Assembly: GCF_005871165.1 (NCBI RefSeq)
Contig: NZ_SWKP01000008.1
Location: 62,001-126,000, forward strand
Reading direction: 5' to 3'
Source: Maricaulis alexandrii
GTDB lineage: Bacteria > Pseudomonadota > Alphaproteobacteria > Caulobacterales > Maricaulaceae
DNA length: 64,000 bases
Within the stretch, counting starts at the first letter, position 1. Each line of letters starts with the position of its first letter. The position numbers and the translations under genes were made by a program. The notes beneath the pieces are model-generated. The model saw only the letters and a list, made by a program, of their open reading frames with translations, searched no databases and was not told where the DNA came from. This document shows, one piece after another, positions 1 to 64,000 of this stretch.

Positions 1-819
1 GTCGATGGCGGGACGGGCTGCGTGATCGAATATGCCGGTTCGGCGATCAAGGCACTGGACATGGATGGCCGGATGACGGTCTGCAACATGTCGATCGAGG
101 CCGGGGCCCGCGCCGGCATGATTGCCGCCGACGAGACCACGTTCGCCTGGCTGAAAGGCCGCGAGCGCGTGCCGTCCGGCGCCGATTGGGACAAGGCCGT
201 CGAAGCCTGGTCGAACTATCGCAGTGATCCGGGTGCGCATTTCGACAAGGAAGTGACGATCGACGCCAGCGCAATCCAGCCCATGGTGACCTGGGGCACG
301 GCCCCGGATACCGGGATTGCCGTGGACGCGCCGGTCCCGGACGCTCGCTCCGCCTCCCACGCCAAGGCGCTCAATTACATGAAGTTCGAAGCCGGCATGC
401 CGGTCTCGGGCCAAAAGGTGGACCAGGTCTTCATCGGCTCCTGCACCAATTCGCGGATCACCGATCTGCGGGCCGCCGCGGCGATCATGTCCGGCCGCCA
501 GGTCGCACCGGGTGTGCGCGCCCTTGTCGTACCGGGCTCCGTCGCCGTGCGGGCCCAGGCGGAAGCGGAAGGCCTGGACCGGATCTTCATCGAGGCCGGG
601 GCCGAATGGCGCCAGCCGGGCTGTTCCATGTGCATCGCCATGAATGGTGACAAGGGCGAGCCGGGCCAGCTGATCGTGTCGACCTCGAACCGCAATTTCG
701 AAGGCCGCCAGGGTCCCGGGGCCCGCACCGTGCTGGCCTCACCGGCCACAGCCGCCGCGGCCGCGATTGCCGGCCATGTCATCAATCCGGCCACGCTGAT
801 GGAGCCGGCCCATGCCTGA
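1..819 (+). CDS. leuC: 3-isopropylmalate dehydratase large subunit, 3' part (LeuC)
   Basis: Open in frame from base 1, so the N-terminal part lies outside the window; 272 residues are visible. The enzyme is a 4Fe-4S aconitase-family protein that isomerises 2-isopropylmalate to 3-isopropylmalate in leucine synthesis, working with LeuD. The cluster ligands are visible: GSCTNSR (436-456) and CSMC (622-633). The family glycine-rich stretch [16 protein letters not shown] follows. It overlaps leuD by 8 bases, typical of translational coupling of the two subunits. The call is secure from motifs and from the leuD-leuB context. Confidence 0.97.
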
Positions 820-1381
820 GCAATTCAACACGCTGACCTCGCGCACTTTCGTGATCGACCAGGAAGACATTGATACCGACCAGATCATCCCGGCCCGCTT
901 CCTGACCACCACGACGCGGGATGGTCTGGGCAAGCTGGCCTTCCATGACTGGCGCTATGACAGTAACGGCAAGCCGCTGGAAAATGTCTCGCTCAATTCG
1001 CTGGATACCGGCACGCATCAGGTCCTGGTCGCCGGCCGGAATTTCGGCTGCGGCTCCTCGCGCGAACATGCGCCCTGGGCGCTGTATGATTTCGGCTTCC
1101 GCGCCGTCATCGCCTCGGAGATTGCCGACATCTTCCGGTCCAATTCGGCCAAGAACGGGCTGGTCCCGATCGTCGCCCCGCCGGAAGCCCATGATTGGCT
1201 CATGGCGCATCCGGATGTGGAGATCGAGATCGACCTGGCCGATCAGAGGGTTGATCTGGGCAATGGTCCGAGTTTCCATTTCGAGATCGAACCCTTTGCC
1301 AAGCACTGCCTGATGGAGGGTACGGACCCGCTGGGCTATCTGACCGCCCAGTCCGACGCCATCACCGCCTACGAGACGTAA
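812..1381 (+). CDS. leuD: 3-isopropylmalate dehydratase small subunit (LeuD)
   Basis: A 189-residue swivel-domain subunit, slightly shorter than the usual ~200. [11 protein letters not shown] near the N-terminus and [15 protein letters not shown] near residues 70-85 are the signature segments of the LeuD small-subunit family. It completes the active site of LeuC. The ATG at 812 lies inside the end of leuC, and leuB begins 5 bases after its stop, so leuC-leuD-leuB form one transcription unit in which successive steps of leucine synthesis are cotranslated. Confidence 0.97.
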
Positions 1382-1386
1382 AACGC

Positions 1387-2445
1387 ATGACCTATAAAAT
1401 CACGCTCCTGCCCGGTGACGGGATCGGCCCGGAAATCACCCAGGTGGCGCGCGCCGTCCTGGAACACACGGCCTCCCTGTCCGGCTTCTCCGTCAAATTC
1501 ACCGAATGCGCCTTCGGTGGCGCCTCGATCGACCAGTATGGCGAGCCGCTGACCGACAAGACGCTGAAAGCCTGCCAGTCCGCCGATGCCGTCTTCCTCG
1601 GTGCGGTGGGCGGTCCGAAATGGGATCATGCGCCGGAGCGTCCGGAAATGGGCTTGCTGGCCCTGCGCAAGGCGCTCGGCGTCTATGCCAATCTGCGCCC
1701 GGCTGCCGTCCACCCGGCCCTGGCCGACAAGTCGCCGCTGCGCCCGGACCTGGTCGCCGGCACGGATGTGTTGATCGTGCGGGAGCTGACCGGCGGCATC
1801 TATTTCGGTGAGCGGGAGCGCTCCGAGGACAAGGCGTCCGACAAATGCACCTACAGCCGCGCCGAGATCGAGCGTGTCGCCCGCGTCGCCTTCGAACAGG
1901 CCCGCCTGCGCCGCGGCAAGCTGACCTCGGTGGACAAGGCGAATGTGCTGGAAACCTCCAAGCTCTGGCGTGCCGTGGTGACCGAGATGGGCCAGCGCGA
2001 CTTCCCGGATATCGAGCTGGACCACATGTATGTCGATGCCGCCGCCATGCACATGCTGCGGCATCCGGCGAGCTTTGACGTGCTGGTCACGGAGAACATG
2101 TTCGGCGACATCCTCTCCGACGAAGCCTCCATGCTGCCCGGCTCGATCGGCCTTCTGGGTTCCGCCTCGCTGGGCGACCAGCGCCCGGGCCTGTTCGAGC
2201 CGATCCACGGCTCCGCGCCGGACATTGCCGGTCAGGACAAGGCCAACCCGTTCGGCGCCATCGAGGCCGCCGCACAATTGCTGGAATCGCTCGACGAGAT
2301 CGACGCCGCCAAGCGCGTCCGCGCCGCCGTCAATGCCATGCACGAAGCGGGTGAGTGGACCGGCGATCTGGGCGGCAGCCTGACCTGTTCGGAAGCCGGT
2401 GTGAAACTGGTCGAACGGCTGGAACGCCAGGCGGTGGCGGCCTAG
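1387..2445 (+). CDS. leuB: 3-isopropylmalate dehydrogenase (LeuB)
   Basis: A 352-residue NAD-dependent decarboxylating dehydrogenase converting 3-isopropylmalate to 2-ketoisocaproate. Recognisable family segments are LPGDGIGPEI at the N-terminus, RELTGGIYFGER (catalytic tyrosine region), DHMYVDAAAMHML, and ENMFGDILSDEASMLPGS, which carries metal-binding aspartates. Full normal length. Its TAG stop shares bases with the TAG stop of the convergent esterase gene in the palindrome CTAG (2442-2445), so no separate terminator fits between the two. Confidence 0.97.
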   Translation: MTYKITLLPGDGIGPEITQVARAVLEHTASLSGFSVKFTECAFGGASIDQYGEPLTDKTLKACQSADAVFLGAVGGPKWDHAPERPEMGLLALRKALGVYANLRPAAVHPALADKSPLRPDLVAGTDVLIVRELTGGIYFGERERSEDKASDKCTYSRAEIERVARVAFEQARLRRGKLTSVDKANVLETSKLWRAVVTEMGQRDFPDIELDHMYVDAAAMHMLRHPASFDVLVTENMFGDILSDEASMLPGSIGLLGSASLGDQRPGLFEPIHGSAPDIAGQDKANPFGAIEAAAQLLESLDEIDAAKRVRAAVNAMHEAGEWTGDLGGSLTCSEAGVKLVERLERQAVAA

Positions 2446-3419
2446 TCGGCCGCCGCCTCCCCCATCAATCCATGCCGCGCCATCCAGGCGGAGACCATGT
2501 CCGGCCAGGCCGCGACCGGCAGACCGGTCGTGTGCCTTATGCCGAAGCCGTGCCCGCCCGTATCGAAGACATGGAGCTCCACCGGAGCGCCCAGATCCAT
2601 GAAGGCGTTGAAGACATCCAGGCCATTGGGCAGCGGCACCGAAGTGTCGTTGATCGCGTGCAGGATGAAGAGCGGCGGCGCATCCGCGCGGGCCGCTTCG
2701 GCGATGTCATAGACCGCCAACGTCTCCTGTGACGGGTCCGGCCCGACCAGCCGGTCGCGCGAGCCTTCATGCACGGCGGGGCCTGACAGCCGCGTCACCG
2801 CATACATCAGCATGGACGCATCCGGCCTGGCAGACAGGGTGTCGGCGGAATCGCGCGGCGCATAGACATCGGCATCAAAACGCGTCGTCAGGGATCCGGC
2901 GACATGACCGCCCGCGGAGAAGCCGATCACACCAACCCGGTCCGGATCGACACTGTATTCATCAGCCTGTGAGCGGATCACGCGCATGGCGCGCTGGGCG
3001 TCCTGCAGGGGAACATCGCGGCTGTTCTCATGGCCTTCATGCGGCAGGCGATAAATCAGGACAAAGACGGTGACACCGTCCTCATTGAGCGCCTCGGCGC
3101 TCTCATAGCCTTCCTTGTCGAGCACGACGCGCTGATAGCCGCCGCCCGGGATCATCAACAGGGCAGACCCGTTGGGATTTTCCGGCCGGAAAACCTGCAG
3201 GCGCGGCTGGGTGATCTGCGCGACATAGCGGTCCCGGATCACATCGGGTTCCGGACTGCGCTCGACAATGATCTCCTCGAGCTCACCGATCAGGGCCTCG
3301 CTGCCCGGCGCCGGCGCGTTCGGCCAGAGCAGGATTTCGCCATCCGGCTCCCGGTGCTGGGCGAAAGCCTGGGCCGGCCAGGCAAGGACAAGAAGGGCCA
3401 GACAGAGCTGTTTCATCAT
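2442..3419 (-). CDS. secreted alpha/beta-hydrolase, acetyl-xylan-esterase-like
   Basis: A 325-residue exported serine hydrolase. The N-terminus MMKQLCLALLVLAWPAQAFA reads as a signal peptide. The nucleophile elbow is GFSAGG, the oxyanion segment is PGGGY, and the likely acid and base lie in INDTSVP and TGGHGFG. This is the arrangement of the small carbohydrate and feruloyl esterase group (BD-FAE/Axe-like). The start at 3419 is chosen because GGGAG sits 7 bases upstream and the ATG overlaps the GH43 stop as TGATG, implying coupled translation. Placement behind a GH43 enzyme and a TonB receptor suggests de-esterification of a plant or algal polysaccharide. The substrate is not readable from the sequence. 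Confidence 0.82.
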   Translation of the reverse strand: MMKQLCLALLVLAWPAQAFAQHREPDGEILLWPNAPAPGSEALIGELEEIIVERSPEPDVIRDRYVAQITQPRLQVFRPENPNGSALLMIPGGGYQRVVLDKEGYESAEALNEDGVTVFVLIYRLPHEGHENSRDVPLQDAQRAMRVIRSQADEYSVDPDRVGVIGFSAGGHVAGSLTTRFDADVYAPRDSADTLSARPDASMLMYAVTRLSGPAVHEGSRDRLVGPDPSQETLAVYDIAEAARADAPPLFILHAINDTSVPLPNGLDVFNAFMDLGAPVELHVFDTGGHGFGIRHTTGLPVAAWPDMVSAWMARHGLMGEAAAD

Positions 3420-5056
3420 CAAACGTCTCCCAAGTCGCATTGGCCGCGATAGACCAGATCGGAAAACCGCGCTTCGCCGGCCCCGGCGGCATAGATCGCC
3501 GGGCGCAGGCTGAGAAAATCATAGGCGGTATTGTGGTGATAGCCGGACACTTCCATCTGGACGTCGAACTTCGTCCAGCGCTGGCCGTCCAGGCTGAAAT
3601 GAAGCGTCAGAAGGTGGCGGTTATTCTCCAGCCGCAGGCGCAGCCGGGTCGTCCCCGCCGGGATGTCCTGGCGCCGTCGGCGCTCCTCGCCATAGCGGTG
3701 CATGACCAGCCCGTCGGCATCAAAGCCGAGGCCGGCATAGAGACGGTCATTGTAGAAGAGCAGAAGTCCGGCCCGGCAGTCCTCATCCCGCTCGATCGTC
3801 ACCTCGACCTGATAGCGCAGATCCCCTGTCACGAAGCAGAGCGGGCTGCTGTCGCGGGGCTGCTCGCCACGGGCCTGCAAATGCAGGACATTGTCGGACT
3901 GGCGCACCCGGTCATAGGCGTCAAGACCGGGCCGGAAAAAACCCCATTGCGGACCCAGCCGCTCGCCGGAGAAATCATCCGACAGGGCCAGCCCGTGCGG
4001 CAGGGCCTCGCCGCCGGCCGGGATCGGGAAGGCGTCTGACAGATCGCCGCCTGCGGCTTCGAACCATCCGTCCGCCCGCCAGCGGACCGGCTCCAGCAGG
4101 CATTGCCGGCCCAGCGTCCAGAAATCGCGCTCATAGCCGTGATAGATCAGATACCAGTCATCCGCGGTCGGCCCTTCAACGAGGGTCGCATGACCGCGCG
4201 ACCACCAATCTTCCTCGCGGGACAGGGTGCGCACTTGCGGATTGTTGGGGGCGTGTTCCCACGGCCCGTGAATGGAGCGCGAGCGTGCGGCGATGACCAT
4301 GTGCCCGGTCGGCGGTCCGGCCGTGCCGCCCACGGCAGTGAGCATGTAGAACCACTCGCCCCGGCGCAGCATTTTCGGGCCTTCCGGGCAGAAGCACTCC
4401 ACATCCCAGTCTTCGGGATAGCGCCAGGGATCATAGACATGCTCCACCGGTCCCGCGACCGAGAGGCCGTCGGGCGTCAGGCGGACCCGGTCGCCATTGG
4501 ACAGGAACAGATAGCGCTCGCCATCCTCGCCGACGATGTGGCCGGGATCGATATGATCGGGCAGGCCCAGATCGACCGGCTCGCTCCACGGCCCCTCGGG
4601 CCGGTCGGCATGGATGACATAGATGGATTTGTAGTCGTCCGTACGGGCGGGAATATAGATGTAGAACCGGCCGTCATGGGCGATCAGGTCGGGTGCCCAG
4701 ACCGAGCCGATCGGGGTGGTCAGGGCGGGCCCCAGGGGCTGCCAGTTCACCAGGTCCTTGGACTGCCAGATCAGCAGGCCGGGATAGGCGTCAAAGGTGG
4801 AAAAGGTGAGATACCAGGTATCCCCGTCCTTGATGATGGACGGATCGGGGTGATCGCCGGCGAGGACAGGATTGAGGAAACTGCCGTCCCCGCGATCCGC
4901 GATGCGCTGGCCGTCGAGGCCCCGCCCCCAGCGGCCGCAGGCCCCGGCGGCCATGCCGGTTTCCGGGGCCGACCGGGAACAGCCTGGCAGGACCAGGCCG
5001 GAACTCGCCGCCAGGCCAAGACCCAGTCCCAGGGTTTGCCGCCGTGATACCGTCAT
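3419..5056 (-). CDS. glycoside hydrolase family 43 (xylosidase/arabinofuranosidase type), Tat lipoprotein
   Basis: A 545-residue exported glycosidase. MTVSRRQTLGLGLGLAAS is a twin-arginine-type signal, and LVLPGC at its end is a plausible lipobox, so it may be anchored to a membrane. The start at 5056 has GGGAG just upstream; the frame is open further 5' but without start support. The five-bladed propeller domain opens with DHPDPSII (base aspartate). LPDHID holds the pKa-modulating aspartate and LVEGPTADDWY the acid glutamate. The last ~180 residues look like the beta-sandwich often found C-terminal in GH43. Probable role: releasing xylose or arabinose from oligosaccharides imported by, or prepared for, the neighbouring TonB receptor. 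Confidence 0.88.
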   Translation of the reverse strand: MTVSRRQTLGLGLGLAASSGLVLPGCSRSAPETGMAAGACGRWGRGLDGQRIADRGDGSFLNPVLAGDHPDPSIIKDGDTWYLTFSTFDAYPGLLIWQSKDLVNWQPLGPALTTPIGSVWAPDLIAHDGRFYIYIPARTDDYKSIYVIHADRPEGPWSEPVDLGLPDHIDPGHIVGEDGERYLFLSNGDRVRLTPDGLSVAGPVEHVYDPWRYPEDWDVECFCPEGPKMLRRGEWFYMLTAVGGTAGPPTGHMVIAARSRSIHGPWEHAPNNPQVRTLSREEDWWSRGHATLVEGPTADDWYLIYHGYERDFWTLGRQCLLEPVRWRADGWFEAAGGDLSDAFPIPAGGEALPHGLALSDDFSGERLGPQWGFFRPGLDAYDRVRQSDNVLHLQARGEQPRDSSPLCFVTGDLRYQVEVTIERDEDCRAGLLLFYNDRLYAGLGFDADGLVMHRYGEERRRRQDIPAGTTRLRLRLENNRHLLTLHFSLDGQRWTKFDVQMEVSGYHHNTAYDFLSLRPAIYAAGAGEARFSDLVYRGQCDLGDV

Positions 5057-5086
5057 CTGTCTCCCATCCCGTTCTGGCTGCCGGAT

Positions 5087-5121
5087 AAAAAAGGGCCTGG
5101 CAGACCATGCCTGCCAGGCCC
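5087..5121 (-). terminator. intrinsic terminator-like hairpin after the TonB receptor
   Basis: Perfect 11-bp stem GGGCCTGGCAG (5093-5103) with CTGCCAGGCCC (5111-5121) and a 7-base loop. On the minus strand it is followed by six T (5092-5087). It lies between the receptor stop (5148) and the GH43 start (5056), so it probably lowers expression of the two enzyme genes relative to the receptor or stabilises the receptor mRNA 3' end. Confidence 0.85.
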
Positions 5122-5147
5122 CATACGCTCGGAGGAAGGTCGTCCGA

Positions 5148-7904
5148 TCAGAAGGAGGCGCGGATACCGAAGAGGTATTCCGTACCCGTGTGGTGATAGA
5201 CGTTCGGCAGATTGCCGGCGTCATAGATCTGATGCTCGAACTCGTCGGTCAGATTGATCGCCTCGAAGGTGACGTCGATCATGTCATTGACCTGGTAGGA
5301 CGAGGCAAAGTCGAGATTGAAGCTCGAGTCCACACCGCGCTCATTGCGGCCGTTGGAGCTGGCATTCCGCGTCACATAGGCATCGCGGTAAGCCGCCGAG
5401 ATCCGGGCCGACAGGCGATCATCTTCATAATAGAGGGTCGCGTTGTAGGCGTTCGGCGAGAAGCCGATGATCTCGTCGCTGTCGACATAGGTGTAGTTGC
5501 CCTGGAAGCCGAAATTGTCGAACGGTCCCGGAAGGAAGGTGAAGGGCTGCTGGTAGGCCACTTCAAAGCCCTGAATGGAGGCGCTGCCACCATTCGACAC
5601 CTGGCTGATCTCGACCAGCGGATCACCACCGGCATCGATCAGGTTGAACAGCGGGCTCGAGGCCGGCGGCAGGTTGGCCGGCAGACCGGAGGCGCTGTAC
5701 GGCACTTCCACCGACTGCGAGCTGGTGAAGAAGCTGTCGACATCCTTGTAGAAGACGGAGATGGCGAACAGGGCTTCATCATCGAAATACCATTCGAACG
5801 ACGCGTCATACGTGGTCGCACGATAGGGATCGAGGCCCGGGTTACCGGCATTGTAGCGGAAGGGCGGGCCATTGAAGCTGTCCAGCGAACCACCCGGCGT
5901 CAGATTGCCGAGGGACGGACGGGCCATCACCTTGGCGGCGCCGAAGCGGACCACAATCTCGTCGGTGAAATCGAAGGCCAGGTTCAGGGAGGGCAGCGTG
6001 TCTTCATAGCTGCGCTCGACGGTCACTTCGGTCCCGTCGACCAGACCGGTCGCCGTAGTCGTGGTTTCGACATAGCGGACACCGAGATCACCACGGACCG
6101 GGATATCACCCAGCATGGTCTCGAAATTGGCCTGGATGAAGCCACCCAGATCCTCTTCGCTCACGGCGCGCTGATTGCCGGCCCGGACCGTGCCCGGAAT
6201 GTCATAGATGCCCACGGCCGCCGCTGCCGCCTGGATATCCGGAACCAGCCAGGCCGTGTCATTGCCGGACGGCATGCCGAGGCCGGAACCGAAGCCGGTC
6301 AGGACAGAATAGAGGCCGGACGTGATCGGCAGACCGCTGGCGCCGACCGGGCAGGAGACGCCCGGCAGGTTACAGACGATGGAGCCGTTCGTGCTCTCGC
6401 GACGGGCTTCCTGCGTTTCGAAGTCAAACTGCTTGAAGCTCAGACCGCCGGACAGGGTCCAGCTGTCATTGAGATCATATTCCAGGCTACCCGCGATGGT
6501 GTCGAAACCATTAGTCACCGACTGCGGACGATCCCGCACTTCGGTGAAGGCGAACTGGGACGGATCCGTGACATCCAGCGAGCCGAAGTCGATGGCCGGC
6601 GTCTGGAGATCATTGCGGAAGTCGTAGGAATAGCCGGTCACCACGCCGACAGCGTCGAACAGGATCGTGGTCTGGATCGGGTTGTCGAACTCGGACTCCA
6701 CCGTACCGGCGAGGAAGTTACCGCGCAGGCGATCGGAGAAGTCATGATCGACGTTCAGCGTGAACTGGGTGAACTCGGTGGAGAGCTCATCATAACGGCC
6801 TTCCGAGCGGATCGGGTGGGTGCCGTTGGCGTTCGGGCTGACATCGAAATTACCGCTGTCGATGATGTTCAGACCGCTGTTCACGGTGAAGCTGTTCACA
6901 TCAAAACGGCCCTGTTGCGAACGCATGAAGACTTCCAGGAAGTTTTCCGTGCGGGTCGCGTCGAAGCTGGAATACAGCGCATCCAGGGAGACCGTCGTGC
7001 TGCTGCTCGGGCGGAATTGCAGGCCACCCGTAATGCCCAGACGTTCCTGTTCATTGGTCAGACGGCCATAACGCGGGATCCGCGGATGGTAGACCAGGGA
7101 GCTGGAATTGATACCGGCACAGTCCGGACCAGCCGGGCAAGCCACACCGTTCACCGAGTTGAAGTTGCCATCATCCCAGCGCACGGTCGAGAAGCCTTCC
7201 TCGATGATCGTGCGGTCGGTGTAGGCCACGGAGAGATTGGCACCGAAGGTCTGGTCATCATTGGACCAGGAGACCAGGCCGGCGATCCGCGGGCTCGTTT
7301 CCTCGGACAGGCTGTTATAGCCCAGCTGCGCGGAGACGGCGGCGGTCAGACCCGGGTCATAGTCGAAGGCGCGGGCCGTGAAGAGATCCACCGTGGCCCC
7401 CAGCGAGCCTTCATCCATGGAAGCGGAGGTCGTCTTGGTGACGCGGATCTCGTTGAAGAGATCGGACGCGAAAGTGTTGAAGTCGAAACCCCGGCCGCGG
7501 TTGGAACCGCCGGACGCATCCGAACCACCCGTGGTGGAAAGGGCTTCCATGCCGTTGATGCGGACCCGGGTGAAGTCGGCGCCCAGACCACGGACCGTGA
7601 TCTGGCGGCCTTCACCGGCCACGCGATTGATCGAGATGCCCGGAATGCGCTGGATCGATTCCGCCAGGTTCAGGTCCGGGAATGCGGCGATGTCTTCGGC
7701 GACAACCGCGTCAACCACACCATTGGAATCGCGCTTCACGTCCAGGGCTGCAGCCAGCGACTGGCGGTAGCCGGTCACGGTCACAACGTCTTCGGTTTCC
7801 TGGGCCTGGGCCGCGCTGCCCATGACCGTCCCCAGGGTCAGGCTCGCCATCGCGCAGCCCGCCAGAAGACGCATTTTGCCTGTCGGCGTCTTGAAGTAAC
7901 TCAT
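5148..7904 (-). CDS. TonB-dependent receptor (carbohydrate-type)
   Basis: A 918-residue outer-membrane receptor. Start at 7904 chosen from GGGGAGG upstream and the following signal peptide (MRLLAGCAMASLTLG...AQAQ). A TonB-box-like stretch (EDVVTVTGYRQSL) precedes a plug domain with VVAEDIAAFPDLNLAESIQRIPGI and ITVRGLGADFTRVRINGM. The 22-stranded barrel ends in FGIRASF, with the C-terminal aromatic expected of outer-membrane proteins. This plug style is common among Caulobacterales/alteromonad receptors for plant oligosaccharides. The downstream GH43 and esterase genes support xylan- or arabinoxylan-type substrates; that specificity is inference. Confidence 0.93.
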   Translation of the reverse strand: MSYFKTPTGKMRLLAGCAMASLTLGTVMGSAAQAQETEDVVTVTGYRQSLAAALDVKRDSNGVVDAVVAEDIAAFPDLNLAESIQRIPGISINRVAGEGRQITVRGLGADFTRVRINGMEALSTTGGSDASGGSNRGRGFDFNTFASDLFNEIRVTKTTSASMDEGSLGATVDLFTARAFDYDPGLTAAVSAQLGYNSLSEETSPRIAGLVSWSNDDQTFGANLSVAYTDRTIIEEGFSTVRWDDGNFNSVNGVACPAGPDCAGINSSSLVYHPRIPRYGRLTNEQERLGITGGLQFRPSSSTTVSLDALYSSFDATRTENFLEVFMRSQQGRFDVNSFTVNSGLNIIDSGNFDVSPNANGTHPIRSEGRYDELSTEFTQFTLNVDHDFSDRLRGNFLAGTVESEFDNPIQTTILFDAVGVVTGYSYDFRNDLQTPAIDFGSLDVTDPSQFAFTEVRDRPQSVTNGFDTIAGSLEYDLNDSWTLSGGLSFKQFDFETQEARRESTNGSIVCNLPGVSCPVGASGLPITSGLYSVLTGFGSGLGMPSGNDTAWLVPDIQAAAAAVGIYDIPGTVRAGNQRAVSEEDLGGFIQANFETMLGDIPVRGDLGVRYVETTTTATGLVDGTEVTVERSYEDTLPSLNLAFDFTDEIVVRFGAAKVMARPSLGNLTPGGSLDSFNGPPFRYNAGNPGLDPYRATTYDASFEWYFDDEALFAISVFYKDVDSFFTSSQSVEVPYSASGLPANLPPASSPLFNLIDAGGDPLVEISQVSNGGSASIQGFEVAYQQPFTFLPGPFDNFGFQGNYTYVDSDEIIGFSPNAYNATLYYEDDRLSARISAAYRDAYVTRNASSNGRNERGVDSSFNLDFASSYQVNDMIDVTFEAINLTDEFEHQIYDAGNLPNVYHHTGTEYLFGIRASF

Positions 7905-7981
7905 TATGTCCTCCCCGCATGCGGCCGGTTTCCGGTCCGCGTGTCTGTTCCGATCCCTGCTGACAGGTTCAGTGTCACTTA

Positions 7982-7995
7982 TGACACCGGTAGCA
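7982..7995. promoter_or_regulatory. LacI-type operator-like palindrome, proximal site
   Basis: TGACACCGGTAGCA: an even palindrome around the central CCGG, with 12 of 14 bases symmetric, located 78 bases upstream of the receptor ATG. The form (TGNNACCGGTNNCA) resembles operators of LacI-family sugar regulators. No LacI-family gene is present in the window. Confidence 0.6.
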
Positions 7996-8084
7996 TTTTC
8001 GCCTCTGAACTTCCACTCCGTTTTGGAGTCACAACACACAAAGACGATGCCGGCAGCATGGATGCGGCGCACACTGCACAACAA

Positions 8085-8098
8085 TGACACCGGTGGCA
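8085..8098. promoter_or_regulatory. LacI-type operator-like palindrome, distal site
   Basis: TGACACCGGTGGCA, identical to the proximal site in its first 11 bases. It is offset by 103 bases, close to ten helical turns, so both sites could face the same side of the DNA and allow looping. It is 181 bases upstream of the receptor start and ~146 bases upstream of the divergent channel-like gene. Confidence 0.6.
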
Positions 8099-8243
8099 AT
8101 TGCTTTTTCCATTTTTGCTTGCTGCACTGCAACAAGCACTCGTTTTTGCTGCCCTTGCGCGGCATCTGCCCGGCTCTTGTCTTGACCCGACCGCAGAACG
8201 AAGGACTACACTCATGACAAGCGCTTGAGGGGGAGGCGGAATT

Positions 8244-11200
8244 TTGGCCCGATACTGTCTGACAGGACTTCTGGTCCTTTTGCTGGGCTGCAGCCTGTCC
8301 CTGCCCGCAGCCCGGGCCCAATCGGACGCCCGCGCCTGCATGGGAACCGGAGAAGCCGGTGGCCGCTATCACGCCTTCGCCGAATCCCTGTCGGAGCTGT
8401 TGGGCGACGCCATGCCCTGTCTTGAACCGACGGCCGGCAGTACCGAAAATCTTGAAGGCCTGCGCACCGGGCAGTTCGACTTTGTCATCGCGCAGAATGA
8501 TCTCGCCCACCATCTTTTCCATGGCGATAACGGCTATCAGCAATCCCGCGAATTCTCCGCTGTGGCCCCGCTTTTCCCGGAATATGTCCAGGTCTTCGTG
8601 CGCCGCGATCCGACGGCACCGATCCTGCTGGGCGATCTGCGCGGCGCAGCGGTGAATATCGGCACCCCCGGCTCCGGCAGCTATCGCAATGCCCGCGACG
8701 TGCTGGCTGCCGCCGGCCTGACCGAGGGCGTGGACTACCGGCCGACCGCCTTCTCCATGCAGACCGCGTTCGAGGCCCTGCGGGCCGAGACCATCGACGC
8801 CATGATTGTCACGGCTGCCAGCGACCTGGAATTCGACGAGCAGGCCTTCCAGCGCCTGGCCCTGCCCGCCTCGCTGATCGACACGCTGGTCACCGGCAAT
8901 GCCTATTATGATGCCGGCACCCAGCAGATCGGGGACATGCCGACCGCGGCCTTGGAGGTCCGGGCCTTCCTGTTTGCCCGCAATGACGCGCCGTCACGCA
9001 CGGTTTCCGAGCTGATGAACGGCCTGCTGGCGCATTGGGACGCCCTGTCCGAACGCACGCCCGGACTGGCCGATCCGGAGAGCTTCCTGCGCCGCTCCCC
9101 CCTGCCCTATCACCCGGAGGCGAGGCGGGCCCTGGTCGGTGCGGGTCATGCCAATCCGGAACCGGCCTATTGGATGTGGATCGTGATCTGGCTGGCCATC
9201 CTGTCCAGCAGCTTTGCCGCCGTGACCTTCCAGTCCTCCTATGACCGGACCGGTGTGAAGCGCGAGCGCCGGGGCCGGCTTGCCGGCCTGCAGACCGCGC
9301 TCGACCTGTGGGCCCGACCCAGCCCCTGGGTGATCGGCATCTCCCTGTTCGCCCTGACCCTCTTGCTGGCCCTTCTCGCCCTGCGCTCGGCCGAGGCGAG
9401 CTATGCGCGCGATCTCAATCTGGACAATCCCTTCGCCGACTTCACCCTGTCGGAAGGCTTCATCTGGATGCTGACCTTCGTGGCCAGCGGGTTCACCGAG
9501 AATGACGCCTATCCGCTGTCCGTTCTGGGGCGGCTCCTGGTCGCGGTCCTGGCCTTTGTCGGCGTGTCCGGTCCGATCGCCGCCATCATCATCGTGGTCA
9601 ATCTTTGGGGCCGCAAGCGGGCCGAATCCCTGGCCGGCCTCTCCGACACGCGCTGGCATGACCATGTCCTGGTCTGCGGCTGGAATGAGAGCCTGGACGG
9701 GGTTGTGTTCGCCCTGACCGGCAATGATGCGGAGAAGCTGAAAAAGGTCTGTATCGTCGCCGAGGCCGGCGATGCCACGCCGCTGGCGGACCATCGTTTC
9801 GACCAGTCCCGCGTCAATTTCCGGCGCGGCGACAGTGCCGACCGCGAAACCCTGGAACGCGCCGGGGCGGAAAAGGCCAGCCACGCCATCATCCTGGCCG
9901 ATTATGAGCGCCGCAAGACGCGCAATATCGGCGCCGTCCTGACGGCGATGAACCTGAAACGGCTCAATCCCGACATCCATATCTCCGCCGAGCTGGCCTT
10001 CTCCCAGAATGCCGACCATTTCGCCGCCTTCGGCTGTACCACGCTGATCACGCCGGACATTTTCGTTGCCAAGGCCGCCGCGCTCAGCACGATCCATCCC
10101 TTCATGATCGACTATCTGCTGGACGTGCTGACCTATGACGGGTTCGACGAGCTGTTCTCGATCGATTTCGAGGATCTCTGCCAGCTCAATCCGGATATCG
10201 AGCCGGGCATGGACAGCGGCGCGCTGGAACAGGTGCTCTGGCGCAGCGGTGCCAATCTGATCGGGCTGGTGCAGGGCGAGCTGCAGCGCAGCGCCGTGTT
10301 CGATGCCGAGGTGACCGATGGCGGGCCGATCATCTCCTACACGCGCAAGGCGGGCTATGGTCACAAACCGGCGCCCAATGACCGAATCATCTACAGCGCC
10401 CACAAGCGCAATTCGATCCGCAAGGATCGCGGTCACCATGATGTGGCGGATGCCGATCCGATCCCGCGCAGCAAATTCCGGCTGCAACGGCCCGAAGGCA
10501 CGGCCATTCTTCTGTATGCCTCACGCGCCCATCTGGAACGGCTGAGTGATAATCTGAAGGCCTTCCACATCAATCCGGTGATCCATTCCATCGCCATCGA
10601 GGACGAGCCCTTCCTGACCGCGGAACGCCTGGCAGAGCGCTTGCCGGCGGAGCTGGAATTCCAGCATGTCATCATCCTCGCCGATGCAGCGGCCAAGCGG
10701 GATGCGGCCGATTCCGCCTCGGTCCGCGCCGTTGATGCCGGCACGCTTCTGGCCACCAAGCTGATCCGGGAATACGCCACGAAATGCGGCTGGGACTGCA
10801 GCATCATCTCCGAAGTCCTGGCCCGCGAGGACCGGGAAGCCTTCCTGGGTCCGCAGGCGGCGCGCCTGATCGGTCAGGACAATCCGGACGCCCATGACGG
10901 CGCCGGTGCGACAGTCGTCATCCCCAGCGCCACCCTGGTGGAACGCTTCCTGGTGAAGGATGTGTTCGACGGCAATTCCATGCTCGATTTCCTGATCGCC
11001 GTGATGAATATGCGTGACGGGACGCACCTCCACATCCACGAGGTCACGTCGGAGGACTATCTGCTGGGCGAAGCCTATGCGAGCCTGGTGAAGACCCGTC
11101 TGCCCGGCCTGCACTTGGTCGGCTGGCTACCGATTTCCAAGCGGGAAGAACTGCGCAACCGGGCAGGGGATTTCAACTTCCACTTCCGCACATCCTTCGA

Positions 11201-11318
11201 CAGCCGGATCGAGCAGACGGAGATCCGCGAGGGCGATCTCCTCGTGTTCACCGCCTGCATGCGGATCTGGGAAGAGGGCGACCGGTCCGAGGGGGATCAG
11301 GGCAGCGACCCGGTCTGA
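8244..11318 (+). CDS. TAXI solute-binding domain fused to CASTOR/POLLUX-like ion channel with RCK domains
   Basis: A single 1024-residue frame. Residues ~1-25 are a signal peptide. About 30-300 match the TAXI family of TRAP binding proteins: GTGEAGGRYHAFAESLS, FDFVIAQNDLAHH, VNIGTPGSGSYRNA and a terminal LPYHPEARRAL. A first helix (309-329) is followed by a basic loop, a second helix (362-384), a re-entrant segment (400-421, MLTFVASGFTEND) and a third helix (428-454). Two Rossmann-type RCK regions follow (from ~472, VLVCGWNES; from ~753, AILLYASRAH), ending in a C-terminal domain. Charges give a consistent topology: ligand domain periplasmic, RCK cytoplasmic. The filter is not the TVGYG of potassium channels. 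TTG start with GGGAGG 7-8 bases upstream. Likely a ligand-gated cation channel; ligand and ion are unknown. Confidence 0.85.
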   Translation: MARYCLTGLLVLLLGCSLSLPAARAQSDARACMGTGEAGGRYHAFAESLSELLGDAMPCLEPTAGSTENLEGLRTGQFDFVIAQNDLAHHLFHGDNGYQQSREFSAVAPLFPEYVQVFVRRDPTAPILLGDLRGAAVNIGTPGSGSYRNARDVLAAAGLTEGVDYRPTAFSMQTAFEALRAETIDAMIVTAASDLEFDEQAFQRLALPASLIDTLVTGNAYYDAGTQQIGDMPTAALEVRAFLFARNDAPSRTVSELMNGLLAHWDALSERTPGLADPESFLRRSPLPYHPEARRALVGAGHANPEPAYWMWIVIWLAILSSSFAAVTFQSSYDRTGVKRERRGRLAGLQTALDLWARPSPWVIGISLFALTLLLALLALRSAEASYARDLNLDNPFADFTLSEGFIWMLTFVASGFTENDAYPLSVLGRLLVAVLAFVGVSGPIAAIIIVVNLWGRKRAESLAGLSDTRWHDHVLVCGWNESLDGVVFALTGNDAEKLKKVCIVAEAGDATPLADHRFDQSRVNFRRGDSADRETLERAGAEKASHAIILADYERRKTRNIGAVLTAMNLKRLNPDIHISAELAFSQNADHFAAFGCTTLITPDIFVAKAAALSTIHPFMIDYLLDVLTYDGFDELFSIDFEDLCQLNPDIEPGMDSGALEQVLWRSGANLIGLVQGELQRSAVFDAEVTDGGPIISYTRKAGYGHKPAPNDRIIYSAHKRNSIRKDRGHHDVADADPIPRSKFRLQRPEGTAILLYASRAHLERLSDNLKAFHINPVIHSIAIEDEPFLTAERLAERLPAELEFQHVIILADAAAKRDAADSASVRAVDAGTLLATKLIREYATKCGWDCSIISEVLAREDREAFLGPQAARLIGQDNPDAHDGAGATVVIPSATLVERFLVKDVFDGNSMLDFLIAVMNMRDGTHLHIHEVTSEDYLLGEAYASLVKTRLPGLHLVGWLPISKREELRNRAGDFNFHFRTSFDSRIEQTEIREGDLLVFTACMRIWEEGDRSEGDQGSDPV

Positions 11319-12415
11319 TAAAGGCGGATTTTCAACCCGCCATGATCGACCGGCCGTCCCGGTGCGCCGAAAGGCAGACGGGTGGCCCGGGCCAGGGCCG
11401 GATCGGAGGTGACCAGGCCGACCCGCCAGCCGGAGAACTGCTTCTTCAGCCCGAGACCAAGCGCATTATAAAGCCCCATCAGCGCCTTGCGATTGCCGAT
11501 CCGGGCCCCATAGGGCGGATTGACGATCACCAGCCCGGGTTCGACCTCGGGGCGTTTCAAGGCGCGGGCATCCCCGGTTTCGAAACGGGTCCACTCATTG
11601 ACCCCGGAGCGTTCGGCATTGGCCCGGCTCATCCGGATCGCACCCTCATCCCGGTCCTGCCCGATAAAAACCGTCTGGGGCGGGGGTGTCGGCTGGGCCG
11701 ACTTCATCGCCGCCCAGGCGGTCTCATCGAAACCGTGCAAATGCTCGAAGGCAAAATTTCGGGACCGGCCGGGCAGAAGGCCGGCCGCCCTCTCCGCCGC
11801 CTCGATGACGAACGTGCCGGAGCCGCACATCGGATCGAACACGGCCTCCTGACCGTCAAAACCGCAGGCGCTCAGAAACAGCGCGGCCAGGGTCTCCCGC
11901 ATCGGCGCCTTGTTGACCTCGGCCTTGAAGCCGCGGCGGTGCAGCAGCTCGCCGGACGTGTCGACACTGATCGTGCAGACATTCTTGTCGATGCGGACGC
12001 GGACCGTCAGCGCAGCATCCTCCCGGACCGGGGCACCCAGGGTTTCCGAAATCGCCCGCGCCACGCGCTCGCTGGCCGCGCCGGCATGGTAGATTTTCGA
12101 GCCCCGGCAGCTGGCCTCCACCTTCACCGCCACATCCGGACGCAGCACGCTGGCCCAGTCGACGCGACGCGCCCGCTTGTCGAGCTGGGACAGATGGACG
12201 ACACGGAAACTGTCAATGCGCGCCAGGACACGGCTGGCCCCGCGCAGCGACAGGTTGGAGCGCCAGACGTCGGGCCAGCCGCCCGTAAAACGCACCCCGC
12301 CCGGCACGGCTTCCGGCGACGGAAAACCCAGCGCGCGCACCTCACCGGCCAGGACATCCTCCAGGCCCGGCGGTGCCACACAAAAAATCTCGAAACTCGC
12401 GTCCGGCGTCGTCAA
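11297..12415 (-). CDS. THUMP-domain class I SAM-dependent RNA methyltransferase (RlmL-N/YcbY-like)
   Basis: A 372-residue protein with an N-terminal ferredoxin-like/THUMP half (residues ~1-160) and a Rossmann methyltransferase half. The SAM motif is DPMCGSGTF and the catalytic motif VIVNPPYG is that of N2-guanine or N6-adenine RNA/DNA methylases. Closest known group: the N-terminal part of RlmKL, which makes m2G2445 in 23S rRNA; the tRNA guanine methylase TrmN group is the alternative. Start is TTG at 12415 with AAGGAA upstream; the nearby ATG (12420) is out of frame and closed at once. Its 3' end overlaps the convergent channel gene by 22 bases. Confidence 0.88.
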   Translation of the reverse strand: MTTPDASFEIFCVAPPGLEDVLAGEVRALGFPSPEAVPGGVRFTGGWPDVWRSNLSLRGASRVLARIDSFRVVHLSQLDKRARRVDWASVLRPDVAVKVEASCRGSKIYHAGAASERVARAISETLGAPVREDAALTVRVRIDKNVCTISVDTSGELLHRRGFKAEVNKAPMRETLAALFLSACGFDGQEAVFDPMCGSGTFVIEAAERAAGLLPGRSRNFAFEHLHGFDETAWAAMKSAQPTPPPQTVFIGQDRDEGAIRMSRANAERSGVNEWTRFETGDARALKRPEVEPGLVIVNPPYGARIGNRKALMGLYNALGLGLKKQFSGWRVGLVTSDPALARATRLPFGAPGRPVDHGGLKIRLYQTGSLP

Positions 12416-12581
12416 ATCATCATTTCCTTGTGACCGGCCGAACCGGGTCCGCGCGCTGCTGCGCCTTTAAGACCGATGAAACCATGGCTGCAATTAAGGC
12501 TTTGGAAACCATAAAAATTTGCAAGACCTTATCTTCGAGCCCCCAGATTGGCCTGCTATGCCCGAGCAGGGAGTTGGGGAC

Positions 12582-15527
12582 ATGATAACGAAGCAGGGAC
12601 TTCGTCAAACGAGTGCCGCACTGGCGCTGACCGCTGCATTGATGCCTGTCATGGTGTCCGGAAGCGCATGGGCGCAGGAATCTGAAGACACGGAGTCGGG
12701 CTCCGGCGTGTTCATCCTACCCCATCATGGCGACATCAACCCCTTCCTCCATGGGGATATCGACCCGTTCCACGGCGACATCGATCCGTTCCATGGGGAC
12801 ATCAATCCCTTCCACGGTGACATCAACCCCTTCTACGGCGATATCAGCCCGTTCTGGGGCGACATCTCGCCCTTCTGGGGCGACATCAATCCCTTCCACG
12901 GAGATATCAGCCCCTTCCATGGCGACATCTCGCCCTTCTGGGGGGATATCGAGGCCTTCCACGGTGATATCGAAGCCTTCCATGGCGACATCAATCCCTT
13001 CTGGGGTGATATCGGCCCCTTCTGGGGAGATATCGGTCCTTTCTGGGGCGATATCAGTGCCTTCTGGGGCGATATCGACGCGTTCAGCGGGGAGACGGAG
13101 GGCGATTATCAAAGCCTGGCCGACCAGCTGGATGACATGTTCCGCCGCGCCGAGAGCGTGTTCGGTGCCGCTATTGAAACCCGCACCGGGTCGAGCTTTC
13201 AGGACGCCTTCCTGGCGGACCTGCTGGCGAAATACGGATTTGATCCGGCCGATCCGCGCAGCCTTGAAGGCCTGGACGCTGAACAGCGCGCGCGCTTCTT
13301 CCTGGATTTCTATGACGGGCTGATGAGCTATTCCGGTGTCGACCAGATCGACCACTGGATGCCCGCGATCAATTGGAGCCCGGCCCTGTCCCAGTCCGTG
13401 GGCAGCGGCGACGGCGCCATTGTCGGCCTGCTCGACTTCTCCTTCGACGCCTCGGAACTGCTGCGTGTGCGCACCCAGAGCGGTGAGCGCGGCTGGCTGG
13501 ACTTCAACCATGGCGCCGCCGTGGCGAGCCTGATCGCCGCGCCGATGGACGGCGAAGGCGTGATGGGCCTGGCCCCGGACAGCACGCTGATCACCTACAA
13601 CCCGTTCGACGAGACCCGGACCACGAACTGGACCGATGTCCGCGAGGGCGTGATCTCGCTGATCCACCAGAATGCCGAAATCATCAACATGTCGCTGGGC
13701 GTTCCGGGCTGGACCTTCCATCAGGATTGGGCCGAGGTCTTCTCCGACCGTCGCGTCCGCTGGGAAGGCATGGACACCCTGTTCGTCGTTGCCGCCGGCA
13801 ATGACGGCGTCAGCCAGACCACCGACATCAACTGGTCGGGCGTCGGACGTGTTTCGAACCTCCTGATCGTCGGCTCGGTCGATCCGACCGGAGAGATTTC
13901 GCGCTTCTCCAATACGCCGGGCTCGGCCTGCCTAACCGTCTGGGGCTATTGCTGGCGCGGTCATCGCCTGCGGGACCGGTTCCTGGTCGCTCCGGGCGAG
14001 CTGATCCTGGCATCCGACGGCGAAGGCGGTGTGACCCGCGTCACCGGAACCTCCTTTGCCGCCCCGCTGGTGGCCGGCACGGCCGCCCTGGTCCAGGGGC
14101 GCTGGGAATGGCTGGGGCCGCATCATGTGGCCGATGTCATCCTGCAATCCGCTACCGATCTGGGCGAACCCGGCGTGGACGACGTCTATGGCTGGGGTCT
14201 GCTGAATGTCGAGGGGGCGCTGAGCCCGCTCGACGAGAGCAATCTCTACATCATCGATTCCCGGGGCCGGCCGCGCCAACTGGCCCGTCTCGGCATCGAT
14301 CCGGGCCGGCTGCGCGTGCACACGCAGGATGATGCGACCATCACCCTGTTCGAGCCGATCGGCTGGACCTATCGCGATTTCGAGATCTCCTACTCCGAAC
14401 TGATGGCCAGCTCCGAGCTGAGTGATCGGCAGAAGGCGGCGATCACCGAAGTCTACCTGGCCGAACGCGCCCGCAATGGCGAGTCTGCCGGCTTCTCCGA
14501 CACCTATGAGACCGGACGCCTGGTCGACCGGTCCGGCAGCTACACCGTGACGGCCTTCGCGGCCTCCGCCGACCCGTATCAGCGCCTGTCCAACCGGGAC
14601 CTGCCCTTCCAGGCCGGCCTGGAGATTGCCGACACCACGTCGGGCCGCAGCTTGCGTCTGGGCATGGGTGAAGGCGCCCTGGCCCTGAACCGCCAATCCG
14701 GTTTCCAGCTGTTCTCGGACCACCGTCCGGAAACGGGCGGCGTTAATCCGGTCCTCGGCTTTGCTTCTGGCGGCGCCTACATGTTGTCGAGCTGGCACGT
14801 CGCGCCGGATACGCAGATGACCGTGGGCCTCAGCACCACCGATGAAGCGCATGACTTCGTGAACCCGTTCACCGGCGAGGAACAGGCCGTGTCCGGTGGT
14901 CTGCCGGCCTATCAGGCCGCTGCCATGGTCGCGGACCTCCGCCACGCGGTGAGCGACTCACTGTCGCTGAACGTCACCTATACGCATCTGGAAGAAAGCA
15001 CCGGCCTGCTCGGTGCCCAGGGGCCCGACGCCATCGGCTTTGAAGGTGGCGCCCGCACGGACTCGATCAGCCTGGGCGCGGAAGCCGCCCTGCCGGGTGA
15101 TGTGCACCTGTCCGCGTCGGCGACCCTGGCCCGCACGGCCAGCACCGCGTTCGATGACAGCGTCCTGAGCCTGAGCGAGGACGCGCTGTCGACAGCCTTC
15201 CAGATCACCGCCCTGCACCAGGGCCTGTTCACCGAGGGAGACGCGGTCCGCCTGTCCCTGGTCCAGCCCCTGCACCTGGAAGACGGCACGTTGACCTTCG
15301 CCGCCGGCGAAATCAGCGACCGCAGTACCGGTACGATCGAAACGAGGGTCAATGACTGGGCCCTGGGTGGCGAGCGCGCGATCTACACCGAACTGCTCTA
15401 TGCCCTGCCGGTCTTCGGCGACCGGGCCGACCTGTCCGTCTTCGGGCGCGCCAATCTCAATGGCGACACCCTGTCCGGCACGGACACGGCCCTGGCCAGC
15501 GGATTGCGGTTCGACCTGCGCTTCTAA
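12582..15527 (+). CDS. subtilisin-family (S8) autotransporter protease with GDI heptad repeats
   Basis: 981 residues from the ATG at 12582 (GGAG 8 bases upstream; signal peptide ending in GSAWA). Residues ~49-168 are 17 heptads of the form [HWY]GDI[NDSEG][PA]F. The S8 domain follows: Asp285 in GLLDFSF, His310 in NHGAAVASL, oxyanion Asn in AAGNDG, Ser491 in GTSFAAPLVAG. From ~690 the sequence alternates polar and apolar and ends LRFDLRF, an outer-membrane barrel end, so the protease is probably displayed or secreted as a type V autotransporter. The repeat tract sits where a propeptide normally is. Substrate unknown. Confidence 0.88.
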   Translation: MITKQGLRQTSAALALTAALMPVMVSGSAWAQESEDTESGSGVFILPHHGDINPFLHGDIDPFHGDIDPFHGDINPFHGDINPFYGDISPFWGDISPFWGDINPFHGDISPFHGDISPFWGDIEAFHGDIEAFHGDINPFWGDIGPFWGDIGPFWGDISAFWGDIDAFSGETEGDYQSLADQLDDMFRRAESVFGAAIETRTGSSFQDAFLADLLAKYGFDPADPRSLEGLDAEQRARFFLDFYDGLMSYSGVDQIDHWMPAINWSPALSQSVGSGDGAIVGLLDFSFDASELLRVRTQSGERGWLDFNHGAAVASLIAAPMDGEGVMGLAPDSTLITYNPFDETRTTNWTDVREGVISLIHQNAEIINMSLGVPGWTFHQDWAEVFSDRRVRWEGMDTLFVVAAGNDGVSQTTDINWSGVGRVSNLLIVGSVDPTGEISRFSNTPGSACLTVWGYCWRGHRLRDRFLVAPGELILASDGEGGVTRVTGTSFAAPLVAGTAALVQGRWEWLGPHHVADVILQSATDLGEPGVDDVYGWGLLNVEGALSPLDESNLYIIDSRGRPRQLARLGIDPGRLRVHTQDDATITLFEPIGWTYRDFEISYSELMASSELSDRQKAAITEVYLAERARNGESAGFSDTYETGRLVDRSGSYTVTAFAASADPYQRLSNRDLPFQAGLEIADTTSGRSLRLGMGEGALALNRQSGFQLFSDHRPETGGVNPVLGFASGGAYMLSSWHVAPDTQMTVGLSTTDEAHDFVNPFTGEEQAVSGGLPAYQAAAMVADLRHAVSDSLSLNVTYTHLEESTGLLGAQGPDAIGFEGGARTDSISLGAEAALPGDVHLSASATLARTASTAFDDSVLSLSEDALSTAFQITALHQGLFTEGDAVRLSLVQPLHLEDGTLTFAAGEISDRSTGTIETRVNDWALGGERAIYTELLYALPVFGDRADLSVFGRANLNGDTLSGTDTALASGLRFDLRF
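12726..13085 (+). repeat. 17-copy 21-bp coding repeat (xGDIxxF heptads)
   Basis: Seventeen in-frame 21-base units encoding HGDINPF-type heptads, with a single extra Leu codon after the first unit. G-D-I and F are invariant. Position 1 is His, Trp or Tyr, position 5 is N, D, S, E or G, and position 6 is Pro or Ala. Third-codon bases vary (ggc/ggg/ggt, gac/gat), showing the peptide, not the DNA, is what has been conserved. Confidence 0.95.
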
Positions 15528-15550
15528 TCATCTTCATCCGAAGAGCGAGC

Positions 15551-15583
15551 GCCGTCCTGCCCCTCGGGGCGGGGCGGTTTCTC
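15551..15583 (+). terminator. possible intrinsic terminator after the S8 protease
   Basis: GC-rich inverted repeat with two or three wobble pairs (GCCGTCCTGCCCC / GGGGCGGGGCGG) followed by a short T run, 24 bases after the protease stop. Imperfect stem and weak T-tract, so only moderately supported. Confidence 0.4.
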
Positions 15584-15702
15584 GTATCCGGCCCAGGACG
15601 CCAAGACCCTAATGAAACCTTGCTGAAACAGGGGGGATTTCGCCGGTTTATTGGGCTGACTTTAACGAAATTCCACTAGGGTCGACCCTGTTTGATCAAT
15701 CT

Positions 15703-18315
15703 GTGGGTTTCAGTGTGTTCTGGCGTGTCCTCCTTTCCGGCGTAAGCCTGTTTGTGGCTTCCTTGGCCCTGCCTGCGGCGGGCAACGCCCAAGCGCCGTC
15801 TGAAGCGTCTTTCACGGAACCCGTCACCTATTCCGAACTTGTGGAAGCCTCTCGGGCCGCCATGATGCGCGCACCGCAGGACGCCCTCGACCTGGCCAAT
15901 CAGGCCGGGGCCCGTGTCCGGACCGATGTCGCTGCCGGGGATCGCTCCGAAGCCAATGCCACGCTGAACTGGTTGCGGGCGGAGGCCCTGACCCGGCTCG
16001 GCCGCCCCCTGGAAGCCGAACCGGCCAGCCAGCAAGCGCTTGAGGACCTGGGCGAGAACCCCGCCCCCACGAAACTCTATGCCGACATCCTGGTCGCCAT
16101 TGCCCGGGTAGAGCGGATCACCGGCCGCTATGGCCTGGCGCTGGAACACTTCCAGGCCGCCTATTCGGTCTACCGGGAAATCGATGCCCCGCGCAGCGAA
16201 GCCATCGTCCTGCTGTCGATCGCCTCGATCTATCGCGACGCGCACCAGTATGACCGGGCCGTGGACTATTTCCTCGACGCCTCGGAGCGCTATGACGGCG
16301 ACCCGAACCTGGAGCTCGCGGCCCACAACAATCTGGGCAATGCCTATCGCGAAATGGCGGACTATCCGGCGGCCCTGAACCACTTCACCCGGGCACGCGA
16401 TATCGCGGTCTCGCTGGAAAGCTCCATCCTGGAAGCCCGCATCCTGTCCAACCTGGCAGCCCTCCATGTCGATATGGGCGACTATGCCGCGGCCGACGAA
16501 GCGCTGGACATTTCCTTCAGCCAGATCGACCCGGACGGCACCGAATGGGCCCGTTTCCTGTGGGGTGTCCGGGCCCAGGCCGCATTCGGACGCGGTGAAA
16601 CCGACACCGCCCTGGACGCCATCGCCCGGACCTTTGACGGGATGGGCCTGGACGAGACCACCCAATCCTTCCGCGAATTCCACGAAGCGGCGGCCAGCAT
16701 CTATGAAGCGGCCGGCCAGTCCGAGCGCGCCCTGCCGCACCTGCGCGCCTTCAAGCGCCTGGATGACGAGGCGCGCGAAGTCGCGGCCTCGGCCAACAAC
16801 GCCTTGCTGGGTGCCCAGTTCGATTTCGCCGAGCAGGAATTGCAGATCGAGCAATTGCGGACCGAAAGCCTGGAACAGGAACTGGTGCTGGCCGATACGC
16901 GGGCCCGGCAACAATTCTACATCGTGGTCGGCCTGCTGGGTCTGGCGGCCATCTGTCTGGTATCCGGCGCCCTCTACTACCGCATCCTGCGGCAGCGCAA
17001 TGCCGTCCTGCGCGATGCCCTCTACCGGGACATGGAGACCGGACTTCCGACGCGTTTTGCCGCCGAAGCCCGCGTCGAGAGCATGGACATGACCGGTCTG
17101 GATCCGGTCGTCATGGCGATGGGCATCGACCGCTATCAGCATCTGGAAGGCGTGCTCGGCTTCGACCGCATGGCCGAACTGACCCGGGTCGTCGCCGACC
17201 GTCTGCACGGGGACGAGGATGTGGACATGGTCGTGGTCCTGTCCCGCGGCGCGCTGGGACTGGTCCTGACCCGACCGGCGACGCGGACCCTGTCCGAGAC
17301 CGCCCAGGAATTGCAGTCCCTTCTGGCCGAACCGGTGGAAGTCGACGGCGTCACCCTGGACGTGGCGGTCACGCTCGGCGTGGCGAGCGATGAAAGCCGT
17401 AATGCCTGCACACGCGAAGCCCTGCTGGCCGTGGAACAGGCGCGCGAGGCACACCTGTCCTTCTGCGAGTTCGACGCGGGCAAGCAGCGTGACCAGAGCG
17501 ACAATCTCACCCTGATGAGCCGCATGATGGCCGCCATCACGAGTGGACACATGCAGATGCATTATCAGCCCAAGCTGCATCTGAAGTCCGGCGAGTTCCG
17601 GGGCGCCGAAGCCCTGGTCCGCTGGAATGATCCGGAGCGCGGTTTCATTCCGCCGGACGCCTTCATCGGCCTGGCCGAGGAAACCGGACGGATCCGCGAG
17701 TTTACCGAATGGTCGCTGGACCGGGTGGTCACGGACCAGAAGAGCCTGATGGCCCGTGGCCAGGACGTCCAGATCTCGATCAATATCTCCGGCGCCCTGA
17801 TTTCCGATCCCGACTTTGCCCGCATCGCCCTTGACCGGGTGGCGGCGGCGCGCGGCCGGATCGCGTTCGAGATCACAGAGACGGCGGCGATGGGCAATCC
17901 GGAACGCGCCCTGCAGACGCTGCGTCTGTGGCGCGATGCCGGGATCAAACTGTCGATCGATGATTACGGCACCGGCCTGTCATCCCTGGCCTATCTGCGC
18001 TCACTGCCGGCCGAGGAACTCAAGCTGGACCGGGCCTTTGTCAGCCAGATTGCCACCTCGCAGCGCGACCGCATGCTGGTGAAGTCCACCACGGATCTGG
18101 CCCACGCGCTGGGCCTGGAAATGACGGCAGAGGGTGTCGAGGACGAAGCCGGCCTCGCCTTCCTGAAAATGCTGGGCTGCGACTGGGCGCAGGGCTATCT
18201 GATGTCCCGGGCCCTGCCGCTGGATGCGCTGCGCCATTTCCTGAAAACCCATGCGGACGGCTGGGTTGTGAATACGGGCGATGTCCAGGCCGGCCGGATG
18301 AACTCGGTGATTTGA
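15703..18315 (+). CDS. TPR - degenerate GGDEF - EAL cyclic-di-GMP phosphodiesterase
   Basis: 870 residues: signal or anchor helix (1-30), periplasmic TPR-like helical repeats (~60-390), a coiled segment, a membrane helix (~405-430), then cytoplasmic GGDEF and EAL domains. The GGDEF site is lost (SRGALG at the expected place). The EAL site looks intact: GAEALVRW, SINISG, FEITET, IDDYGTG, LKLDRAF, TAEGVED and QGYL carry the metal, catalytic and substrate residues. It should therefore hydrolyse c-di-GMP under control of a periplasmic TPR sensor. Start is a GTG without a good ribosome site, so the exact N-terminus is uncertain; a second GTG is 12 bases downstream. Confidence 0.88.
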   Translation: MGFSVFWRVLLSGVSLFVASLALPAAGNAQAPSEASFTEPVTYSELVEASRAAMMRAPQDALDLANQAGARVRTDVAAGDRSEANATLNWLRAEALTRLGRPLEAEPASQQALEDLGENPAPTKLYADILVAIARVERITGRYGLALEHFQAAYSVYREIDAPRSEAIVLLSIASIYRDAHQYDRAVDYFLDASERYDGDPNLELAAHNNLGNAYREMADYPAALNHFTRARDIAVSLESSILEARILSNLAALHVDMGDYAAADEALDISFSQIDPDGTEWARFLWGVRAQAAFGRGETDTALDAIARTFDGMGLDETTQSFREFHEAAASIYEAAGQSERALPHLRAFKRLDDEAREVAASANNALLGAQFDFAEQELQIEQLRTESLEQELVLADTRARQQFYIVVGLLGLAAICLVSGALYYRILRQRNAVLRDALYRDMETGLPTRFAAEARVESMDMTGLDPVVMAMGIDRYQHLEGVLGFDRMAELTRVVADRLHGDEDVDMVVVLSRGALGLVLTRPATRTLSETAQELQSLLAEPVEVDGVTLDVAVTLGVASDESRNACTREALLAVEQAREAHLSFCEFDAGKQRDQSDNLTLMSRMMAAITSGHMQMHYQPKLHLKSGEFRGAEALVRWNDPERGFIPPDAFIGLAEETGRIREFTEWSLDRVVTDQKSLMARGQDVQISINISGALISDPDFARIALDRVAAARGRIAFEITETAAMGNPERALQTLRLWRDAGIKLSIDDYGTGLSSLAYLRSLPAEELKLDRAFVSQIATSQRDRMLVKSTTDLAHALGLEMTAEGVEDEAGLAFLKMLGCDWAQGYLMSRALPLDALRHFLKTHADGWVVNTGDVQAGRMNSVI

Positions 18316-18334
18316 TCCGCCTGAAGCGACGCCC

Positions 18335-18562
18335 CTAGTCGCGTCCCCAGAAATGCCACCAGGCCGGCTCGGTTTCCGGGCTCAGCCCCAGCCAGTCGCG
18401 CACCTGACGCTCGGCCGGTTCCAGCATTTCCCAGGCCGGAAGCCAGCCCTCGATCATCTCATCCGCTCTCGGCGACACGACCGATGCGATGAAGGCCAGA
18501 CCGATCACGGTGATCAGGATCGTCAGAAGCGGCTTGAAGATATCCGACAGGAATTTGAACAT
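18335..18562 (-). CDS. small single-pass membrane protein, unknown function
   Basis: 75 residues: one membrane helix (~11-30, LLTILITVIGLAFIASVV), then a short acidic, tryptophan-rich tail (WLPAWEMLEPAE, AWWHFWGRD). ATG with GGGGGAG 7-8 bases upstream supports translation. It lies convergent to the EAL gene with 19 bases between stops. I do not recognise a family. Confidence 0.6.
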   Translation of the reverse strand: MFKFLSDIFKPLLTILITVIGLAFIASVVSPRADEMIEGWLPAWEMLEPAERQVRDWLGLSPETEPAWWHFWGRD

Positions 18563-18777
18563 GGCTGGCTCCCCCTAGCCCGGACAACCTAGCACACCCC
18601 CGCCGGGCAGCCAGCGGGAAACCGGCCTTGCCGGTTTTCGCGCATAAGCCATGCCGAACACGCCGCCTCCCTGCATGAAACCTCCGGGCCAACTCATGAA
18701 AACCCTCACAAAGGGGCAGGCAATGCAGGCCCGACAGCGCTAGTGTGGGCCCTATCATTCATCCGCCGGGACACGCC

Positions 18778-20268
18778 ATGACCTCTGCCTTCCTGACCCG
18801 CTCCACCCGCCTCCTCGCACTCGCGGCCCTGGCCGGACTGACCGGCCTGCCGGCCGCTGCGGCCCTGGACCCGGACGTGCTGAACACGCACACGCAGCAT
18901 GAAGGCGTGTTCGGCGGCGAAACCGTCTCCTATCAGGCTCTTGTGGAACGGACGGAATTGCCGGCCAGCGAACTGGCACCGGCCGTGGACATGATCAGCT
19001 TTGCCTATCTGCGCGACGACGCCCTGGAGGCGGACAACCGGCCGGTCATCTTCCTGTTCAATGGCGGACCGGGGGCCGCCTCGGCCTGGCTGCATATGGG
19101 CGCCATGGGGCCGGTGCGGATCAATGCGCCGCTCGACCCGGCCACGCCGGTTCCGGACGGGCAGGCGCCCGTCGCCAATCTCCACGCCCTGATCGATGTG
19201 GCCGACCTGGTCTTCCTGGATCCGCCGGAAACCGGCTTCAGCCGGGTTGCCGGCGATGCCGAACCGGGCGGGCTCTATTCGGTCAATGGGGATGCCGATG
19301 TCTTTGCCCGTTTCATCGAGACCTGGCTGGCCGACCATGACCGTACGGAGGCGCCGGTCTTCCTGCTGGGCGAGAGTTACGGGACGATGCGGGCCGCGGC
19401 GGTCGCCGGCCTGATGGCCGAGCGCGATCCGCTGGATGGCGTGATCCTGATGGGCCAGGCCATCAACATGATCGAGACCTCGCAGCGGCGCGGCAATATG
19501 CTGTCCTATGCCACCAATCTGTCTGCGCTGGCGGCCATTGCCGCCTATCATGGGCGCGTCGACACGCACGGCCAGTCCATTCCCGATTTCATCGACACGG
19601 TCCAGGGCTGGGCCATGGGCGAATATCTGACCGCCCTGCTGCGCCGGAACCGGCTGAGCGCGGCGGAGCGCCAGGCCATCGCCGATCAGCTGGCGGCCTA
19701 TACCGGCCTGTCCGCCGAGACCTATCTGGCCAATGGGCTGATCTTCCCGAAAATGCGCTTCCTCGGCGCGCTGCTGGCGGATGAGGGTCGAAATCTGGCG
19801 ATGTATGATGCCCGCTACACGGCGCCGGTCCCGGAGGACGGCGGTTATGTCGACCCCTATGGCGAAGTGTCCGCCCTGGTGCCCGCGGCCCTGTCGGCCC
19901 ATTTCAGCGACACGCTCGGCCTGGACCTGCCCTTCGACACCTATGTCCGGCTCGACCGGAATGCCTCCGCGAACTGGGACTGGAACCCGACCGGCGGCAT
20001 GGGCGGTCCGTTCGACGACTTCTATTATTCCGGCATGCTGGAAGCCGCTTTCGAGGCCAATCCGGAATTCCGCCTGATGATCGGGACGGGCCGCTATGAC
20101 CTGACCACCACGATCGGTCCGGCGCGCTATCTGGCCGACCAGATCCAGGCGGGCGGCGGCCATGTGGAGACCCATGAGTATGAAGGCGGCCATATGTCCT
20201 ACACCAATCCGGAGGCCCTGGAGGCCTTCGCCGGCGATCTGCGGGCCTTCATCGATGCAGCGGACTGA
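18778..20268 (+). CDS. S10 serine carboxypeptidase-like exported peptidase
   Basis: 496 residues from the ATG at 18778, with a signal peptide (LLALAALAGLTGLPAAAA). The S10 layout is clear: FLFNGGPGAAS oxyanion region, FLDPPETGFSR, nucleophile GESYG, acid Asp in GTGRYDLTT and base His in YEGGHMSY. Bacterial S10 proteins trim C-terminal residues from peptides in the periplasm. A second S10 protein lies at 24043-25536 on the other strand, and both sit next to amino-acid catabolic genes, suggesting peptide utilisation. Related to, but clearly diverged from, the second copy. Confidence 0.87.
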   Translation: MTSAFLTRSTRLLALAALAGLTGLPAAAALDPDVLNTHTQHEGVFGGETVSYQALVERTELPASELAPAVDMISFAYLRDDALEADNRPVIFLFNGGPGAASAWLHMGAMGPVRINAPLDPATPVPDGQAPVANLHALIDVADLVFLDPPETGFSRVAGDAEPGGLYSVNGDADVFARFIETWLADHDRTEAPVFLLGESYGTMRAAAVAGLMAERDPLDGVILMGQAINMIETSQRRGNMLSYATNLSALAAIAAYHGRVDTHGQSIPDFIDTVQGWAMGEYLTALLRRNRLSAAERQAIADQLAAYTGLSAETYLANGLIFPKMRFLGALLADEGRNLAMYDARYTAPVPEDGGYVDPYGEVSALVPAALSAHFSDTLGLDLPFDTYVRLDRNASANWDWNPTGGMGGPFDDFYYSGMLEAAFEANPEFRLMIGTGRYDLTTTIGPARYLADQIQAGGGHVETHEYEGGHMSYTNPEALEAFAGDLRAFIDAAD

Positions 20269-20386
20269 AATCGGTTCAGTTCGCGCATTGATTATCCATC
20301 GACAAGCTGTGATCCTGCCCTTCTGATGCACTCAGACGCGGGACCCGTAAATCCAATGCGTCACCTGTCGGCTTGAAGGTAAGACA

Positions 20387-20866
20387 ATGCAACAACCCCT
20401 TGATGCGATCGATGTCCGCATTCTGGAGCATTTGCAGAAGGACTGCTCCATCTCCACGGCCGAGCTGGCGGAGAAGGTGGGCCTGTCGCAATCCCCCTGC
20501 TGGCGGCGCATCCAGCGACTGCGCGAGGAAGGCTATATCCGCGCCCAGGTCGCCCTGCTCGATGCGGAAAAACTGGGCGTGAAGCTGCACGTCTTCGCGC
20601 AGCTGAAAATCTCCTATCTGGACGATAGCGACCGGCAGAAATTCATGCGCGCCGTACTGGCGATCCCGGAAGTGGTGGAGTGCTATTCCATCCTTGGCGA
20701 ACGCGATGCCCTGATCAAGGTCGTGGCGCCGGATATCAAATGGTATCAGGAGTTCATCTTCGACACGATCCTCAAGCTTCCCGGCGTCGAGGATGTCAGT
20801 TCCATCGTGGCCCTGTCGCAGATGAAGAACACGACCGCCCTGCCGGTGAAGATGCAATACACCTGA
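20387..20866 (+). CDS. Lrp/AsnC-family transcriptional regulator
   Basis: 159 residues with the N-terminal helix-turn-helix (LDAIDVRILEHLQKD, LAEKVGLSQSPCWRRIQRL) and the C-terminal RAM ligand-binding domain (MRAVLAIPEVVECYSILGERDALIKV). GAAGG lies 8 bases before the ATG. Family members sense amino acids. Position between an S10 peptidase and an amidohydrolase/OCD pair suggests it controls the surrounding peptide and amino-acid genes; the effector is not readable. No convincing operator was found by eye. Confidence 0.95.
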   Translation: MQQPLDAIDVRILEHLQKDCSISTAELAEKVGLSQSPCWRRIQRLREEGYIRAQVALLDAEKLGVKLHVFAQLKISYLDDSDRQKFMRAVLAIPEVVECYSILGERDALIKVVAPDIKWYQEFIFDTILKLPGVEDVSSIVALSQMKNTTALPVKMQYT

Positions 20867-21025
20867 GCCCGCCCGGCATGCCGCATAATTTCCCCCGGCA
20901 GCCCTGTTCCGGCACATAGGTTTTGCGGGAAGCGGGCCGGGCCAGCCGTTTAAGGCATCACTCTGCGGCCCCGCTTGCCTAAGCTGCAGCCCTGTTATCC
21001 TGCGAGCCTAATTGCGGAGCCCGTC

Positions 21026-23071
21026 ATGCGTTTTGCCCCCCTCTCCCTCACCCGCGCTGTCACGGCGCTGAGTCTGTGCCTCGGACTGGGCACCGCGGCG
21101 CTGGCCCAGACCGTCGATGAATACGTCGTCATCCAGGCCGGTGAGGAAGTCGGTTCGCTGACCGCCACCATCGATGGTCCGCATGTCAGCCTGGAATACG
21201 GTGTCCGGTCGAACGGACGCGGCGCACGCAACACGCAGGAGATCGAGCTCAATGAAGACGGTATCCCGGTCTCCTGGCATGTGACGGGGAATTCCCTGTT
21301 CGGCGATCCGGTCGAAGAGCGCATGACCCAGTCGGAGGGTGTTCTGACCTGGGAAAGCCAGTCGGAAAACGGCTCGATCGCGGTCGAGGAGCCGCAGCTC
21401 TATATCGTCAATGATGGCAGTCCGTGGAGTGACGGCCTCTATGTCCGCGCCGTGCTCGCCTCGGGCGGGACCAGTCTGCCGGTCGCACCCGCCGGAACGC
21501 TGACCGTCGAGGAAATCGACACCGATCTCACCTTTGAAGGCATTGACGGTGCCCGCATTTTCCGGCTGACCGGTCTGGGCCTGGGCTCGGGCTATGTCCT
21601 GCTGGACGGGGAGGATCGCCTGATCGCGAACTTCTCTGGCGGCATGACCATTCTGGACGGCCATCACGAGATTGCCGGCTCGCTCTCCGCCCTGCGCACC
21701 GAGATGGAGAATGCCCATCTGGAGGCCTTGCAGGATCAGCTGGCCCACACATTCGACCGACCGGTCGTGATCCGCAATGTGCGCATTTTCCAGCCCGATG
21801 AGCGCGTGCTGTCCGAACCCTCCGCCGTCACCGTCTTCGGCAATTCCATCACCGCCATCCAGCCGGACGAGACGGCCTGGATCGGCGAGGACCATCTGGT
21901 CATCGACGGTGAAGGCGGCACGCTGGTGCCCGGCCTGCACGACATGCACGCCCATCTCGGGGCCAGCAATGCCATCCGCTACATCTCTGCCGGCGTGACC
22001 AGTGTCCGCGACATGGGGAACAGCCCGGAGGGCGTGCTGCGCCTGACGGACCGGATCGAGAACGGTGAGATCGCCGGGCCGCGCGCCATGCTGTCCGGCA
22101 TGATCGAGGGCCGCAGTGACTATTCCGTCCACACCGGGTGGATCGCCGCCTCGCTGGACGAGGCCCTGGAAGCGGTCCGCTGGTATGCCGCCCATGGCTA
22201 TTGGCAGATCAAGATCTACAATTCCGTGCCGGGCGAGTGGATCGCCCCCATGGTCGAGGAGGCCCACAGCCGGGGCCTGTCGGTGACCGGCCACGTCCCG
22301 GCTTTCGTCTCGCCGGACTATGCCATCGAGACCGGCTATGCCGACATCGCCCATATCAACCAGCTCATGCTGGGCTGGATGCTGGAAGAGGGTGAGGACA
22401 CCCGCACCCCGATCCGCCTGACCGGCATGCGCCGCGGCGGTGATCTGGATCTCAACTCCGAGCCGGTCCGGAACACGATCCGCCTGATGCAGGAGCATGG
22501 CACGGCCCTGGACACGACGGCGGTGACGCTGGAACTCCTGATGATGTCGCGTTCCGGCGAGTTCTCCTCTTCCTCGCGCGGCCATGTCGAACACATGCCG
22601 GTCGGTGTGCAGCGCAGCCGCCGCCGCGCCTTCGTGACGATCAATGACGAGCAGGACGACCGCGAATACACGGAAGGCTTCCAGGCCCTGCTGGACACGC
22701 TGGCCCTGCTGGACCAGTCCGGCATCCGCCTTCTGCCCGGCACGGATAATGGCTATGGCTTCACCGTTCACCGCGAGCTGGAACTCTATGTCCAGGCCGG
22801 CATTTCCCCGGCCCGCACCCTGGCCTATGCGACCCTGGAAGCAGAGCGCCATATGGGCCGCGATGCCTGGCTGGGCTCGATCGAGCTGGGCAAGCGCGCC
22901 GACTTCATCCTGGTGCCGGGCAATCCGCTGGAGGACATCTCCGAGATCCGCCGCATTCGCCTGGTGATGAAGGATGGCGTGGCCTATCTGCCCGCCGACA
23001 TGCACCGCGCCATGGGGATCGAACCCTTTGTGGATCCGGTGGTCCTGCCGAGCCCGGAAAGCGAAGACTGA
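21026..23071 (+). CDS. exported amidohydrolase-superfamily enzyme (prolidase/imidazolonepropionase-like)
   Basis: 681 residues from ATG 21026 (GGAG 6 bases upstream; signal peptide ending AALAQ). The first ~240 residues are a beta-rich region not typical of the core family. The metal-dependent TIM barrel follows: HDMHAHLG (HxH), IKIYNS (bridging Lys), VTGHVPAF and DIAHINQ (two His), PGTDNGYG (Asp). The composite beta domain returns with GSIELGKRADFILVPGNP. The group includes Xaa-Pro and Xaa-Arg dipeptidases. Overlap with the downstream OCD gene (TGATG) indicates coupled function, fitting dipeptide or cyclic imino-acid breakdown. Exact substrate unknown. Confidence 0.85.
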   Translation: MRFAPLSLTRAVTALSLCLGLGTAALAQTVDEYVVIQAGEEVGSLTATIDGPHVSLEYGVRSNGRGARNTQEIELNEDGIPVSWHVTGNSLFGDPVEERMTQSEGVLTWESQSENGSIAVEEPQLYIVNDGSPWSDGLYVRAVLASGGTSLPVAPAGTLTVEEIDTDLTFEGIDGARIFRLTGLGLGSGYVLLDGEDRLIANFSGGMTILDGHHEIAGSLSALRTEMENAHLEALQDQLAHTFDRPVVIRNVRIFQPDERVLSEPSAVTVFGNSITAIQPDETAWIGEDHLVIDGEGGTLVPGLHDMHAHLGASNAIRYISAGVTSVRDMGNSPEGVLRLTDRIENGEIAGPRAMLSGMIEGRSDYSVHTGWIAASLDEALEAVRWYAAHGYWQIKIYNSVPGEWIAPMVEEAHSRGLSVTGHVPAFVSPDYAIETGYADIAHINQLMLGWMLEEGEDTRTPIRLTGMRRGGDLDLNSEPVRNTIRLMQEHGTALDTTAVTLELLMMSRSGEFSSSSRGHVEHMPVGVQRSRRRAFVTINDEQDDREYTEGFQALLDTLALLDQSGIRLLPGTDNGYGFTVHRELELYVQAGISPARTLAYATLEAERHMGRDAWLGSIELGKRADFILVPGNPLEDISEIRRIRLVMKDGVAYLPADMHRAMGIEPFVDPVVLPSPESED

Positions 23072-24042
23072 TGCGCGTCATCGGCCGGGATTTCGTTCGC
23101 GAACACCTCACCTATCCGGACGCGATCCGCCTGGTACGGGCGGGCATGATGGCCCTGTCGAACGGACAGAGCATCCAGCCCCTTCGCTCCATCCTGCGCA
23201 TGGCAGAGGGCCGCATGTTCGGCCTGATGCCGGGCGCGCTGGGCGAATGGCAGGAATTCGGCGCCAAACTGGTGAGCGTGTTTCCGAACAACAGCGCTGC
23301 CGGCCTGCAATCCCACCAGGGCGGCATCCTCATGTTCGAGCCGGAGACCGGAAAGCCGGTCGCCCTCGTCCATGCCGGCGAGGTCACCGGGATCCGCACG
23401 GGCGCGGCCAGCGCCGCCGCCACGGACGCCATGGCCCGGGCCGATGCCGAAGTCCTGACGCTCGTGGGCTATGGCGAACAGGCCGTGTCACACCTTCACG
23501 CCCTGGCCGAGGTCCGCCCGTTCCGGACGGTCTGGGTGACCGGGCGCTCACCGGAGAAAGCCGAAGCCTTTGCCGCGACCCAATCGCGGCTGACAGGGCT
23601 GGATGTCCGCGCCGAGCCGGACATCGACCGGGCCGTGGCGCAGGCCGACATCCTGTGCACGGTGACCGCCTCATCCGAACCCGTCGTCAAAAGCGAACAC
23701 GTCAAACCGGGCACGCATGTCAATGTGGTCGGGTCCAGCTATGCCGGACCGGTCGAGATCGACAATGCGCTGGTGGCCCGGTCCCGTTTCATCGCCGACC
23801 ATCGTGCCGGTGTCCTCGAACAGGGCGCAGAATTCCTGTCGGCCAAGGCGGGCGGCCTGGTCGATGACGACCATGTCGTCGGCGAGATCGGTCAGGTCTA
23901 TATGGGCCAGCTGGCCGGCCGGATATCGGCTGACGAGATCACGGTCTACAAATCCCTCGGACATATCGTGCAGGATCTGGTCTGTGGCCAATTCCTGCAC
24001 GACAAGGCGGAAGAGCTCGGCCTGCCCGAGCTGGATTTCTGA
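23071..24042 (+). CDS. ornithine cyclodeaminase / mu-crystallin family protein (copy 1)
   Basis: 323 residues, normal family length. HAGEVTGIRTGAASAAATDAMA, LVGYGEQAVSHLHAL (NAD-binding loop) and GTHVNVVGSS are family hallmarks. Members include ornithine cyclodeaminase, alanine dehydrogenase and Delta1-pyrroline-2-carboxylate/ketimine reductases. Sequence alone does not choose between them. The start shares one base with the amidohydrolase stop. Its TGA and that of the convergent S10 gene abut as TGATCA. A paralogue lies at 26852-27805 in the opposing operon. Confidence 0.88.
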   Translation: MRVIGRDFVREHLTYPDAIRLVRAGMMALSNGQSIQPLRSILRMAEGRMFGLMPGALGEWQEFGAKLVSVFPNNSAAGLQSHQGGILMFEPETGKPVALVHAGEVTGIRTGAASAAATDAMARADAEVLTLVGYGEQAVSHLHALAEVRPFRTVWVTGRSPEKAEAFAATQSRLTGLDVRAEPDIDRAVAQADILCTVTASSEPVVKSEHVKPGTHVNVVGSSYAGPVEIDNALVARSRFIADHRAGVLEQGAEFLSAKAGGLVDDDHVVGEIGQVYMGQLAGRISADEITVYKSLGHIVQDLVCGQFLHDKAEELGLPELDF

Positions 24043-25536
24043 TCAGTCTGCGTCCGGCAGGAGGAAGTCCCGCACAGCCGTGCCCAGCAGGGCCCGATTG
24101 GCTTCCCCGACAAAGACGGAATGCCCCGCCGGGAAATAGGCTGCGGTCAGGCGGTCCGCCGGAACCCCGGCCTGCTCCAGCCCGTAGCGCCCCGCATAGG
24201 CCGGCGTGGACAGGTCGTAATAACCGGCCGCCCAGAACAGGCGCAGATCCGGATCAGCCGCCATGGCTTCGGCATAATAGCTATTGGTACCGCCGAAACC
24301 GGTGAAGCCGTCCGGCCCCCAATCCCAGGCCCGGTTCACATCCAGATTGAGCGCGCGATAGGGCGTCTCCGGCTCGAAACCGAGCCAGTCCTGGAAATAG
24401 GCCTCCACAATGGAAGCGTGCTCGGCCGGATCAAAGCCCTGCGACGTTTCCAGCCCCGCCGTGTCGACACTGTCGGGATGATAGGACAGGCCCGGATCAT
24501 CATAGGGCGGACGCTGGGCCGGCGCGTCGAGCGAGCGCGTGGCCCGCGTGTCCAGCTGACCGGTGCGCACGCCTTCATCTTCCAGCAAGTGGAGCATGAA
24601 GTCCCGATTGCTCAGGCGCAGGTCGAGCTCGGCGATATAGTCGGCGGGCAGCCCGATCCAGGCAGACATTTCTTCCGCCAGGGCCTGTTTGTCGGCCTCG
24701 GCAAGGGCCTCGCCTTCTTCCAGGGCCGGCCAGTAGCGCGTTTCCACGAATTCGACCGCCTGCTCGAACACGTCTTCGGCTGTCCGGCCTTCCTGCGGGA
24801 TACGGCCATGATACCAGGCCGTCGCCGCCATGGTCGGGAAGCGCACGGCGTAAGAGACATCGCCCCCGCGCATGTCGGAGACCAGGGCGAAAAGGAGAAT
24901 GCCGTCCAGGTCGAGATCCGGTGCAGCGCGGGTGATCGCACCCGCCCGGACCGTGCCATAGGACTGGCCGAGCACATAGCGCGGCGAAGCCTCGCGATCA
25001 TGCCGTTTGAGCCAGGACTCGATCACACGCGCGACCGATGCCGCATCCCCGTCCGGGCTCCAGAATTGCGCGCCCTCCTCTTCCGTCACCGGCGTGGAGT
25101 AGCCGGTGCCGACCGGGTCGATGAAAACCAGGTCCGCGACATCCAGCAGGCTGTCCGGATTGGGGGCGAGCACGGCGGTTTCGCCCTCACCGAAGCGGCG
25201 TTGCGGACCGAAGGCCCCGAAGTGCAGCGGCGTCGTCGAGGCGCCGGGTCCGCCATTGAAGAGGAAGAGCACGGGCCGGTGTGCGGGATGCGCGCTCTCG
25301 GCCAGATAGGTCGTCGTCACCATGCGGCCGGCCGTTTCGCCATCTTCACCCGGCAGGAGGGTGGTTTCCACCAGCGCGGTGTAGGTCACGGGCACACCAT
25401 TGAAGACACCGGCATGCTCGCTGACCGCGCTGGCCCCGGTCGGCAGACCGGTATCGCGCGGTTCGGCGGGCTGGGCACAAGCGGCCAGGGCGAGGCAGGC
25501 CGTCGCGGCGAGAAGACGGGTCGGGTTCGGTATCAT
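24043..25536 (-). CDS. S10 serine carboxypeptidase-like lipoprotein (copy 2)
   Basis: 497 residues. MIPNPTRLLAATACLALAAC is a lipoprotein signal (lipobox LAAC). S10 motifs: FLFNGGPGAST, FIDPVGTGYS, nucleophile GQSYG, Asp in AAGYYDLST, His in FPAGHSVF. Its ATG overlaps the upstream permease stop (ATGA). The longer open frame upstream is antisense-like read-through inside the permease and is not used. It is last in the operon aminotransferase-OCD-permease-peptidase, consistent with releasing amino acids outside the inner membrane for uptake by the permease. Confidence 0.87.
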   Translation of the reverse strand: MIPNPTRLLAATACLALAACAQPAEPRDTGLPTGASAVSEHAGVFNGVPVTYTALVETTLLPGEDGETAGRMVTTTYLAESAHPAHRPVLFLFNGGPGASTTPLHFGAFGPQRRFGEGETAVLAPNPDSLLDVADLVFIDPVGTGYSTPVTEEEGAQFWSPDGDAASVARVIESWLKRHDREASPRYVLGQSYGTVRAGAITRAAPDLDLDGILLFALVSDMRGGDVSYAVRFPTMAATAWYHGRIPQEGRTAEDVFEQAVEFVETRYWPALEEGEALAEADKQALAEEMSAWIGLPADYIAELDLRLSNRDFMLHLLEDEGVRTGQLDTRATRSLDAPAQRPPYDDPGLSYHPDSVDTAGLETSQGFDPAEHASIVEAYFQDWLGFEPETPYRALNLDVNRAWDWGPDGFTGFGGTNSYYAEAMAADPDLRLFWAAGYYDLSTPAYAGRYGLEQAGVPADRLTAAYFPAGHSVFVGEANRALLGTAVRDFLLPDAD

Positions 25537-26855
25537 GATGCGGGCTCCTGTCCGGCCGCCGGCTTGTTGCGGTGGCGGATGATGTAGACGATCGCGCCGA
25601 CCAGGCCCCAGCCGGCGAGAATGAGGTAGGGCCGCCAATCCGTGGAGATGCCCAGCAGGGTCACGGTGATGGCCATGATGATGCCGAGCACGGCCCAGAC
25701 CTGGACCGCTTTCGACGACAGCTTGAACCCGGCCTGTTCGTGCAGGTCCGGGCGCGTCCGCACGATGCGGATGGCGGACAGGCAGGTGGTGCAGAATTTC
25801 AGCAGGACCGGAATGTTCACCGCCAGGAAGAGCGCGGCCAGATTCACCGGGAAGAGCAGGCCGACCATGCAGGCCGTGAAGGCCGCGGCGAGTGCATAGT
25901 GCGGCGTGCCGAATTTGGAATGCACCCGACCGAAGACTTCCGGCAGGGCCCCGGCCCGGCCCATCGCGTAGAAAGAACGGCTGAAGGTCATGCACAGGGC
26001 GTTGAGCGAGGTTCCGATGGCGGCAATGGCGGCCAGGGCCACGACGGGGCGGGCACGCTCTTCGCCGATCAGCACGGCCACGGCATCGAGAACCGGCGTC
26101 TCGCTCGCCCCCAGGCCTTGCGGACCCAGCAGTCCCAGACAGACCCCGGCGACGAGCAGGTAGACCACCACGGAGGTCGTGATGGCGACCGCGATCCCCA
26201 GCGGGATATTGCGCCGGCTGTTCCGCACCTCGCCGCCCACTTCCGTCGCCGCCTCGATGCCGAAGAACAGCCCGACCAGAAGCGGAATGGTGGCCAGCAC
26301 ACCGCCCCAGCCCTGCGACAGGAAGGGGGTGAAAGCAGCCGGGTCGACCGCGGGCACGCCGGCAAAGGAAAAGATGCCGAAGAAGATCAGCAGGGCCACC
26401 ATCAGCACGGTCTGGATGGAGGCCGCCAGCGCCACGCCGAAAAAGTTCAGACCGAAGACGATGACGAAGAGCCCCGCCATCGCCGCCTTGGTCGGCAGGG
26501 GTATGAGAAAGGAGAGATAGCGCACCAGCACCAGGGAGAGGATGAACATCGCGCCGACATTGCCGGCAATGCGCAGCCAGACGATCGCGAAAGCCAGTTT
26601 CTCCGACACGAAACGGCGCGGCCATTCATAGGAGGCCCCGGAGGTGGGCAGGGTGGAGCCCATGAAGGCATAGGTCACCGCGATCACGAACATCGGGATG
26701 GCCGCGAGCGGCACGGCGAGCAGCATGGCCGGGCCGGCCAGTTCGGTGGCCGGCGCGATCACGGAAAAGATCGACACGCCAATGGCCGTCCCCAGCCCCA
26801 GGGCCACGACCGGCAACAGGCCGACGCCCTGTTTCAACTCACGCAACTCACTCAT
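25533..26855 (-). CDS. APC-family amino-acid permease
   Basis: 440 residues and about 12 membrane helices. The start MSELRELKQGVGLLPVVALGLGT gives the APC helix-1 glycine motif (GLGTAIGVSIF); helix 6 and its loop contain FFGIEAATEVGGEVRNSRRNIP, the conserved family stretch. It imports an amino acid or polyamine by proton or sodium symport. The start overlaps the OCD stop and its own stop overlaps the S10 start, each by 4 bases (ATGA), a tightly coupled operon. Substrate not determinable, though the neighbours suggest a peptidase product. Confidence 0.9.
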   Translation of the reverse strand: MSELRELKQGVGLLPVVALGLGTAIGVSIFSVIAPATELAGPAMLLAVPLAAIPMFVIAVTYAFMGSTLPTSGASYEWPRRFVSEKLAFAIVWLRIAGNVGAMFILSLVLVRYLSFLIPLPTKAAMAGLFVIVFGLNFFGVALAASIQTVLMVALLIFFGIFSFAGVPAVDPAAFTPFLSQGWGGVLATIPLLVGLFFGIEAATEVGGEVRNSRRNIPLGIAVAITTSVVVYLLVAGVCLGLLGPQGLGASETPVLDAVAVLIGEERARPVVALAAIAAIGTSLNALCMTFSRSFYAMGRAGALPEVFGRVHSKFGTPHYALAAAFTACMVGLLFPVNLAALFLAVNIPVLLKFCTTCLSAIRIVRTRPDLHEQAGFKLSSKAVQVWAVLGIIMAITVTLLGISTDWRPYLILAGWGLVGAIVYIIRHRNKPAAGQEPAS

Positions 26856-27805
26856 TTCGGACTCCGGAGGGTCTGATGGAGCCAGGCCGCAGCAGCCAGA
26901 TCCTGCACGGCGTGACCCAGGGATTTGTACACGGTGATCGCCGCCACGGAGGGTCGGCCCGGCGCGCGTCCGGCCATGACATCGCCGATTTCGGCTTCCA
27001 GGCGGGCGGGCAGGAAACGGCCGCTGTCGATGGCCTGGCGGACTTCGCCGCCATGGGCCAGCACATGCGGGCGGTGATCGGGGAAGACATGCGCCTTCAG
27101 CAAAAGCTCGGTATCGGTCTCCGCGGCCATCGGGCCGGAGGAGCCGACCAGATTGACATGCGTGCCGGGCCGGACGCACTTGCCCGGCAGAACCGGATCG
27201 CGCGACGCGGTCACCGTACAGATCATGTCCGCCTCGGCAGTCGCGGCTTCCACTCCGGAACAGGCCCGCGCGGCATAGCCGGCCTCGCGCAGCTCTTTGG
27301 CCAGGCCTTCGGCCTTGTCCGGATGGCGGCCCCAGACGGTGATATCCTCAAGCGTGCGGACCCGGGCCAGTGCGTCGACATGGGCGCGGGCCTGCTGGCC
27401 GGTCCCGATCATGGCCAGACGTTTGGCATCCGGGCGGGCCAGTACATCGGTCGCGGCCGCGCTCATGGCAGCGGTCCGGATGCGCGTGATTTCGGCCGCG
27501 TCGGCGACACAGACCGGCTTGCCGCTGACCCGGTCGAACAGGATGACCAGTCCCTCATGCGCCTTGTGATCGGCATGGGCATAGACACTGACCAGCTTGG
27601 CCCCGAACCCCTGGTCGCCGGTCAGGGCGCCGGGCATCAGGGCAAAGGTCTGCCCTTCGCCCAGTGCGATGAAGGAGCGCAGCAATTCCCCCTCCTCGCC
27701 GGATGAGAGGGCCGGCATGACCTCCCGCATCAGGCGGATACAGGTCTCCATGTCCAGCGTGCGCCGGACGGTGCCTGCATCGAGAAAGAGGGGGCTGTCC
27801 GTCAA
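26852..27805 (-). CDS. ornithine cyclodeaminase / mu-crystallin family protein (copy 2)
   Basis: 317 residues with the same hallmarks as copy 1: AAEITRIRTAAMSAAATDVLA, MIGTGQQARAHVDAL, GTHVNLVGSSG. TTG start at 27805, overlapping the aminotransferase stop (TTGA). Shares gene order (next to S10 peptidase and amino-acid genes) with copy 1 but is diverged, so the two probably act on different substrates. A reductase for cyclic imines or a dehydrogenase for amino acids is possible. Confidence 0.87.
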   Translation of the reverse strand: MTDSPLFLDAGTVRRTLDMETCIRLMREVMPALSSGEEGELLRSFIALGEGQTFALMPGALTGDQGFGAKLVSVYAHADHKAHEGLVILFDRVSGKPVCVADAAEITRIRTAAMSAAATDVLARPDAKRLAMIGTGQQARAHVDALARVRTLEDITVWGRHPDKAEGLAKELREAGYAARACSGVEAATAEADMICTVTASRDPVLPGKCVRPGTHVNLVGSSGPMAAETDTELLLKAHVFPDHRPHVLAHGGEVRQAIDSGRFLPARLEAEIGDVMAGRAPGRPSVAAITVYKSLGHAVQDLAAAAWLHQTLRSPK

Positions 27806-29067
27806 GACAGCGCCTCGAGGACGCGATCGATATCCGCTTCGCTGTTGAAGACGGACGGGGAAATGCGCAGCCGGTGCCGGGACAGGGAGACCTGCACACC
27901 AGCGGCCTGCATCCGCTCATGGAGATCGGCGCGGGCATTCTCGCGCGCCCAGGCGATCAGCGGACCGGTACTGTCTTCCGGCGTCAGCGGTTCAAAGCCC
28001 AGGCGCGGCATTTCGCGGCGGGCTTTCTCGATCAGGGGCTGGCGCCAGGCCTGGATGTTCGCGACACCGCGCCGCGTCAGATAGTCCAGCGACCAGTCCA
28101 GATGGGCGACACCCGTATTGGAGTAGGTCCCCATGGCGAACAGGCCGGTGGCATCGTCACGGGCGCCGGTCTCGAAGAACGCGTCGCCCGGCGGATCATA
28201 GGGATAGGCATGGCTGGAGAAGCGCGCCAGCTGCTGATAGCCGGCCTGCGGACGCTCCAGCTGCGGGATGAGATCACCGCGGACATACATGAAGCCCAGC
28301 CCCATATCGCCCATCATCCATTTGAAGCTGGAATTGGCCATGAAATCGATGCCCGACGCCTTCACATCCACCGGCACGGACCCGACCGCGTGGACCGCAT
28401 CGACATAGACATGGGCACCATGGGCATGCGCCATTTCCGTGACGGCAGCGAGATCATGCTGGAACCCGTTGATGGTGGAAATGGCGGAGACGGAGACCAG
28501 GCGCGTGTCCGGCGTCATCGCGGCAGCCATGTCCTCCAGATGGATCCGGTTGTCGCGCATCGGGATGATGACGACCTCCATGCCGGCGGCTTCCAGCTCG
28601 TTATAGAGGTGGAAGGAGCCGAAGAAGTGCAGCACATCGGTGACGATCCGGCCGCCACGGCGCGGCAGGCCCAGACAGCGCACGGCCATCTGCTCCCCGG
28701 CCGAGGTGGAGGTGATGTAGGCGACCTCGGAGACATCGGCATTCACGAAGGCGGCATAGCGTTCCAGCACGGAGCGGCGCAGACGGCCGACCGAATAATC
28801 ACCGCCCTCCCCGTTCATGCTGCGCGAGGCGAGATAGGTCTCCACGGAGCGGCGCGCACCCTGGCTGACCGGGTGGACCGAGCCGGAATTGAGATAGGTG
28901 CCCTCAATGCCGGGAAATTCCGTGACATCCGGCAGGGCGGACAGGCCGGGCTCCGGCGCCGCCCCGGACTGGCCGGCCGCCTGCGCCGCGCCGCTGGCGA
29001 GCGGCAGAGCCGCCGCTCCGGCCAGATAGGCCCGGCGGGTCAGTCCCTGTTTCACGGTTTCGGTCAT
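27802..29067 (-). CDS. class V aminotransferase with Tat export signal
   Basis: 421 residues. ATG at 29067 follows GGAGGAGG. MTETVKQGLTRRAYLAGAAA is a twin-arginine signal with an AQAA cleavage region, so this PLP enzyme is probably folded with cofactor and exported. PLP-lysine candidate in NSSFKWMMGD; VYVDAVHAVGS carries the PLP-binding Asp and His. The fold is that of isopenicillin-N-epimerase/cysteine-desulfurase-like proteins, which include epimerases and lyases as well as transaminases. It heads a four-gene operon with OCD, APC permease and S10 peptidase. Confidence 0.87.
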   Translation of the reverse strand: MTETVKQGLTRRAYLAGAAALPLASGAAQAAGQSGAAPEPGLSALPDVTEFPGIEGTYLNSGSVHPVSQGARRSVETYLASRSMNGEGGDYSVGRLRRSVLERYAAFVNADVSEVAYITSTSAGEQMAVRCLGLPRRGGRIVTDVLHFFGSFHLYNELEAAGMEVVIIPMRDNRIHLEDMAAAMTPDTRLVSVSAISTINGFQHDLAAVTEMAHAHGAHVYVDAVHAVGSVPVDVKASGIDFMANSSFKWMMGDMGLGFMYVRGDLIPQLERPQAGYQQLARFSSHAYPYDPPGDAFFETGARDDATGLFAMGTYSNTGVAHLDWSLDYLTRRGVANIQAWRQPLIEKARREMPRLGFEPLTPEDSTGPLIAWARENARADLHERMQAAGVQVSLSRHRLRISPSVFNSEADIDRVLEALS

Positions 29068-29386
29068 CGCGGCCTCCTCCAAACACCTGACAGCTGGCCT
29101 TGAGAATAGAAGCCTGGCCAGCCCGGTTTCATTCCTTATCACGCTCCCAGACCGGCCCCGGCGCATTCGTTATGCGTCAAGCAGCCCCGTAAAGAACTGT
29201 CTTGCCGGGAAACGGGTGTTGCGCGACCTTACATATCGGTAATGCCCATCCGGACAGCTAAGTGATGCGAAAAAAGCGGGCCTGACGCCCGTTCGCGAAT
29301 AATCTTGCCTGTCGAAACCGGTGAAATGGCAAAACCTTTCCGCCCCCGCTTCGCTATCCTCCGGACCGGGTCAAGGGAGAGTGTCC
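29068..29386. other. divergent intergenic region, leader of the aminotransferase operon
   Basis: 319 bases between the minus-strand aminotransferase operon and the plus-strand M61-like gene. No coding frame with a start and ribosome site is seen. It holds a minus-strand terminator-like hairpin (29270-29291) and the GGGAGAG ribosome site of the M61-like gene. No confident promoter boxes. Confidence 0.5.
29270..29291 (-). terminator. minus-strand hairpin with T6, possible leader attenuator
   Basis: Read on the minus strand: CGGGC-GTCAG-GCCCG, one C, then six T. It points toward the aminotransferase operon and lies ~200 bases before its ATG. No minus-strand gene ends upstream of it nearby, so it could be an attenuator or the end of a small RNA rather than an ordinary gene terminator. 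Confidence 0.5.
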
Positions 29387-31198
29387 ATGCCGGCGAACGC
29401 CAACAAGTCGAGACATCATCACGGGCTGCGCCTGGCCGCCCTTGTGGCCAGCCTGACGCTGGCCGCCGCCTGCACACCGGCGGAAGAGACACGCGACGCC
29501 GCCACCCCCGCGCCGGCCGCCACCTCTCCGGCCCTGCCGCAATTGCATGTCACCCTGGCCCCTGGCGGGATCCAGACCGCCAGCGATAACCAGCCCGCCT
29601 ATATCGATGTGACCCTTGAAATGGCCGGCCTGCCGGTCGAGGCGAACACGCCCTTCCTGACCTCGCCCGCAATCTTCGCCGGCGTCGAGGCGGTCGCCTA
29701 TGGCGAGGACGGGATTGCCGACATTTCCGTGCAGGACGATGCCGGACCCGTGCCGCTCGTCCGCGCTGATGAGGACCCCGACCCGACGAATTTCCTCTAC
29801 TGGCGCCACTGGCAGGCCGAGCGCGATCTGGAAGGGGTTGTGACCGTGACCTATCGCGCCCCGATCGATCTGGTGATCCCGCAACTGGGCGCCGGCCCAC
29901 CCTTCGATCTGCGCCTCAATGACGAGATCGTCTCCGGCGCGGGCAATACCTTCCTCGTCGTGCCCGCCACGCCGCGCCCCTTCATGGTCAATCTGGACTG
30001 GGATTTGTCCGCCATGCCGGAGGGTTCGATCGGCGCCTCCAGCTTTGGCGAAGGATCCGTCATGACGCCGGGACCGGCCAGCCGCCTGGTCACCGCCTAT
30101 TACATGGCCGGCCCCATGGGGCATTTCCCGGATGAGGCCGGCAACCATCCCTACCGGGCCTACTGGACGGACAATCCGCCCTTCGATCCGGACACGGTCA
30201 TGCCCTGGGCCGAGCTGGTCTATGAAGCCCAACTGGACTTCTTCGGCACCGAGAACCCGGAGCCCTACACCTTCTTCGCCCGCGCCAATCCCTATCCGGG
30301 CGGCGGCGGGGCCGGGCTGATCAACTCCTTCATGCTCTCCTATGCCGAGGACACGGAAGAACTGGACGGGATCAACATCACCATCATCCACGAGATGAGC
30401 CATAAATGGGTGGGCGGCGTGTCCGGTCAGCCGGGGGCGACGTCCTGGTTCTCCGAGGGCGCCAATGTCTTTTTCACGCGCCGGGTTCCGCTGGCAGCCG
30501 GCCTGATGACGCCGGAGCAGTACATCGCCGATGTGAACAAGCACGCAGTGCGCTACTATACCAATGCGATCAACGACCTGCCGAATGACCAGATCCCCGG
30601 CCTGTTCTGGTCGGACACGCGGGTCCGCTCCCTGCCCTATGATCGAGGCTCGCTCTATTTCGCCACTGTCGACGCCGAGGTCCGCGCCGCCAGCGATGGT
30701 GCACGGAGCATGAATGACCTCTTCTTCGAGCTGGATGGGATGCGCAATGCCGGCACGCCAGTGACCGCGGAAACCTGGGCCGACATTGTTGCCGCCGAAC
30801 TCGGCGAACCGGCCCGCGAAGACTTCTGGGCGATGATGGACGGGGCCCTGCAAGTCCCGCCGGCCGACGCTTATGGCCCCTGTTTCGACCGGGTGGAAAC
30901 CCAAAGCCGCGTGTTCGAACTGGGCTTTGACCCCGCCTCGCTCGTGGCCCGGCCGCGTCTGGTCTCCGGCCTGGTGGCCGGGTCCAATGCCGAGGCCGCC
31001 GGCTTGCGCGAGGGCGATGAAATCCTGCAATCGGTCGCCCTGGAGGGCGTCCAGTCGGATGATACCAGCACGCTATCCCTCAGCGTGCGCCGGGACGGTC
31101 GCGACTTCACGCTGGACTATCTGCCGCGCGGGGAAGCCGTGACCGTCTACACCTGGGAGCGCATTCCCGGCGTCGAGGACGCCGCCTGCCCGCTCTAG
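29387..31198 (+). CDS. M61-like zinc aminopeptidase lipoprotein with PDZ domain (copy 1)
   Basis: 603 residues. ATG 29387 has GGGAGAG upstream; LTLAAAC is a lipobox. A beta-rich N-terminal domain (~40-220) precedes a gluzincin domain with H335-E-M-S-H339 and the third ligand Glu357 in WFSEG, spacing as in M1/M61 peptidases. A PDZ domain follows (~510-580, GLREGDEILQSV), then the tail WERIPGVEDAAC. A conserved GPCF lies before the PDZ. Two relatives in the window share this frame. Probably a periplasmic peptidase; glycyl aminopeptidase is the best-known M61 activity. Confidence 0.83.
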   Translation: MPANANKSRHHHGLRLAALVASLTLAAACTPAEETRDAATPAPAATSPALPQLHVTLAPGGIQTASDNQPAYIDVTLEMAGLPVEANTPFLTSPAIFAGVEAVAYGEDGIADISVQDDAGPVPLVRADEDPDPTNFLYWRHWQAERDLEGVVTVTYRAPIDLVIPQLGAGPPFDLRLNDEIVSGAGNTFLVVPATPRPFMVNLDWDLSAMPEGSIGASSFGEGSVMTPGPASRLVTAYYMAGPMGHFPDEAGNHPYRAYWTDNPPFDPDTVMPWAELVYEAQLDFFGTENPEPYTFFARANPYPGGGGAGLINSFMLSYAEDTEELDGINITIIHEMSHKWVGGVSGQPGATSWFSEGANVFFTRRVPLAAGLMTPEQYIADVNKHAVRYYTNAINDLPNDQIPGLFWSDTRVRSLPYDRGSLYFATVDAEVRAASDGARSMNDLFFELDGMRNAGTPVTAETWADIVAAELGEPAREDFWAMMDGALQVPPADAYGPCFDRVETQSRVFELGFDPASLVARPRLVSGLVAGSNAEAAGLREGDEILQSVALEGVQSDDTSTLSLSVRRDGRDFTLDYLPRGEAVTVYTWERIPGVEDAACPL

Positions 31199-31226
31199 CC
31201 AGCCGGCCGGACCGGAATGCCCCCTG

Positions 31227-31256
31227 AAAGCCCCGGGTTCATGGCCCGGGGCTTTT
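31227..31256. terminator. intrinsic terminator after the first M61-like gene
   Basis: AAAGCCCCGGG (31227-31237) pairs with CCCGGGGCTTT, giving an 11-bp stem with a 7-base loop and a T run on the plus strand, 28 bases after the stop. Confidence 0.9.
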
Positions 31257-31345
31257 CTAATTCACGATCTGGCGGTTTGGCGGGAAAAATAATGCGAGCC
31301 CTTGTTGGTATTTCACACAAGCGAGGGCATGGCCTGCCCTCAACC

Positions 31346-31385
31346 CGCCTAAAAACGCCTAAATTATTCGCGCCATCTGCCTAAA
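31346..31385 (+). promoter_or_regulatory. three GCCTAAA direct repeats upstream of the second TonB receptor
   Basis: CGCCTAAA at 31346-31353 and 31356-31363, and TGCCTAAA at 31378-31385. Start-to-start spacings are 10 and 22 bases, about one and two helical turns, 82-121 bases before the receptor ATG. The phasing suggests tandem activator binding; the regulator is unknown. Confidence 0.45.
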
Positions 31386-31466
31386 CTCTGACAAGCGGGC
31401 GGGACAGGCATACCCGACAGAGGACAACAGCCAGCGCGCCTCATTTGCTTGGAAGGGACCAGTAGT

Positions 31467-34457
31467 ATGAAAACCTCGAATTTTAAGCGGCTGTACACGA
31501 CCACGGCGATCGCCTCCGTTGTGCTGTTTGCCGCGCCGGCCGCCATGGCCCAAACCGACGACACCAGCGCCTCGGGCGGTGACGAAGAAATCATCGTGGT
31601 GACCGGATCGCGCATCCGCCGCACCGCCTCCTCCACGTCGGCGCCGGTCGCCTATGTGGGTGAAGAGGTCATCGAAGACCGCGGCTTCACCACCGCCGCC
31701 GACATCATCAACAACACGCCGTCCATGGCACCGCAGATCAACCAGGCGGATGGCAGCGGCAATTCCTCCGGCGACGGCCAGCAATACCCGGCCCTGTTCG
31801 GCCTCGGCGCCGGCCGCACGCTGACCCTGGTCAATGGCCGCCGTTTCGTGACGACCTCGTCCGGCATGGGCGAAGCGCGCGTCGACAGCAATATCATTCC
31901 GACCGGCCTGATCGAGCGGGTCGAAATCGTGCAGGGCGGCGGTGCCTCCGTGTACGGGTCCGACGCCATTGCCGGTGTCGTGAACTACATCCTCAAGGAT
32001 GATTTCGAAGGCTTCGAAGTCGACGCCCAGTACGGCAATTCCTGGGAGTATGGCGATTACGAGCAGCCCTCCCTGCGCTTCACGGGCGGCCTGAACTTCG
32101 ACGAAGGCCGCGGCAATATCGCCTTCAACGCCGAGTATTCCTCCTCGCCGATGCTGAGCTTCTCGGATCGTCCGCGGTCCAACCTCTCCCGCATCACCCA
32201 GGGCAATCCGCTGGATACCGGCCCGGATGACGGCATTCCGTCCGTGGCCGAAGTCATCCCGGCGCATTTCTGGAACTTCAACACGAACGGCATCGTCTTC
32301 TCGCTGCCGGCCCCGCCGCCGAACTTCCTGGTCCAGGTCAATGGTGCCCCGGCCCAGTTCGGTGAAGACGGCTCCATCATTCCCTACGATCCGGGCAATA
32401 TCCTGGGCATTCCGTTTGCCCAAGGCGGTGACGGTTTCCGCTACAGCGAGCTGGCCGGCCTGCGCACGGGCGTGGAGCGCCAGTCCTTCAATGCCATCGG
32501 GCATTACGACCTGTCGCCGACCCTGCGCCTGAACGCCGAATTCCTCTACGCCAACACGGAAGCGGAAGAACGCGCCCAGGGTCATTCCCGCACGGTGCTG
32601 AACGGTAATGGGGCCCCCTATGGCGCCATCATGTTCAACTTCACCAACCCGTTCCTGACCAGCGATGCCATCGCGGCCCTGTCCTCGGCCAATCCGGGCT
32701 TCGGCTTCGGCGCACCGATGTGGCTGTCCAAGCATTTCGACGGCCAGCTGGCCCCGACGGACACGACCACGCACACAACGGACAGCTATCGCGCCATGCT
32801 CGGCCTGGAAGGCGAGTTCGCCGCCGGTGACCGGGACTTCTACTGGACGGTGTCCGGCAGTTTTGCCCGTGTGGAAGGCGAGAGCTTCTCCTGGGGTGTA
32901 CTCCTGACTGAGTTCGAGAACGCCCTGGCCGCCGTCAGCGACGGTGCCGGCGGCGCCATCTGCGCCATCAATGCGGATGCGGACACCACCAATGACGATC
33001 CGAACTGCGCCGCCCTCAACCCGTTCGGCTACGGCAATATCTCCGACGCGGCGCGAGCCTATGTGACGACGCCGAGCGGCGAGACCTATGTCAATGAACA
33101 GGTCGACTTCCTGGCCACGCTGGGCAGCACGCTGTTCGATCTGCCGGCCGGTCCGATCGACTATGTCCTGGCCTATGAGCACCGCTCTGAAGAAGCCGAG
33201 TTCAACCCGTTCGAAGCCAACCAGCTCGGCCTGGTCGGCACGGGTGCGACGACACTCGCCACGTCCGGCGACTACAACACGCACGAACTCTCCGCCGAAG
33301 TCCTCATCCCGATCGTGGGCGGTGACTTCACCCTGCCGCTCGTCCAGGAACTGGAATTCTCCGGCTCCTACCGTTTCGTCGACAATTCCATCGCCGGCGA
33401 AGAGGGCGTGTGGGGTGCCGGTCTGCGCTGGCGTGTCACGGATGACCTGATGATCCGGGCCTCCCAGAGCCGGAACTTCCGCGCTCCGACCCTGACCCAG
33501 CTGTTCGCGCCGACCAATACGGTCGTTTCGAATGCCGGTGTCGACCCGTGTGATGCCGACCGCATCAATTCGGGCCCGAACCCGGCTGTGCGTCGGGCCA
33601 ATTGTGAAGCGGAATGGGCGGCCAACCCGGCCTATGGCAATCTCGCCACCTTCCAGGACCCGGCCGAGAACTTCAGCGTCACGACCGTGACCACGGGCGG
33701 CAATGCGAATCTGGAGAACGAGATCTCGGACACGACGACCTTCGGTTTCGTCTACGAGCCGGGCTTCCTTCCGGGCCTGACACTCTCGGTCGACCGTCTG
33801 GAAATTGACCTGACCGATGGCCTGGTCGCCTTCACGACCGAAGACTTCATGGCCGCCTGCTATGACAATGTCGACCAGCCGGTCGAGATGTGTTCCGCCT
33901 TCACCCGCCTGGCCGCGCCGGATGGCACGAACCCGGCCGGGACGGTGGTCGAAGGCCGCACCACGACGGTCAATGCCGGTCGCATCACCTTTGAAGGTGA
34001 AGTGATCTCGGCCCAGTACCTGGTACCGCTGGAAGACGTGTTCACCAGCTTCGACCCGGGTCAGCTGACCCTCGGCCTCGAGGCCACCCATACCTCGTCG
34101 CTGACGACGTCAGTGGTGGGTGCCACGGAGGAGCGGACGGACAATACGGCTGACACGCCGGACTGGAGCGGCCGGTTCGACGCGATCTGGACCCGGGGTC
34201 CGGTTCGCCTGACCTACCAGCTGTCCTATCTGGATGATGTTGTCGCCGAGGCCAATGCCACGATCGAGAGCACGCCGAACCCGTATCTCGAAAGGAACAT
34301 CACCCACTCGATCTCCGGCGCCTACGAGATCAATGCCGATCTCACCCTGCGTGCCGGTATCACCAATCTGACCGATGAAGAGCCGTCCTACCCGTCGCTG
34401 AGCTATGGCGACATCCTGGGCCGCCGCTACTTCGTTGGGGCCAACTTCAGGTTCTAG
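31467..34457 (+). CDS. TonB-dependent receptor (peptide/protein-locus type)
   Basis: 996 residues from ATG 31467 (GGAAGGGA upstream). Signal peptide to AAMAQ; a TonB-box-like EEIIVVTGSRIRR; plug domain with DIINNTPSMAP, LVNGRRFVTT and VYGSDAIAGVVNYI; large barrel ending GANFRF. This plug type (VTGSRI, NTPSMAP) is widespread among proteobacterial receptors flanked by peptidases. It lies between M61-like peptidases and an aminotransferase, so peptide uptake is a reasonable guess. Ends in a strong terminator. Confidence 0.93.
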   Translation: MKTSNFKRLYTTTAIASVVLFAAPAAMAQTDDTSASGGDEEIIVVTGSRIRRTASSTSAPVAYVGEEVIEDRGFTTAADIINNTPSMAPQINQADGSGNSSGDGQQYPALFGLGAGRTLTLVNGRRFVTTSSGMGEARVDSNIIPTGLIERVEIVQGGGASVYGSDAIAGVVNYILKDDFEGFEVDAQYGNSWEYGDYEQPSLRFTGGLNFDEGRGNIAFNAEYSSSPMLSFSDRPRSNLSRITQGNPLDTGPDDGIPSVAEVIPAHFWNFNTNGIVFSLPAPPPNFLVQVNGAPAQFGEDGSIIPYDPGNILGIPFAQGGDGFRYSELAGLRTGVERQSFNAIGHYDLSPTLRLNAEFLYANTEAEERAQGHSRTVLNGNGAPYGAIMFNFTNPFLTSDAIAALSSANPGFGFGAPMWLSKHFDGQLAPTDTTTHTTDSYRAMLGLEGEFAAGDRDFYWTVSGSFARVEGESFSWGVLLTEFENALAAVSDGAGGAICAINADADTTNDDPNCAALNPFGYGNISDAARAYVTTPSGETYVNEQVDFLATLGSTLFDLPAGPIDYVLAYEHRSEEAEFNPFEANQLGLVGTGATTLATSGDYNTHELSAEVLIPIVGGDFTLPLVQELEFSGSYRFVDNSIAGEEGVWGAGLRWRVTDDLMIRASQSRNFRAPTLTQLFAPTNTVVSNAGVDPCDADRINSGPNPAVRRANCEAEWAANPAYGNLATFQDPAENFSVTTVTTGGNANLENEISDTTTFGFVYEPGFLPGLTLSVDRLEIDLTDGLVAFTTEDFMAACYDNVDQPVEMCSAFTRLAAPDGTNPAGTVVEGRTTTVNAGRITFEGEVISAQYLVPLEDVFTSFDPGQLTLGLEATHTSSLTTSVVGATEERTDNTADTPDWSGRFDAIWTRGPVRLTYQLSYLDDVVAEANATIESTPNPYLERNITHSISGAYEINADLTLRAGITNLTDEEPSYPSLSYGDILGRRYFVGANFRF

Positions 34458-34467
34458 GGGACCTGTG

Positions 34468-34514
34468 CAGGGGTGGGCCGGTGACAGGCCCGATCCGGTC
34501 CACCCCTGTTTTTT
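34468..34514 (+). terminator. intrinsic terminator after the second TonB receptor
   Basis: CAGGGGTGG (34468-34476) pairs with CCACCCCTG (34500-34508), followed by six T. A 23-base loop contains a smaller inverted repeat. Located 11 bases past the receptor stop. Confidence 0.85.
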
Positions 34515-34598
34515 CATGGCGCGCAGAAGCGCCTGCCGCCGGACGACCCAAACGCTTCCCGTCCTGACCGATCCTCCCCCGGAAAGATTGCCCGCCTC

Positions 34599-35735
34599 AT
34601 GAGCTATGCGCACTGGATCCGCCAAATCATCGGCCGTCTTCGCAATGAACCCCGCGAAGCCTGGTCGCTGTTCGACAGCTCGGTTCCCGAACCGGAAACC
34701 CTGCTGCGCGAACTGATTGCCGATGCTTTCGCCGAACCCGTGACAAGCCGCTACACCAGCGCCTTCGTGAGCGGAAATCCCTATACGGTTGCCGCGCTGT
34801 CGCGCCGCTATGACATGCCGCGCGACGCCTTCATCTGCACCACAGGGGCCACGGAAGGCCTGCACACCATCTACCGCGCCCTGCTGCAGCCCGGCGATCA
34901 CATCCTGATCGAGACGCCGAATTTCGAACTGTTCGACAGCCTGGCCCGCTCGCACCGTTGCGAGATCGGTCATGTCCCCCGGCCCGCCCCGGGTTTCGGG
35001 ATCGACATGGACGCATTGCAGGCTGCGCTGCGCCCGACAACGCGCATGGTCGTGGTGTCCAATCTGCACAATCCGTCCAGCGCCCCCCTGCCGCGCGCCC
35101 AGCTGGACGCCTTGGTCGCCCTCGCGGAGGCCCATGATTTCTGGCTGGTCGTGGACGAGGTCTACAGCGACTACGTTCCCGAAGCGCAGCGCGCTCCGGT
35201 CGCGGCCAGCCTGTCGCCCAAGGCCATTACCGTCTCCAGCCTGACCAAGATCTACGGGCTGAGCACGGTGCGCTGCGGCTGGATCATCGCTTCCGGCGAG
35301 ACCCTGGATACGCTGCGCGATTTTAATGATCGGCACGCGTTCGGCGTCTCCAAACTGGGGCACGCCATTGCCGCCCTGGTGCTGGAAGACCCGGCCCGCT
35401 TCGATGACTATGTCGCCGGTCTGCTGGACGCGGCGCGTCCCGTCTATGCCCGCTATCATCGCCTGTGGGAGCAGGAAAACCTGGTGGAAGGCCGGGTGCC
35501 GGATCATGGCTGCATCGCCTTCCCGCGCCTGCTCGGCATCACCGACACCCACGCCTTCTCAGAATGGCTGATTGCCCATTACGGGGTCATCGTTGCGCCG
35601 GGCGAGCTGTTCTCGCTGGCGGGTCATGTCCGGATCGGTTTTGCCCAGCCGGTGGACCGGCTGGAACAGGGCCTGTCCCTCTTCACCGAAGGCTTGCGGG
35701 CCTATCACGCCGAGAATGTCCGCAAGGCGATCTGA
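34599..35735 (+). CDS. class I/II pyridoxal-phosphate aminotransferase
   Basis: 378 residues, cytoplasmic (no signal). Fold type I motifs: CTTGATEGLHTIYRAL, VSNLHNPSSAPL (substrate/PLP Asn), VVDEVYSDY (PLP Asp-Tyr), and the Schiff-base lysine in SSLTKIYGLSTVRCGW, the class I/II signature. Length is typical of aspartate- or aromatic-type transaminases and of C-S lyases. The specific amino acid is not evident. Flanked by terminators, so probably a single-gene unit. Confidence 0.88.
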   Translation: MSYAHWIRQIIGRLRNEPREAWSLFDSSVPEPETLLRELIADAFAEPVTSRYTSAFVSGNPYTVAALSRRYDMPRDAFICTTGATEGLHTIYRALLQPGDHILIETPNFELFDSLARSHRCEIGHVPRPAPGFGIDMDALQAALRPTTRMVVVSNLHNPSSAPLPRAQLDALVALAEAHDFWLVVDEVYSDYVPEAQRAPVAASLSPKAITVSSLTKIYGLSTVRCGWIIASGETLDTLRDFNDRHAFGVSKLGHAIAALVLEDPARFDDYVAGLLDAARPVYARYHRLWEQENLVEGRVPDHGCIAFPRLLGITDTHAFSEWLIAHYGVIVAPGELFSLAGHVRIGFAQPVDRLEQGLSLFTEGLRAYHAENVRKAI

Positions 35736-35756
35736 GACGATCACCGGACGGCACAG

Positions 35757-35791
35757 AAAAAAGGCCGGGCCCTGGCGGGTCCGGCTTTTTT
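35757..35791. terminator. bidirectional terminator between convergent genes
   Basis: A6 - GCCGG..CCGGC-type stem - T6: AAAAAAGGCCGGGCCC ... GGGTCCGGCTTTTTT with one mismatch. It sits between the stops at 35735 (+) and 35794 (-), with T-runs suited to both strands. Confidence 0.9.
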
Positions 35792-35793
35792 CG

Positions 35794-37566
35794 TTACAGG
35801 GCGCAGGCGCTGTCGGGCACGCCCTCGACCCGCTCCCACTGCCAGGCCGGAACGGTCTCGCCACGCGGCAGATAGGTCACGTCGAAAACCGCGTCACCCC
35901 GCCGGATTTCCAGGGTGAGCGTCATGTCCTGACTGCCCTGGAGATGATCCTGCGGGACGGGCTGAAGGATTTCATCGCCATTTTGCAGTCCGGCTTCGGC
36001 GGCGGCCGATCCCGGCTCCAGACCGCGGATGATCCGTACCGGCTCGGCCAGCACCGCGGTGTCAAAGCCCAGCTCATAGCGGCGCAGCTCTGCCTGGGTC
36101 CGCGTGAAGCACGGCCCGAAAGCGTCCGGTTCCGGCAGCGGGATCTCGCCCGCCAGGAAGGCCCGGAAACCGGTCACGGCCTCCGCGCCCAGCTCCGCGT
36201 CCAGCACGGCTTCCCAGTCCGCGTTCGTGGCCCCGCCTTCGCGGCCGGAGCGCTCGAGCATGGCCAGCATGAGATCGTCCAGCGAACGCGCGCCTCCGGA
36301 CCGGGTGCGCACGGCATGATCGATCGTCGCGAAATAGAGCATGCCGCGGTCATAGGGCAGGGTCCGGATCCGTGTGTCGGCCCAGAAGCGTTCGGGCACC
36401 AGACTGTTGGGCGCATCCGCCATGATGGAGGTGTAATAGCGCCCGGCGTGGAAATTGATGTCTTCCAGAACCCGCTCCGGCGAGGTCATGCCGTAGCGCA
36501 GCGGCAGGCGTGACTGGTAGAAGGTCGCCAATCCCTCGCTGAACCAGGAGGATTCCAGACCGCCCGGCTCTGAAATGAAGGGCTGGAACGTATGGAACAT
36601 TTCGTGCGCCAGGGTCAGTTTGATCGCCTCGGGATCATTGCCGCGCTCCTGGCCGAAAGTGGTCACGAAGGACCGGTGCAGACCGACCCCACCACCGGCA
36701 TTGACCGGATTCTCGCGCAGGAAGACCCCGTAGGGCGGGGCATCCGTCTGGCTGAAGAAATCCTCGTAATGACCGTAGAGCTCGCCGGTCCAGGCCAGCA
36801 GGGCCTCCCCGTCAAAGGGCGGATGCCCTTGCAGGGCGCCGAAGAAGCCGTCTTCCGGCAGGGGTTCCGGCCAGGTCTGGATGTCCCCGGCCATGAAGAA
36901 GCCCATGCGCAGCTCGCGCGCACTGACCGGTTCGCTGGCCCGCACATCACCGCCCCCCAGCGAGGTTACCCCGGACGTGCCCGCCGGTGCGGCGCTCATG
37001 TCCCAGCGGATTTGCGTGTCGAACGGCCCGGCGTCTGGCGGCAGGAGGAGGAAGATGTGCCCGGCCCCGGACACGCCCCCACCGTTATTGGAGAAAGAAA
37101 AGGGCGGTGCCGGGCCGCGCGGCGGCAAGGTTGCATGGGCCGGCACGGTATAGGTGACTGTCACCGGGCCCTGCACTGGCCGGTCGACGCGCCATTCCCG
37201 CGACGGCCCGCCGGACACGGCATCGCCGGCGGAGGTTTCCGGCTGGTCGACATCCGCGACGGTCAGCATGACGGCCCCGGCCGGGTCCCGCACGTCGAGA
37301 TCGCCGAGGACCGTCGCCACGGTATCCACATTGCTGGTCACCAGCGGCAGGCGCAGCACCGGCTCCCCGGCGGCTATGGTGAGTGCATCGAATTGCAGGG
37401 TCACGTCGAGGGAGACAAATGCGCCTTCTTCGGTGTCATGGACCGGCCGCAGGGTCATCTGGAGGACCGTGACACCGTCCTCGACCGGGGCCGGAGCCTC
37501 CGGCTCGTCCGGCGTACACGCCACCAGCCCCAGTCCGAGAACGGCACTCCACACAACACGTTTCAT
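35794..37566 (-). CDS. M61-like zinc peptidase lipoprotein with PDZ domain (copy 2)
   Basis: 590 residues, lipobox LVAC after MKRVVWSAVLGLG; AGAGG ribosome site. Same architecture as the gene at 29387: N-terminal beta domain beginning MTLRPVHD, gluzincin motif HEMFH with WFSEG downstream, GPCF, PDZ-like stretch (LEPGSAAAEAGLQNGDEIL), and the tail WERVEGVPDSAC. The zinc ligands and third Glu are intact, so it should be active. Likely a periplasmic peptidase paralogous to copies 1 and 3. Confidence 0.83.
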   Translation of the reverse strand: MKRVVWSAVLGLGLVACTPDEPEAPAPVEDGVTVLQMTLRPVHDTEEGAFVSLDVTLQFDALTIAAGEPVLRLPLVTSNVDTVATVLGDLDVRDPAGAVMLTVADVDQPETSAGDAVSGGPSREWRVDRPVQGPVTVTYTVPAHATLPPRGPAPPFSFSNNGGGVSGAGHIFLLLPPDAGPFDTQIRWDMSAAPAGTSGVTSLGGGDVRASEPVSARELRMGFFMAGDIQTWPEPLPEDGFFGALQGHPPFDGEALLAWTGELYGHYEDFFSQTDAPPYGVFLRENPVNAGGGVGLHRSFVTTFGQERGNDPEAIKLTLAHEMFHTFQPFISEPGGLESSWFSEGLATFYQSRLPLRYGMTSPERVLEDINFHAGRYYTSIMADAPNSLVPERFWADTRIRTLPYDRGMLYFATIDHAVRTRSGGARSLDDLMLAMLERSGREGGATNADWEAVLDAELGAEAVTGFRAFLAGEIPLPEPDAFGPCFTRTQAELRRYELGFDTAVLAEPVRIIRGLEPGSAAAEAGLQNGDEILQPVPQDHLQGSQDMTLTLEIRRGDAVFDVTYLPRGETVPAWQWERVEGVPDSACAL

Positions 37567-37714
37567 ACTGACACCTCTGCGGCCCCCAATGTCCGGACAG
37601 GGTGCGTCAAACGCCGGGCATAATCCTTGCCTTTGGCTTCGGAGTCATTTGCGGCCGCGCATAAACTCTCCTGCCGGCCCCGGCGGCTGGCCATTCGAGT
37701 ATCCGAATTCCGCC

Positions 37715-38299
37715 CTAGCGTCCGGTCTGCTCGCGCCAGTGCTGGCGGCAGAGGGAAATATAATCGCCCTTTTCGACACCGACCTGGGCGCCTTCGGTGA
37801 CCGGTTTGCCGTCGGCCGTGCGCCGCAGGACCATGGTGGCCTTGCGGCCGCAATGACAGATCGTGCGCGCCTCGCGCAGATCATCGGCGATGGCCATCAG
37901 CTCGGCCGCGCCCTCGAACAACACACCCTGGAAGTCCGTTCTCAGGCCGTAGCACAGGACGGGCAGTCCCAGCTCATCGCCCACTTTCGCCAATTGCCAG
38001 ACCTGGTCGCGGGTCAGGAATTGCGCCTCGTCGACAAAGATCGCATCGACCCGGCCGGCCTGCTTCTTCGCGCGGACCGCCTCGAACAGATCGGTGCCTT
38101 CACGAAAGACATGGGCCGGTGCGCGCAGGCCGATCCGGGACTCGATCTCGGCCATCGCGTCATCCGGTCCGGCGGCGTGGTGGCCGGATGTCCACAGCAT
38201 CACCTCCATGCCGCGCTCGCCGTAATTATAGGCCGCCTGCAGCAGGATGGCCGACTTGCCCGCATTCATTGCGGCATAGGTGAAGTAGAGTTTCGACAT
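37715..38299 (-). CDS. tdk: thymidine kinase
   Basis: 194 residues, standard length for type II thymidine kinase. P-loop MNAGKSAIL, Walker-B-like FVDEAQF (catalytic Glu in DEAQF), CYGLRTDF, a zinc-binding region with ICHCGRKA and C-R-Q-H near the end. It phosphorylates thymidine in nucleotide salvage. The start MSKLYF at 38299 immediately precedes the fold. Isolated in a run of peptidase genes, divergent from the next M61-like gene. Confidence 0.97.
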   Translation of the reverse strand: MSKLYFTYAAMNAGKSAILLQAAYNYGERGMEVMLWTSGHHAAGPDDAMAEIESRIGLRAPAHVFREGTDLFEAVRAKKQAGRVDAIFVDEAQFLTRDQVWQLAKVGDELGLPVLCYGLRTDFQGVLFEGAAELMAIADDLREARTICHCGRKATMVLRRTADGKPVTEGAQVGVEKGDYISLCRQHWREQTGR

Positions 38300-38513
38300 G
38301 AACTCTCGCTAGCGCGATTCCGCGGCGCGCCGAACGCAAAGCCCAGCCTGTTCACAGCCTGAAGCAGCCCGGATTGCGGCCAGGTTTGCAGCGGCAGATC
38401 GGGAAGAATTATGCAGGAAAAGCCGCAAGCGGGGCAGGAAGGGCATAACTTGCGTGCCGGTGCGGGTCTAGACTGTCGCCCGAACCCGGATTGCCCGCCC
38501 GCACGAGGACGCC

Positions 38514-40049
38514 ATGACCCACGCCCTGAAACACTGGATCGCCGGATGCGCCGGCCTGCTTCTTCTCGCCGCCGGTCCGGTTTCGGCCCAGACAGCCGAA
38601 CCACTCGAGGTCACCTTCCGCCCCGTTCGAGATGGCGGAAACGCGGTGACGGCGATCCGGGTCGAACTCGACATGCCAGACGCCAACCTGACGGAAGGTG
38701 ACCGCCTGATCCTGTCCGCGCCGGTCGTCTATGCCGGCGTCGGCGGGATTGCCGACCGGATCGAGGATTTGCAGGTCCGCGATGCGCAGGGCGTCATCGG
38801 CCTGACCGTCAGCGAGGATGAGCCCGCGCCCGGCGGCTTCCCCTATTACCGCCATTGGACCGCCGACCGTGCCGTGAGCTTCCCGGTGGAGATTGCCTAT
38901 CGGGCCCTTGTGGCTCCGGACGGGCATCGCGGGGGGCCGCCTTTCGACATGCGCGCCATTGCCGTCGGTGCCATCGGCGCCGGATCCGGCTTCCTGCTCC
39001 TGCCGGAGAATGTGGATACACCGCGCTCGGACGTGCACTGGGATTTGTCGGACGTGGCCGAGGGCTCGCTGGCCTCTTCCTCCTATGGCGATGGCGACTT
39101 CCAGCTGGAGGGCCCGCCCGCCCGGCTGCGCCAGAGCTGGTTCACCATGGGTCCGGCCGGCCGGTTCCCGGAGACCGGCGACATCAACGGTTTGAGCGGG
39201 ACCTGGCTGGGCGACTTCCCCTGGGACCCGGAAGCCCTGATGGAGGAAAGCACGCGGGTCTATGGCTATCTGCACGAGCAGTTCGCCTATCTGGGCGAAG
39301 CGCCGCGCTTCCGCGTCTTCATGCGCGCGCCGGAAGCCCCGCCCCATGGCGGCGCCACGGCCCTGCCCAACAGTTTCATGCTGTCCACGGCCCCGGCGGG
39401 CGATGCCGGGCATGGCAGCGACATGCCCACGCGCATTCTCTTCCATGAAATGCTGCACAATTTCTCCGGCGCCATTGCCGGTTCCATGGCCGACACGAAC
39501 TGGTTTTCCGAAGGCCTGACCTCCTATTACACGACGCAATTGCGCCTGCGCGGCGGCTTCATGTCGGTGGCGGAATACCAGGAGCGGATCAATGTCGTGG
39601 CCTGGGAATACTACACCAATCCGGCGCTGGACTGGTCTTCGGCCGAGATCATCCGGGTCGGTTTCGGCGATAATTTCATCCGCCACCTGCCCTATCGCCG
39701 CGGCGAGCTCCTGTTTGCCGAGCTCGACTCGCGTATCCGCGCGGCGTCGGACGGCAGGCGGACAGTGGATGATTTCGTCGAGGATGTGCTGACCTTCCGC
39801 GCCGAGGGCCAGACACTCGACCTCGATGCCTGGCGCACCCTGCTCCGGGCCGAGCTCGATCAGGCCAGTGTCGACCTGTTCGACGCGGTGGTGCTGGACG
39901 GGACCGGAATTCTGGTGCCCGCTGACGACGCTTTCGGCCCCTGTTTCACGCGAGAGGCCGCCACGCTGGAGCGTGAGGGCGAGACCTATCCCGGCTATCG
40001 CTGGGTGCGGCGCCCGGGCGTGCCGGACACGGCGTGCGCGACCCGCTAG
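38514..40049 (+). CDS. M61-like secreted zinc peptidase without PDZ (copy 3)
   Basis: 511 residues with a signal peptide (to PVSAQ), no lipobox. Shares with copies 1 and 2 the N-terminal beta domain (VTFRPVRDGG, YYRHWTADR), gluzincin motif HEMLH with WFSEG 15 residues on, DAFGPCFTR, and the tail WVRRPGVPDTAC. Between GPCF and that tail there are only ~25 residues, so the PDZ domain present in the other two is missing while both flanking cysteine segments remain. The stop overlaps the convergent symporter stop in CTAG. Confidence 0.83.
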   Translation: MTHALKHWIAGCAGLLLLAAGPVSAQTAEPLEVTFRPVRDGGNAVTAIRVELDMPDANLTEGDRLILSAPVVYAGVGGIADRIEDLQVRDAQGVIGLTVSEDEPAPGGFPYYRHWTADRAVSFPVEIAYRALVAPDGHRGGPPFDMRAIAVGAIGAGSGFLLLPENVDTPRSDVHWDLSDVAEGSLASSSYGDGDFQLEGPPARLRQSWFTMGPAGRFPETGDINGLSGTWLGDFPWDPEALMEESTRVYGYLHEQFAYLGEAPRFRVFMRAPEAPPHGGATALPNSFMLSTAPAGDAGHGSDMPTRILFHEMLHNFSGAIAGSMADTNWFSEGLTSYYTTQLRLRGGFMSVAEYQERINVVAWEYYTNPALDWSSAEIIRVGFGDNFIRHLPYRRGELLFAELDSRIRAASDGRRTVDDFVEDVLTFRAEGQTLDLDAWRTLLRAELDQASVDLFDAVVLDGTGILVPADDAFGPCFTREAATLEREGETYPGYRWVRRPGVPDTACATR

Positions 40050-41923
40050 CCGGTCCGCGCCGAGGGGATGCGGATCTCCTCGACCATGTCCTGCACATCC
40101 TGCGGCGGGGCTTTGGTGGCCAGCGAGACGCTGATGGAAACGGCAAAGGCGAGCAGCATGCCCACGGCACCGAAGCCTTCCGGCGAGATTCCCAGGAACC
40201 AGTCATCGGCCCTGCCCGGCGCAAGGCCGGGCAGGATGCCCGTCACGCCCAGCAGCCCGACCAGGCCCAACAGACCCGATCCCGCGAGCACCGGCATTGA
40301 GCCTCTCCCGCCCGTGCGCGTGCCGATGAACAGCACCAGCCCCGCCAGCGCCAGAACCAGCGCCACGACCCCGGTCACGATCGGGCTGAAACCGATTTTG
40401 AAATGGATGATGTAGGCGCCGGTGGTCAGCAGGCCGATACTCATCCCGGAAACTGCGCCTTCCTTGCTCATCCGCTTCCAGAAAATCCCCAGGAAAATGG
40501 CCGGGAAGAAGCTGGCCGCAGCGAGACCGAAGGCGAAGGCCACCACGGCCGCGACAAAGCCGGGCGGATAGATGCCGGCGATGATGGCGATCAGGACGGC
40601 GACCATGGCCGCCGTCCGCGCGACCAGCAATTCCTGGGTCTCCGACATGTCCGGCAGCAGGACTTTCTTGCACAGATCATGGGAGACCGCCGAGGAGATC
40701 ACCATCAGCAGACCGGCCGCCGTCGACAGGGCGGCCGCCAGCCCGCCCGCCACAACGAGACCGATCACCCAGGCCGGCAGATTGCCGATCTCCGGATTGG
40801 CCAGGACAAAAATGTCCCGGTCCAGCGTGGTCACCTCATTCTCCGCCGGATCGGCGCGGTACTGGATGCGGCCATCCCCGTTGAGATCCGTAAAGCCCAG
40901 AAGGCCCGTCTCTTCCCAATTGTAGAACCAGTCCGGCGTCGCATCCGCTGGCCGCTCCTCGGGCGCCAGATCGGCGGCATAGGTCGACTCATTCACCGTC
41001 TCGATGAAGTTGGACCGGGCGAACACGGCCACGGCCGGGGCGGTCGTGTAGAGAATGGCGATGAAGATCAGCGCCCAGCCGGCCGAACGCCGGGCGTCGG
41101 ACGCTTTGGGCACGGTGAAGAAGCGGATGATGACGTGCGGCAGACCCGCCGTGCCCACCATCAGGGCCAGCGTGATCGCAAAGACGTCGAGCGTGGATTT
41201 CGACCCGTCCGTATAGGGCTGGAAGCCCAGATCCACGAGCGTGGTGTCGAGCCCCTGCAGGAGGGGCGTGCCGTCCTGCGCATTGCCGATGAAGCCCAGT
41301 TGCGGGATCGGCGTGCCGGTGATCTGCAGCGACAGGAAGATCGCCGGCACCATGAAGGCGAAGATCAGCACGCAATACTGCGCCACCTGGGTATAGGTGA
41401 TGCCGCGCATCCCGCCGAGCACGGCGTAGAAGAGCACAATGATCGCGCCGACGATGACACCCACTTCGATCGGCACATGCAGGAAGTTGGAGAAAGCAAT
41501 GCCAACACCGCGCATCTGCCCGGCGATATAGGTGAAGGAGACAAAGAGCGCGCAGATCACCGCCACGATCCGGGCCGCCTGGCTGTAATACCGGTCGCCG
41601 ACAAAGTCGGGCACGGTGAACTTGCCGAACTTGCGCAGATAGGGCGCCAGCAGCAGGGCGAGCAGGACATAACCGCCCGTCCAGCCCATCAGGAAGACCG
41701 ATCCGTCATAGCCGGCAAAGGCGATCAGCCCCGCCATGGACAGGAAGGAGGCGGCACTCATCCAGTCGGCCGCGGTCGCCATGCCGTTGAAGACGGGATG
41801 GACGTCATGGCCGGCGACATAGAATTCATCGGTGGAGGCGGCCCGCGCCCAGATGGCGATGCCGATATACAGGCCGAAGGTCGAGATGACGAAAACGGCG
41901 GTCCAGATCAGGGTCGAATCCAT
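40046..41923 (-). CDS. sodium:solute symporter (SSS family, acetate/ActP-like) with EF-hand-like insert
   Basis: 625 residues and ~13 membrane helices. Typical SSS segments: DWMSAASFLSMAGLI, GYVLLALLLAPYLRKFGKFTVPDFVGDRYY, AALSTAAGLLMVISSAVSHDL. It is paired with a DUF4212 subunit, as in the actinobacterial/proteobacterial organic-acid symporters. A hydrophilic loop at ~310-370 holds DLNGDGRIQY (from Asp346), matching the calcium-loop pattern DxNxDGxI, with Ala-Asp rather than Glu at the twelfth position. It likely imports a carboxylate with sodium; calcium binding is only suggested. Confidence 0.9.
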   Translation of the reverse strand: MDSTLIWTAVFVISTFGLYIGIAIWARAASTDEFYVAGHDVHPVFNGMATAADWMSAASFLSMAGLIAFAGYDGSVFLMGWTGGYVLLALLLAPYLRKFGKFTVPDFVGDRYYSQAARIVAVICALFVSFTYIAGQMRGVGIAFSNFLHVPIEVGVIVGAIIVLFYAVLGGMRGITYTQVAQYCVLIFAFMVPAIFLSLQITGTPIPQLGFIGNAQDGTPLLQGLDTTLVDLGFQPYTDGSKSTLDVFAITLALMVGTAGLPHVIIRFFTVPKASDARRSAGWALIFIAILYTTAPAVAVFARSNFIETVNESTYAADLAPEERPADATPDWFYNWEETGLLGFTDLNGDGRIQYRADPAENEVTTLDRDIFVLANPEIGNLPAWVIGLVVAGGLAAALSTAAGLLMVISSAVSHDLCKKVLLPDMSETQELLVARTAAMVAVLIAIIAGIYPPGFVAAVVAFAFGLAAASFFPAIFLGIFWKRMSKEGAVSGMSIGLLTTGAYIIHFKIGFSPIVTGVVALVLALAGLVLFIGTRTGGRGSMPVLAGSGLLGLVGLLGVTGILPGLAPGRADDWFLGISPEGFGAVGMLLAFAVSISVSLATKAPPQDVQDMVEEIRIPSARTG

Positions 41924-41935
41924 GATGAGCCCGTC

Positions 41936-42256
41936 CTATGCCGCGTCATCGTCGGACATGTTGTACTTGCGCTCCAGTCGGCCCATCAGGGCCGAATAGA
42001 CGAAGATCAACACGACGAAGACATAGATCGCGCCCTGCTGGGCAAACCAGAAACCCAGCGGCGCACCGCCAATCGAGAACTGGTCAAGCCAGTCCCGGAA
42101 CAGGATGCCGGCGCCAAAGGACACGACAAACCAGATCGCCAGCAGAATCCCCATCAGGGTCAGGTTTTCACGCCAATAGGCCCGCGCCGCGGCACCCGCC
42201 CCAACCTCCGCCTCCGGCGGATAGATCTCCCCATCACCCGGTTTCAGCTCGCTCAT
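41936..42256 (-). CDS. DUF4212 small membrane subunit of sodium:solute symporter
   Basis: 106 residues, two membrane helices (LTLMGILLAIWFVVSFGAGI and GAIYVFVVLIFVYSALM), matching the length and layout of the DUF4212/putative solute symporter small subunit family: YWRENL before helix 1, LGFWFAQQGAIYVFVV in helix 2, short acidic tail. GGAGGG precedes the ATG. Twelve bases separate it from the symporter gene, an invariant pairing in the family. Confidence 0.92.
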   Translation of the reverse strand: MSELKPGDGEIYPPEAEVGAGAAARAYWRENLTLMGILLAIWFVVSFGAGILFRDWLDQFSIGGAPLGFWFAQQGAIYVFVVLIFVYSALMGRLERKYNMSDDDAA

Positions 42257-42389
42257 ACTGCCCTCCCCGTCCGGCCGTTTTCGGCTTCACCCGAAATCTG
42301 TCAGCAAGCGGCCCGTTTGGCGAGCCGGAGTTCGTCCTGGTCCGGAAAAAAGGGGCCGGCGAGAATGGAATCCGCAAGCCCATGAAACC

Positions 42390-42547
42390 CCTTCTCCCCG
42401 GGGAGAAGGAGTGTCTTTCTTCCCCATTTGATGGGGAAGTGGGCCGATGCGCAGCATCGGGTCGAAGGGGCGGCGCGTCAGCGCCGAATTCCGGCTTCGC
42501 CGGCCCCTCCGTCCGCTGCGCGGACACCTCCCCATGAAATGGGGAGG
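42390..42547. repeat. chain of seven short hairpins (composite palindromic repeat)
   Basis: Successive inverted repeats: 42390-42409 (20-base perfect palindrome), 42419-42439 (9-bp stem, loop TTG), 42444-42460 (7-bp, GCA), 42471-42486 (6-bp, GTCA), 42491-42503 (5-bp, TTC), 42511-42525 (6-bp, TGC), 42527-42547 (9-bp, GAA). Units 2 and 7 are related (CTTCCCCAT / CCTCCCCAT). It resembles the mosaic palindromic repeats recurrent in intergenic regions of alphaproteobacteria. Confidence 0.85.
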
Positions 42548-42639
42548 AAAACTTATCCCCTCCCCCGACATCCAACTCCATACTCCCTCTCGCCTCTTCA
42601 CCACTCGAGGCCCGGCCCGGTCAGGTCGGGGGTGATGAG

Positions 42640-42843
42640 TTAGCGGAGCGTTTCGGACATCCGGGCTGACCACCGGAAGGAAGGAACGGCTATCGAGGGG
42701 GTCCGCTGGTGCCAAGGGTTCGGCACCTGTACCCACCCGGTCTTGAATACCCGTCGAGAGGCGGGAGGAAATCTCCGTGTGCGGGACGCCTTTCGGTGTC
42801 ACTCACAAATTCATTAGCGACGATGCCGGATGGCGTCCCGCAC
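42640..42843 (+). other. putative structured RNA or repeat element
   Basis: Four hairpins in ~200 bases: 42660-42677 (TCCGG/CCGGA), 42699-42734 (GGGT..GGTGCC / GGCACC..ACCC), 42750-42765 (CCCGTC-GAGA-GGCGGG, a 6-bp stem with one G-T pair and a GNRA loop), and 42779-42843 (12-bp terminal stem GTGCGGGACGCC/GGCGTCCCGCAC). GNRA loop sense favours the plus strand. Not matched to any RNA family I know. Confidence 0.4.
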
Positions 42844-42969
42844 TCCTCATATCGCCAGCGTGAAAGCGCGTGGCGCTGTTTGACCTGCCCCCCACTGACA
42901 GCGCAGTGGAGCGAAGGCCCGACTTCAGGTTAGCCTCGCCTGTCCAACCGTCACGCCGTCGAGGTTTCC

Positions 42970-45564
42970 ATGACCGTTCACCTGAGAGACTACACCGCAC
43001 CGGCCTATGAGATTCCGGAAACCCATCTGGATTTCAGCCTGTCGCCGGAGGCCACGCGGGTCATTTCGCGGCTGAAACTGGTGCGCCGTGACAAGGATGC
43101 CGACCGGATCACGCTGCAGGGTGAAAAACTGGTTCTGAACAGTGTGGCGATTGATGGCCAGACCGTCGGCACGGACCGGTATGAGCTGACCGACACATCG
43201 CTGACGCTGCTCGGCCTGGGCGAAACCGCCGAGGTGGAAATCAGCGTCACGATCGCGCCGAAGGACAATACCGCCCTGATGGGGCTCTACATGTCGGGCG
43301 GACGCTATTGCACCCAGTGCGAGGCGGAAGGCTTCCGGCGGATCACCTATTTCCTCGACCGGCCCGATTGCCTGAGCCGCTTCACGGTGCGGGTGGAAGC
43401 GGACAAGGACAATTTCCCCACCCTCCTCTCCAATGGCGACACGGTGGAAAACGGCGATGCCGGGAATGGCCGGCATTATGCGGTCTTCGTCGATCCGCAC
43501 CCCAAGCCGACCTATCTCTTCGCCCTGGTTGCCGGCGCCTTCGACAGCATTTTCGACACTTTCACGACCCGCTCCGGCCAGGCCGTGAAACTGGGCGTGC
43601 ATGTCGATCCGGGCCAGGCCGGCCGCGCCCATTTCGCCATGGATGCACTCAAGCGTTCGATGAAATGGGATGAGGACGTCTTCCAGCGCGAATACGATCT
43701 GGCGGAATTCCACATCGTGGCCGTACGTGATTTCAATTTCGGGGCGATGGAGAACAAGGGGCTGAACATCTTCAACTCCTCCCTCCTCCTCGCCGATGCG
43801 GACACCGCGACCGATGCCGACTTTCTCAATGTCGAGCGCGTCGTCGCCCACGAATACTTCCACAACTGGTCCGGCAACCGGATCACCCTGCGCGACTGGT
43901 TCCAGCTTTGCCTGAAAGAGGGCCTGACCGTGTATCGCGACCAGGAGTTTTCCTCGGACATGCGCTCGCGCCCGCTGCAGCGCATCCATGATGTCCAGGG
44001 TCTGCGCGCTATCCAGTTTCCCGAGGATGACGGCCCCCTCGCCCACCCGCCGCGGCCCAGCGAGTTCGAGACGATCGAGAACTTCTACACCTCGACCGTC
44101 TACAACAAGGGCGCCGAAGTGGTGCGGGTGCTGCGCGAATTGCTGGGTGCCGAAGGCTTTGCCGAGGGCATGCAGCGCTATTTCGACGACAATGACGGCA
44201 CGGCGGCCACGCTGGAGGACTTCATGGCGGCCTTTGATTTCGGCAGCGTCGAAGCCCGCGAAGCCGCCTTCCGCTGGTATCAGCAGGCCGGCACACCGAC
44301 CCTCACGATGAAGCGGGCGCATGATGCCGGCACCGGCGAGGTCACGCTGACCCTCACCCAGTCGCAAAAGCCGACCCCGGGCCAGACGGACAAGGCGCCC
44401 CTGCCCATTCCGCTTCGCATCGGTTTCCTGGACAGCGCCGGACAGGTCCTGCCCCTGTCCAATGACGGAACCGCCTCTGAGGAACACCACCTCACCTTCG
44501 ACAGTGCCGAAACGCAGCTTCGCTTTGACGGGGCCGCCGAGATGCCGATCCCGGCCATTCTGCGCGGCTTCAATGCCCCGGTGAAGGTGGAGACCGACCT
44601 GACCCAGGACGAAAAACTCGTCCAGATGGCCCATGATCCCGACCCGTTCACGCGCTGGGATACCGGCCAGCTCATGATGGCCGAAGCCATGCTGGCGCGC
44701 GCTGACGGCAAGGCGCAGTCCGGCCCGCCGCTGGAGCGGATTGCCGAGGCTCTCGCCGGAGAATTCCAGCGGGCGGATTTCGAGCCGGGCTTTGTCGCCC
44801 GCGCCATCCGGCCGGCCTCCGTGTCCGAACTGATCATGCAGACGCACACGCCGGACCCGGCGGCCCTGTTTGCCGCCCAGCTGGACACAAGGCGCGCCCT
44901 GTCGGCGGCCCTGGCGGATCAGCGCGAGGCGGAATTCGCCCGCCCGGCCCCGGATCCCCAATCGCTGGACAATGACGCCATCGGCCGTCGCGCCCTGCGC
45001 TCGACCTTCCTGTTCCTGGCGGCCGCCGAAGGGGAAGCCTCGGCGGATCTCGCACTGAAGGCCTTCCGTGAAGCCGGCAACATGACTGACAGCATGGCCG
45101 CCCTGCGCGCGCTGGCGGAAATCGGCGGACCCGCCTTCGACCGCGCGCTTTCGACATTCGAGACGCGCTGGAAAAGCGACCCGCTGGTCATGGACAAATG
45201 GTTCTCCCTGCAGGCCATGGCGCCTCAGGACGGCACGGAACGCGTCCGCAAGCTGGCCAGTCACCCCCTGTTCTCGCTGAAAAACCCCAACCGGGCCCGG
45301 TCGGTCTATGGCGCCTTCGCCAATGCCAATCCGGTCTGTTTCCACGCCGAGGATGGCAGCGGGTATGACCTGGTGGCCGAGGCGCTGATCCAGCTGGACC
45401 CGATCAATCCGGGCACGGCGGCCCGGATCGTGCGCAGTTTCGAGACCTGGAAACGCTTCGACAACAACCGCCAGGCCCACGCCCGGGCCGCATTGGAGCG
45501 CGTGCTGGCCGCAGCCAAGAGCACCAATCTGAAAGAGGTCATCACCAAGACACTGCGTGGCTAG
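42970..45564 (+). CDS. pepN: aminopeptidase N (M1 family, PepN)
   Basis: 864 residues, standard for bacterial PepN. Exopeptidase motif GAMENKG; zinc motif HEYFHNW with the third ligand Glu in LKEGLTVYRDQEF. The long alpha-helical C-terminal domain is complete. Cytoplasmic (no signal). It removes N-terminal residues from peptides in protein turnover and uptake. Start MTVHLRDYTAPAYEIPETHL matches family N-termini. Confidence 0.97.
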   Translation: MTVHLRDYTAPAYEIPETHLDFSLSPEATRVISRLKLVRRDKDADRITLQGEKLVLNSVAIDGQTVGTDRYELTDTSLTLLGLGETAEVEISVTIAPKDNTALMGLYMSGGRYCTQCEAEGFRRITYFLDRPDCLSRFTVRVEADKDNFPTLLSNGDTVENGDAGNGRHYAVFVDPHPKPTYLFALVAGAFDSIFDTFTTRSGQAVKLGVHVDPGQAGRAHFAMDALKRSMKWDEDVFQREYDLAEFHIVAVRDFNFGAMENKGLNIFNSSLLLADADTATDADFLNVERVVAHEYFHNWSGNRITLRDWFQLCLKEGLTVYRDQEFSSDMRSRPLQRIHDVQGLRAIQFPEDDGPLAHPPRPSEFETIENFYTSTVYNKGAEVVRVLRELLGAEGFAEGMQRYFDDNDGTAATLEDFMAAFDFGSVEAREAAFRWYQQAGTPTLTMKRAHDAGTGEVTLTLTQSQKPTPGQTDKAPLPIPLRIGFLDSAGQVLPLSNDGTASEEHHLTFDSAETQLRFDGAAEMPIPAILRGFNAPVKVETDLTQDEKLVQMAHDPDPFTRWDTGQLMMAEAMLARADGKAQSGPPLERIAEALAGEFQRADFEPGFVARAIRPASVSELIMQTHTPDPAALFAAQLDTRRALSAALADQREAEFARPAPDPQSLDNDAIGRRALRSTFLFLAAAEGEASADLALKAFREAGNMTDSMAALRALAEIGGPAFDRALSTFETRWKSDPLVMDKWFSLQAMAPQDGTERVRKLASHPLFSLKNPNRARSVYGAFANANPVCFHAEDGSGYDLVAEALIQLDPINPGTAARIVRSFETWKRFDNNRQAHARAALERVLAAAKSTNLKEVITKTLRG

Positions 45565-45660
45565 ACAGGAAAATCCCGCACCGCCCCGGGCTGTGGCAAA
45601 CTGGTCCTTCGAATCGTCGGCCATTCCAGGAGCCGGCATGCCATGGCCGGGGAGGGCCGC

Positions 45661-47670
45661 ATGAGATTGATCCTGTCTGCCGGCGCCGTCGCGCTGGCCG
45701 TGAGCCTGTCCGCCTGTTCCGGTCCGCAGGCCGATCTTCCGGTGCAGCAGGCCGGCACGGATGAGCACAGCTTCAGCCCGGCCGACACCACCACGCTGGC
45801 CGCGCAGGCGAACGCCGCGCAGGAGGTTGATGCCGAGCGTCAGAGTCTCGATCTGGAATTGGCCGAGCGGGGTCTGCTGGCGCGCGAGCCGGATCTGGCC
45901 ATCACTGGTCCGGACGGGGCGGTGATCTGGCAACCCGGCCGCTATGACTTCCTGGACGCCCCCGCCCCGGCAACGGCGCATCCCGATCTCTGGCACCAGG
46001 CCCGCCTGGCCAATCTGCACGGGCTCTACGAGGTCACCCCCGGCATCTACCAGGTGCGCGGCTATGACCTGTCCAACATGTCGATCATTGCCGGTGAGAC
46101 CGGCTGGATCATCATCGACCCGCTGACCGCAGCGGAAACCGCTCGTGCGGCCATGCATCTGGTCAATCGCGAACTGGGCGAACGGCCGGTCGCGGCCATC
46201 ATCTTCACCCATTCCCACATCGACCATTTCGGCGGTGTCGAAGGCGTCGCCTCGGCCGAAGACCTGGCCAGCGGGGATATCCGGATCATCGCGCCGGAGC
46301 ATTTCACGATGGAGTCGATCAGCGAGAATGTGCTGGCCGGGGCCGTCATGTCGCGGCGGGCCGATTACATGTTCGGCCGCCCCCTGCCCGCCAGTCCGCG
46401 GGGGCATGTCTCCACCGGTTTGGGGCCGCAACCGGCCTATGGCTCCGTCTCCATCGCCCCGGTCACGGACACGATTTCCCGGACCGGGCAGACGCTGGTG
46501 ATCGATGGCGTCGAGATGGAGTTCCAGCATGCCCCGGACAGCGAGGCCAAGGCGGAACTGACCGTCTATTTTCCGCAATTTCGGGCCTGGTGTGGCGCCG
46601 AGATCGTCTCGCGGACCCTGCACAATCTCTACACGCTGCGCGGTGCCCAGGTCCGCGATGCCCTGGCCTGGTCCGCCGCCATCGAAGAGGCCCGGCAGCG
46701 CTTCGGTCCGCGCACGGATGTGATCTTCAATTCCCACCACTGGCCGGTCTGGGGACAGGCCGAGAGCCAGCGCTATCTCGCCGCCCAGCGTGACATCTAC
46801 AAATACATCCATGACCAGACCCTGCGCCTGGCCTCCCAGGGGCTGACGCCGGACGAGATTGCCCAGACCATCACCCTGCCCGAAAGCCTCGCCGCGGAAG
46901 CCTCGGTCCACGGCTATTACGGCACGCTGCGGCACAATTCGCGGGCGGTCTATCAGCGCTATTTCGGCTGGTATGATGCCGTGCCGGCCCATCTCGATCC
47001 GATCCCGCGCGCCCAGGCGGCGGAACGCTATGTCAGCGCCATGGGCGGACTGGACAGTGTACTGGACGCGGTCGAGACCGCGCTGGACACGGGGGAGACA
47101 CGCTGGGCCGCCGAGCTCGCCCAGCATGCCGTGTTTGCCTCACCCGACTCGGCCACGGCGCGCGAAGCCCTCGCCCGCGCCTATGAGCAATTGGGCTATC
47201 GTGCCCGCAGCGGGCCCTGGCGGGATGTCTATCTGACCGGCGCCTTCGAACTGCGCAACGGGGTCGAGATCTTCAATGCGGAAGCCAGCGCGGGCGGCCT
47301 GGTGCGGGCGATCCCGCTGGATCTCTATTTCCAGGCGATGTCGGTCCGGCTGGACGGGCCGCGTGCGGCAGAGCGGGACCTGCAATTCGTGTTCGACTTC
47401 ACCGATACCGGCGAGACCTTCCAGGTCATGATCGAGAATGGTGTCATGCGGCATGTCCAACTGGAGAATGCCGGGGCCGCAACCGGCGAGTCTGATGCCG
47501 TCATCACGCTGACCCGCACCTTCTGGCTGCGTCTGCTCGCCCGGGATGCCGGGCTGGCCGACATGCTGGCAAGCGAGGACTTCTCCGTCCGCGGCGACCG
47601 GCTGGCGCTGATGCGCTTCTTCAGCCTCCTGGAAACCCCGGAAGCAGGCTTCCCGATCGTGACGCCATAG
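45661..47670 (+). CDS. metallo-beta-lactamase-fold alkyl sulfatase-like lipoprotein (SdsA/BDS1 type)
   Basis: 669 residues; ATG at 45661 after GGGGAGGG; lipobox SLSAC. The MBL zinc motif is THSHIDHFGG; further ligands plausibly in HHWPVWG and APDSEAKAEL. After it come the helical dimerisation domain (YGTLRHNSRAVYQRYFGWYD) and a C-terminal SCP2-like domain, the three-part layout of alkyl sulfatases such as SdsA1. Cleaves primary or secondary alkyl sulfates in characterised members. The substrate here could be a natural sulfate ester. Followed by a bidirectional terminator. Confidence 0.9.
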   Translation: MRLILSAGAVALAVSLSACSGPQADLPVQQAGTDEHSFSPADTTTLAAQANAAQEVDAERQSLDLELAERGLLAREPDLAITGPDGAVIWQPGRYDFLDAPAPATAHPDLWHQARLANLHGLYEVTPGIYQVRGYDLSNMSIIAGETGWIIIDPLTAAETARAAMHLVNRELGERPVAAIIFTHSHIDHFGGVEGVASAEDLASGDIRIIAPEHFTMESISENVLAGAVMSRRADYMFGRPLPASPRGHVSTGLGPQPAYGSVSIAPVTDTISRTGQTLVIDGVEMEFQHAPDSEAKAELTVYFPQFRAWCGAEIVSRTLHNLYTLRGAQVRDALAWSAAIEEARQRFGPRTDVIFNSHHWPVWGQAESQRYLAAQRDIYKYIHDQTLRLASQGLTPDEIAQTITLPESLAAEASVHGYYGTLRHNSRAVYQRYFGWYDAVPAHLDPIPRAQAAERYVSAMGGLDSVLDAVETALDTGETRWAAELAQHAVFASPDSATAREALARAYEQLGYRARSGPWRDVYLTGAFELRNGVEIFNAEASAGGLVRAIPLDLYFQAMSVRLDGPRAAERDLQFVFDFTDTGETFQVMIENGVMRHVQLENAGAATGESDAVITLTRTFWLRLLARDAGLADMLASEDFSVRGDRLALMRFFSLLETPEAGFPIVTP

Positions 47671-47707
47671 AAAAAAGGCCCGGGCTTTTCTGTGAAAGCC
47701 CGGGCCT
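47671..47707. terminator. bidirectional intrinsic terminator
   Basis: A6 then AGGCCCGGGCTTT (47676-47688), 6-base loop, AAAGCCCGGGCCT (47695-47707): a 13-bp perfect stem between convergent stops at 47670 and 47733. The A6 serves as T6 on the minus strand. Confidence 0.92.
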
Positions 47708-47732
47708 CTTTAAAGTCATGAATTCAGGCGTG

Positions 47733-49973
47733 TTACTGGCCCGGCACCTCGAAATGGGCGGCGGAGAAGCTGTAAGCGGGGGCCGGCATGCGGCCGGAGC
47801 CTTCGCTGACATCCAGCGCATAGCCCGTGCTGGAGCACTGCCCCGGCCGGGCCGGCAGGGTGCGGTTGAAGACCATGAGGGCGGCCTGCTCGAACCCGGT
47901 CGTGTCGATCGCACCGGACGTGCCCAGCGGGATCACCTGCACGGCGTCACCGGCCTGGCCCAGCAGGACCACTTCCAATCCCTCAGCCCCGTCCAGCGAG
48001 ACCTGGTACTGACCGGACATGCCATCGAGCAGGATGTAATTCGCACCGGTCTCTTCCAGCCCACCCTTGGCACTGTAGCGGCCCGGCGCATCCATGGTGT
48101 GGGCCACGGCGACGGTCGCGTCGAACAGCGGCGCGAGCTGGTAGTCACGGGCGAAGTTCTGGGCCCGCCAGCGACGGATCGTGTCCGGCAGGGTCGTGCC
48201 CGCCCGTTCCAGCGACACGGCCATGGTCTCGAACCCGTCCATGTCGACCGTGTTTTCCCAGAATTCAACGACAATCCCCTCGCCGAACTGGTCAGCGATG
48301 GATTGCAGCAGCGTCCACTGGGCGTAATCGAACCCGCTCTCCGCCGTGGTCCAGCAAATCTGCGGCATCTCGTAATCGGTGGAAACGTAGTCGGTGGCGT
48401 CCTGGTCAGCCCCGACCGTGGTGGTCTCGGTCCAGGAGGCGGTCGCTTCGTAGAGCCAGTCCAGCGCTTCCTCGGCGTCATAGCCGAACTGGACGACATG
48501 GTTGAACTCATGCGTCGCCGTCGCGCGCATCAGGGCATGGACCGGCGCTTCCTTGCCCAGACCGCGGAAATCATTCTCCACCAGGAAGACCGTCCGGGCC
48601 GCCATGTTCTCGCGCTTGTCCAGCGTGTTGGGATTGTCGAACACGATCTGGACCGGATAGGTCACGCCCATCGAACCGCCCGCATCGGAAATGTAGGCGC
48701 GGAACAGGCCCTCATCATCACGGATGGGTTCAGCCCAACCGATCCGGTTGATCTGGGCGTCATAGACTTCCTGCAGGGTCACGCCGACGGACAGGGCATA
48801 TTCCTCGGTGGAGGCATCGCGGCCCTCCAGCGTGTAGAAGACCCGGAAATCCTCGGTGTCATAGGACAGGACCTCGCCGGAAAGACGAATGATATTGTCG
48901 CGCAAAGCCTGCAGGACGGAGACCGTCTCGGCATCCACCAGGCGCAGGATCAGGCTGTATCCGCCCGAGCTGGTCGCGGCGCGATAGCGTTCCACATTGA
49001 CCGTATAGGTGCCGGCCTGCGTCGCCGTATGGGCCAGAGCCGAGTTCAGCGAGCCATCACCCCGGTCATCATTGACCGCCACGGCGTGCCCGTCCGGATC
49101 GAGCAGGCGCACGACCGGATCGAGATCGCCGTCCACCGTGTCCAGCACGGCATAGATCGTCTGCCCGGCCTCAAGCTCCACGGGGTAGGCCTGTTCCGGG
49201 TTGGCATCATTGATGTTGCCGGAAAACTCGCCCAGATCCTCACCCTCGACACCGGCAAAATCGAACGGCACTTCGGCATTGGGGTCGATGGCCAGGGACA
49301 GGACCAGATCGCCGGCATCACTACCGCTGTAGGAGCCCACCTCCACCGTGTACCGGCCGGCGGCTTCGGCCTGGAAGACGAGCTGGGAATTCAGGCTGCC
49401 ATCGCCGCGATCATCATTCTGCAACAGGATTTCACCGGACGGCCCGGTCAGGGTCAGGGTCGTGTCCAGCGTGTCGGTCAGCGCGAACGTGGTGGCGACG
49501 AAAATGTCCTCGGCCGCAAGATCAACGGTTCGCGTGAGCGAGGTATTGCCGGCATCCAGGGTCACGATATCGCTCGCCAGAACCTGCGCCTCGTCGGACA
49601 GGCCGGTCTCGATCCCGTCCTGCACGGTCAGTTCAAACACGCCGGTACCACCGCCATAGCCGGTCACGGCCACTGTGTAGGTCCCGGACATCTCGACCCG
49701 GTGCACGATCAGCGACTGGAGATTGCCCGGCTCCCGGTCGTCATTCTCCGCCAGCGGTTTCCCGTCCGGGCCGATCAGGGTGAGGATGGTGTCGAAATTC
49801 TCGATCGAGTCCGTCGACAGCGTCACGATGGAGCCGGCCTCCAGCGTGAGCGGGTATTCAGCGCTCGGCGCGGCTTCGGTCACTTCGCCTTCAAAAACGC
49901 CAAAGCCCTGGTCCTGCGCAAAAGCGCTCCCTGCCAGGCAAAGCCCGGCCACAACCGAAATCCCGAAACGCAT
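47733..49973 (-). CDS. secreted zinc metalloprotease with three PPC domains
   Basis: 746 residues from ATG 49973 (AGGGGAAG upstream), signal peptide ending GSAFA. Three tandem pre-peptidase C-terminal (PPC)-like beta domains (~25-130, 135-250, 255-370), each with L-x-GPDG/GPSG and NDDR. The catalytic part follows with THEFNHVVQFG and the Glu-rich DWLYEATASW, the HExxH...E arrangement. PPC domains usually sit C-terminal; here they precede the catalytic domain. Probably a secreted endopeptidase; no characterised relative recalled. Confidence 0.82.
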   Translation of the reverse strand: MRFGISVVAGLCLAGSAFAQDQGFGVFEGEVTEAAPSAEYPLTLEAGSIVTLSTDSIENFDTILTLIGPDGKPLAENDDREPGNLQSLIVHRVEMSGTYTVAVTGYGGGTGVFELTVQDGIETGLSDEAQVLASDIVTLDAGNTSLTRTVDLAAEDIFVATTFALTDTLDTTLTLTGPSGEILLQNDDRGDGSLNSQLVFQAEAAGRYTVEVGSYSGSDAGDLVLSLAIDPNAEVPFDFAGVEGEDLGEFSGNINDANPEQAYPVELEAGQTIYAVLDTVDGDLDPVVRLLDPDGHAVAVNDDRGDGSLNSALAHTATQAGTYTVNVERYRAATSSGGYSLILRLVDAETVSVLQALRDNIIRLSGEVLSYDTEDFRVFYTLEGRDASTEEYALSVGVTLQEVYDAQINRIGWAEPIRDDEGLFRAYISDAGGSMGVTYPVQIVFDNPNTLDKRENMAARTVFLVENDFRGLGKEAPVHALMRATATHEFNHVVQFGYDAEEALDWLYEATASWTETTTVGADQDATDYVSTDYEMPQICWTTAESGFDYAQWTLLQSIADQFGEGIVVEFWENTVDMDGFETMAVSLERAGTTLPDTIRRWRAQNFARDYQLAPLFDATVAVAHTMDAPGRYSAKGGLEETGANYILLDGMSGQYQVSLDGAEGLEVVLLGQAGDAVQVIPLGTSGAIDTTGFEQAALMVFNRTLPARPGQCSSTGYALDVSEGSGRMPAPAYSFSAAHFEVPGQ

Positions 49974-50123
49974 CCAACTTCCCCTAAAATCCAAACGGCC
50001 GGACATCCGGCCTGTATCCGCCACCGGATGTACCCGCTTCGCCGCGCCATAGCCAGTCCCTGCCCGTGTCAGGCGAGACCCGTCTGGCAACCGCGCTGGA
50101 ACGGCATCCGGACATCGAAGCTC

Positions 50124-51101
50124 TCAGGCGTCAGCCAGAAGCGCTTCGCTGATCGTCCAGAGGCGTTCAGCCGCCGCATCATCGCAGGCGTGGGCATCGA
50201 CACCGGCATAGCGCGCCATCGGCCCGTCCGGGTCCGTCGGCACTGCAATGTCGCAATTCTCGCAATAAACGCCGGGCCGGCCGACCAGACGGGCCGACGT
50301 GGCCGCCCACAGCGTGGTGGCACAGCCCTGCTCGGGCGTCTTGAACCCCTTGCGGGCCAGTTCGGAGGGCTCGCCATCCTCGCCCAGCCAGCCCAGGGCC
50401 ACCATTTCCTCTTTCGGCAAGTGTCGCTGCAGGGGCGTGAAAATCCCGCCTGGATGGACGGAAAAGGCGAGACCGCCCGAGGCTGTCAGCCGCCGCGACA
50501 AGGCATTGGCGAACAGCGCATTCGCCGTCTTGGCCTGACCATAGGCCTGCCATTTGTCATAGGCACCGGAGCGGAAGTGCAAATCCTCCCAGCGGATGCC
50601 GGCAATCTTGTGCCCGGTCGAAGACAGGGACACGACCCGCGCTCCCTCCGTCGCCTGCAGCAAGGGCATCAAGGCGGCGGTCAGGGCGAAATGCCCCATG
50701 TGATTGACGCCGAACTGGCTTTCCCAGCCCGGCCCGACCCGCGCCTCCGGGCAGGCCATAATCCCGGCATTGTTGATCAGCCAATCCAGACGCGTAAGGC
50801 TGTCCCGCATTTCATCGGCAAAACCGGCAATCGATGACAGGTCCGCCAGGTCCATCGGAGCCGTCCGGATATCCCCCTCCAGCCCGGCCAGCGCACCGGC
50901 CGCCTTGTCCGGCGACCGGACGGGAATGATGACCCGCGCCCCGGCTTCAGCCAGGGCCCGCACCGTTTCCAGACCCAGACCGCTATAGCCACCCGTGACA
51001 AGGGCGGTCTTCCCTGACAGGTCGAGACCGGCCAGGACCTCACGCCCGGTCGACTTCGCCCCGAAACCGGATTGCACCGGCACCTGATCCGCTACAGACA
51101 T
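50124..51101 (-). CDS. short-chain dehydrogenase/reductase
   Basis: 325 residues from ATG 51101 (GGGGAAG upstream). Cofactor motif TGGYSGLG, NNAG, and catalytic YGQAK with Ser in SLSSTGHK. The long C-terminal part (VDAHACDDAAAERLW) and overall layout resemble the retinol-dehydrogenase/oxidoreductase SDR group. NAD(P) preference and substrate unknown. No operon partner; 237 bases of non-coding DNA separate it from the next gene upstream, with nothing notable seen there. Confidence 0.9.
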   Translation of the reverse strand: MSVADQVPVQSGFGAKSTGREVLAGLDLSGKTALVTGGYSGLGLETVRALAEAGARVIIPVRSPDKAAGALAGLEGDIRTAPMDLADLSSIAGFADEMRDSLTRLDWLINNAGIMACPEARVGPGWESQFGVNHMGHFALTAALMPLLQATEGARVVSLSSTGHKIAGIRWEDLHFRSGAYDKWQAYGQAKTANALFANALSRRLTASGGLAFSVHPGGIFTPLQRHLPKEEMVALGWLGEDGEPSELARKGFKTPEQGCATTLWAATSARLVGRPGVYCENCDIAVPTDPDGPMARYAGVDAHACDDAAAERLWTISEALLADA

Positions 51102-51338
51102 CTCTTCCCCTGTCACGCTGCTTGGCAGTCTGCCTGCAGGGTAAGCCCGCACGGGCATCACCGTACAGCCCTATCCGTCCCAGCAAGCCTTGATCAGGGG
51201 CTCCCGTCTGCGGATCAGGCATTGTGTTTGATGTCAGGGCAAGACTGGCGGGGCCGCCCGACAAACGGACCGCGGTCCCGCAAACGCAGCCGGATATTGA
51301 TCATGCACGCCCTTTCGGTTCGTCGGGGTCGCCAAAAT

Positions 51339-54300
51339 CTAGAGCGGGCAGGCTGTCGGTGACTTGCCGCCGGACAAGCCCACAATTCCGTCGACATTCT
51401 CAAGCGTGGAGAAAGTCGTCACCGCCAGACCCGCTATCCGGCCGGCATCGGCGAATACGCCCAGTGTGATATTCTTGACCACTTCGCAGGCCATGCCGGC
51501 CAGGGCGAGGCGCAGTGCGGGGGCGATGCCGCCCGCATCCATCAGGATCACGCTCATCGCGACGGCTCCATAAAGCCGGGCCAATCTCTGCCCATAGGCC
51601 GCCGCAATTCCCAGGGAGACACCGCCCACACCGCTCAGCGCGCCGGCGGCACCGGCTGCGGTGGCCAGAAGATTGATCGCCGAAATCGCGCGGTCCAGTT
51701 CCGAAAGCTCACGCGCAATGCGCTCGGCCTGGCTTCCGCCACCACTGGCATCTTCCAGCACACCGACAATATTGGCGCTCTCCACATCGACCAGCCACAT
51801 CGCAGGCACCTCACCGGATGACGGTGCCAGATAATAGGTTTTTGAGAAGGGGAAGGACGGCCTCAATTGCGCCATCAGGTGTTCCCAGGCCTGTTCCTCA
51901 TCGCTGGACAAGTTCGTTTCATGATAGCGGAAGCCCCAGCGCCCCAGTGAGGTCAGGCTGTGCCCGTTCAGCAGATCCGCCGTGCTGCGGTCGAACAGGG
52001 CGGCTTCGGCCAGGTTCAGGTCCAGACTCAGCTCGAAGGCCCGCTGGCGCCGGAAATCCGCATCCGGCGAGAGCACGCTGATCCGGCTGGTCGGGAGCAT
52101 GTCGACACGCTTGATGAAGCGGTCGGATCCCATCACGGGATGCGCGGAATAAAGCACGGCCCGCAGCCCCTGCTCACTGACAGAATGGGTTTCGTCCGAG
52201 AGGACGCCCGAGCGGGACATCAGTGTGACAAGTTCACCCGGCAGGACCGGGACCCCGGCTTCGATGGCCTCAATCATCTGCTCCAGGGAGGCCGCCGGAT
52301 CTCCCAGCGTCTGGTCCAGGTTTTCCAGGGCCAATTTGGAGGTCAGGACATCACCCAGCAGCACGGACAAGGCGGGCGGCGCCCCCTCAAAACCGATCAG
52401 ATGCAGTCCCAGAAAGGCCCCGTGGACTGTCTTGATCTGGTCGTCCGTGACCTCACCGAGTCCGGAATGCCCGGCAAGAACCCGGTGAGCAACAAAACCG
52501 CCTACATCCAGCTCCAGTCGCAGGGACGCGATCTTGCGGGCGCGCCGCCGCGGTGCGCCATCAATCGTGTAGGATGCCGCCTGCTGCACGGTTCCGGCCG
52601 TCACGCTGACCTGACGGTCTCCCGTCGAATGATCCAGGGCCCGATAGGCCAGGGTGTAGAGCGGGCGGTCCTGGCTCAGCAGCATGCGCTCGATGGCCGC
52701 CGCAATCGGTGTCATGTCATCGCCGTCTGGCGCGTCCATGGCTTCGCCGCCCGTGGCCTGGGCCATGGCATCGAACACATTATCAGGCCGACGGCGTTCC
52801 GCCGCCATGTCACGGTCGACATTGACCACAAGCGCGGGCGGGCCAGCCTCCAGAAAGCGCAAATCTGCCGGGTCGGGCGTTCCGCCCAGCAGATCGCCAT
52901 CCGTGGCATAGACAATCAGATCGACCTGCCGCTCGGCCGCGTCGATCAAATGTCCCCAAAGCCGGGAACTGGTGCCCTGGACCGTCACCTCGGCCCCGGG
53001 ATGGATCCGGCGTGCCATCACTTCCACCTGGTCCGCCAGCGCCTGCATCTCCGGGGCCGCACCGCGGAAGGCCGGCGGCATGGAGAGGGATTCATCCGCC
53101 AGGAAGAGAATGCGCGGCGCATTGTCGGACCGGCGCAAGCTGGGCATGACGGCTTCGCCCTCATCTTCCAGTCTGAAATCCGTCACCGACAGGCCCTCGA
53201 CCGGCGTCCCGCTGGCGTCGCGGGGCGTCAGCCCCAACCGCATGTCGGGAAAGCACGAGGCGTCCACGTCAATATCGACCAATGCGACCTGCGGTGCCAG
53301 GCCGGACGGTCCCGGCATGGCCGCGACCGGTTCCCCGTTCACGAGAACCGCACCATCGTCGTCCAGGCCGATTTGGTCCCCGTCCAGCGTGATGACATCG
53401 CCCAGCACGGCGGCGTCATCCGCCAGCGGCTCACCATCCAGCGCCTGGATCGACAGAACCGGCGAAAAGGCGCGCAGATTGCCCAGTTTCGCCGACAGGG
53501 CCTGTGCAGTATCGGCCGCCGGCTTGAAGCCGATCCGGACCTGACGGCCTGCCACCTGCTCTGCCGTCCACTGGGCCTGCACCAGTTCAAACGGGGTTTC
53601 GGGCGCGTCCGTCGTGGTCGCCAGAAGCCTGATATTGACCGGAAGCGCCGGCTCCGGATCGCGCGCCGTGTATTCCGTCAGCCCCGATGGCCAGGGGCCG
53701 AGCTCTGCCTCCGGCCGGACCGGATCGGCATAAAGGGTCTGCCCGTCCGGCTGGGTGATCCGGACCACGGGTGTGCGGCCGATCTGGCGCCTGTAGAAAC
53801 GGTCCGTATGGCCCAGACCGGCAAACCCGTCCTCGCCCATCGCCGCCCGGATGGTCCGTCCGATCGCCGACGCGTCTGGAGATCGGGACCGGATGTCGAC
53901 CATGCCTGAACCGGTCGTGTCGCCTCCGAGCCGGGCCTGCCAGCGTTCAATGTCGCGATCATCCATGGCCGGTTCGAACACCGGTTCAAACGTTCGATAG
54001 AAAACCTGTCCGGTTTGATCTCCCGACCCGGTCGCCGGCGTTTCGACCACATCCGCCGTGACACCGGCCTGGCGAAGCAAATGGGTCAACAAATCGGCCT
54101 TTTCCCGGGCCGTCCCTGCGGCGGAACGCAAGGTGGCGCGATGTCCCCATTGCCGGCCGCCGCCCATGGCGAAACGGTCCGGCTGGCGCGAGATCAGGCG
54201 GATCTCATCCCGGACGAAGCGGTGCAGGGCCGACACATCGCCGTCGGCGACCAGGGCGGCCGCGCGGCCGACACTGTGATCCGGACTGGCCCGCAAGGCC

Positions 54301-54461
54301 GCCCGGACCTCACGCCAGACGGAATAGGGACCGGGCTCAGCCGGCGCTTCACGGGAACACCCCGCCAGCAAGGGGCCTGCACCCGACAGGACCAGGCCAC
54401 TCACTCCCAGTTTGAGTGCCCCCGTCATCACTTCGCGCCGCGTCCGTCCCTGTCGTGACAT
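51339..54461 (-). CDS. Tat lipoprotein with cysteine-less transglutaminase-like segment and VWA domain
   Basis: 1040 residues. MSRQGRTRREVMTGALKL is a Tat signal and PLLAGC a lipobox (Cys35). Residues ~80-140 resemble a transglutaminase core, but the usual G-[DN]-C-R-[ED]-K-A reads GTAREKA, so the nucleophile is Ala118. After beta-rich regions comes a VWA-like domain whose MIDAS is Asp456-E-S-L-S460 with a second Asp in VYATDGDL. A strongly hydrophobic Ala/Gly-rich stretch at ~950-1030 may insert in a membrane. Likely a non-enzymatic envelope assembly or adhesion scaffold. Divergent from the small lipoprotein at 54608. Confidence 0.68.
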   Translation of the reverse strand: MSRQGRTRREVMTGALKLGVSGLVLSGAGPLLAGCSREAPAEPGPYSVWREVRAALRASPDHSVGRAAALVADGDVSALHRFVRDEIRLISRQPDRFAMGGGRQWGHRATLRSAAGTAREKADLLTHLLRQAGVTADVVETPATGSGDQTGQVFYRTFEPVFEPAMDDRDIERWQARLGGDTTGSGMVDIRSRSPDASAIGRTIRAAMGEDGFAGLGHTDRFYRRQIGRTPVVRITQPDGQTLYADPVRPEAELGPWPSGLTEYTARDPEPALPVNIRLLATTTDAPETPFELVQAQWTAEQVAGRQVRIGFKPAADTAQALSAKLGNLRAFSPVLSIQALDGEPLADDAAVLGDVITLDGDQIGLDDDGAVLVNGEPVAAMPGPSGLAPQVALVDIDVDASCFPDMRLGLTPRDASGTPVEGLSVTDFRLEDEGEAVMPSLRRSDNAPRILFLADESLSMPPAFRGAAPEMQALADQVEVMARRIHPGAEVTVQGTSSRLWGHLIDAAERQVDLIVYATDGDLLGGTPDPADLRFLEAGPPALVVNVDRDMAAERRRPDNVFDAMAQATGGEAMDAPDGDDMTPIAAAIERMLLSQDRPLYTLAYRALDHSTGDRQVSVTAGTVQQAASYTIDGAPRRRARKIASLRLELDVGGFVAHRVLAGHSGLGEVTDDQIKTVHGAFLGLHLIGFEGAPPALSVLLGDVLTSKLALENLDQTLGDPAASLEQMIEAIEAGVPVLPGELVTLMSRSGVLSDETHSVSEQGLRAVLYSAHPVMGSDRFIKRVDMLPTSRISVLSPDADFRRQRAFELSLDLNLAEAALFDRSTADLLNGHSLTSLGRWGFRYHETNLSSDEEQAWEHLMAQLRPSFPFSKTYYLAPSSGEVPAMWLVDVESANIVGVLEDASGGGSQAERIARELSELDRAISAINLLATAAGAAGALSGVGGVSLGIAAAYGQRLARLYGAVAMSVILMDAGGIAPALRLALAGMACEVVKNITLGVFADAGRIAGLAVTTFSTLENVDGIVGLSGGKSPTACPL

Positions 54462-54607
54462 GCCTCTCCCCTTCGTTTCAGGCCTCCGGTTCTGAGAACG
54501 AGAAAGCGGCGGAAACCCGGACATGTCCGTTCATGCAGCTGGAACTCGTTTTTCTGTCTGTCCGGACCTGCCGGACCCGTGTTTGACACTTGCCCTTGGA
54601 GATCCAC

Positions 54608-55168
54608 ATGCCTCACACCGTCAGCCGCGCCGCCGTCAGCCTTCTTGCGCTGGGGCTTGTTGCCTGCGGCAATGAAGACGAATCGAACCCTTCCGCCAAT
54701 CGGGACGCCGGCGTATCCGCGAGCGCCCGGCCGAGTGCCCAGTACGGATCGGTCGACTGGACCCTGGATGGCGAGTCCATTGTCATGGGCGTGGACACGG
54801 CGCTCGCAAACAGTTCGACACCCGGCCTCTACGCCGTCCGCATTGACGCCAATCCGCCCGAAGGTGCTCCGACGCGGCACGGCCCTGTCCTGTCACTGTC
54901 TTTCCAGCTGATCCACACCGGCTCATCCTCAACCACCCGGACCGCAGTCCTGTCCTTTGACCCCCGCGGTCCCGGAACGGGGTGGTGGAGCGGCCGGGCC
55001 GGATCCGAGAGCCAGATCCGTCTGAACATCGAGAACGCCGACGTGACCAATGGGCGCCTGACCCTGAGTGGCCGGATCACCGGTCAGTTGATTTCACGGG
55101 CGGACAATGGCGCGACCACAGCTCCTGTCGACGCCCGTTTTTCGATCGAAACCGAAGTCAACGGTTGA
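54608..55168 (+). CDS. small lipoprotein, unknown function
   Basis: 186 residues; ATG 54608 with GGAG 6 bases upstream; lipobox GLVAC. The mature part (~160 residues) appears beta-rich (TRTAVLSFDPRGPGTGWW, RLTLSGRITGQL) and lacks enzyme motifs. It resembles no family I can name. It lies at the edge of the kinase/sigma island and could be part of that envelope system. The open frame extends 18 bases upstream to a TTG but without a better ribosome site. Confidence 0.75.
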   Translation: MPHTVSRAAVSLLALGLVACGNEDESNPSANRDAGVSASARPSAQYGSVDWTLDGESIVMGVDTALANSSTPGLYAVRIDANPPEGAPTRHGPVLSLSFQLIHTGSSSTTRTAVLSFDPRGPGTGWWSGRAGSESQIRLNIENADVTNGRLTLSGRITGQLISRADNGATTAPVDARFSIETEVNG

Positions 55169-55177
55169 GGCGCCGAA

Positions 55178-55200
55178 AGGGGGCGCTCATGGCGCCCCCT
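55178..55200. terminator. stem-loop between convergent genes
   Basis: AGGGGGCGC (55178-55186) pairs with GCGCCCCCT (55192-55200), 5-base loop, 10 bases after the lipoprotein stop and 11 before the next stop on the minus strand. No T-tract, so termination is uncertain. Confidence 0.45.
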
Positions 55201-55210
55201 CCCTCGCCCT

Positions 55211-56794
55211 TTACCGAAGCGCGTGGCAAACGAGATCCGCTTCAAACTGGATCCGCTCACTCGACATAACGTCATTGACGCGGCGTTGCATGGCCCGCAA
55301 TTCAGCCTCGCTCATTCCCGCAAACTGCGGACTTTCGGCAAGGTTCACGTCCTGGCCAGCCGTCCGATAATTCATGCCCATGAGCTCGCGCTCGGAACCG
55401 GACAAATGCTGCCCCATGACTTCGGCCTGACAGGCGCACAGTCCCGGTGAATTGCCGAAGCTCTCGCAGTCCGCCCGCACAGCCTCTCTCCAGCCATTTC
55501 CTCCGGGAGACGACACCCCGGACGCGGCCACGCGCTCGCCGGCGCGCCGCGCAGCGACCAGGTTCGGTGCAGACGTATCCGTACAGGACCGGGCCAGGCC
55601 GGCATCACCGTCCGTCAACCGGTCCACCAGATCCATGTTCGCCAGAGCCCGATTGGGCGGATAGTCCGAGACGGGACGCTGTGGCGTCTCGTACAGGCTC
55701 GTCACCAGAGCATCCGCCACAAAGGCCCGGTCGATATCGGACAAGGCTCCACTGGCGTTCCGGAACCCGTCTGCCACGCATTGGCATGCGAGGGGCAATC
55801 CGCTGTTCTGGCACGCAGACAGGACGAAGGCAGTCTGTCCACCCGGCGGTGTGGTCGAAGTTTCAGCCGGTGCCGGACATGCATCCAGCAAGGCGTCCGT
55901 CATCAAGCCCCCCATCCGGTCCGCGATCCGTTCCAGAACCGGTGTCGGGGTCTCTGCGATCCGGTTCTCGCCCCCCACAGCCGCGATGGCGACACGCGCC
56001 AGACCGGCCTGCTCCTCGGCATCGCTGCCAGCCGATATCCGGCTGTACCTGCGACCGACACAACCACAGTCCAGCCCCATGTCGGAGTCCCTGCAGGCCT
56101 GAAGGATATCGCCGCGTGACGCCGCGGTCAGATCAAGGTCTGCGGACGCCGGCGCAGGCGTCGGCGGCGTGGCGGCTGCGGCGCAATTCCGGGCCACATC
56201 GTTCAAGGGTTCGATCTGCGCGTCATGCCCGCGCAGCAACCGGTTGATCTCGGCAACACGGCTCATATCCGCTGGCGGGGCCCCGTTCAGATTATGGATC
56301 GTGAGGTCGGCGACAGCCTGGCGCTGCTCGAGGTCCGTCCCCATCGCCGCGACCTGATAGGTCGTTTCCACACATCCGCAATCGATCTGCCCCGGATAGC
56401 GCGAACACGCCGCACGGACCTGGTCATCGATCATGCCCTCTGTCATCTGACTGGCGGGAACCGCTTGGGCCGCGCATGTGTCGGTCAGGTCTTCCAGCGC
56501 ATTCACCCGGTCCATCACCGTCATGAGCGCGGACATGTCCATAAGGGCGGGATCCGGTTCGATGCCCAGCATGGTTCCGGTGATGCTGGCCAGCGTGCCA
56601 CGCTCGGGACCGGTCGCGCCCTGGGCGGCTGATTCAAACTCCGCCACCACACAGCTGCAATCCAGATCGAACATGCCGCGATCACAGGCCGAGGCGACAT
56701 GCTGGGCCGGTGGATCTGCAAAGGCGGGCGCAGGCATCAGGCTCAGGGCCAGGACGACGAGCCCGTGCAACAGGCGTTTCGGAAAGTGGGCCAT
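55211..56794 (-). CDS. exported protein of five four-cysteine modules
   Basis: 527 residues; ATG 56794 with GGAG 7 bases upstream, signal peptide to PAFA. It is built of five units of ~95-115 residues, each C-x(8-9)-C-x-C followed 59-68 residues later by a fourth Cys: C37/46/48/107, C130/139/141/204, C234/243/245/306, C328/337/339/404, C443/453/455/523. The first Cys is usually preceded by Ala, and the C-x-C is followed by helical sequence. With 20 cysteines in an exported protein, disulfides are likely. No catalytic motif seen. Third gene of the sigma-kinase operon; family not recognised. Confidence 0.75.
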   Translation of the reverse strand: MAHFPKRLLHGLVVLALSLMPAPAFADPPAQHVASACDRGMFDLDCSCVVAEFESAAQGATGPERGTLASITGTMLGIEPDPALMDMSALMTVMDRVNALEDLTDTCAAQAVPASQMTEGMIDDQVRAACSRYPGQIDCGCVETTYQVAAMGTDLEQRQAVADLTIHNLNGAPPADMSRVAEINRLLRGHDAQIEPLNDVARNCAAAATPPTPAPASADLDLTAASRGDILQACRDSDMGLDCGCVGRRYSRISAGSDAEEQAGLARVAIAAVGGENRIAETPTPVLERIADRMGGLMTDALLDACPAPAETSTTPPGGQTAFVLSACQNSGLPLACQCVADGFRNASGALSDIDRAFVADALVTSLYETPQRPVSDYPPNRALANMDLVDRLTDGDAGLARSCTDTSAPNLVAARRAGERVAASGVSSPGGNGWREAVRADCESFGNSPGLCACQAEVMGQHLSGSERELMGMNYRTAGQDVNLAESPQFAGMSEAELRAMQRRVNDVMSSERIQFEADLVCHALR

Positions 56795-56872
56795 CAAAAT
56801 CTCCGCAGCTTGGCAACACACTGCAGAACGAAATCCGCGGGCGTCACCGGACATGCGGAATGTTGAAGCGTA

Positions 56873-59239
56873 TCAGTCCTGCGTGAGCGTGAGGTCCATC
56901 TGGGCCAGACGATAGCGGCCGAGATAATCGCCAACCCGCAACTGCGCGACCTCGTCGGCATAAGAATCCCGCAGCGAAGCGGCCGCTTCGGCATCCCCCT
57001 CGCCGACAGCGATATAGAAGGCACCCCGCAGGCGTTGGCGGCGCACGGCGTCGCTGTCATCCAGGGTTTCGAGACGGGCCAGTTCCCGCCGGGCCGCGTC
57101 GAGACGGCCCGTTTGGGTCAGACTGCGGATCCGCAAAGGACCAAAAGCGTGCTTGTGGCTATCCGGCGCCCCCCCGAATTCGGCAAAAAGGGCCTCGGCC
57201 GCTTCCAGTTGCGCCAGGGCCGCGCCCGGATTCCCTGCAGCCAGCGACATCGCGCCCTGCAGGGCCCGGGCCTCGGCCAACACGGCGCTGGGCCCCTTGG
57301 TGTCGTCCGCGATGGCTTCCACCGCGTCGAGCGCCTCCTGCGCCCCTTCAACTTCGTCCAGAGCGAAGAAGCGCAGATGAGCCACATTCATCAGCGCACG
57401 GTCCGTGGAAGAGCGACGCGTCGGGTCCACCTCCATCTGCACGGACACGCTTTGCTCCAGCGCCGCTTCCGCGGCAGCAAACTCTCCCAACGCGCTGTGG
57501 TGCACGCCCTTCTCATTGTAGAGGAAGGGGCACCAGAAACAGCCTGTCACTTCCTGGTCGCGGACAATCGCATCCTCCAGCACATTAATGGCTGTGCGCC
57601 GGTCCTCAGTATTGCCGCTGGCCACGGCGAGGCTGGAAACCGACGAGGCATGCGAGGCCGAGGCGTAATAGTCCGGGTCCCGCGCCAGCTCCGCTTCCAG
57701 GGATGACCGCAGGAGCGGAACCGCTTCCTCATTGCGGTCGACCCCCATATAGGCTCGCGCCAAAAGCGCATCCCGTTCCGCATTCAACTGCTCGATCGAC
57801 AGGGTGATGTCACGGACCGGCTCCAGGATTTCGAGCATCGCCGTGTAGTCATTGCGGCGCAGGAAGATCGAACCGATCGCCACCAGGCTGTAGGCCACAT
57901 CGTCCGGATACTCTTCCAAATAGGCGAGATTGGCCTGGGAATATTCGACCAGCTGGTTGCGTACGAAGTCCGGGTCGAGATCATCGGAATCCGCCGAATT
58001 GAACACGCTCAGCAGGGCCTGCGCCTGAGCCGCGCCCAGCCGCCCGGAATACTCAGAGGCCTCGAACAGCACTTCCGTCTCCCCAAGCAGCGTATTCGCC
58101 CGCTCCGCTTCGGCATTGGCGCGCAGCGCAAACCCTGTGCTCGCCGTGATACCGGCCACCAGGCTGATCAGAAACGCCGCTGCCAGCCCGGCCCCCAGCC
58201 GGTGCCGGTCCACCCACCGTGTGAGCCGGTAGCCGGCGCCGCCGCCGCGCGCCTCGACCGGTGCCCGATTGAGAAAATTCCGCAGGTCCGACGCCAACGC
58301 TTCTGCGCTGGCATAGCGGTCGGCCGGATCGCTCGCCAGGCTCCGTTCGAGAATGGCCCTGAGGTCTCTTGGCAAATCCGCATCGTCCGGCAGGCTGGCC
58401 GAACCATCCTCTGCGCGCTGCGGCGATGAGCCTGTCGCCAACTGCGTCAGCGTGGCGCCCAGGGCAAAGACATCGGCCGCGACCGTGACACCCCGGTCAT
58501 GCCATTGTTCGGGCGATGCAAAGGCGCGGGTCAGGGGCAGCCGGATCATGGCATCCCCGTCCGCCGCCTCAAGGCTGGTGGCAACACCGAAATCGATCAG
58601 TTTCAGCTCGCCATTCGGCGTGACGAGGAGATTGGCCGGTTTGAGGTCACGATGCAGGACCAGTCGGCCATGGGCGTGCGCCACGCCGTCACACGCGGCC
58701 AGCATCAGCCTGATGCGACCCTCCAGGCCGAGGCCCTGCTGGTCGGCATGCTCATCGATCGGGACGCCGTCAATGAGTTCCACAACCAGGAACTGGCGCC
58801 CATCAGGGGCGCGTCCGCCATCAATGAGCCGGGCAATATTGGGGTGTTCTAGACGGGCCAGGGTTTGCCGTTCGGCCTCGAACTGGCGATGCTCATCATC
58901 TGCCTCGACCCGGGTCAGCTTGATCGCTGCCGTCTGGTCGTAATGGCCGTCAGCCCGCCGGGCCCGATAGACTTCGCCCATGCCGCCACTGCCCAGAAAC
59001 TGCTCGACCGCCCAGGCGCCCAGCCGGTCGCCGTCCTGAAGCGTGCCGGCATCCTCCGCCGCCCACCCGGCGGTGACCAGAAAACTCATGGCACCTTCCA
59101 TCAGCGCCAGACGGTTTTCGGCGGTCCGCCGATCCTCTTCGCTGTCGAGGCGTTCGGTCAGATGGGCCTTGCGCCGTTGCGGCGGCAGTTTCAGGGCTTC
59201 ATCAACCACAGTCTCGATGAGTGCGAGCGCAACCGGCAT
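56873..59239 (-). CDS. membrane serine/threonine protein kinase with helical-repeat sensor
   Basis: 788 residues. N-terminal ~70 residues helical; Hanks-type kinase ~75-325 with GSGGMGEVY, AAIK (Lys107), HRDLKPAN (Asp198), DFG (Asp217) and a SPEQW activation-loop end. A membrane helix follows (~348-370), then ~400 residues of TPR-like alpha repeats that would be periplasmic. The cysteines in GCFWCPF are the only ones there. Active-site residues are intact. GGGGGAGGG precedes the ATG. It is 32 bases after the sigma gene; that pairing is recurrent in bacteria and suggests it modulates the sigma factor or senses the envelope. Confidence 0.92.
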   Translation of the reverse strand: MPVALALIETVVDEALKLPPQRRKAHLTERLDSEEDRRTAENRLALMEGAMSFLVTAGWAAEDAGTLQDGDRLGAWAVEQFLGSGGMGEVYRARRADGHYDQTAAIKLTRVEADDEHRQFEAERQTLARLEHPNIARLIDGGRAPDGRQFLVVELIDGVPIDEHADQQGLGLEGRIRLMLAACDGVAHAHGRLVLHRDLKPANLLVTPNGELKLIDFGVATSLEAADGDAMIRLPLTRAFASPEQWHDRGVTVAADVFALGATLTQLATGSSPQRAEDGSASLPDDADLPRDLRAILERSLASDPADRYASAEALASDLRNFLNRAPVEARGGGAGYRLTRWVDRHRLGAGLAAAFLISLVAGITASTGFALRANAEAERANTLLGETEVLFEASEYSGRLGAAQAQALLSVFNSADSDDLDPDFVRNQLVEYSQANLAYLEEYPDDVAYSLVAIGSIFLRRNDYTAMLEILEPVRDITLSIEQLNAERDALLARAYMGVDRNEEAVPLLRSSLEAELARDPDYYASASHASSVSSLAVASGNTEDRRTAINVLEDAIVRDQEVTGCFWCPFLYNEKGVHHSALGEFAAAEAALEQSVSVQMEVDPTRRSSTDRALMNVAHLRFFALDEVEGAQEALDAVEAIADDTKGPSAVLAEARALQGAMSLAAGNPGAALAQLEAAEALFAEFGGAPDSHKHAFGPLRIRSLTQTGRLDAARRELARLETLDDSDAVRRQRLRGAFYIAVGEGDAEAAASLRDSYADEVAQLRVGDYLGRYRLAQMDLTLTQD

Positions 59240-59271
59240 ACGGCCCTCCCCCTTGGCAGAAATCGCGTGTT

Positions 59272-59856
59272 TCAGGCCGTCACGGCAGTCGACAGGCGCG
59301 GCTCGATCCAGGCCCGTGCGCGATGCCAGTCACGGCGCACCGTCCGGTCCGTCACGCCCAGCAATTGCGCCGTTTCAGGCTCTGTCAGCCCGGCGAAGAA
59401 GCGACAATCTATGACCCGGACGAGGCGCGGGTCCTCTTGCAGCAATTCCTGCAGCAGCCTGGACAGGTCCACGACAACATCCAGCCGGTCCACGGTGTCG
59501 GGACCGGCCACATCATCATCGAGCTCGACACGAATGGCGTCGCCGCCGCGCTTCTGGGCCAGGCGGGCCTTGGCATGATCCGTCACGACATGCCGCATCG
59601 CCAGCACCGCAGCCCGCCGGAAATGGTCCTCCGACTGCCAGGGGCCGCCCGTGCGCAGTTTCAGATAGGTGGAGTGCAAGAGGTCGCCCGTCAGGAATGT
59701 ATCGCGACCAGGACGGCGGCGGCGGACTTTCCGCGCCATCGCAACCAGCTCGTCATAATGGCACTGGAACAGGTGGTTGGCGTCGCTGACCGTGGTGGCG
59801 CTCCAGCCGCAATCCTGCCCCCCCGGTCCGGCATGTCCGGTTTTCTCACTCGTCAT
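59272..59856 (-). CDS. ECF-type RNA polymerase sigma factor linked to a Ser/Thr kinase
   Basis: 194 residues from ATG 59856 (an in-frame TTG at 59877 is the alternative; neither has a strong ribosome site). Region 2: FLTGDLLHSTYLKLR and RRAAVLAMRHVVTDHAKAR; region 4 helix-turn-helix: RFFAGLTEPETAQLLGVTDRTVRRDWHRARAW. This matches the ECF subgroup encoded next to Hanks-type kinases (TIGR02999-like, lacking a classical anti-sigma gene). Divergent from the exported-protein operon starting at 60048, which it may control. Confidence 0.9.
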   Translation of the reverse strand: MTSEKTGHAGPGGQDCGWSATTVSDANHLFQCHYDELVAMARKVRRRRPGRDTFLTGDLLHSTYLKLRTGGPWQSEDHFRRAAVLAMRHVVTDHAKARLAQKRGGDAIRVELDDDVAGPDTVDRLDVVVDLSRLLQELLQEDPRLVRVIDCRFFAGLTEPETAQLLGVTDRTVRRDWHRARAWIEPRLSTAVTA

Positions 59857-60047
59857 CGTTAGACCCGTTGAACCCAATCACGTTCGACCGCCCCTCGCTC
59901 AGTAGCGGTTGAATACTGGTGCAACCTCCGGCGCAGAGCAAGACAGGCCGGAAAGACAGGAGGGGGCGACGGAGCGATCCGTCCTTCATCCCGCAAGGAC
60001 CGGGCGCACACCCATCCATGCAGGACGTCCAAACAAAGGGGACAATG

Positions 60048-61085
60048 ATGAAAGCGATACTGCACTCAATCCTCGCTGCCGGTGCCTTGTTCGGCGCGGC
60101 AGCCCAGGCTGACGATTTCGACGGTGTCTGGGACACATCCTTCGGCGAAGTTCGCATCCAGGAACGCGCCGGAGCCTTTTGCGGCGAGTACGGAACCGTC
60201 GGCTTTGTGGCCGGATATACCAATGGGGTTTTCGCCCGCGGTGTGTTCGTCCATGCCGATCAGGACACGGGAACGCTCGACAACAAGCGGAATAATCGCG
60301 GCATCTTCCAGTGGGTTCAGTCCACGGATGGCGCCTTCAACGGTCAATGGCTGTGGGGGACGCAGGTCCGGATGTCGCAGGCCCAGCCGTGGAATGGGCA
60401 GCGCAGCAGCGAAACACGTCCGTCCGGATCACAATGGCGGCGCAATGCGGGCCACTGCCTGGGCTATTTGTCCAACCTTCCCGATGCGGCGCACGACTGG
60501 ATGCGCGTCGCTCGCGACATGGAGCGCCCGTCTTCGCCGGCCCCGGCTCCCACCCCTCAGCCGCCAACCCCCGAACCGCAACCGGAACCCCAACCGTCCG
60601 GACCGCCCATCCCCAGCCATGTCGACACGAGCAACTTCTCGGACTGCGAGATGAGTGCGGCCAATGAAAACATTCTGATCTGCACCATGCCGACAGGCCG
60701 GCGCGAGCGCCGCGCGCTCGACTTGAGTCTCTGCCAGGACGGTTCTGTTGAGCCGGCACCTTGGTCCAATGCCATCATCTGTGCAGCCCGGGATGTCGCC
60801 GGTTCCTATTCGCGTTCCTGCGACCGGATGAGCGTGAGCGGAAGCCCTGTGGGCGATGCCGCCCCCAGGACGACCCGCAACTCTTACGTCACCGAATGCG
60901 CGGGCCCGACCATGCGCATGTTGGGGGAAGGCCCTTCACGCACGCTGGTCAATACCGAAAATCGTGTCGTGTTCTTCATGCGGCAGCGCGACGACCGGCG
61001 TTACCGCAATTTCTATCGCGCCAGTGCGTGCGCGTCCCGCCAGTTCTGGAACGAGAACGGCTATCTGCGTTGCAGCGGCAATTGA
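60048..61085 (+). CDS. exported two-domain protein with proline-rich linker
   Basis: 345 residues from the second of two adjacent ATGs (AAGGGGAC 5 bases before); signal peptide to AAQA. An N-terminal ~130-residue domain begins DDFDGVWDTSFGEVRI, a lipocalin-/extracellular-domain-like pattern. Then PAPAPTPQPPTPEPQPEPQP forms a linker, and a C-terminal ~150-residue cysteine-containing domain follows. No catalytic motif recognised. First gene of the operon divergent from the sigma factor; function unknown, probably an envelope or secreted component. Confidence 0.75.
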   Translation: MKAILHSILAAGALFGAAAQADDFDGVWDTSFGEVRIQERAGAFCGEYGTVGFVAGYTNGVFARGVFVHADQDTGTLDNKRNNRGIFQWVQSTDGAFNGQWLWGTQVRMSQAQPWNGQRSSETRPSGSQWRRNAGHCLGYLSNLPDAAHDWMRVARDMERPSSPAPAPTPQPPTPEPQPEPQPSGPPIPSHVDTSNFSDCEMSAANENILICTMPTGRRERRALDLSLCQDGSVEPAPWSNAIICAARDVAGSYSRSCDRMSVSGSPVGDAAPRTTRNSYVTECAGPTMRMLGEGPSRTLVNTENRVVFFMRQRDDRRYRNFYRASACASRQFWNENGYLRCSGN

Positions 61086-61128
61086 TCCGGCTTGCGCCAA
61101 CCCTTCCGAACTCACTTTGGAGGACATG

Positions 61129-61797
61129 ATGTCCATTCACTTTTCCAAACCGGCCAGCTGGCTCATGGCGGCCTTCGCGGCCATGGGTCTGTCAGCCACG
61201 GCGCTCGCCGATTGCCGCGACACGATCGAGCTCTCGGCCGAACCGGCAGACCGGGAAATCACACACCGGGACGCCGAAGCCGGGCTCTATCGATACCTGT
61301 CTGAGTCGCTTGTCCTGTGTGCCGGTTACGGCCTCGAACACGGGCAAGTCCTGCTGATCCGCGTCGAGGACCGGCGCCTTGCCGATGTCCACCTGTCCGC
61401 GGGCTTCCGGCTGCCATCCCGCTCACGCGACACCCTGGCCGGACTGCTCGGCCAGGCGAGTGACGATGAGGGGCGCGCCTTTCCGGGCGACAACTTCTTT
61501 CCGGGGGACAATTTCTTCCCCGGAGACAACTTCTTCCCGGGTGACAATTTCTTCCCCGGAGACAATTTCTTCCCCGGCGACAATTTCTTTCCGGGCGACA
61601 ATTTTGAGCCCGGAACGCCTCTCACGGCGGACATGCGGGACGCCATTCTGGGCGACGCGCCCAGCGACCTCGCCGCCCTCACCGAGCGCAGCATCCGCCA
61701 GGCCCGTCTCAATGACGGCCTGATCATCGCGGTGATCGACGCCAGCGGGGACCTGCCCTCCCGCGCGGTCATCCTGCCGCTGCGGTCCCGGCGCTGA
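61129..61797 (+). CDS. exported protein with seven FPGDNF hexapeptide repeats
   Basis: 222 residues from ATG 61129 (GGAGG 5 bases upstream; another ATG directly before). Signal peptide to TALA. An N-terminal ~95-residue domain with two cysteines precedes seven perfect FPGDNF repeats (residues ~118-159), and a C-terminal ~65-residue domain (DMRDAILGDAPSDLAALTERSIRQARLNDG) follows. No enzyme motif. Second gene of the operon, 43 bases after the first. The acidic Asp/Asn-rich loops could bind a cation; that is speculation. Confidence 0.8.
   Translation: MSIHFSKPASWLMAAFAAMGLSATALADCRDTIELSAEPADREITHRDAEAGLYRYLSESLVLCAGYGLEHGQVLLIRVEDRRLADVHLSAGFRLPSRSRDTLAGLLGQASDDEGRAFPGDNFFPGDNFFPGDNFFPGDNFFPGDNFFPGDNFFPGDNFEPGTPLTADMRDAILGDAPSDLAALTERSIRQARLNDGLIIAVIDASGDLPSRAVILPLRSRR
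61480..61605 (+). repeat. seven-copy 18-bp coding repeat (FPGDNF)
   Basis: Seven consecutive 18-base units, all encoding F-P-G-D-N-F with no amino-acid change, though codons vary (ttt/ttc, ccg/ccc, ggc/ggg/gga/ggt, aac/aat). The protein repeat is under stricter constraint than the DNA. Confidence 0.95.
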
Positions 61798-61822
61798 ACC
61801 CACCCCGAAAGGAGACACAACC

Positions 61823-62551
61823 ATGTTGCTGACAACCCTGACCCTGTCGCTTCTCATCCAGACGACACCCGACCTCACCGCCATCCCGGACCACCGCGCC
61901 ACGGCCCAGGTCTCGATGCAGGATGCCACGCACGAGATCGAGGTGCGCGCCTCGGGATCCTGGACCCGGATGACCCTTCCGGCAGGCCTGTCCGGCGCGC
62001 CCTACGCGCATGTCATGCTGCTGGACTATGATACGGGCGACGCCGCGATTTTCCCGGTCGGGCGTGATGTGCCCGACAGCTCGCGCACCATTCTGCGCCT
62101 GTCACCGGACCGCACGCCCATGGCCGATATCGGCTTTCGGGCTCCGGACATGCCGGCCCGGGGCCAGACCCTGAGCATTGCGGGGGAGACCTGCACCGAC
62201 CACGTCCAGGACACCCAGAATGCCTACGGCGAAATCGTCCGCGCGGCGGCCTGCTTCACGCCGGACGGCATCCTTCTGCGGCAGGCCGTGGATGGCGAGG
62301 TCCTCTACCAGGTGACCGCGATCGAACGCGCGCCGCAATCACCGGCCCTGTTCGAGACGCCCCAGGGCTATCTGGACCTCGACATGGGCGGGATGGCCGC
62401 CGTGCCGGCCGGCGAGGATGAGGAGGCCGGCGTCCTGAACGGTGTGCTCGGTCGCTATGGCGACCAGGTGCGTGACCAGGCCGACCGCCGAACCGGTGAA
62501 GAGGTCGAGGAACGAACCCGGAATGCCCTGAACCGCCTGTTCGGAAACTAG
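61823..62551 (+). CDS. exported protein of unknown function
   Basis: 242 residues; ATG with AAAGGAG upstream. A short N-terminal hydrophobic segment (MLLTTLTLSLLIQT) may be a signal. Central beta-rich region with GETCTDHV and AACFTPDGILLRQ (paired cysteines), then an acidic, charged C-terminal coil (VRDQADRRTGEEVEERTRNAL). Resembles generic periplasmic DUF4412-type proteins only in outline. Third gene of the operon, 25 bases after the repeat protein. Confidence 0.7.
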   Translation: MLLTTLTLSLLIQTTPDLTAIPDHRATAQVSMQDATHEIEVRASGSWTRMTLPAGLSGAPYAHVMLLDYDTGDAAIFPVGRDVPDSSRTILRLSPDRTPMADIGFRAPDMPARGQTLSIAGETCTDHVQDTQNAYGEIVRAAACFTPDGILLRQAVDGEVLYQVTAIERAPQSPALFETPQGYLDLDMGGMAAVPAGEDEEAGVLNGVLGRYGDQVRDQADRRTGEEVEERTRNALNRLFGN

Positions 62552-62642
62552 TCCGGCCATCCGGCCCCTCGACGGCCTCCGGCTTGCCCGGACGGACGCT
62601 CGCGGGGCCGCCCCACTCATTCATCCACAACGAGACGCTTCC

Positions 62643-63143
62643 ATGAACCACGTTTATCCGAAAGGGATTCAGATCCTGCTGGCCGGCAGCGCGGCCCTCG
62701 CCCTCACCGCCTGCCAGTCGGACACGGCGCCCGCTCCGGGAACCGTCCAGATCACCTTCTACGCCCACGAGACCGAAGACGGAGTCTGCGAACCCCGGCG
62801 CGTTGCCCGCGTCAATGTGCCGGAGACCGACCTGTATGCGGTGTACGGGGATGTCCGATTCGTCGACACGCGCGGACAGGGCATGACGCGCCTGCCCCTG
62901 CAGTATGTCTTCAACGGCTATGATGACAGCGGGATTGCCGTGTCAGAGGCCCGAACCGGCCTCAACACCGACACGGCCTGTGCCGATCTGCGCATCGACA
63001 ACATGATTGATCATTGCCTGCTGAATGCCGATCGCCACGCGGAAGCGCCCTGTCCAACGCTGGAATATTCCGGCGAAGGCTTCCACAGCATCAACCTGAC
63101 ACAGGACCGCTCCCAGCTAGGCACCCCACCCGGGGACGGCTGA
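62643..63143 (+). CDS. small lipoprotein with four-to-six cysteines
   Basis: 166 residues; lipobox ALTAC after a short basic N-terminus. The mature domain contains C-rich segments (EDGVCEPRR, DTACADLRIDNMIDHCLL, APCPTLEYSG), giving possible disulfides in the periplasm. No family recognised. Last gene of the operon: a strong terminator starts 28 bases after its stop. Confidence 0.75.
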   Translation: MNHVYPKGIQILLAGSAALALTACQSDTAPAPGTVQITFYAHETEDGVCEPRRVARVNVPETDLYAVYGDVRFVDTRGQGMTRLPLQYVFNGYDDSGIAVSEARTGLNTDTACADLRIDNMIDHCLLNADRHAEAPCPTLEYSGEGFHSINLTQDRSQLGTPPGDG

Positions 63144-63170
63144 CGCCCCTCAACTCACGCAAACCCCGCA

Positions 63171-63206
63171 AGCCCCGGCGCGACCAGCGCCGGGGCTGAA
63201 TTTTTT
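63171..63206 (+). terminator. intrinsic terminator ending the exported-protein operon
   Basis: AGCCCCGGCGC (63171-63181), loop GACCA, GCGCCGGGGCT (63187-63197), then TTTTTT (63201-63206): an 11-bp perfect stem. Confidence 0.95.
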
Positions 63207-63455
63207 GGACTGGGGGAATAATGGCGGGGCTGTCAGACAAATGCGCTGCGGTCTCGAAACACCGGATTTGAACCTGCATCAGGACGGAATTGACGCCATT
63301 CGCGCAAGGCGCTTGAACGGCCGTCCTCGACGTCGGTGCGTGTTCATGAATGGCGCCGACCTGTTACCGGCGCCAGGACCCTGTTTGGTCAGTCGAAACC
63401 AATCCGCATTTGTCGACAGCCGCCGCTGCCTCGCACCCTTGCGAGTCTATCGTCT

Positions 63456-64000
63456 CTAAAAGGGAAGGCTAACTTGCAGACGCCCGCTGCGGGCCGAGAA
63501 GTCACCCTCGCCGAGACCGTTGAAACTGGCTTCGCCGGACAGGAACACGCCGCCGGGCAAGCGCCCGCGCAGGGTGATTCCGGCATCGGCCCGCAAGGCG
63601 CCCGTCGAGACCGAATTGCCCTGCTCATCCATCAGGTCGGCCGGATCATAGTCCCAGACACCGCTCAGACTGACACCCGGTTCCCACCAAGTGCCGTCTT
63701 GCCGCTCGAACCGGTAGACGAATTCCGGTCCGGCCTCAAAGCGACCGACCGAAACAGTCTGCTCGGGGATATCGATACCCAGGCTGTCGACATAGGCATG
63801 CTGGGTCTCCTCGAAATGCGCCAGAGACGCTGAAGGCCGGATCCGCCAGTTATCCGAGCGCCACTCGCCCGTGATGTTGGCGCGCAACATCATCCGCGTC
63901 GTCTCGAATTCGTCTTCGTACAGACCCAGCGGATCAACCGTGTTGTCGGACTGCCCCCAAAGAGCCATCACGTCGACAAAGGTTCCATCGGCCACTTCCC
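63456..64000 (-). CDS. autotransporter-like outer-membrane beta-barrel, 3' part
   Basis: Open to the window edge on the minus strand, so the N-terminal and passenger parts are missing. About 180 residues are visible: alternating polar/aromatic strands (GEWRSDNWRIRPSASLAHF, PEFVYRF, GITLRGRL, VFLSGEASF) ending LQVSLPF with a terminal Phe, the signature of a 12-stranded autotransporter barrel. A codon-start GTG at 63995 is not a real start. Its stop is 250 bases past the operon terminator, and no gene is seen between. Confidence 0.75.
   Translation of the reverse strand, partial: EVADGTFVDVMALWGQSDNTVDPLGLYEDEFETTRMMLRANITGEWRSDNWRIRPSASLAHFEETQHAYVDSLGIDIPEQTVSVGRFEAGPEFVYRFERQDGTWWEPGVSLSGVWDYDPADLMDEQGNSVSTGALRADAGITLRGRLPGGVFLSGEASFNGLGEGDFSARSGRLQVSLPF

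Follow-up and report, generated by a model that had tools for sequence, protein, structure and literature searches.

Can one bacterial protein carry a solute-binding domain outside the cell, a channel pore in the membrane and RCK domains inside, and what would such a protein do? The question is raised by a gene of Maricaulis alexandrii at positions 8244-11318 (forward strand) of the window, by which we mean the whole stretch of 64,000 nucleotides that was analysed. The gene is a single open frame of 1024 amino acids with no internal stops. It has a TTG start at 8244, preceded by a purine-rich stretch, GGGGGAGGCGG, and no second match in its own 3.35 Mb genome. An earlier note on this DNA had read it as a TAXI domain, a pore and RCK domains joined in one uninterrupted frame, and this reading was borne out by matches to family models, by profile searches, by predicted structures and by eight homologues of full length. 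The domain order is a secretion signal, a complete TAXI domain, a membrane helix (TM0), a basic inside loop, a TM1-P-loop-TM2 pore and a cytoplasmic region with RCK1 and a putative RCK2.

On the opposite strand, the longest frame of a TonB-dependent receptor (window:5148-8543, reverse) overlaps the start of the channel gene; the true start of the receptor probably lies further in, making the two genes divergent.

Homologues and origin of the fusion

Eight other full-length proteins with the same domain order, 29-88% identical, were found in Maricaulis, Oceanicaulis, a Parvularculaceae bacterium and an uncultured Sphingomonadaceae. A search of 299 genomes of the order returned four more full-length proteins (60, 51, 35 and 35% identity), and a scan of a genome collection returned eight full-length loci, four of them shared with the order search: Maricaulis IN27 (88%), SAT23 and HXMU1422-2, Oceanicaulis HTCC2633 and BBD 1991-10, an alphaproteobacterial MAG, a Parvularculaceae MAG and the uncultured Sphingomonadaceae (30%). 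Most of these are metagenome-assembled genomes; Oceanicaulis sp. HTCC2633 has no MAG label. The same domain order, which the earlier note had proposed to look for in related genomes, therefore occurs in eight further full-length cases, and its worry that the frame might be a sequencing fusion of genes that are separate elsewhere was not realised, since the homologues hold both halves in one gene. The nine proteins align end to end. They form one clade (100/100) in a tree of the pore and RCK1 with RCK relatives, and again one clade (100/100) in a tree that combines their TAXI domains with ordinary TAXI proteins. The two trees branch compatibly, and the fusion is consistent with a single origin.

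Judged by codon comparison, both halves are under purifying selection. Omega against IN27 was lowest in TM0 and the linker (0.04) and rose through the pore (0.07) and each RCK part (0.09) to the TAXI domain (0.16); the signal peptide, at 0.87, was the sole loosely constrained part. The gene is rare and patchy, being present at full length in 4 of 19 genomes of the genus. A search with the channel half in 385 genomes of the class and 399 of the phylum gave no further full-length case beyond this order and no other sensor-channel fusion with the same channel half, and no full-length copy was found in viral contigs or plasmids.

Domains, topology and filter

A Sec-type signal peptide, residues about 1-25 (8244..8318, forward strand, as are all features below), ends in PAARA/Q and was recognised from the sequence and from a model helix at 2-18; most homologues in the nine-protein alignment also have signal-like N-terminal sequences. 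The TAXI solute-binding domain follows at residues 33-301 (8340..9146). The Pfam model NMT1_3 matched 33-297 over profile positions 1-285 of 289 (E 4e-23, above the curated cut-off), and the NCBIfam model TRAP_TAXI TIGR02122 matched at E 1.1e-30, also above cut-off. A PDB sequence search with the protein found the TAXI structure 1us4 over 31-301 and MthK over 407-634, and a profile of the nine homologues matched 1us4 at E 2.5e-38. In the full-length AlphaFold2 model of a single chain (pLDDT 67.9, pTM 0.43), a signal helix at 2-18 was followed by the binding domain at 32-300, and a fold search with this model returned glutamate-bound TtGluBP (1us4) at a TM-score of 0.76 (on target), as well as VcGluP. 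The proposal of a nearly complete TAXI domain at about 30-300 was thus confirmed by the two family models and the 1us4 match.

VcGluP holds glutamate by Y45, S75, Q93, E125 and other residues, and its affinity was lowered 213-fold by Y45A and 990-fold by Q93A (PMC11574862). With the contacts taken from that paper, and the PDB chain numbering of VcGluP reconciled with that of the paper by an offset of 28, HMM alignment to VcGluP (8s4j) and TtGluBP (1us4) placed these four residues on Y42, S66, Q84 and E113, and Thr187 of TtGluBP, an amino-group contact, on T190; Tyr200 of VcGluP fell on V189 and is not kept. The predicted pocket residues lie within 8367..8813, with codon starts at 8367 (Y42), 8439 (S66), 8493 (Q84), 8580 (E113) and 8811 (T190). 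Y42, Q84 and E113 never vary among the nine homologues, and position 66 is Ser or Thr. The kept residues are no proof of the ligand, because the pocket Tyr and Gln are also common in ordinary TAXI proteins (78% and 54%, respectively; PMC11574862). A glutamate-type outside ligand (glutamate, glutamine or a related small carboxylate) is plausible from the aligned residues.

The full-length model and a second AlphaFold2 model, of residues 300-700 (38 sequences; pLDDT 82.9, pTM 0.71), agreed on helices at 309-328, 347-357, 360-391, 402-415 and about 427-463, with Rossmann-type domains after them. The first of these is TM0 (309-328; 9168..9227), which joins the outside domain to the inside loop and is followed by basic residues. 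A juxtamembrane helix (347-357; 9282..9314) precedes TM1, the outer pore helix (360-391; 9321..9416), which is also covered by the pore profile against the PDB. The pore helix (402-415; 9447..9488) aligns with that of KcsA, and TM2, the inner pore helix (427-463; 9522..9632), was placed by the homologue alignment, the pore profile and the model. In TM2, the invariant G440 falls on the hinge glycine of KcsA, P444, four residues later, is invariant as well, and the model of 300-700 shows a kink between 439 and 442. There are no S1-S4 voltage-sensor helices, the helix at 309-328 being the only one before TM1 in both models. Structure prediction, named in the earlier note as a check that might reveal no pore, does yield one, in the form TM1-P-loop-TM2; the predicted pore unit stands, with its limits moved from 362-454 to about 360-463. 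Followed by RCK1, it has the arrangement of an RCK-regulated P-loop channel of the MthK/Slo type.

The extra membrane helix at 309-328 fixes the predicted topology. The net charge is +4 in the loop 329-360 and -3 between TM1 and the pore helix, and the outside segments are negative. Together with the signal peptide and the count of three membrane helices, these charges suggest that the TAXI domain lies outside, that the pore loop enters from the outside as in K+ channels and that the RCK domains lie inside, which agrees with the orientation proposed earlier.

A pore-only profile, for which residues 360-465 were taken from eight homologues so as to leave out the RCK part, was compared with all PDB sequences. 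All 60 of the matches listed were K+-channel pores (KcsA, Shaker, Kv2.1 and KCNQ); the best, at E 0.005, was a KcsA variant whose Gly at position 75 makes the score look better. Profile-profile comparison with the K+-type pores of RCK channels gave E 5e-6. Ion_trans_2 had no match to the full protein at E<=1, and Ion_trans had none. Three concordant alignments placed the filter segment S415-G-F-T-E-N-D421 (9486..9506) where K+ channels have TTVGYGD, on what we take to be T74-T-V-G-Y-G-D80 in KcsA numbering, so that both filter glycines of TVGYG are replaced. TVGYG is absent from all nine homologues, which have SG[F/L]T instead. S415, G416 and T418 are invariant in the nine and P424 is invariant across homologues of 29-88% identity; E419, N420 and D421 are variable. 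With both glycines gone, the pore has probably lost selectivity for K+, and from its sequence it may be a non-selective or Na+/Ca2+-admitting cation channel. We know of no characterised filter that resembles SG[F/L]T, which leaves conduction as a prediction.

RCK1 extends over residues about 472-690 (9657..10313). Slo-like_RCK matched 472-580 and TrkA_N, the comparison suggested in the earlier note, matched 476-604, both above curated cut-offs, so that the RCK assignment holds; MthK was found by sequence and by fold. The nine-homologue profile matched the pore and RCK1 of MthK at 1.5e-13 and BK at 6.5e-6. Slo1, the CASTOR gating ring, GsuK and MthK were also matched in the fold search with the full model, and MthK ranked first in the search with the model of 300-700. 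The matches to the CASTOR ring, GsuK and Slo1 span both RCKs; the RCK2-like region, residues about 754-1004 (10503..11255), was assigned by fold match only, has no family-model match, is partly below pLDDT 50 and is of low confidence after residue 911. RCK1 is the best-kept part in comparison with the more distant homologues. Two of the three Ca2+ ligand positions of MthK, which we take to be Asp184, Glu210 and Glu212, have equivalents here (D553 and E583); the third is A585, and an MthK-like Ca2+ site was rejected on this ground.

Several other channels were met in the searches. A clade of proteins with S1-S4, a pore and RCK domains (L041:7593-9050, L042, L043, L049, L071, L080, L101; L048, L083, L094), from Myxococcota, Acidobacteriota, Cyanobacteria, Planctomycetota and others, carries non-K+ filters such as AGEPVG or SEYVDRFP; a sub-threshold Castor_Poll_mid match in L048 suggests that the clade may be bacterial cousins of CASTOR/POLLUX. 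Two-helix RCK channels at L046:7815-8900 and at many Synergistota loci (L052, L055, L056 and L063) have the filter LIGQGEFA in place of TVGYGD, and this filter is conserved across Synergistota. In one Myxococcales genome, a K+-type RCK channel (L105:2118-3794) precedes a separate gene with a second, CGWN-type RCK domain (3791-4501); the two overlap at their ends, and the pair resembles a split two-RCK channel.

Genome context and proposed function

The claim that no TRAP permease adjoins the channel gene proved correct, and there is no TAXI-type permease anywhere in the genome. The channel protein is the sole NMT1_3 match in M. alexandrii and the only TAXI protein in four of the five genomes searched (its own and three of four others). 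TRAP_fused TIGR02123 gave nothing over cut-off in any of the five, and GltS, the other known TAXI partner, of which TAXI fusions exist (PMC12344293), was likewise absent from all five. The two DctM permeases of M. alexandrii adjoin their own DctP proteins. A TRAP subunit or GltS-linked uptake was rejected on these genome searches, and the most economical interpretation is that the TAXI domain works for the channel. The genes around it in the window encode a TonB receptor, a GH43 enzyme, an RlmL-like methyltransferase, an S8 peptidase and a TPR-EAL protein; when neighbourhoods were compared for a hint of the ligand, they had nothing in common beyond close relatives, and no partner gene is kept next door.

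In Oceanicaulis HTCC2633, a Na_sulph_symp/CitMHS carboxylate symporter (L034:10955-12415, reverse) is convergent to the channel gene; it was not seen beside the other homologues. TAXI proteins with open frames of about 430-520 amino acids (L007:790-2205, reverse, and L008-L030) are encoded in many genomes of one family within this order, and that of L007 has a C-terminal membrane helix and a charged tail.

The protein is, in our view, probably a P-loop cation channel made of four chains, which is opened or modulated both from outside and from inside the cell. In such a tetramer a single pore would have four binding domains on its outer side and a gating ring of eight RCK domains on its inner side, as in MthK/Slo; we infer the tetramer, the ring and ion conduction from knowledge of the family. 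Closure of the TAXI domain on its ligand could pull TM0 and the juxtamembrane helix 347-357 against TM1, to go by their position, and the RCK ring would set a bias according to a cytosolic ligand. Only tentatively do we propose the more specific reading of a bacterial cation channel gated by amino acids of the glutamate type and independent in origin of GluR0 and the animal receptors, in which a TAXI flytrap drives a pore of K+-channel orientation that has lost K+ selectivity, and the same chain carries a second, Slo-type cytosolic gate.

The absence of the K+ filter signature from all nine homologues would also fit a sensor that does not conduct, in which the pore fold is a scaffold and outside binding is passed on to an RCK region that acts on a partner; the divergent RCK2 region could serve such another task. 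We regard this as unlikely, because S415, G416, T418, P424 and G440 are unchanged across homologues of 29-88% identity, because drift would be expected in a pore without function but this one is under strong constraint, with an omega of 0.07 against the nearest homologue, and because no partner gene is conserved nearby. RCK channels are normally gated from inside, and a channel with the RCK ligand as its main gate, in which the TAXI domain tunes the pore and reports the nutrient state, would accord with this habit, with the Slo/MthK-like RCK1 being best kept in distant homologues and with the faster evolution of the TAXI half. The complete binding domain and its conserved pocket suggest a strong role for TAXI, however, and the incomplete set of MthK Ca2+ ligand positions (two of three) also weighs against an RCK main gate, which makes it quite improbable.

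There is very little chance that the protein serves TAXI-dependent solute uptake through an unusual membrane part, in the manner of TAXI-GltS: TAXI domains otherwise belong to transport proteins and such fusions are known (PMC12344293), but the membrane part here is a K+-channel-type pore with RCK domains, such pores pass no amino acids, and the five genomes have neither TRAP_fused nor GltS. An assembly or annotation artefact fusing two genes is hardly credible, with nothing but the rarity of the architecture in its favour and, against it, eight full-length homologues (that of Oceanicaulis sp. HTCC2633 not MAG-labelled), compatible trees, and 95% identity with the nearest homologue across TM0 and the linker; a sequencing fusion was rejected on the full-length homologues and the trees.

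If the proposed cation channel conducts, it would be a second, independent way of linking a flytrap that binds nutrients to a P-loop pore; this pore would be oriented opposite to that of glutamate receptors and have an intracellular gate built in. It would give a compact natural system for studying how control of one pore is divided between a binding domain outside and a gating ring inside, offer SG[F/L]T as an unstudied filter sequence for the selectivity problem and give TAXI proteins a part in ion signalling beyond their known roles.

Comparison with known systems

MthK, a two-helix RCK-gated K+ channel, resembles the present protein in pore topology, in the link into RCK1 and in the sequence and fold of RCK1. 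It differs in its filter, TTVGYGD as against SGFTEND, and the protein described here has in addition an extra membrane helix, an outside binding domain and probably two RCKs per chain. A probable tandem of RCKs, judged by fold match, and the Slo-like_RCK model are shared with Slo1/BK and GsuK, but there is neither an S1-S4 voltage sensor nor a K+ filter.

The earlier note had placed the filter closer to the CASTOR/POLLUX type than to potassium channels, but it is not specifically of that type, and the likeness is partial. The likeness to CASTOR/POLLUX/DMI1 consists of the gating-ring fold (TM-score 0.50), a weak RCK1 profile match (E 0.006) and the lack of TVGYG. The CASTOR filter is A-D265-S/A-G-N-H-A, in which the Asp is essential (PMC6697748), whereas VASGFTEND has no Asp before SG; alignments to K+-channel filters fit the segment better, and the nearest solved relative of the pore and RCK1 is MthK. 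Castor_Poll_mid had no match at E<=1 in any of the nine proteins, and the outside and membrane parts also differ. Membership of CASTOR/POLLUX was rejected on the absence of Castor_Poll_mid and of the filter Asp.

Like GluR0 and the iGluRs, the protein couples, on paper, an outside Venus-flytrap domain to a P-loop pore. GluR0 has an inverted topology and a GYG filter (PMC13099474), and in channels of its type the binding domain is split around the pore (PMC13099474, PMC2950845), whereas here an uncut N-terminal TAXI unit precedes a pore of inferred K+-channel orientation, with RCK domains after it. SBP_bac_3 had no match in the nine proteins. The GluR0 analogy of the earlier note is therefore one of supposed function only, since topology, filter and domain family differ.

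On the TAXI side, the domain has the fold and full length of TtGluBP and VcGluP, with equivalents for most of their contact residues; those proteins are separate transporter subunits, whereas this domain sits in the channel chain. TAXI-GltS fusions (PMC12344293) likewise join TAXI N-terminally to a non-TRAP membrane protein, but GltS is a secondary transporter and the partner here is a channel pore. A 2010 survey of prokaryotic glutamate-receptor relatives mentions neither TAXI nor RCK, and no description of TAXI with RCK was found in the open-licence literature searched. The parts are known; their combination as TAXI, pore and RCK was not found in that literature. We call the protein an RCK-regulated P-loop channel with a TAXI sensor, one that would work like the glutamate receptors without belonging to them.

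Follow-up and report, generated by a model that had tools for sequence, protein, structure and literature searches.

The locus described here most likely forms a self-contained signalling unit, in which a kinase-switched ECF sigma factor (S) would drive a local, mostly exported regulon through the bipartite motif TGTCCG[G/T]-N16-CGTT. It lies in a 64-kb window (the whole stretch of DNA analysed) from a marine alphaproteobacterium and comprises genes for the sigma factor, a transmembrane Hanks-type kinase (K) and a cysteine-module protein (C), facing an operon (P1-P4) that closes with a strong terminator. We favour this reading of the sequence because the motif is nearly confined to the locus and recurs at the sigma loci of relatives. 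The signalling logic is already known in kind; the cargo, the promoter and a family of exported FPGD-repeat proteins are new. All genes named in an earlier note on this DNA open where it had placed them, but the unit is bigger than it had outlined, reaching left to A (51339-54461, minus strand) and including B (54608-55168, plus strand), both counted here as members of the locus. An envelope-response role, also put forward then, is plausible; the companion idea of a secretion system finds no support, the locus being without any secretion machinery.

An ECF43-like sigma factor adjoining a Hanks-type kinase

Profile matches and an alignment of the sigma2.2 region were used to classify S (59272-59856, minus strand) as a TIGR02999/ECF43-like ECF sigma factor. 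It matched PF07638 (1e-34) and TIGR02999, the latter with 148.9 bits, which exceeds the curated cut-off of 126.15 bits. The sigma2.2 site reads LTGD-LLHST; the acidic DAED motif is not kept, with its last Asp (Asp58) retained. Gly57 stands where canonical ECF43 sigmas have the phospho-threonine, at the third position of QTTA, and a near-invariant Glu of the phospho-site is Ser in S. This third position is Thr in 88% of ECF43 sigmas (PMC13147305) and in the sigmas of L048, L050, L051, L052, L059, L061 and other related loci. S is labelled ECF43-like and not a canonical ECF43 member because Gly57 replaces this Thr, which poses the question of how such a sigma is switched when its phospho-threonine position is glycine. 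T56 of S is near-invariant across the sigma clade.

The adjoining gene encodes K (56873-59239, minus strand), a Hanks-type Ser/Thr kinase (Pkinase 8e-36) with weak C-terminal TPR matches past a membrane helix, in agreement with the kinase with helical repeats described before. Its catalytic motifs are intact: the Gly loop GSGGMG, AAIK with the catalytic Lys, HRDLKPAN, DFG and ASPE. A single hydrophobic segment at residues ~348-366 separates the kinase from the sensor part, and the TPR part is predicted to lie outside the cytoplasm. Relatives of K adjoin a sigma gene in most related loci fetched, and the sigma-kinase pairing is thus recurrent, as had been recognised. No anti-sigma gene was noticed in the locus.

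The ECF43 sigmas EcfP and EcfK are switched on by a neighbouring Hanks kinase (PMC8999054, PMC13147305). EcfP-PknT of Vibrio parahaemolyticus and EcfK-PknS of Xanthomonas citri likewise pair an ECF sigma with an adjoining transmembrane Hanks kinase, do not keep the sigma2.2 DAED motif and have kinase-switched regulons. S differs from both in the Gly at the phospho-Thr position and the Ser at the conserved Glu. Their regulons concern polymyxin resistance and a type VI secretion system, whereas the regulon here appears local and made up of undescribed exported proteins. Classical ECF sigmas with a membrane anti-sigma share the ECF-type two-element promoter and the envelope cargo with this locus, but here the kinase stands in the anti-sigma's place.

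A bipartite motif upstream of the cargo

The bipartite ECF-type motif precedes A, B, C and P1-P4 and is absent upstream of the sigma-kinase genes. The predicted promoter of A (TGTCCGG-N16-CGTT; 54497-54523, minus strand) lies ~36 bp upstream of the ATG and stands back to back with the one for B (TGTCCGT-N16-CGTT; 54524-54550, plus strand). Another candidate (TGTCCGG-N16-CGTT; 56827-56853, minus strand) lies in the gap between the kinase gene and C, and C, which had been assigned to the sigma-kinase operon, is thus more than the tail of that operon. The candidate for P1-P4 (TGTCCGG-N16-CGTT; 59834-59860, plus strand) overlaps the 5' end of the sigma gene. It falls mostly inside that gene and just outside the interval proposed earlier for promoter mapping (59857-60047), and it would give a leader of ~180 nt; the first ATG of P1 (60045) is 188 bp, not 191, away from the start of the sigma gene. 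Use of a housekeeping promoter by P1-P4 had been named as evidence against the sigma-driven reading. The ECF-type motif is found upstream instead, and a scan for sigma-70-type promoters returned a single weak site, which does not exceed chance expectation. Conserved -35 and -10 elements at a fixed spacing before the cargo genes mark these sites as predicted ECF-dependent promoters, and we infer that S recognises them.

The strict motif occurs four times in the window against 0.04 expected, and 0 of 100 shuffles reached four. Each of the four sites is upstream of a cargo unit, and a scan of spacers 8-24 in the locus placed all copies (4) at spacer 16 only. TGTCCGG by itself was rejected as a signal, since its 54 copies in the window make it far too common; the bipartite form alone is informative. 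Genome-wide, the strict motif has 8 copies in 3.35 Mb, 3 at the locus and the other five inside predicted reading frames. Related genomes (own genome left out) hold 6 strict sites at the sigma locus against 0.11 expected (p ~2e-9), a count that is not a fully independent test because the motif was first spotted by eye in a subset of the same loci. These sites are in G021 (2), G137, G102, G063 and G072 and precede, among others, P4 (L051), a gene of LuxR type (L058) and one for a lipoprotein (L053). No strict or near-strict copy was found in the fetched stretches of L047, L048, L057 and L060 or in the sigma neighbourhood of L050. A kinase-linked ECF sigma can hereby be assigned a specific promoter and a small closed regulon, both predicted, and the entire circuit is therefore testable with a handful of reporters.

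Cargo proteins and the FPGD-repeat family

A carries a Tat-type signal, a lipobox (LLAGC), a transglutaminase-like region and a vWA-type site, and is likely an outer-membrane lipoprotein. Relatives over nearly the full length were found in G105 (44%) and twice in Maribacter (28%). The vWA-type site reads DESLSM ... ATDGD, with D456, S458, S460 and D521 invariant in four homologues. A thus keeps the DxSxS and later Asp of vWA proteins (PF00092, PF13519), members of which are encoded near P2 in several loci, but falls below the Pfam and NCBIfam thresholds: curated vWA profiles gave no Pfam match at E 0.1, and TIGR03436 scored 22.5 bits against a cut-off of 81.25. Residues 77-143 match PDB profile 3kd4 (E 0.002) and resemble a non-catalytic transglutaminase core; the other regions matched nothing curated above threshold. 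B is a lipoprotein (lipobox LGLVAC) to which a protein of locus L057 in G105 is weakly related (29% across 66 residues), and in Maribacter too a lipoprotein gene (174 aa) adjoins A. C (55211-56794, minus strand) is exported and has exactly 20 Cys in five C-x(8-9)-C-x-C...C modules, bearing out the five-module description.

On the plus strand, P1 (60045-61085) is an exported protein of 346 aa with 10 Cys; among the loci examined, no relative of it was noticed. P2 (61126-61797) is exported and carries an FPGDNF hexapeptide array. P3 (61823-62551; 242 aa) lacks a convincing signal peptide, and its relatives adjoin the kinase in L058, L059 and L061. P4 (62643-63143) is a lipoprotein (lipobox LALTAC) whose relatives adjoin sigma-kinase in G021 (41%) and an FPGD protein in Pelagibacterium (46%). 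The intrinsic terminator of the operon (63171-63197) has 11 pairs, 10 of them G-C, followed by GAATTTTTTG, and was fairly called perfect. Of the four proteins said to be exported or lipid-anchored, three stand and P3 is doubtful; "cysteine-rich" fits C and P1 but not the cargo overall.

P2 belongs to an undescribed family showing tandem FPGDxF hexapeptides, its array being encoded by seven copies of an 18-bp tandem repeat (61479-61604, plus strand) that the earlier note had overlooked. The family was defined here by an export signal, an alpha/beta scaffold and tandem xPGDx[F/L/Y] units between the two halves of the scaffold. P2 has all of these, as judged from an alignment of nine relatives, a genome scan and an AlphaFold2 model of low confidence (mean pLDDT 59). 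The pattern occupies the same place in a similar scaffold in Alphaproteobacteria, one gammaproteobacterium and Rhodohalobacter; the array copy number and the residue after the Asp (N, H, D, S, M or A) vary among homologues. The genome pattern scan gave 27 matches, several of which were dropped as wrong-frame or unrelated (e.g. L067-L069, L074, L078, L082-L086, L090). FPGDxF arrays occur in several phyla, with a vWA protein nearby in nine loci, and no mention of FPGD repeats was found in the relevant literature searched. This brings to light an exported-protein family that has no name yet and whose genes repeatedly lie close to those of vWA proteins.

Cargo families recur next to related sigma-kinase pairs, and their content varies. 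C was found in 2 of 149 genomes, both times next to sigma-kinase, its only relative being that in G021. P2 co-occurs with the close sigma clade (Fisher p 4e-5; 2e-4 without the own genome; close neighbours), a doubtful P2 match in G009 (26 bits) having been entered against linkage; in low-GC relatives genes were taken by an ORF-length rule. Without a sigma, P2 stands together with A in Maribacter; in Pelagibacterium, likewise without one, its companions are P4 and a vWA protein. The sigma-kinase pair is kept with different cargo in L047 and L049 (RND-type exporter, LolA-like protein) and in L053, L055, L056 and L060 (other exported proteins). Conservation of the pair without the cargo, which the earlier note had set against its own proposal, is thus seen in part. 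Because many relatives carry different cargo, sigma-kinase is a reusable switch and not a fixed six-gene system. That the sigma drives this cargo is favoured by the shared ECF motif and by cargo relatives beside sigma-kinase pairs, and is weakened by those many relatives. An empty-site comparison with same-genus genomes showed the flanking dehydrogenase gene as the only common part; no insertion is demonstrable because the sequence past this gene differs in each.

Proposed mechanism and alternatives

K would be an inner-membrane protein whose kinase domain faces the cytoplasm and whose TPR part projects into the periplasm. By analogy with the ECF43 precedent, an envelope signal would cause K to phosphorylate the adjacent S, and S would bring RNA polymerase to the motif upstream of A, B, C and P1-P4, with hardly any other targets in the genome. 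Because their own genes are without the motif, S and K probably depend on another promoter for basal expression. Most of the products are predicted to be exported; they would include three lipoproteins (A, B and P4), C with its cysteine modules, P1, and P2, which would display the FPGD array. Their role is most likely to construct or shield an assembly at the cell surface.

It is quite possible, if short of probable, that sigma-kinase is an interchangeable switch that captured unrelated exported genes, so that the cargo is a regulon and not one machine. Close sigma relatives retain the kinase but differ in neighbours, P1 has no noticed relatives, and P2 also lives without a sigma, next to a gene for a FAD-dependent oxidoreductase. 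Against this, the unusual families P2, A, P3, P4 and C recur combined in distant genomes, also without a sigma, and P4 is found in 0 of 384 other genomes of the class sample. Rather doubtful is the view that S is not switched at the ECF43 site, being constitutive or acting via T56, S62, T63 or the linker, or that K acts on another protein. The Gly at the canonical phospho-site, the retained Asp58 and the Ser at the near-invariant Glu suggest it, as do the further linker phospho-sites that matter in EcfK (PMC13147305). The pairing of sigma and kinase genes in most relatives, the intact catalytic motifs of K and the conservation of T56 argue against it, and switching through another residue of S would be a variant of the kinase-switched mechanism, not its opposite.

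Reading of the motif by another sigma of the cell, with the sigma-kinase pair serving other targets, is improbable. Recognition by S is deduced from sequence, the sigma profile gives at least five further, weaker matches in the host genome, and some loci with a related sigma are without the motif; yet promoter-placed copies in the genome are confined to the locus of S, and copies cluster at the sigma loci of five other genomes. The FPGD array is very unlikely to be a functionless slippage product. An 18-bp tandem array with copy number differing between homologues would fit slippage, but xPGDx[F/L/Y] is kept in the same scaffold place across distant bacteria while the residues after the Asp differ.

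Within the kinase-switched, locally acting mechanism, a tentative extension, unlikely to hold in full, is that P2 forms an undescribed surface assembly in several phyla together with a vWA protein (A or another) and the accompanying lipoproteins, that the vWA metal site binds the repeated Asp of the displayed FPGDxF array, and that in this lineage the assembly acquired a private promoter and a dedicated kinase-switched sigma whose phospho-site has been rewired. FPGD binding by vWA is conjecture; integrin I domains bind collagen motifs, which offers a loose parallel. The window also encodes a subtilase (12519-15527), of no shown homology to P2, that is likewise exported and bears short tandem repeats built on an F-x-G-D core; in contrast to P2, its unit has seven residues (PF[HWY]GDI[NSD]) and is carried on an S8 protease.

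Architecture of the locus and its predicted promoter

The regulatory logic of the locus, a kinase-linked sigma factor, is of a known kind; new are the FPGD/vWA cargo, an altered phospho-site, a predicted private promoter and a probable closed regulon confined to the locus. Every gene in the earlier note was confirmed as an open reading frame at the coordinates given here. The ECF sigma factor S (59272-59856, minus strand) matches PF07638 (1e-34) and TIGR02999 (148.9 bits; cut-off 126.15). The Hanks-type kinase K (56873-59239, minus) has an intact catalytic core and one membrane helix (residues 348-366), past which lie weak TPR matches. Protein C (55211-56794, minus) contains exactly 20 cysteines arranged as five four-cysteine modules. 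The facing plus-strand operon (60045-63143) comprises the open reading frames P1 (60045-61085), P2 (61126-61797), P3 (61823-62551) and P4 (62643-63143) and is closed by a strong terminator (63171-63197, plus). The locus also includes two genes absent from that earlier account: A (51339-54461, minus), which has a Tat-type signal, a lipobox and a vWA-type site, and the lipoprotein B (54608-55168, plus). Pfam searches at E 0.1 returned no family match for A, B, C or P1-P4.

The motif TGTCCGG-N16-CGTT was first spotted by eye when the upstream regions of several sigma loci were compared. The window holds four strict copies against 0.04 expected, located before A (54497-54523, minus), C (56827-56853, minus) and P1 (59834-59860, plus) and inside another gene (48182). 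B is preceded by the one-base variant TGTCCGT-N16-CGTT (54524-54550, plus), back to back with the motif of A. Spacers of 8-24 other than 16 gave no copy in the locus. There are eight strict copies genome-wide. The five not before A, C or P1 all fall inside predicted reading frames, and one of these sits right where a lipoprotein frame begins. The S-K pair has no such site of its own. We infer that S reads TGTCCG[G/T]-N16-CGTT. At the right edge of the window, an autotransporter frame extends from 63456 into a giant protein of up to ~3190 aa (L137, 57-9632), and no strict motif was found upstream of it.

The strict motif was searched in 12 sigma-bearing relatives and occurs at the sigma locus of G021 (two sites), G137, G102, G063 and G072. 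These six sites compare with 0.11 expected in 10-kb stretches (p ~2e-9, own genome left out), an only partly independent test because the motif had been noticed in some of those loci. The sites lead into the start codons of P4 (L051), a lipoprotein (L053), an exporter-like gene (L049) and a LuxR-type gene (L058; likewise L059 and L061, with TGTCCGC). The LuxR-type gene is divergent from sigma in L058, L059 and L061, and TGTCCG[G/C]-N16-CGTT precedes it in 3/3.

An altered phospho-site in the sigma factor

ECF43 sigmas are without the acidic DAED motif of sigma2.2 and typically carry QTTA instead (PMC8999054, PMC13147305). According to these papers, phosphorylation of the second Thr by its Hanks kinase switches EcfP on, and Xanthomonas citri EcfK uses linker sites too (PMC8999054, PMC13147305). 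Most close relatives of S have QTTA or LTTD. The canonical site is absent from S because L55-T56-G57-D58, with S62-T63 further on, stand in its place; position 62 is a near-invariant Glu in relatives versus Ser in S. The phosphorylatable residues T56, S62 and T63 adjoin the position of the missing site. The gene pairing makes phospho-control of S likely. S is ECF43-like and is not placed as a canonical ECF43 member. K presumably activates S and may sense an envelope signal.

Distribution of the sigma factor and its cargo

At E 1e-15, S, encoded in a 3.35-Mb genome, was matched in 0/18 same-genus genomes of the sample versus 21 others of the family and order, and is therefore sporadic. Comparison of left-flank synteny revealed no clean empty site. 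Cargo relatives are found repeatedly near related pairs of sigma and kinase: C and P4 in G021 (L051), P3 in L058, L059 and L061, A in G105 (L057), and P2 in Alkalicaulis (L061), G072 (L059), an Oceanicaulis MAG (L081/L101), G105 (L050) and G078 (L052). In G081, P2 and sigma are on separate short contigs. C is present in only 2/149 genomes, both times at the sigma-kinase locus. P4 was found in 0/384 other genomes of a class-wide sample; it does occur in G021, and in Pelagibacterium beside P2. Co-occurrence of P2 and the close sigma clade across 149 genomes has a Fisher p of 4e-5. The cargo is modular, since the exported genes that accompany the sigma-kinase pair at other loci are different ones. 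The genes, the enrichment of the promoter motif, the recurrence of the cargo and the FPGD arrays in several phyla are computational results; any cargo function is an inference.

G105 encodes five S-type sigmas (L036, L050, L055, L057, L060), three within ~55 kb. Each is near a kinase gene, and their exported-gene neighbours differ.

FPGD arrays and vWA proteins

FPGD arrays, which include the FPGDNF array of P2, were located by a genome-wide pattern scan and the frames then read. They occur in Alphaproteobacteria, a gammaproteobacterium (Spongiibacteraceae MAG), Rhodohalobacter, a Balneolaceae MAG, Maribacter (Bacteroidota), a Gemmatimonadota MAG and a Lujinxingiaceae MAG. Nine aligned P2 homologues have a common export signal and a scaffold interrupted by the array. 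This scaffold is not common to all FPGD proteins; the Gemmatimonadota and Lujinxingiaceae arrays, for example, are on other protein kinds. The AlphaFold2 model of P2 has low overall confidence (mean pLDDT 59), with residues 118-162 mostly disordered and the best parts of the scaffold at ~70-83. We read P2 as a scaffold displaying a flexible multivalent motif.

A vWA-bearing protein lies within ~10 kb in nine FPGD/P2 loci. It is A-type in the window and Maribacter; the others are G105, G078, Alkalicaulis, G072, Oceanicaulis, Pelagibacterium and Pseudooceanicola. None was found near P2 in Phaeobacter or L126-L132, where in some cases P2 is followed by a gene for an FAD-dependent oxidoreductase. 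The DxSxS and Asp of the vWA site of A are invariant in four homologues, and no curated profile supports the site. Binding of FPGD by vWA is our conjecture.

The oxidoreductase gene directly follows the P2 relatives of L126, L127, L129 and L131, several of which have twin-arginine signals and PGDM-type units. In L129 a K-like kinase precedes P2, and no sigma was noticed. The Lujinxingiaceae MAG encodes large proteins with FPGDHF arrays (L080:4630-7194 and L079) and has a kinase gene in the neighbourhood. A 71-aa frame of Mameliella sp. (L076:1624-1839) without an export signal has both FPGDNF units and repeats of the TAGDEVAVQINHNH type, and genes resembling sigma and anti-sigma factors lie nearby. 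A subtilase (PF00082) in the window (12519-15527) carries, close to the N-terminus, ~16 heptapeptides of the PF[HWY]GDI type (repeats 12726-13079) and has the F-x-G-D core in common with P2. Directly after it is a TPR protein (15703-18315) that carries an EAL domain, for cyclic-di-GMP turnover, at its C-terminus.
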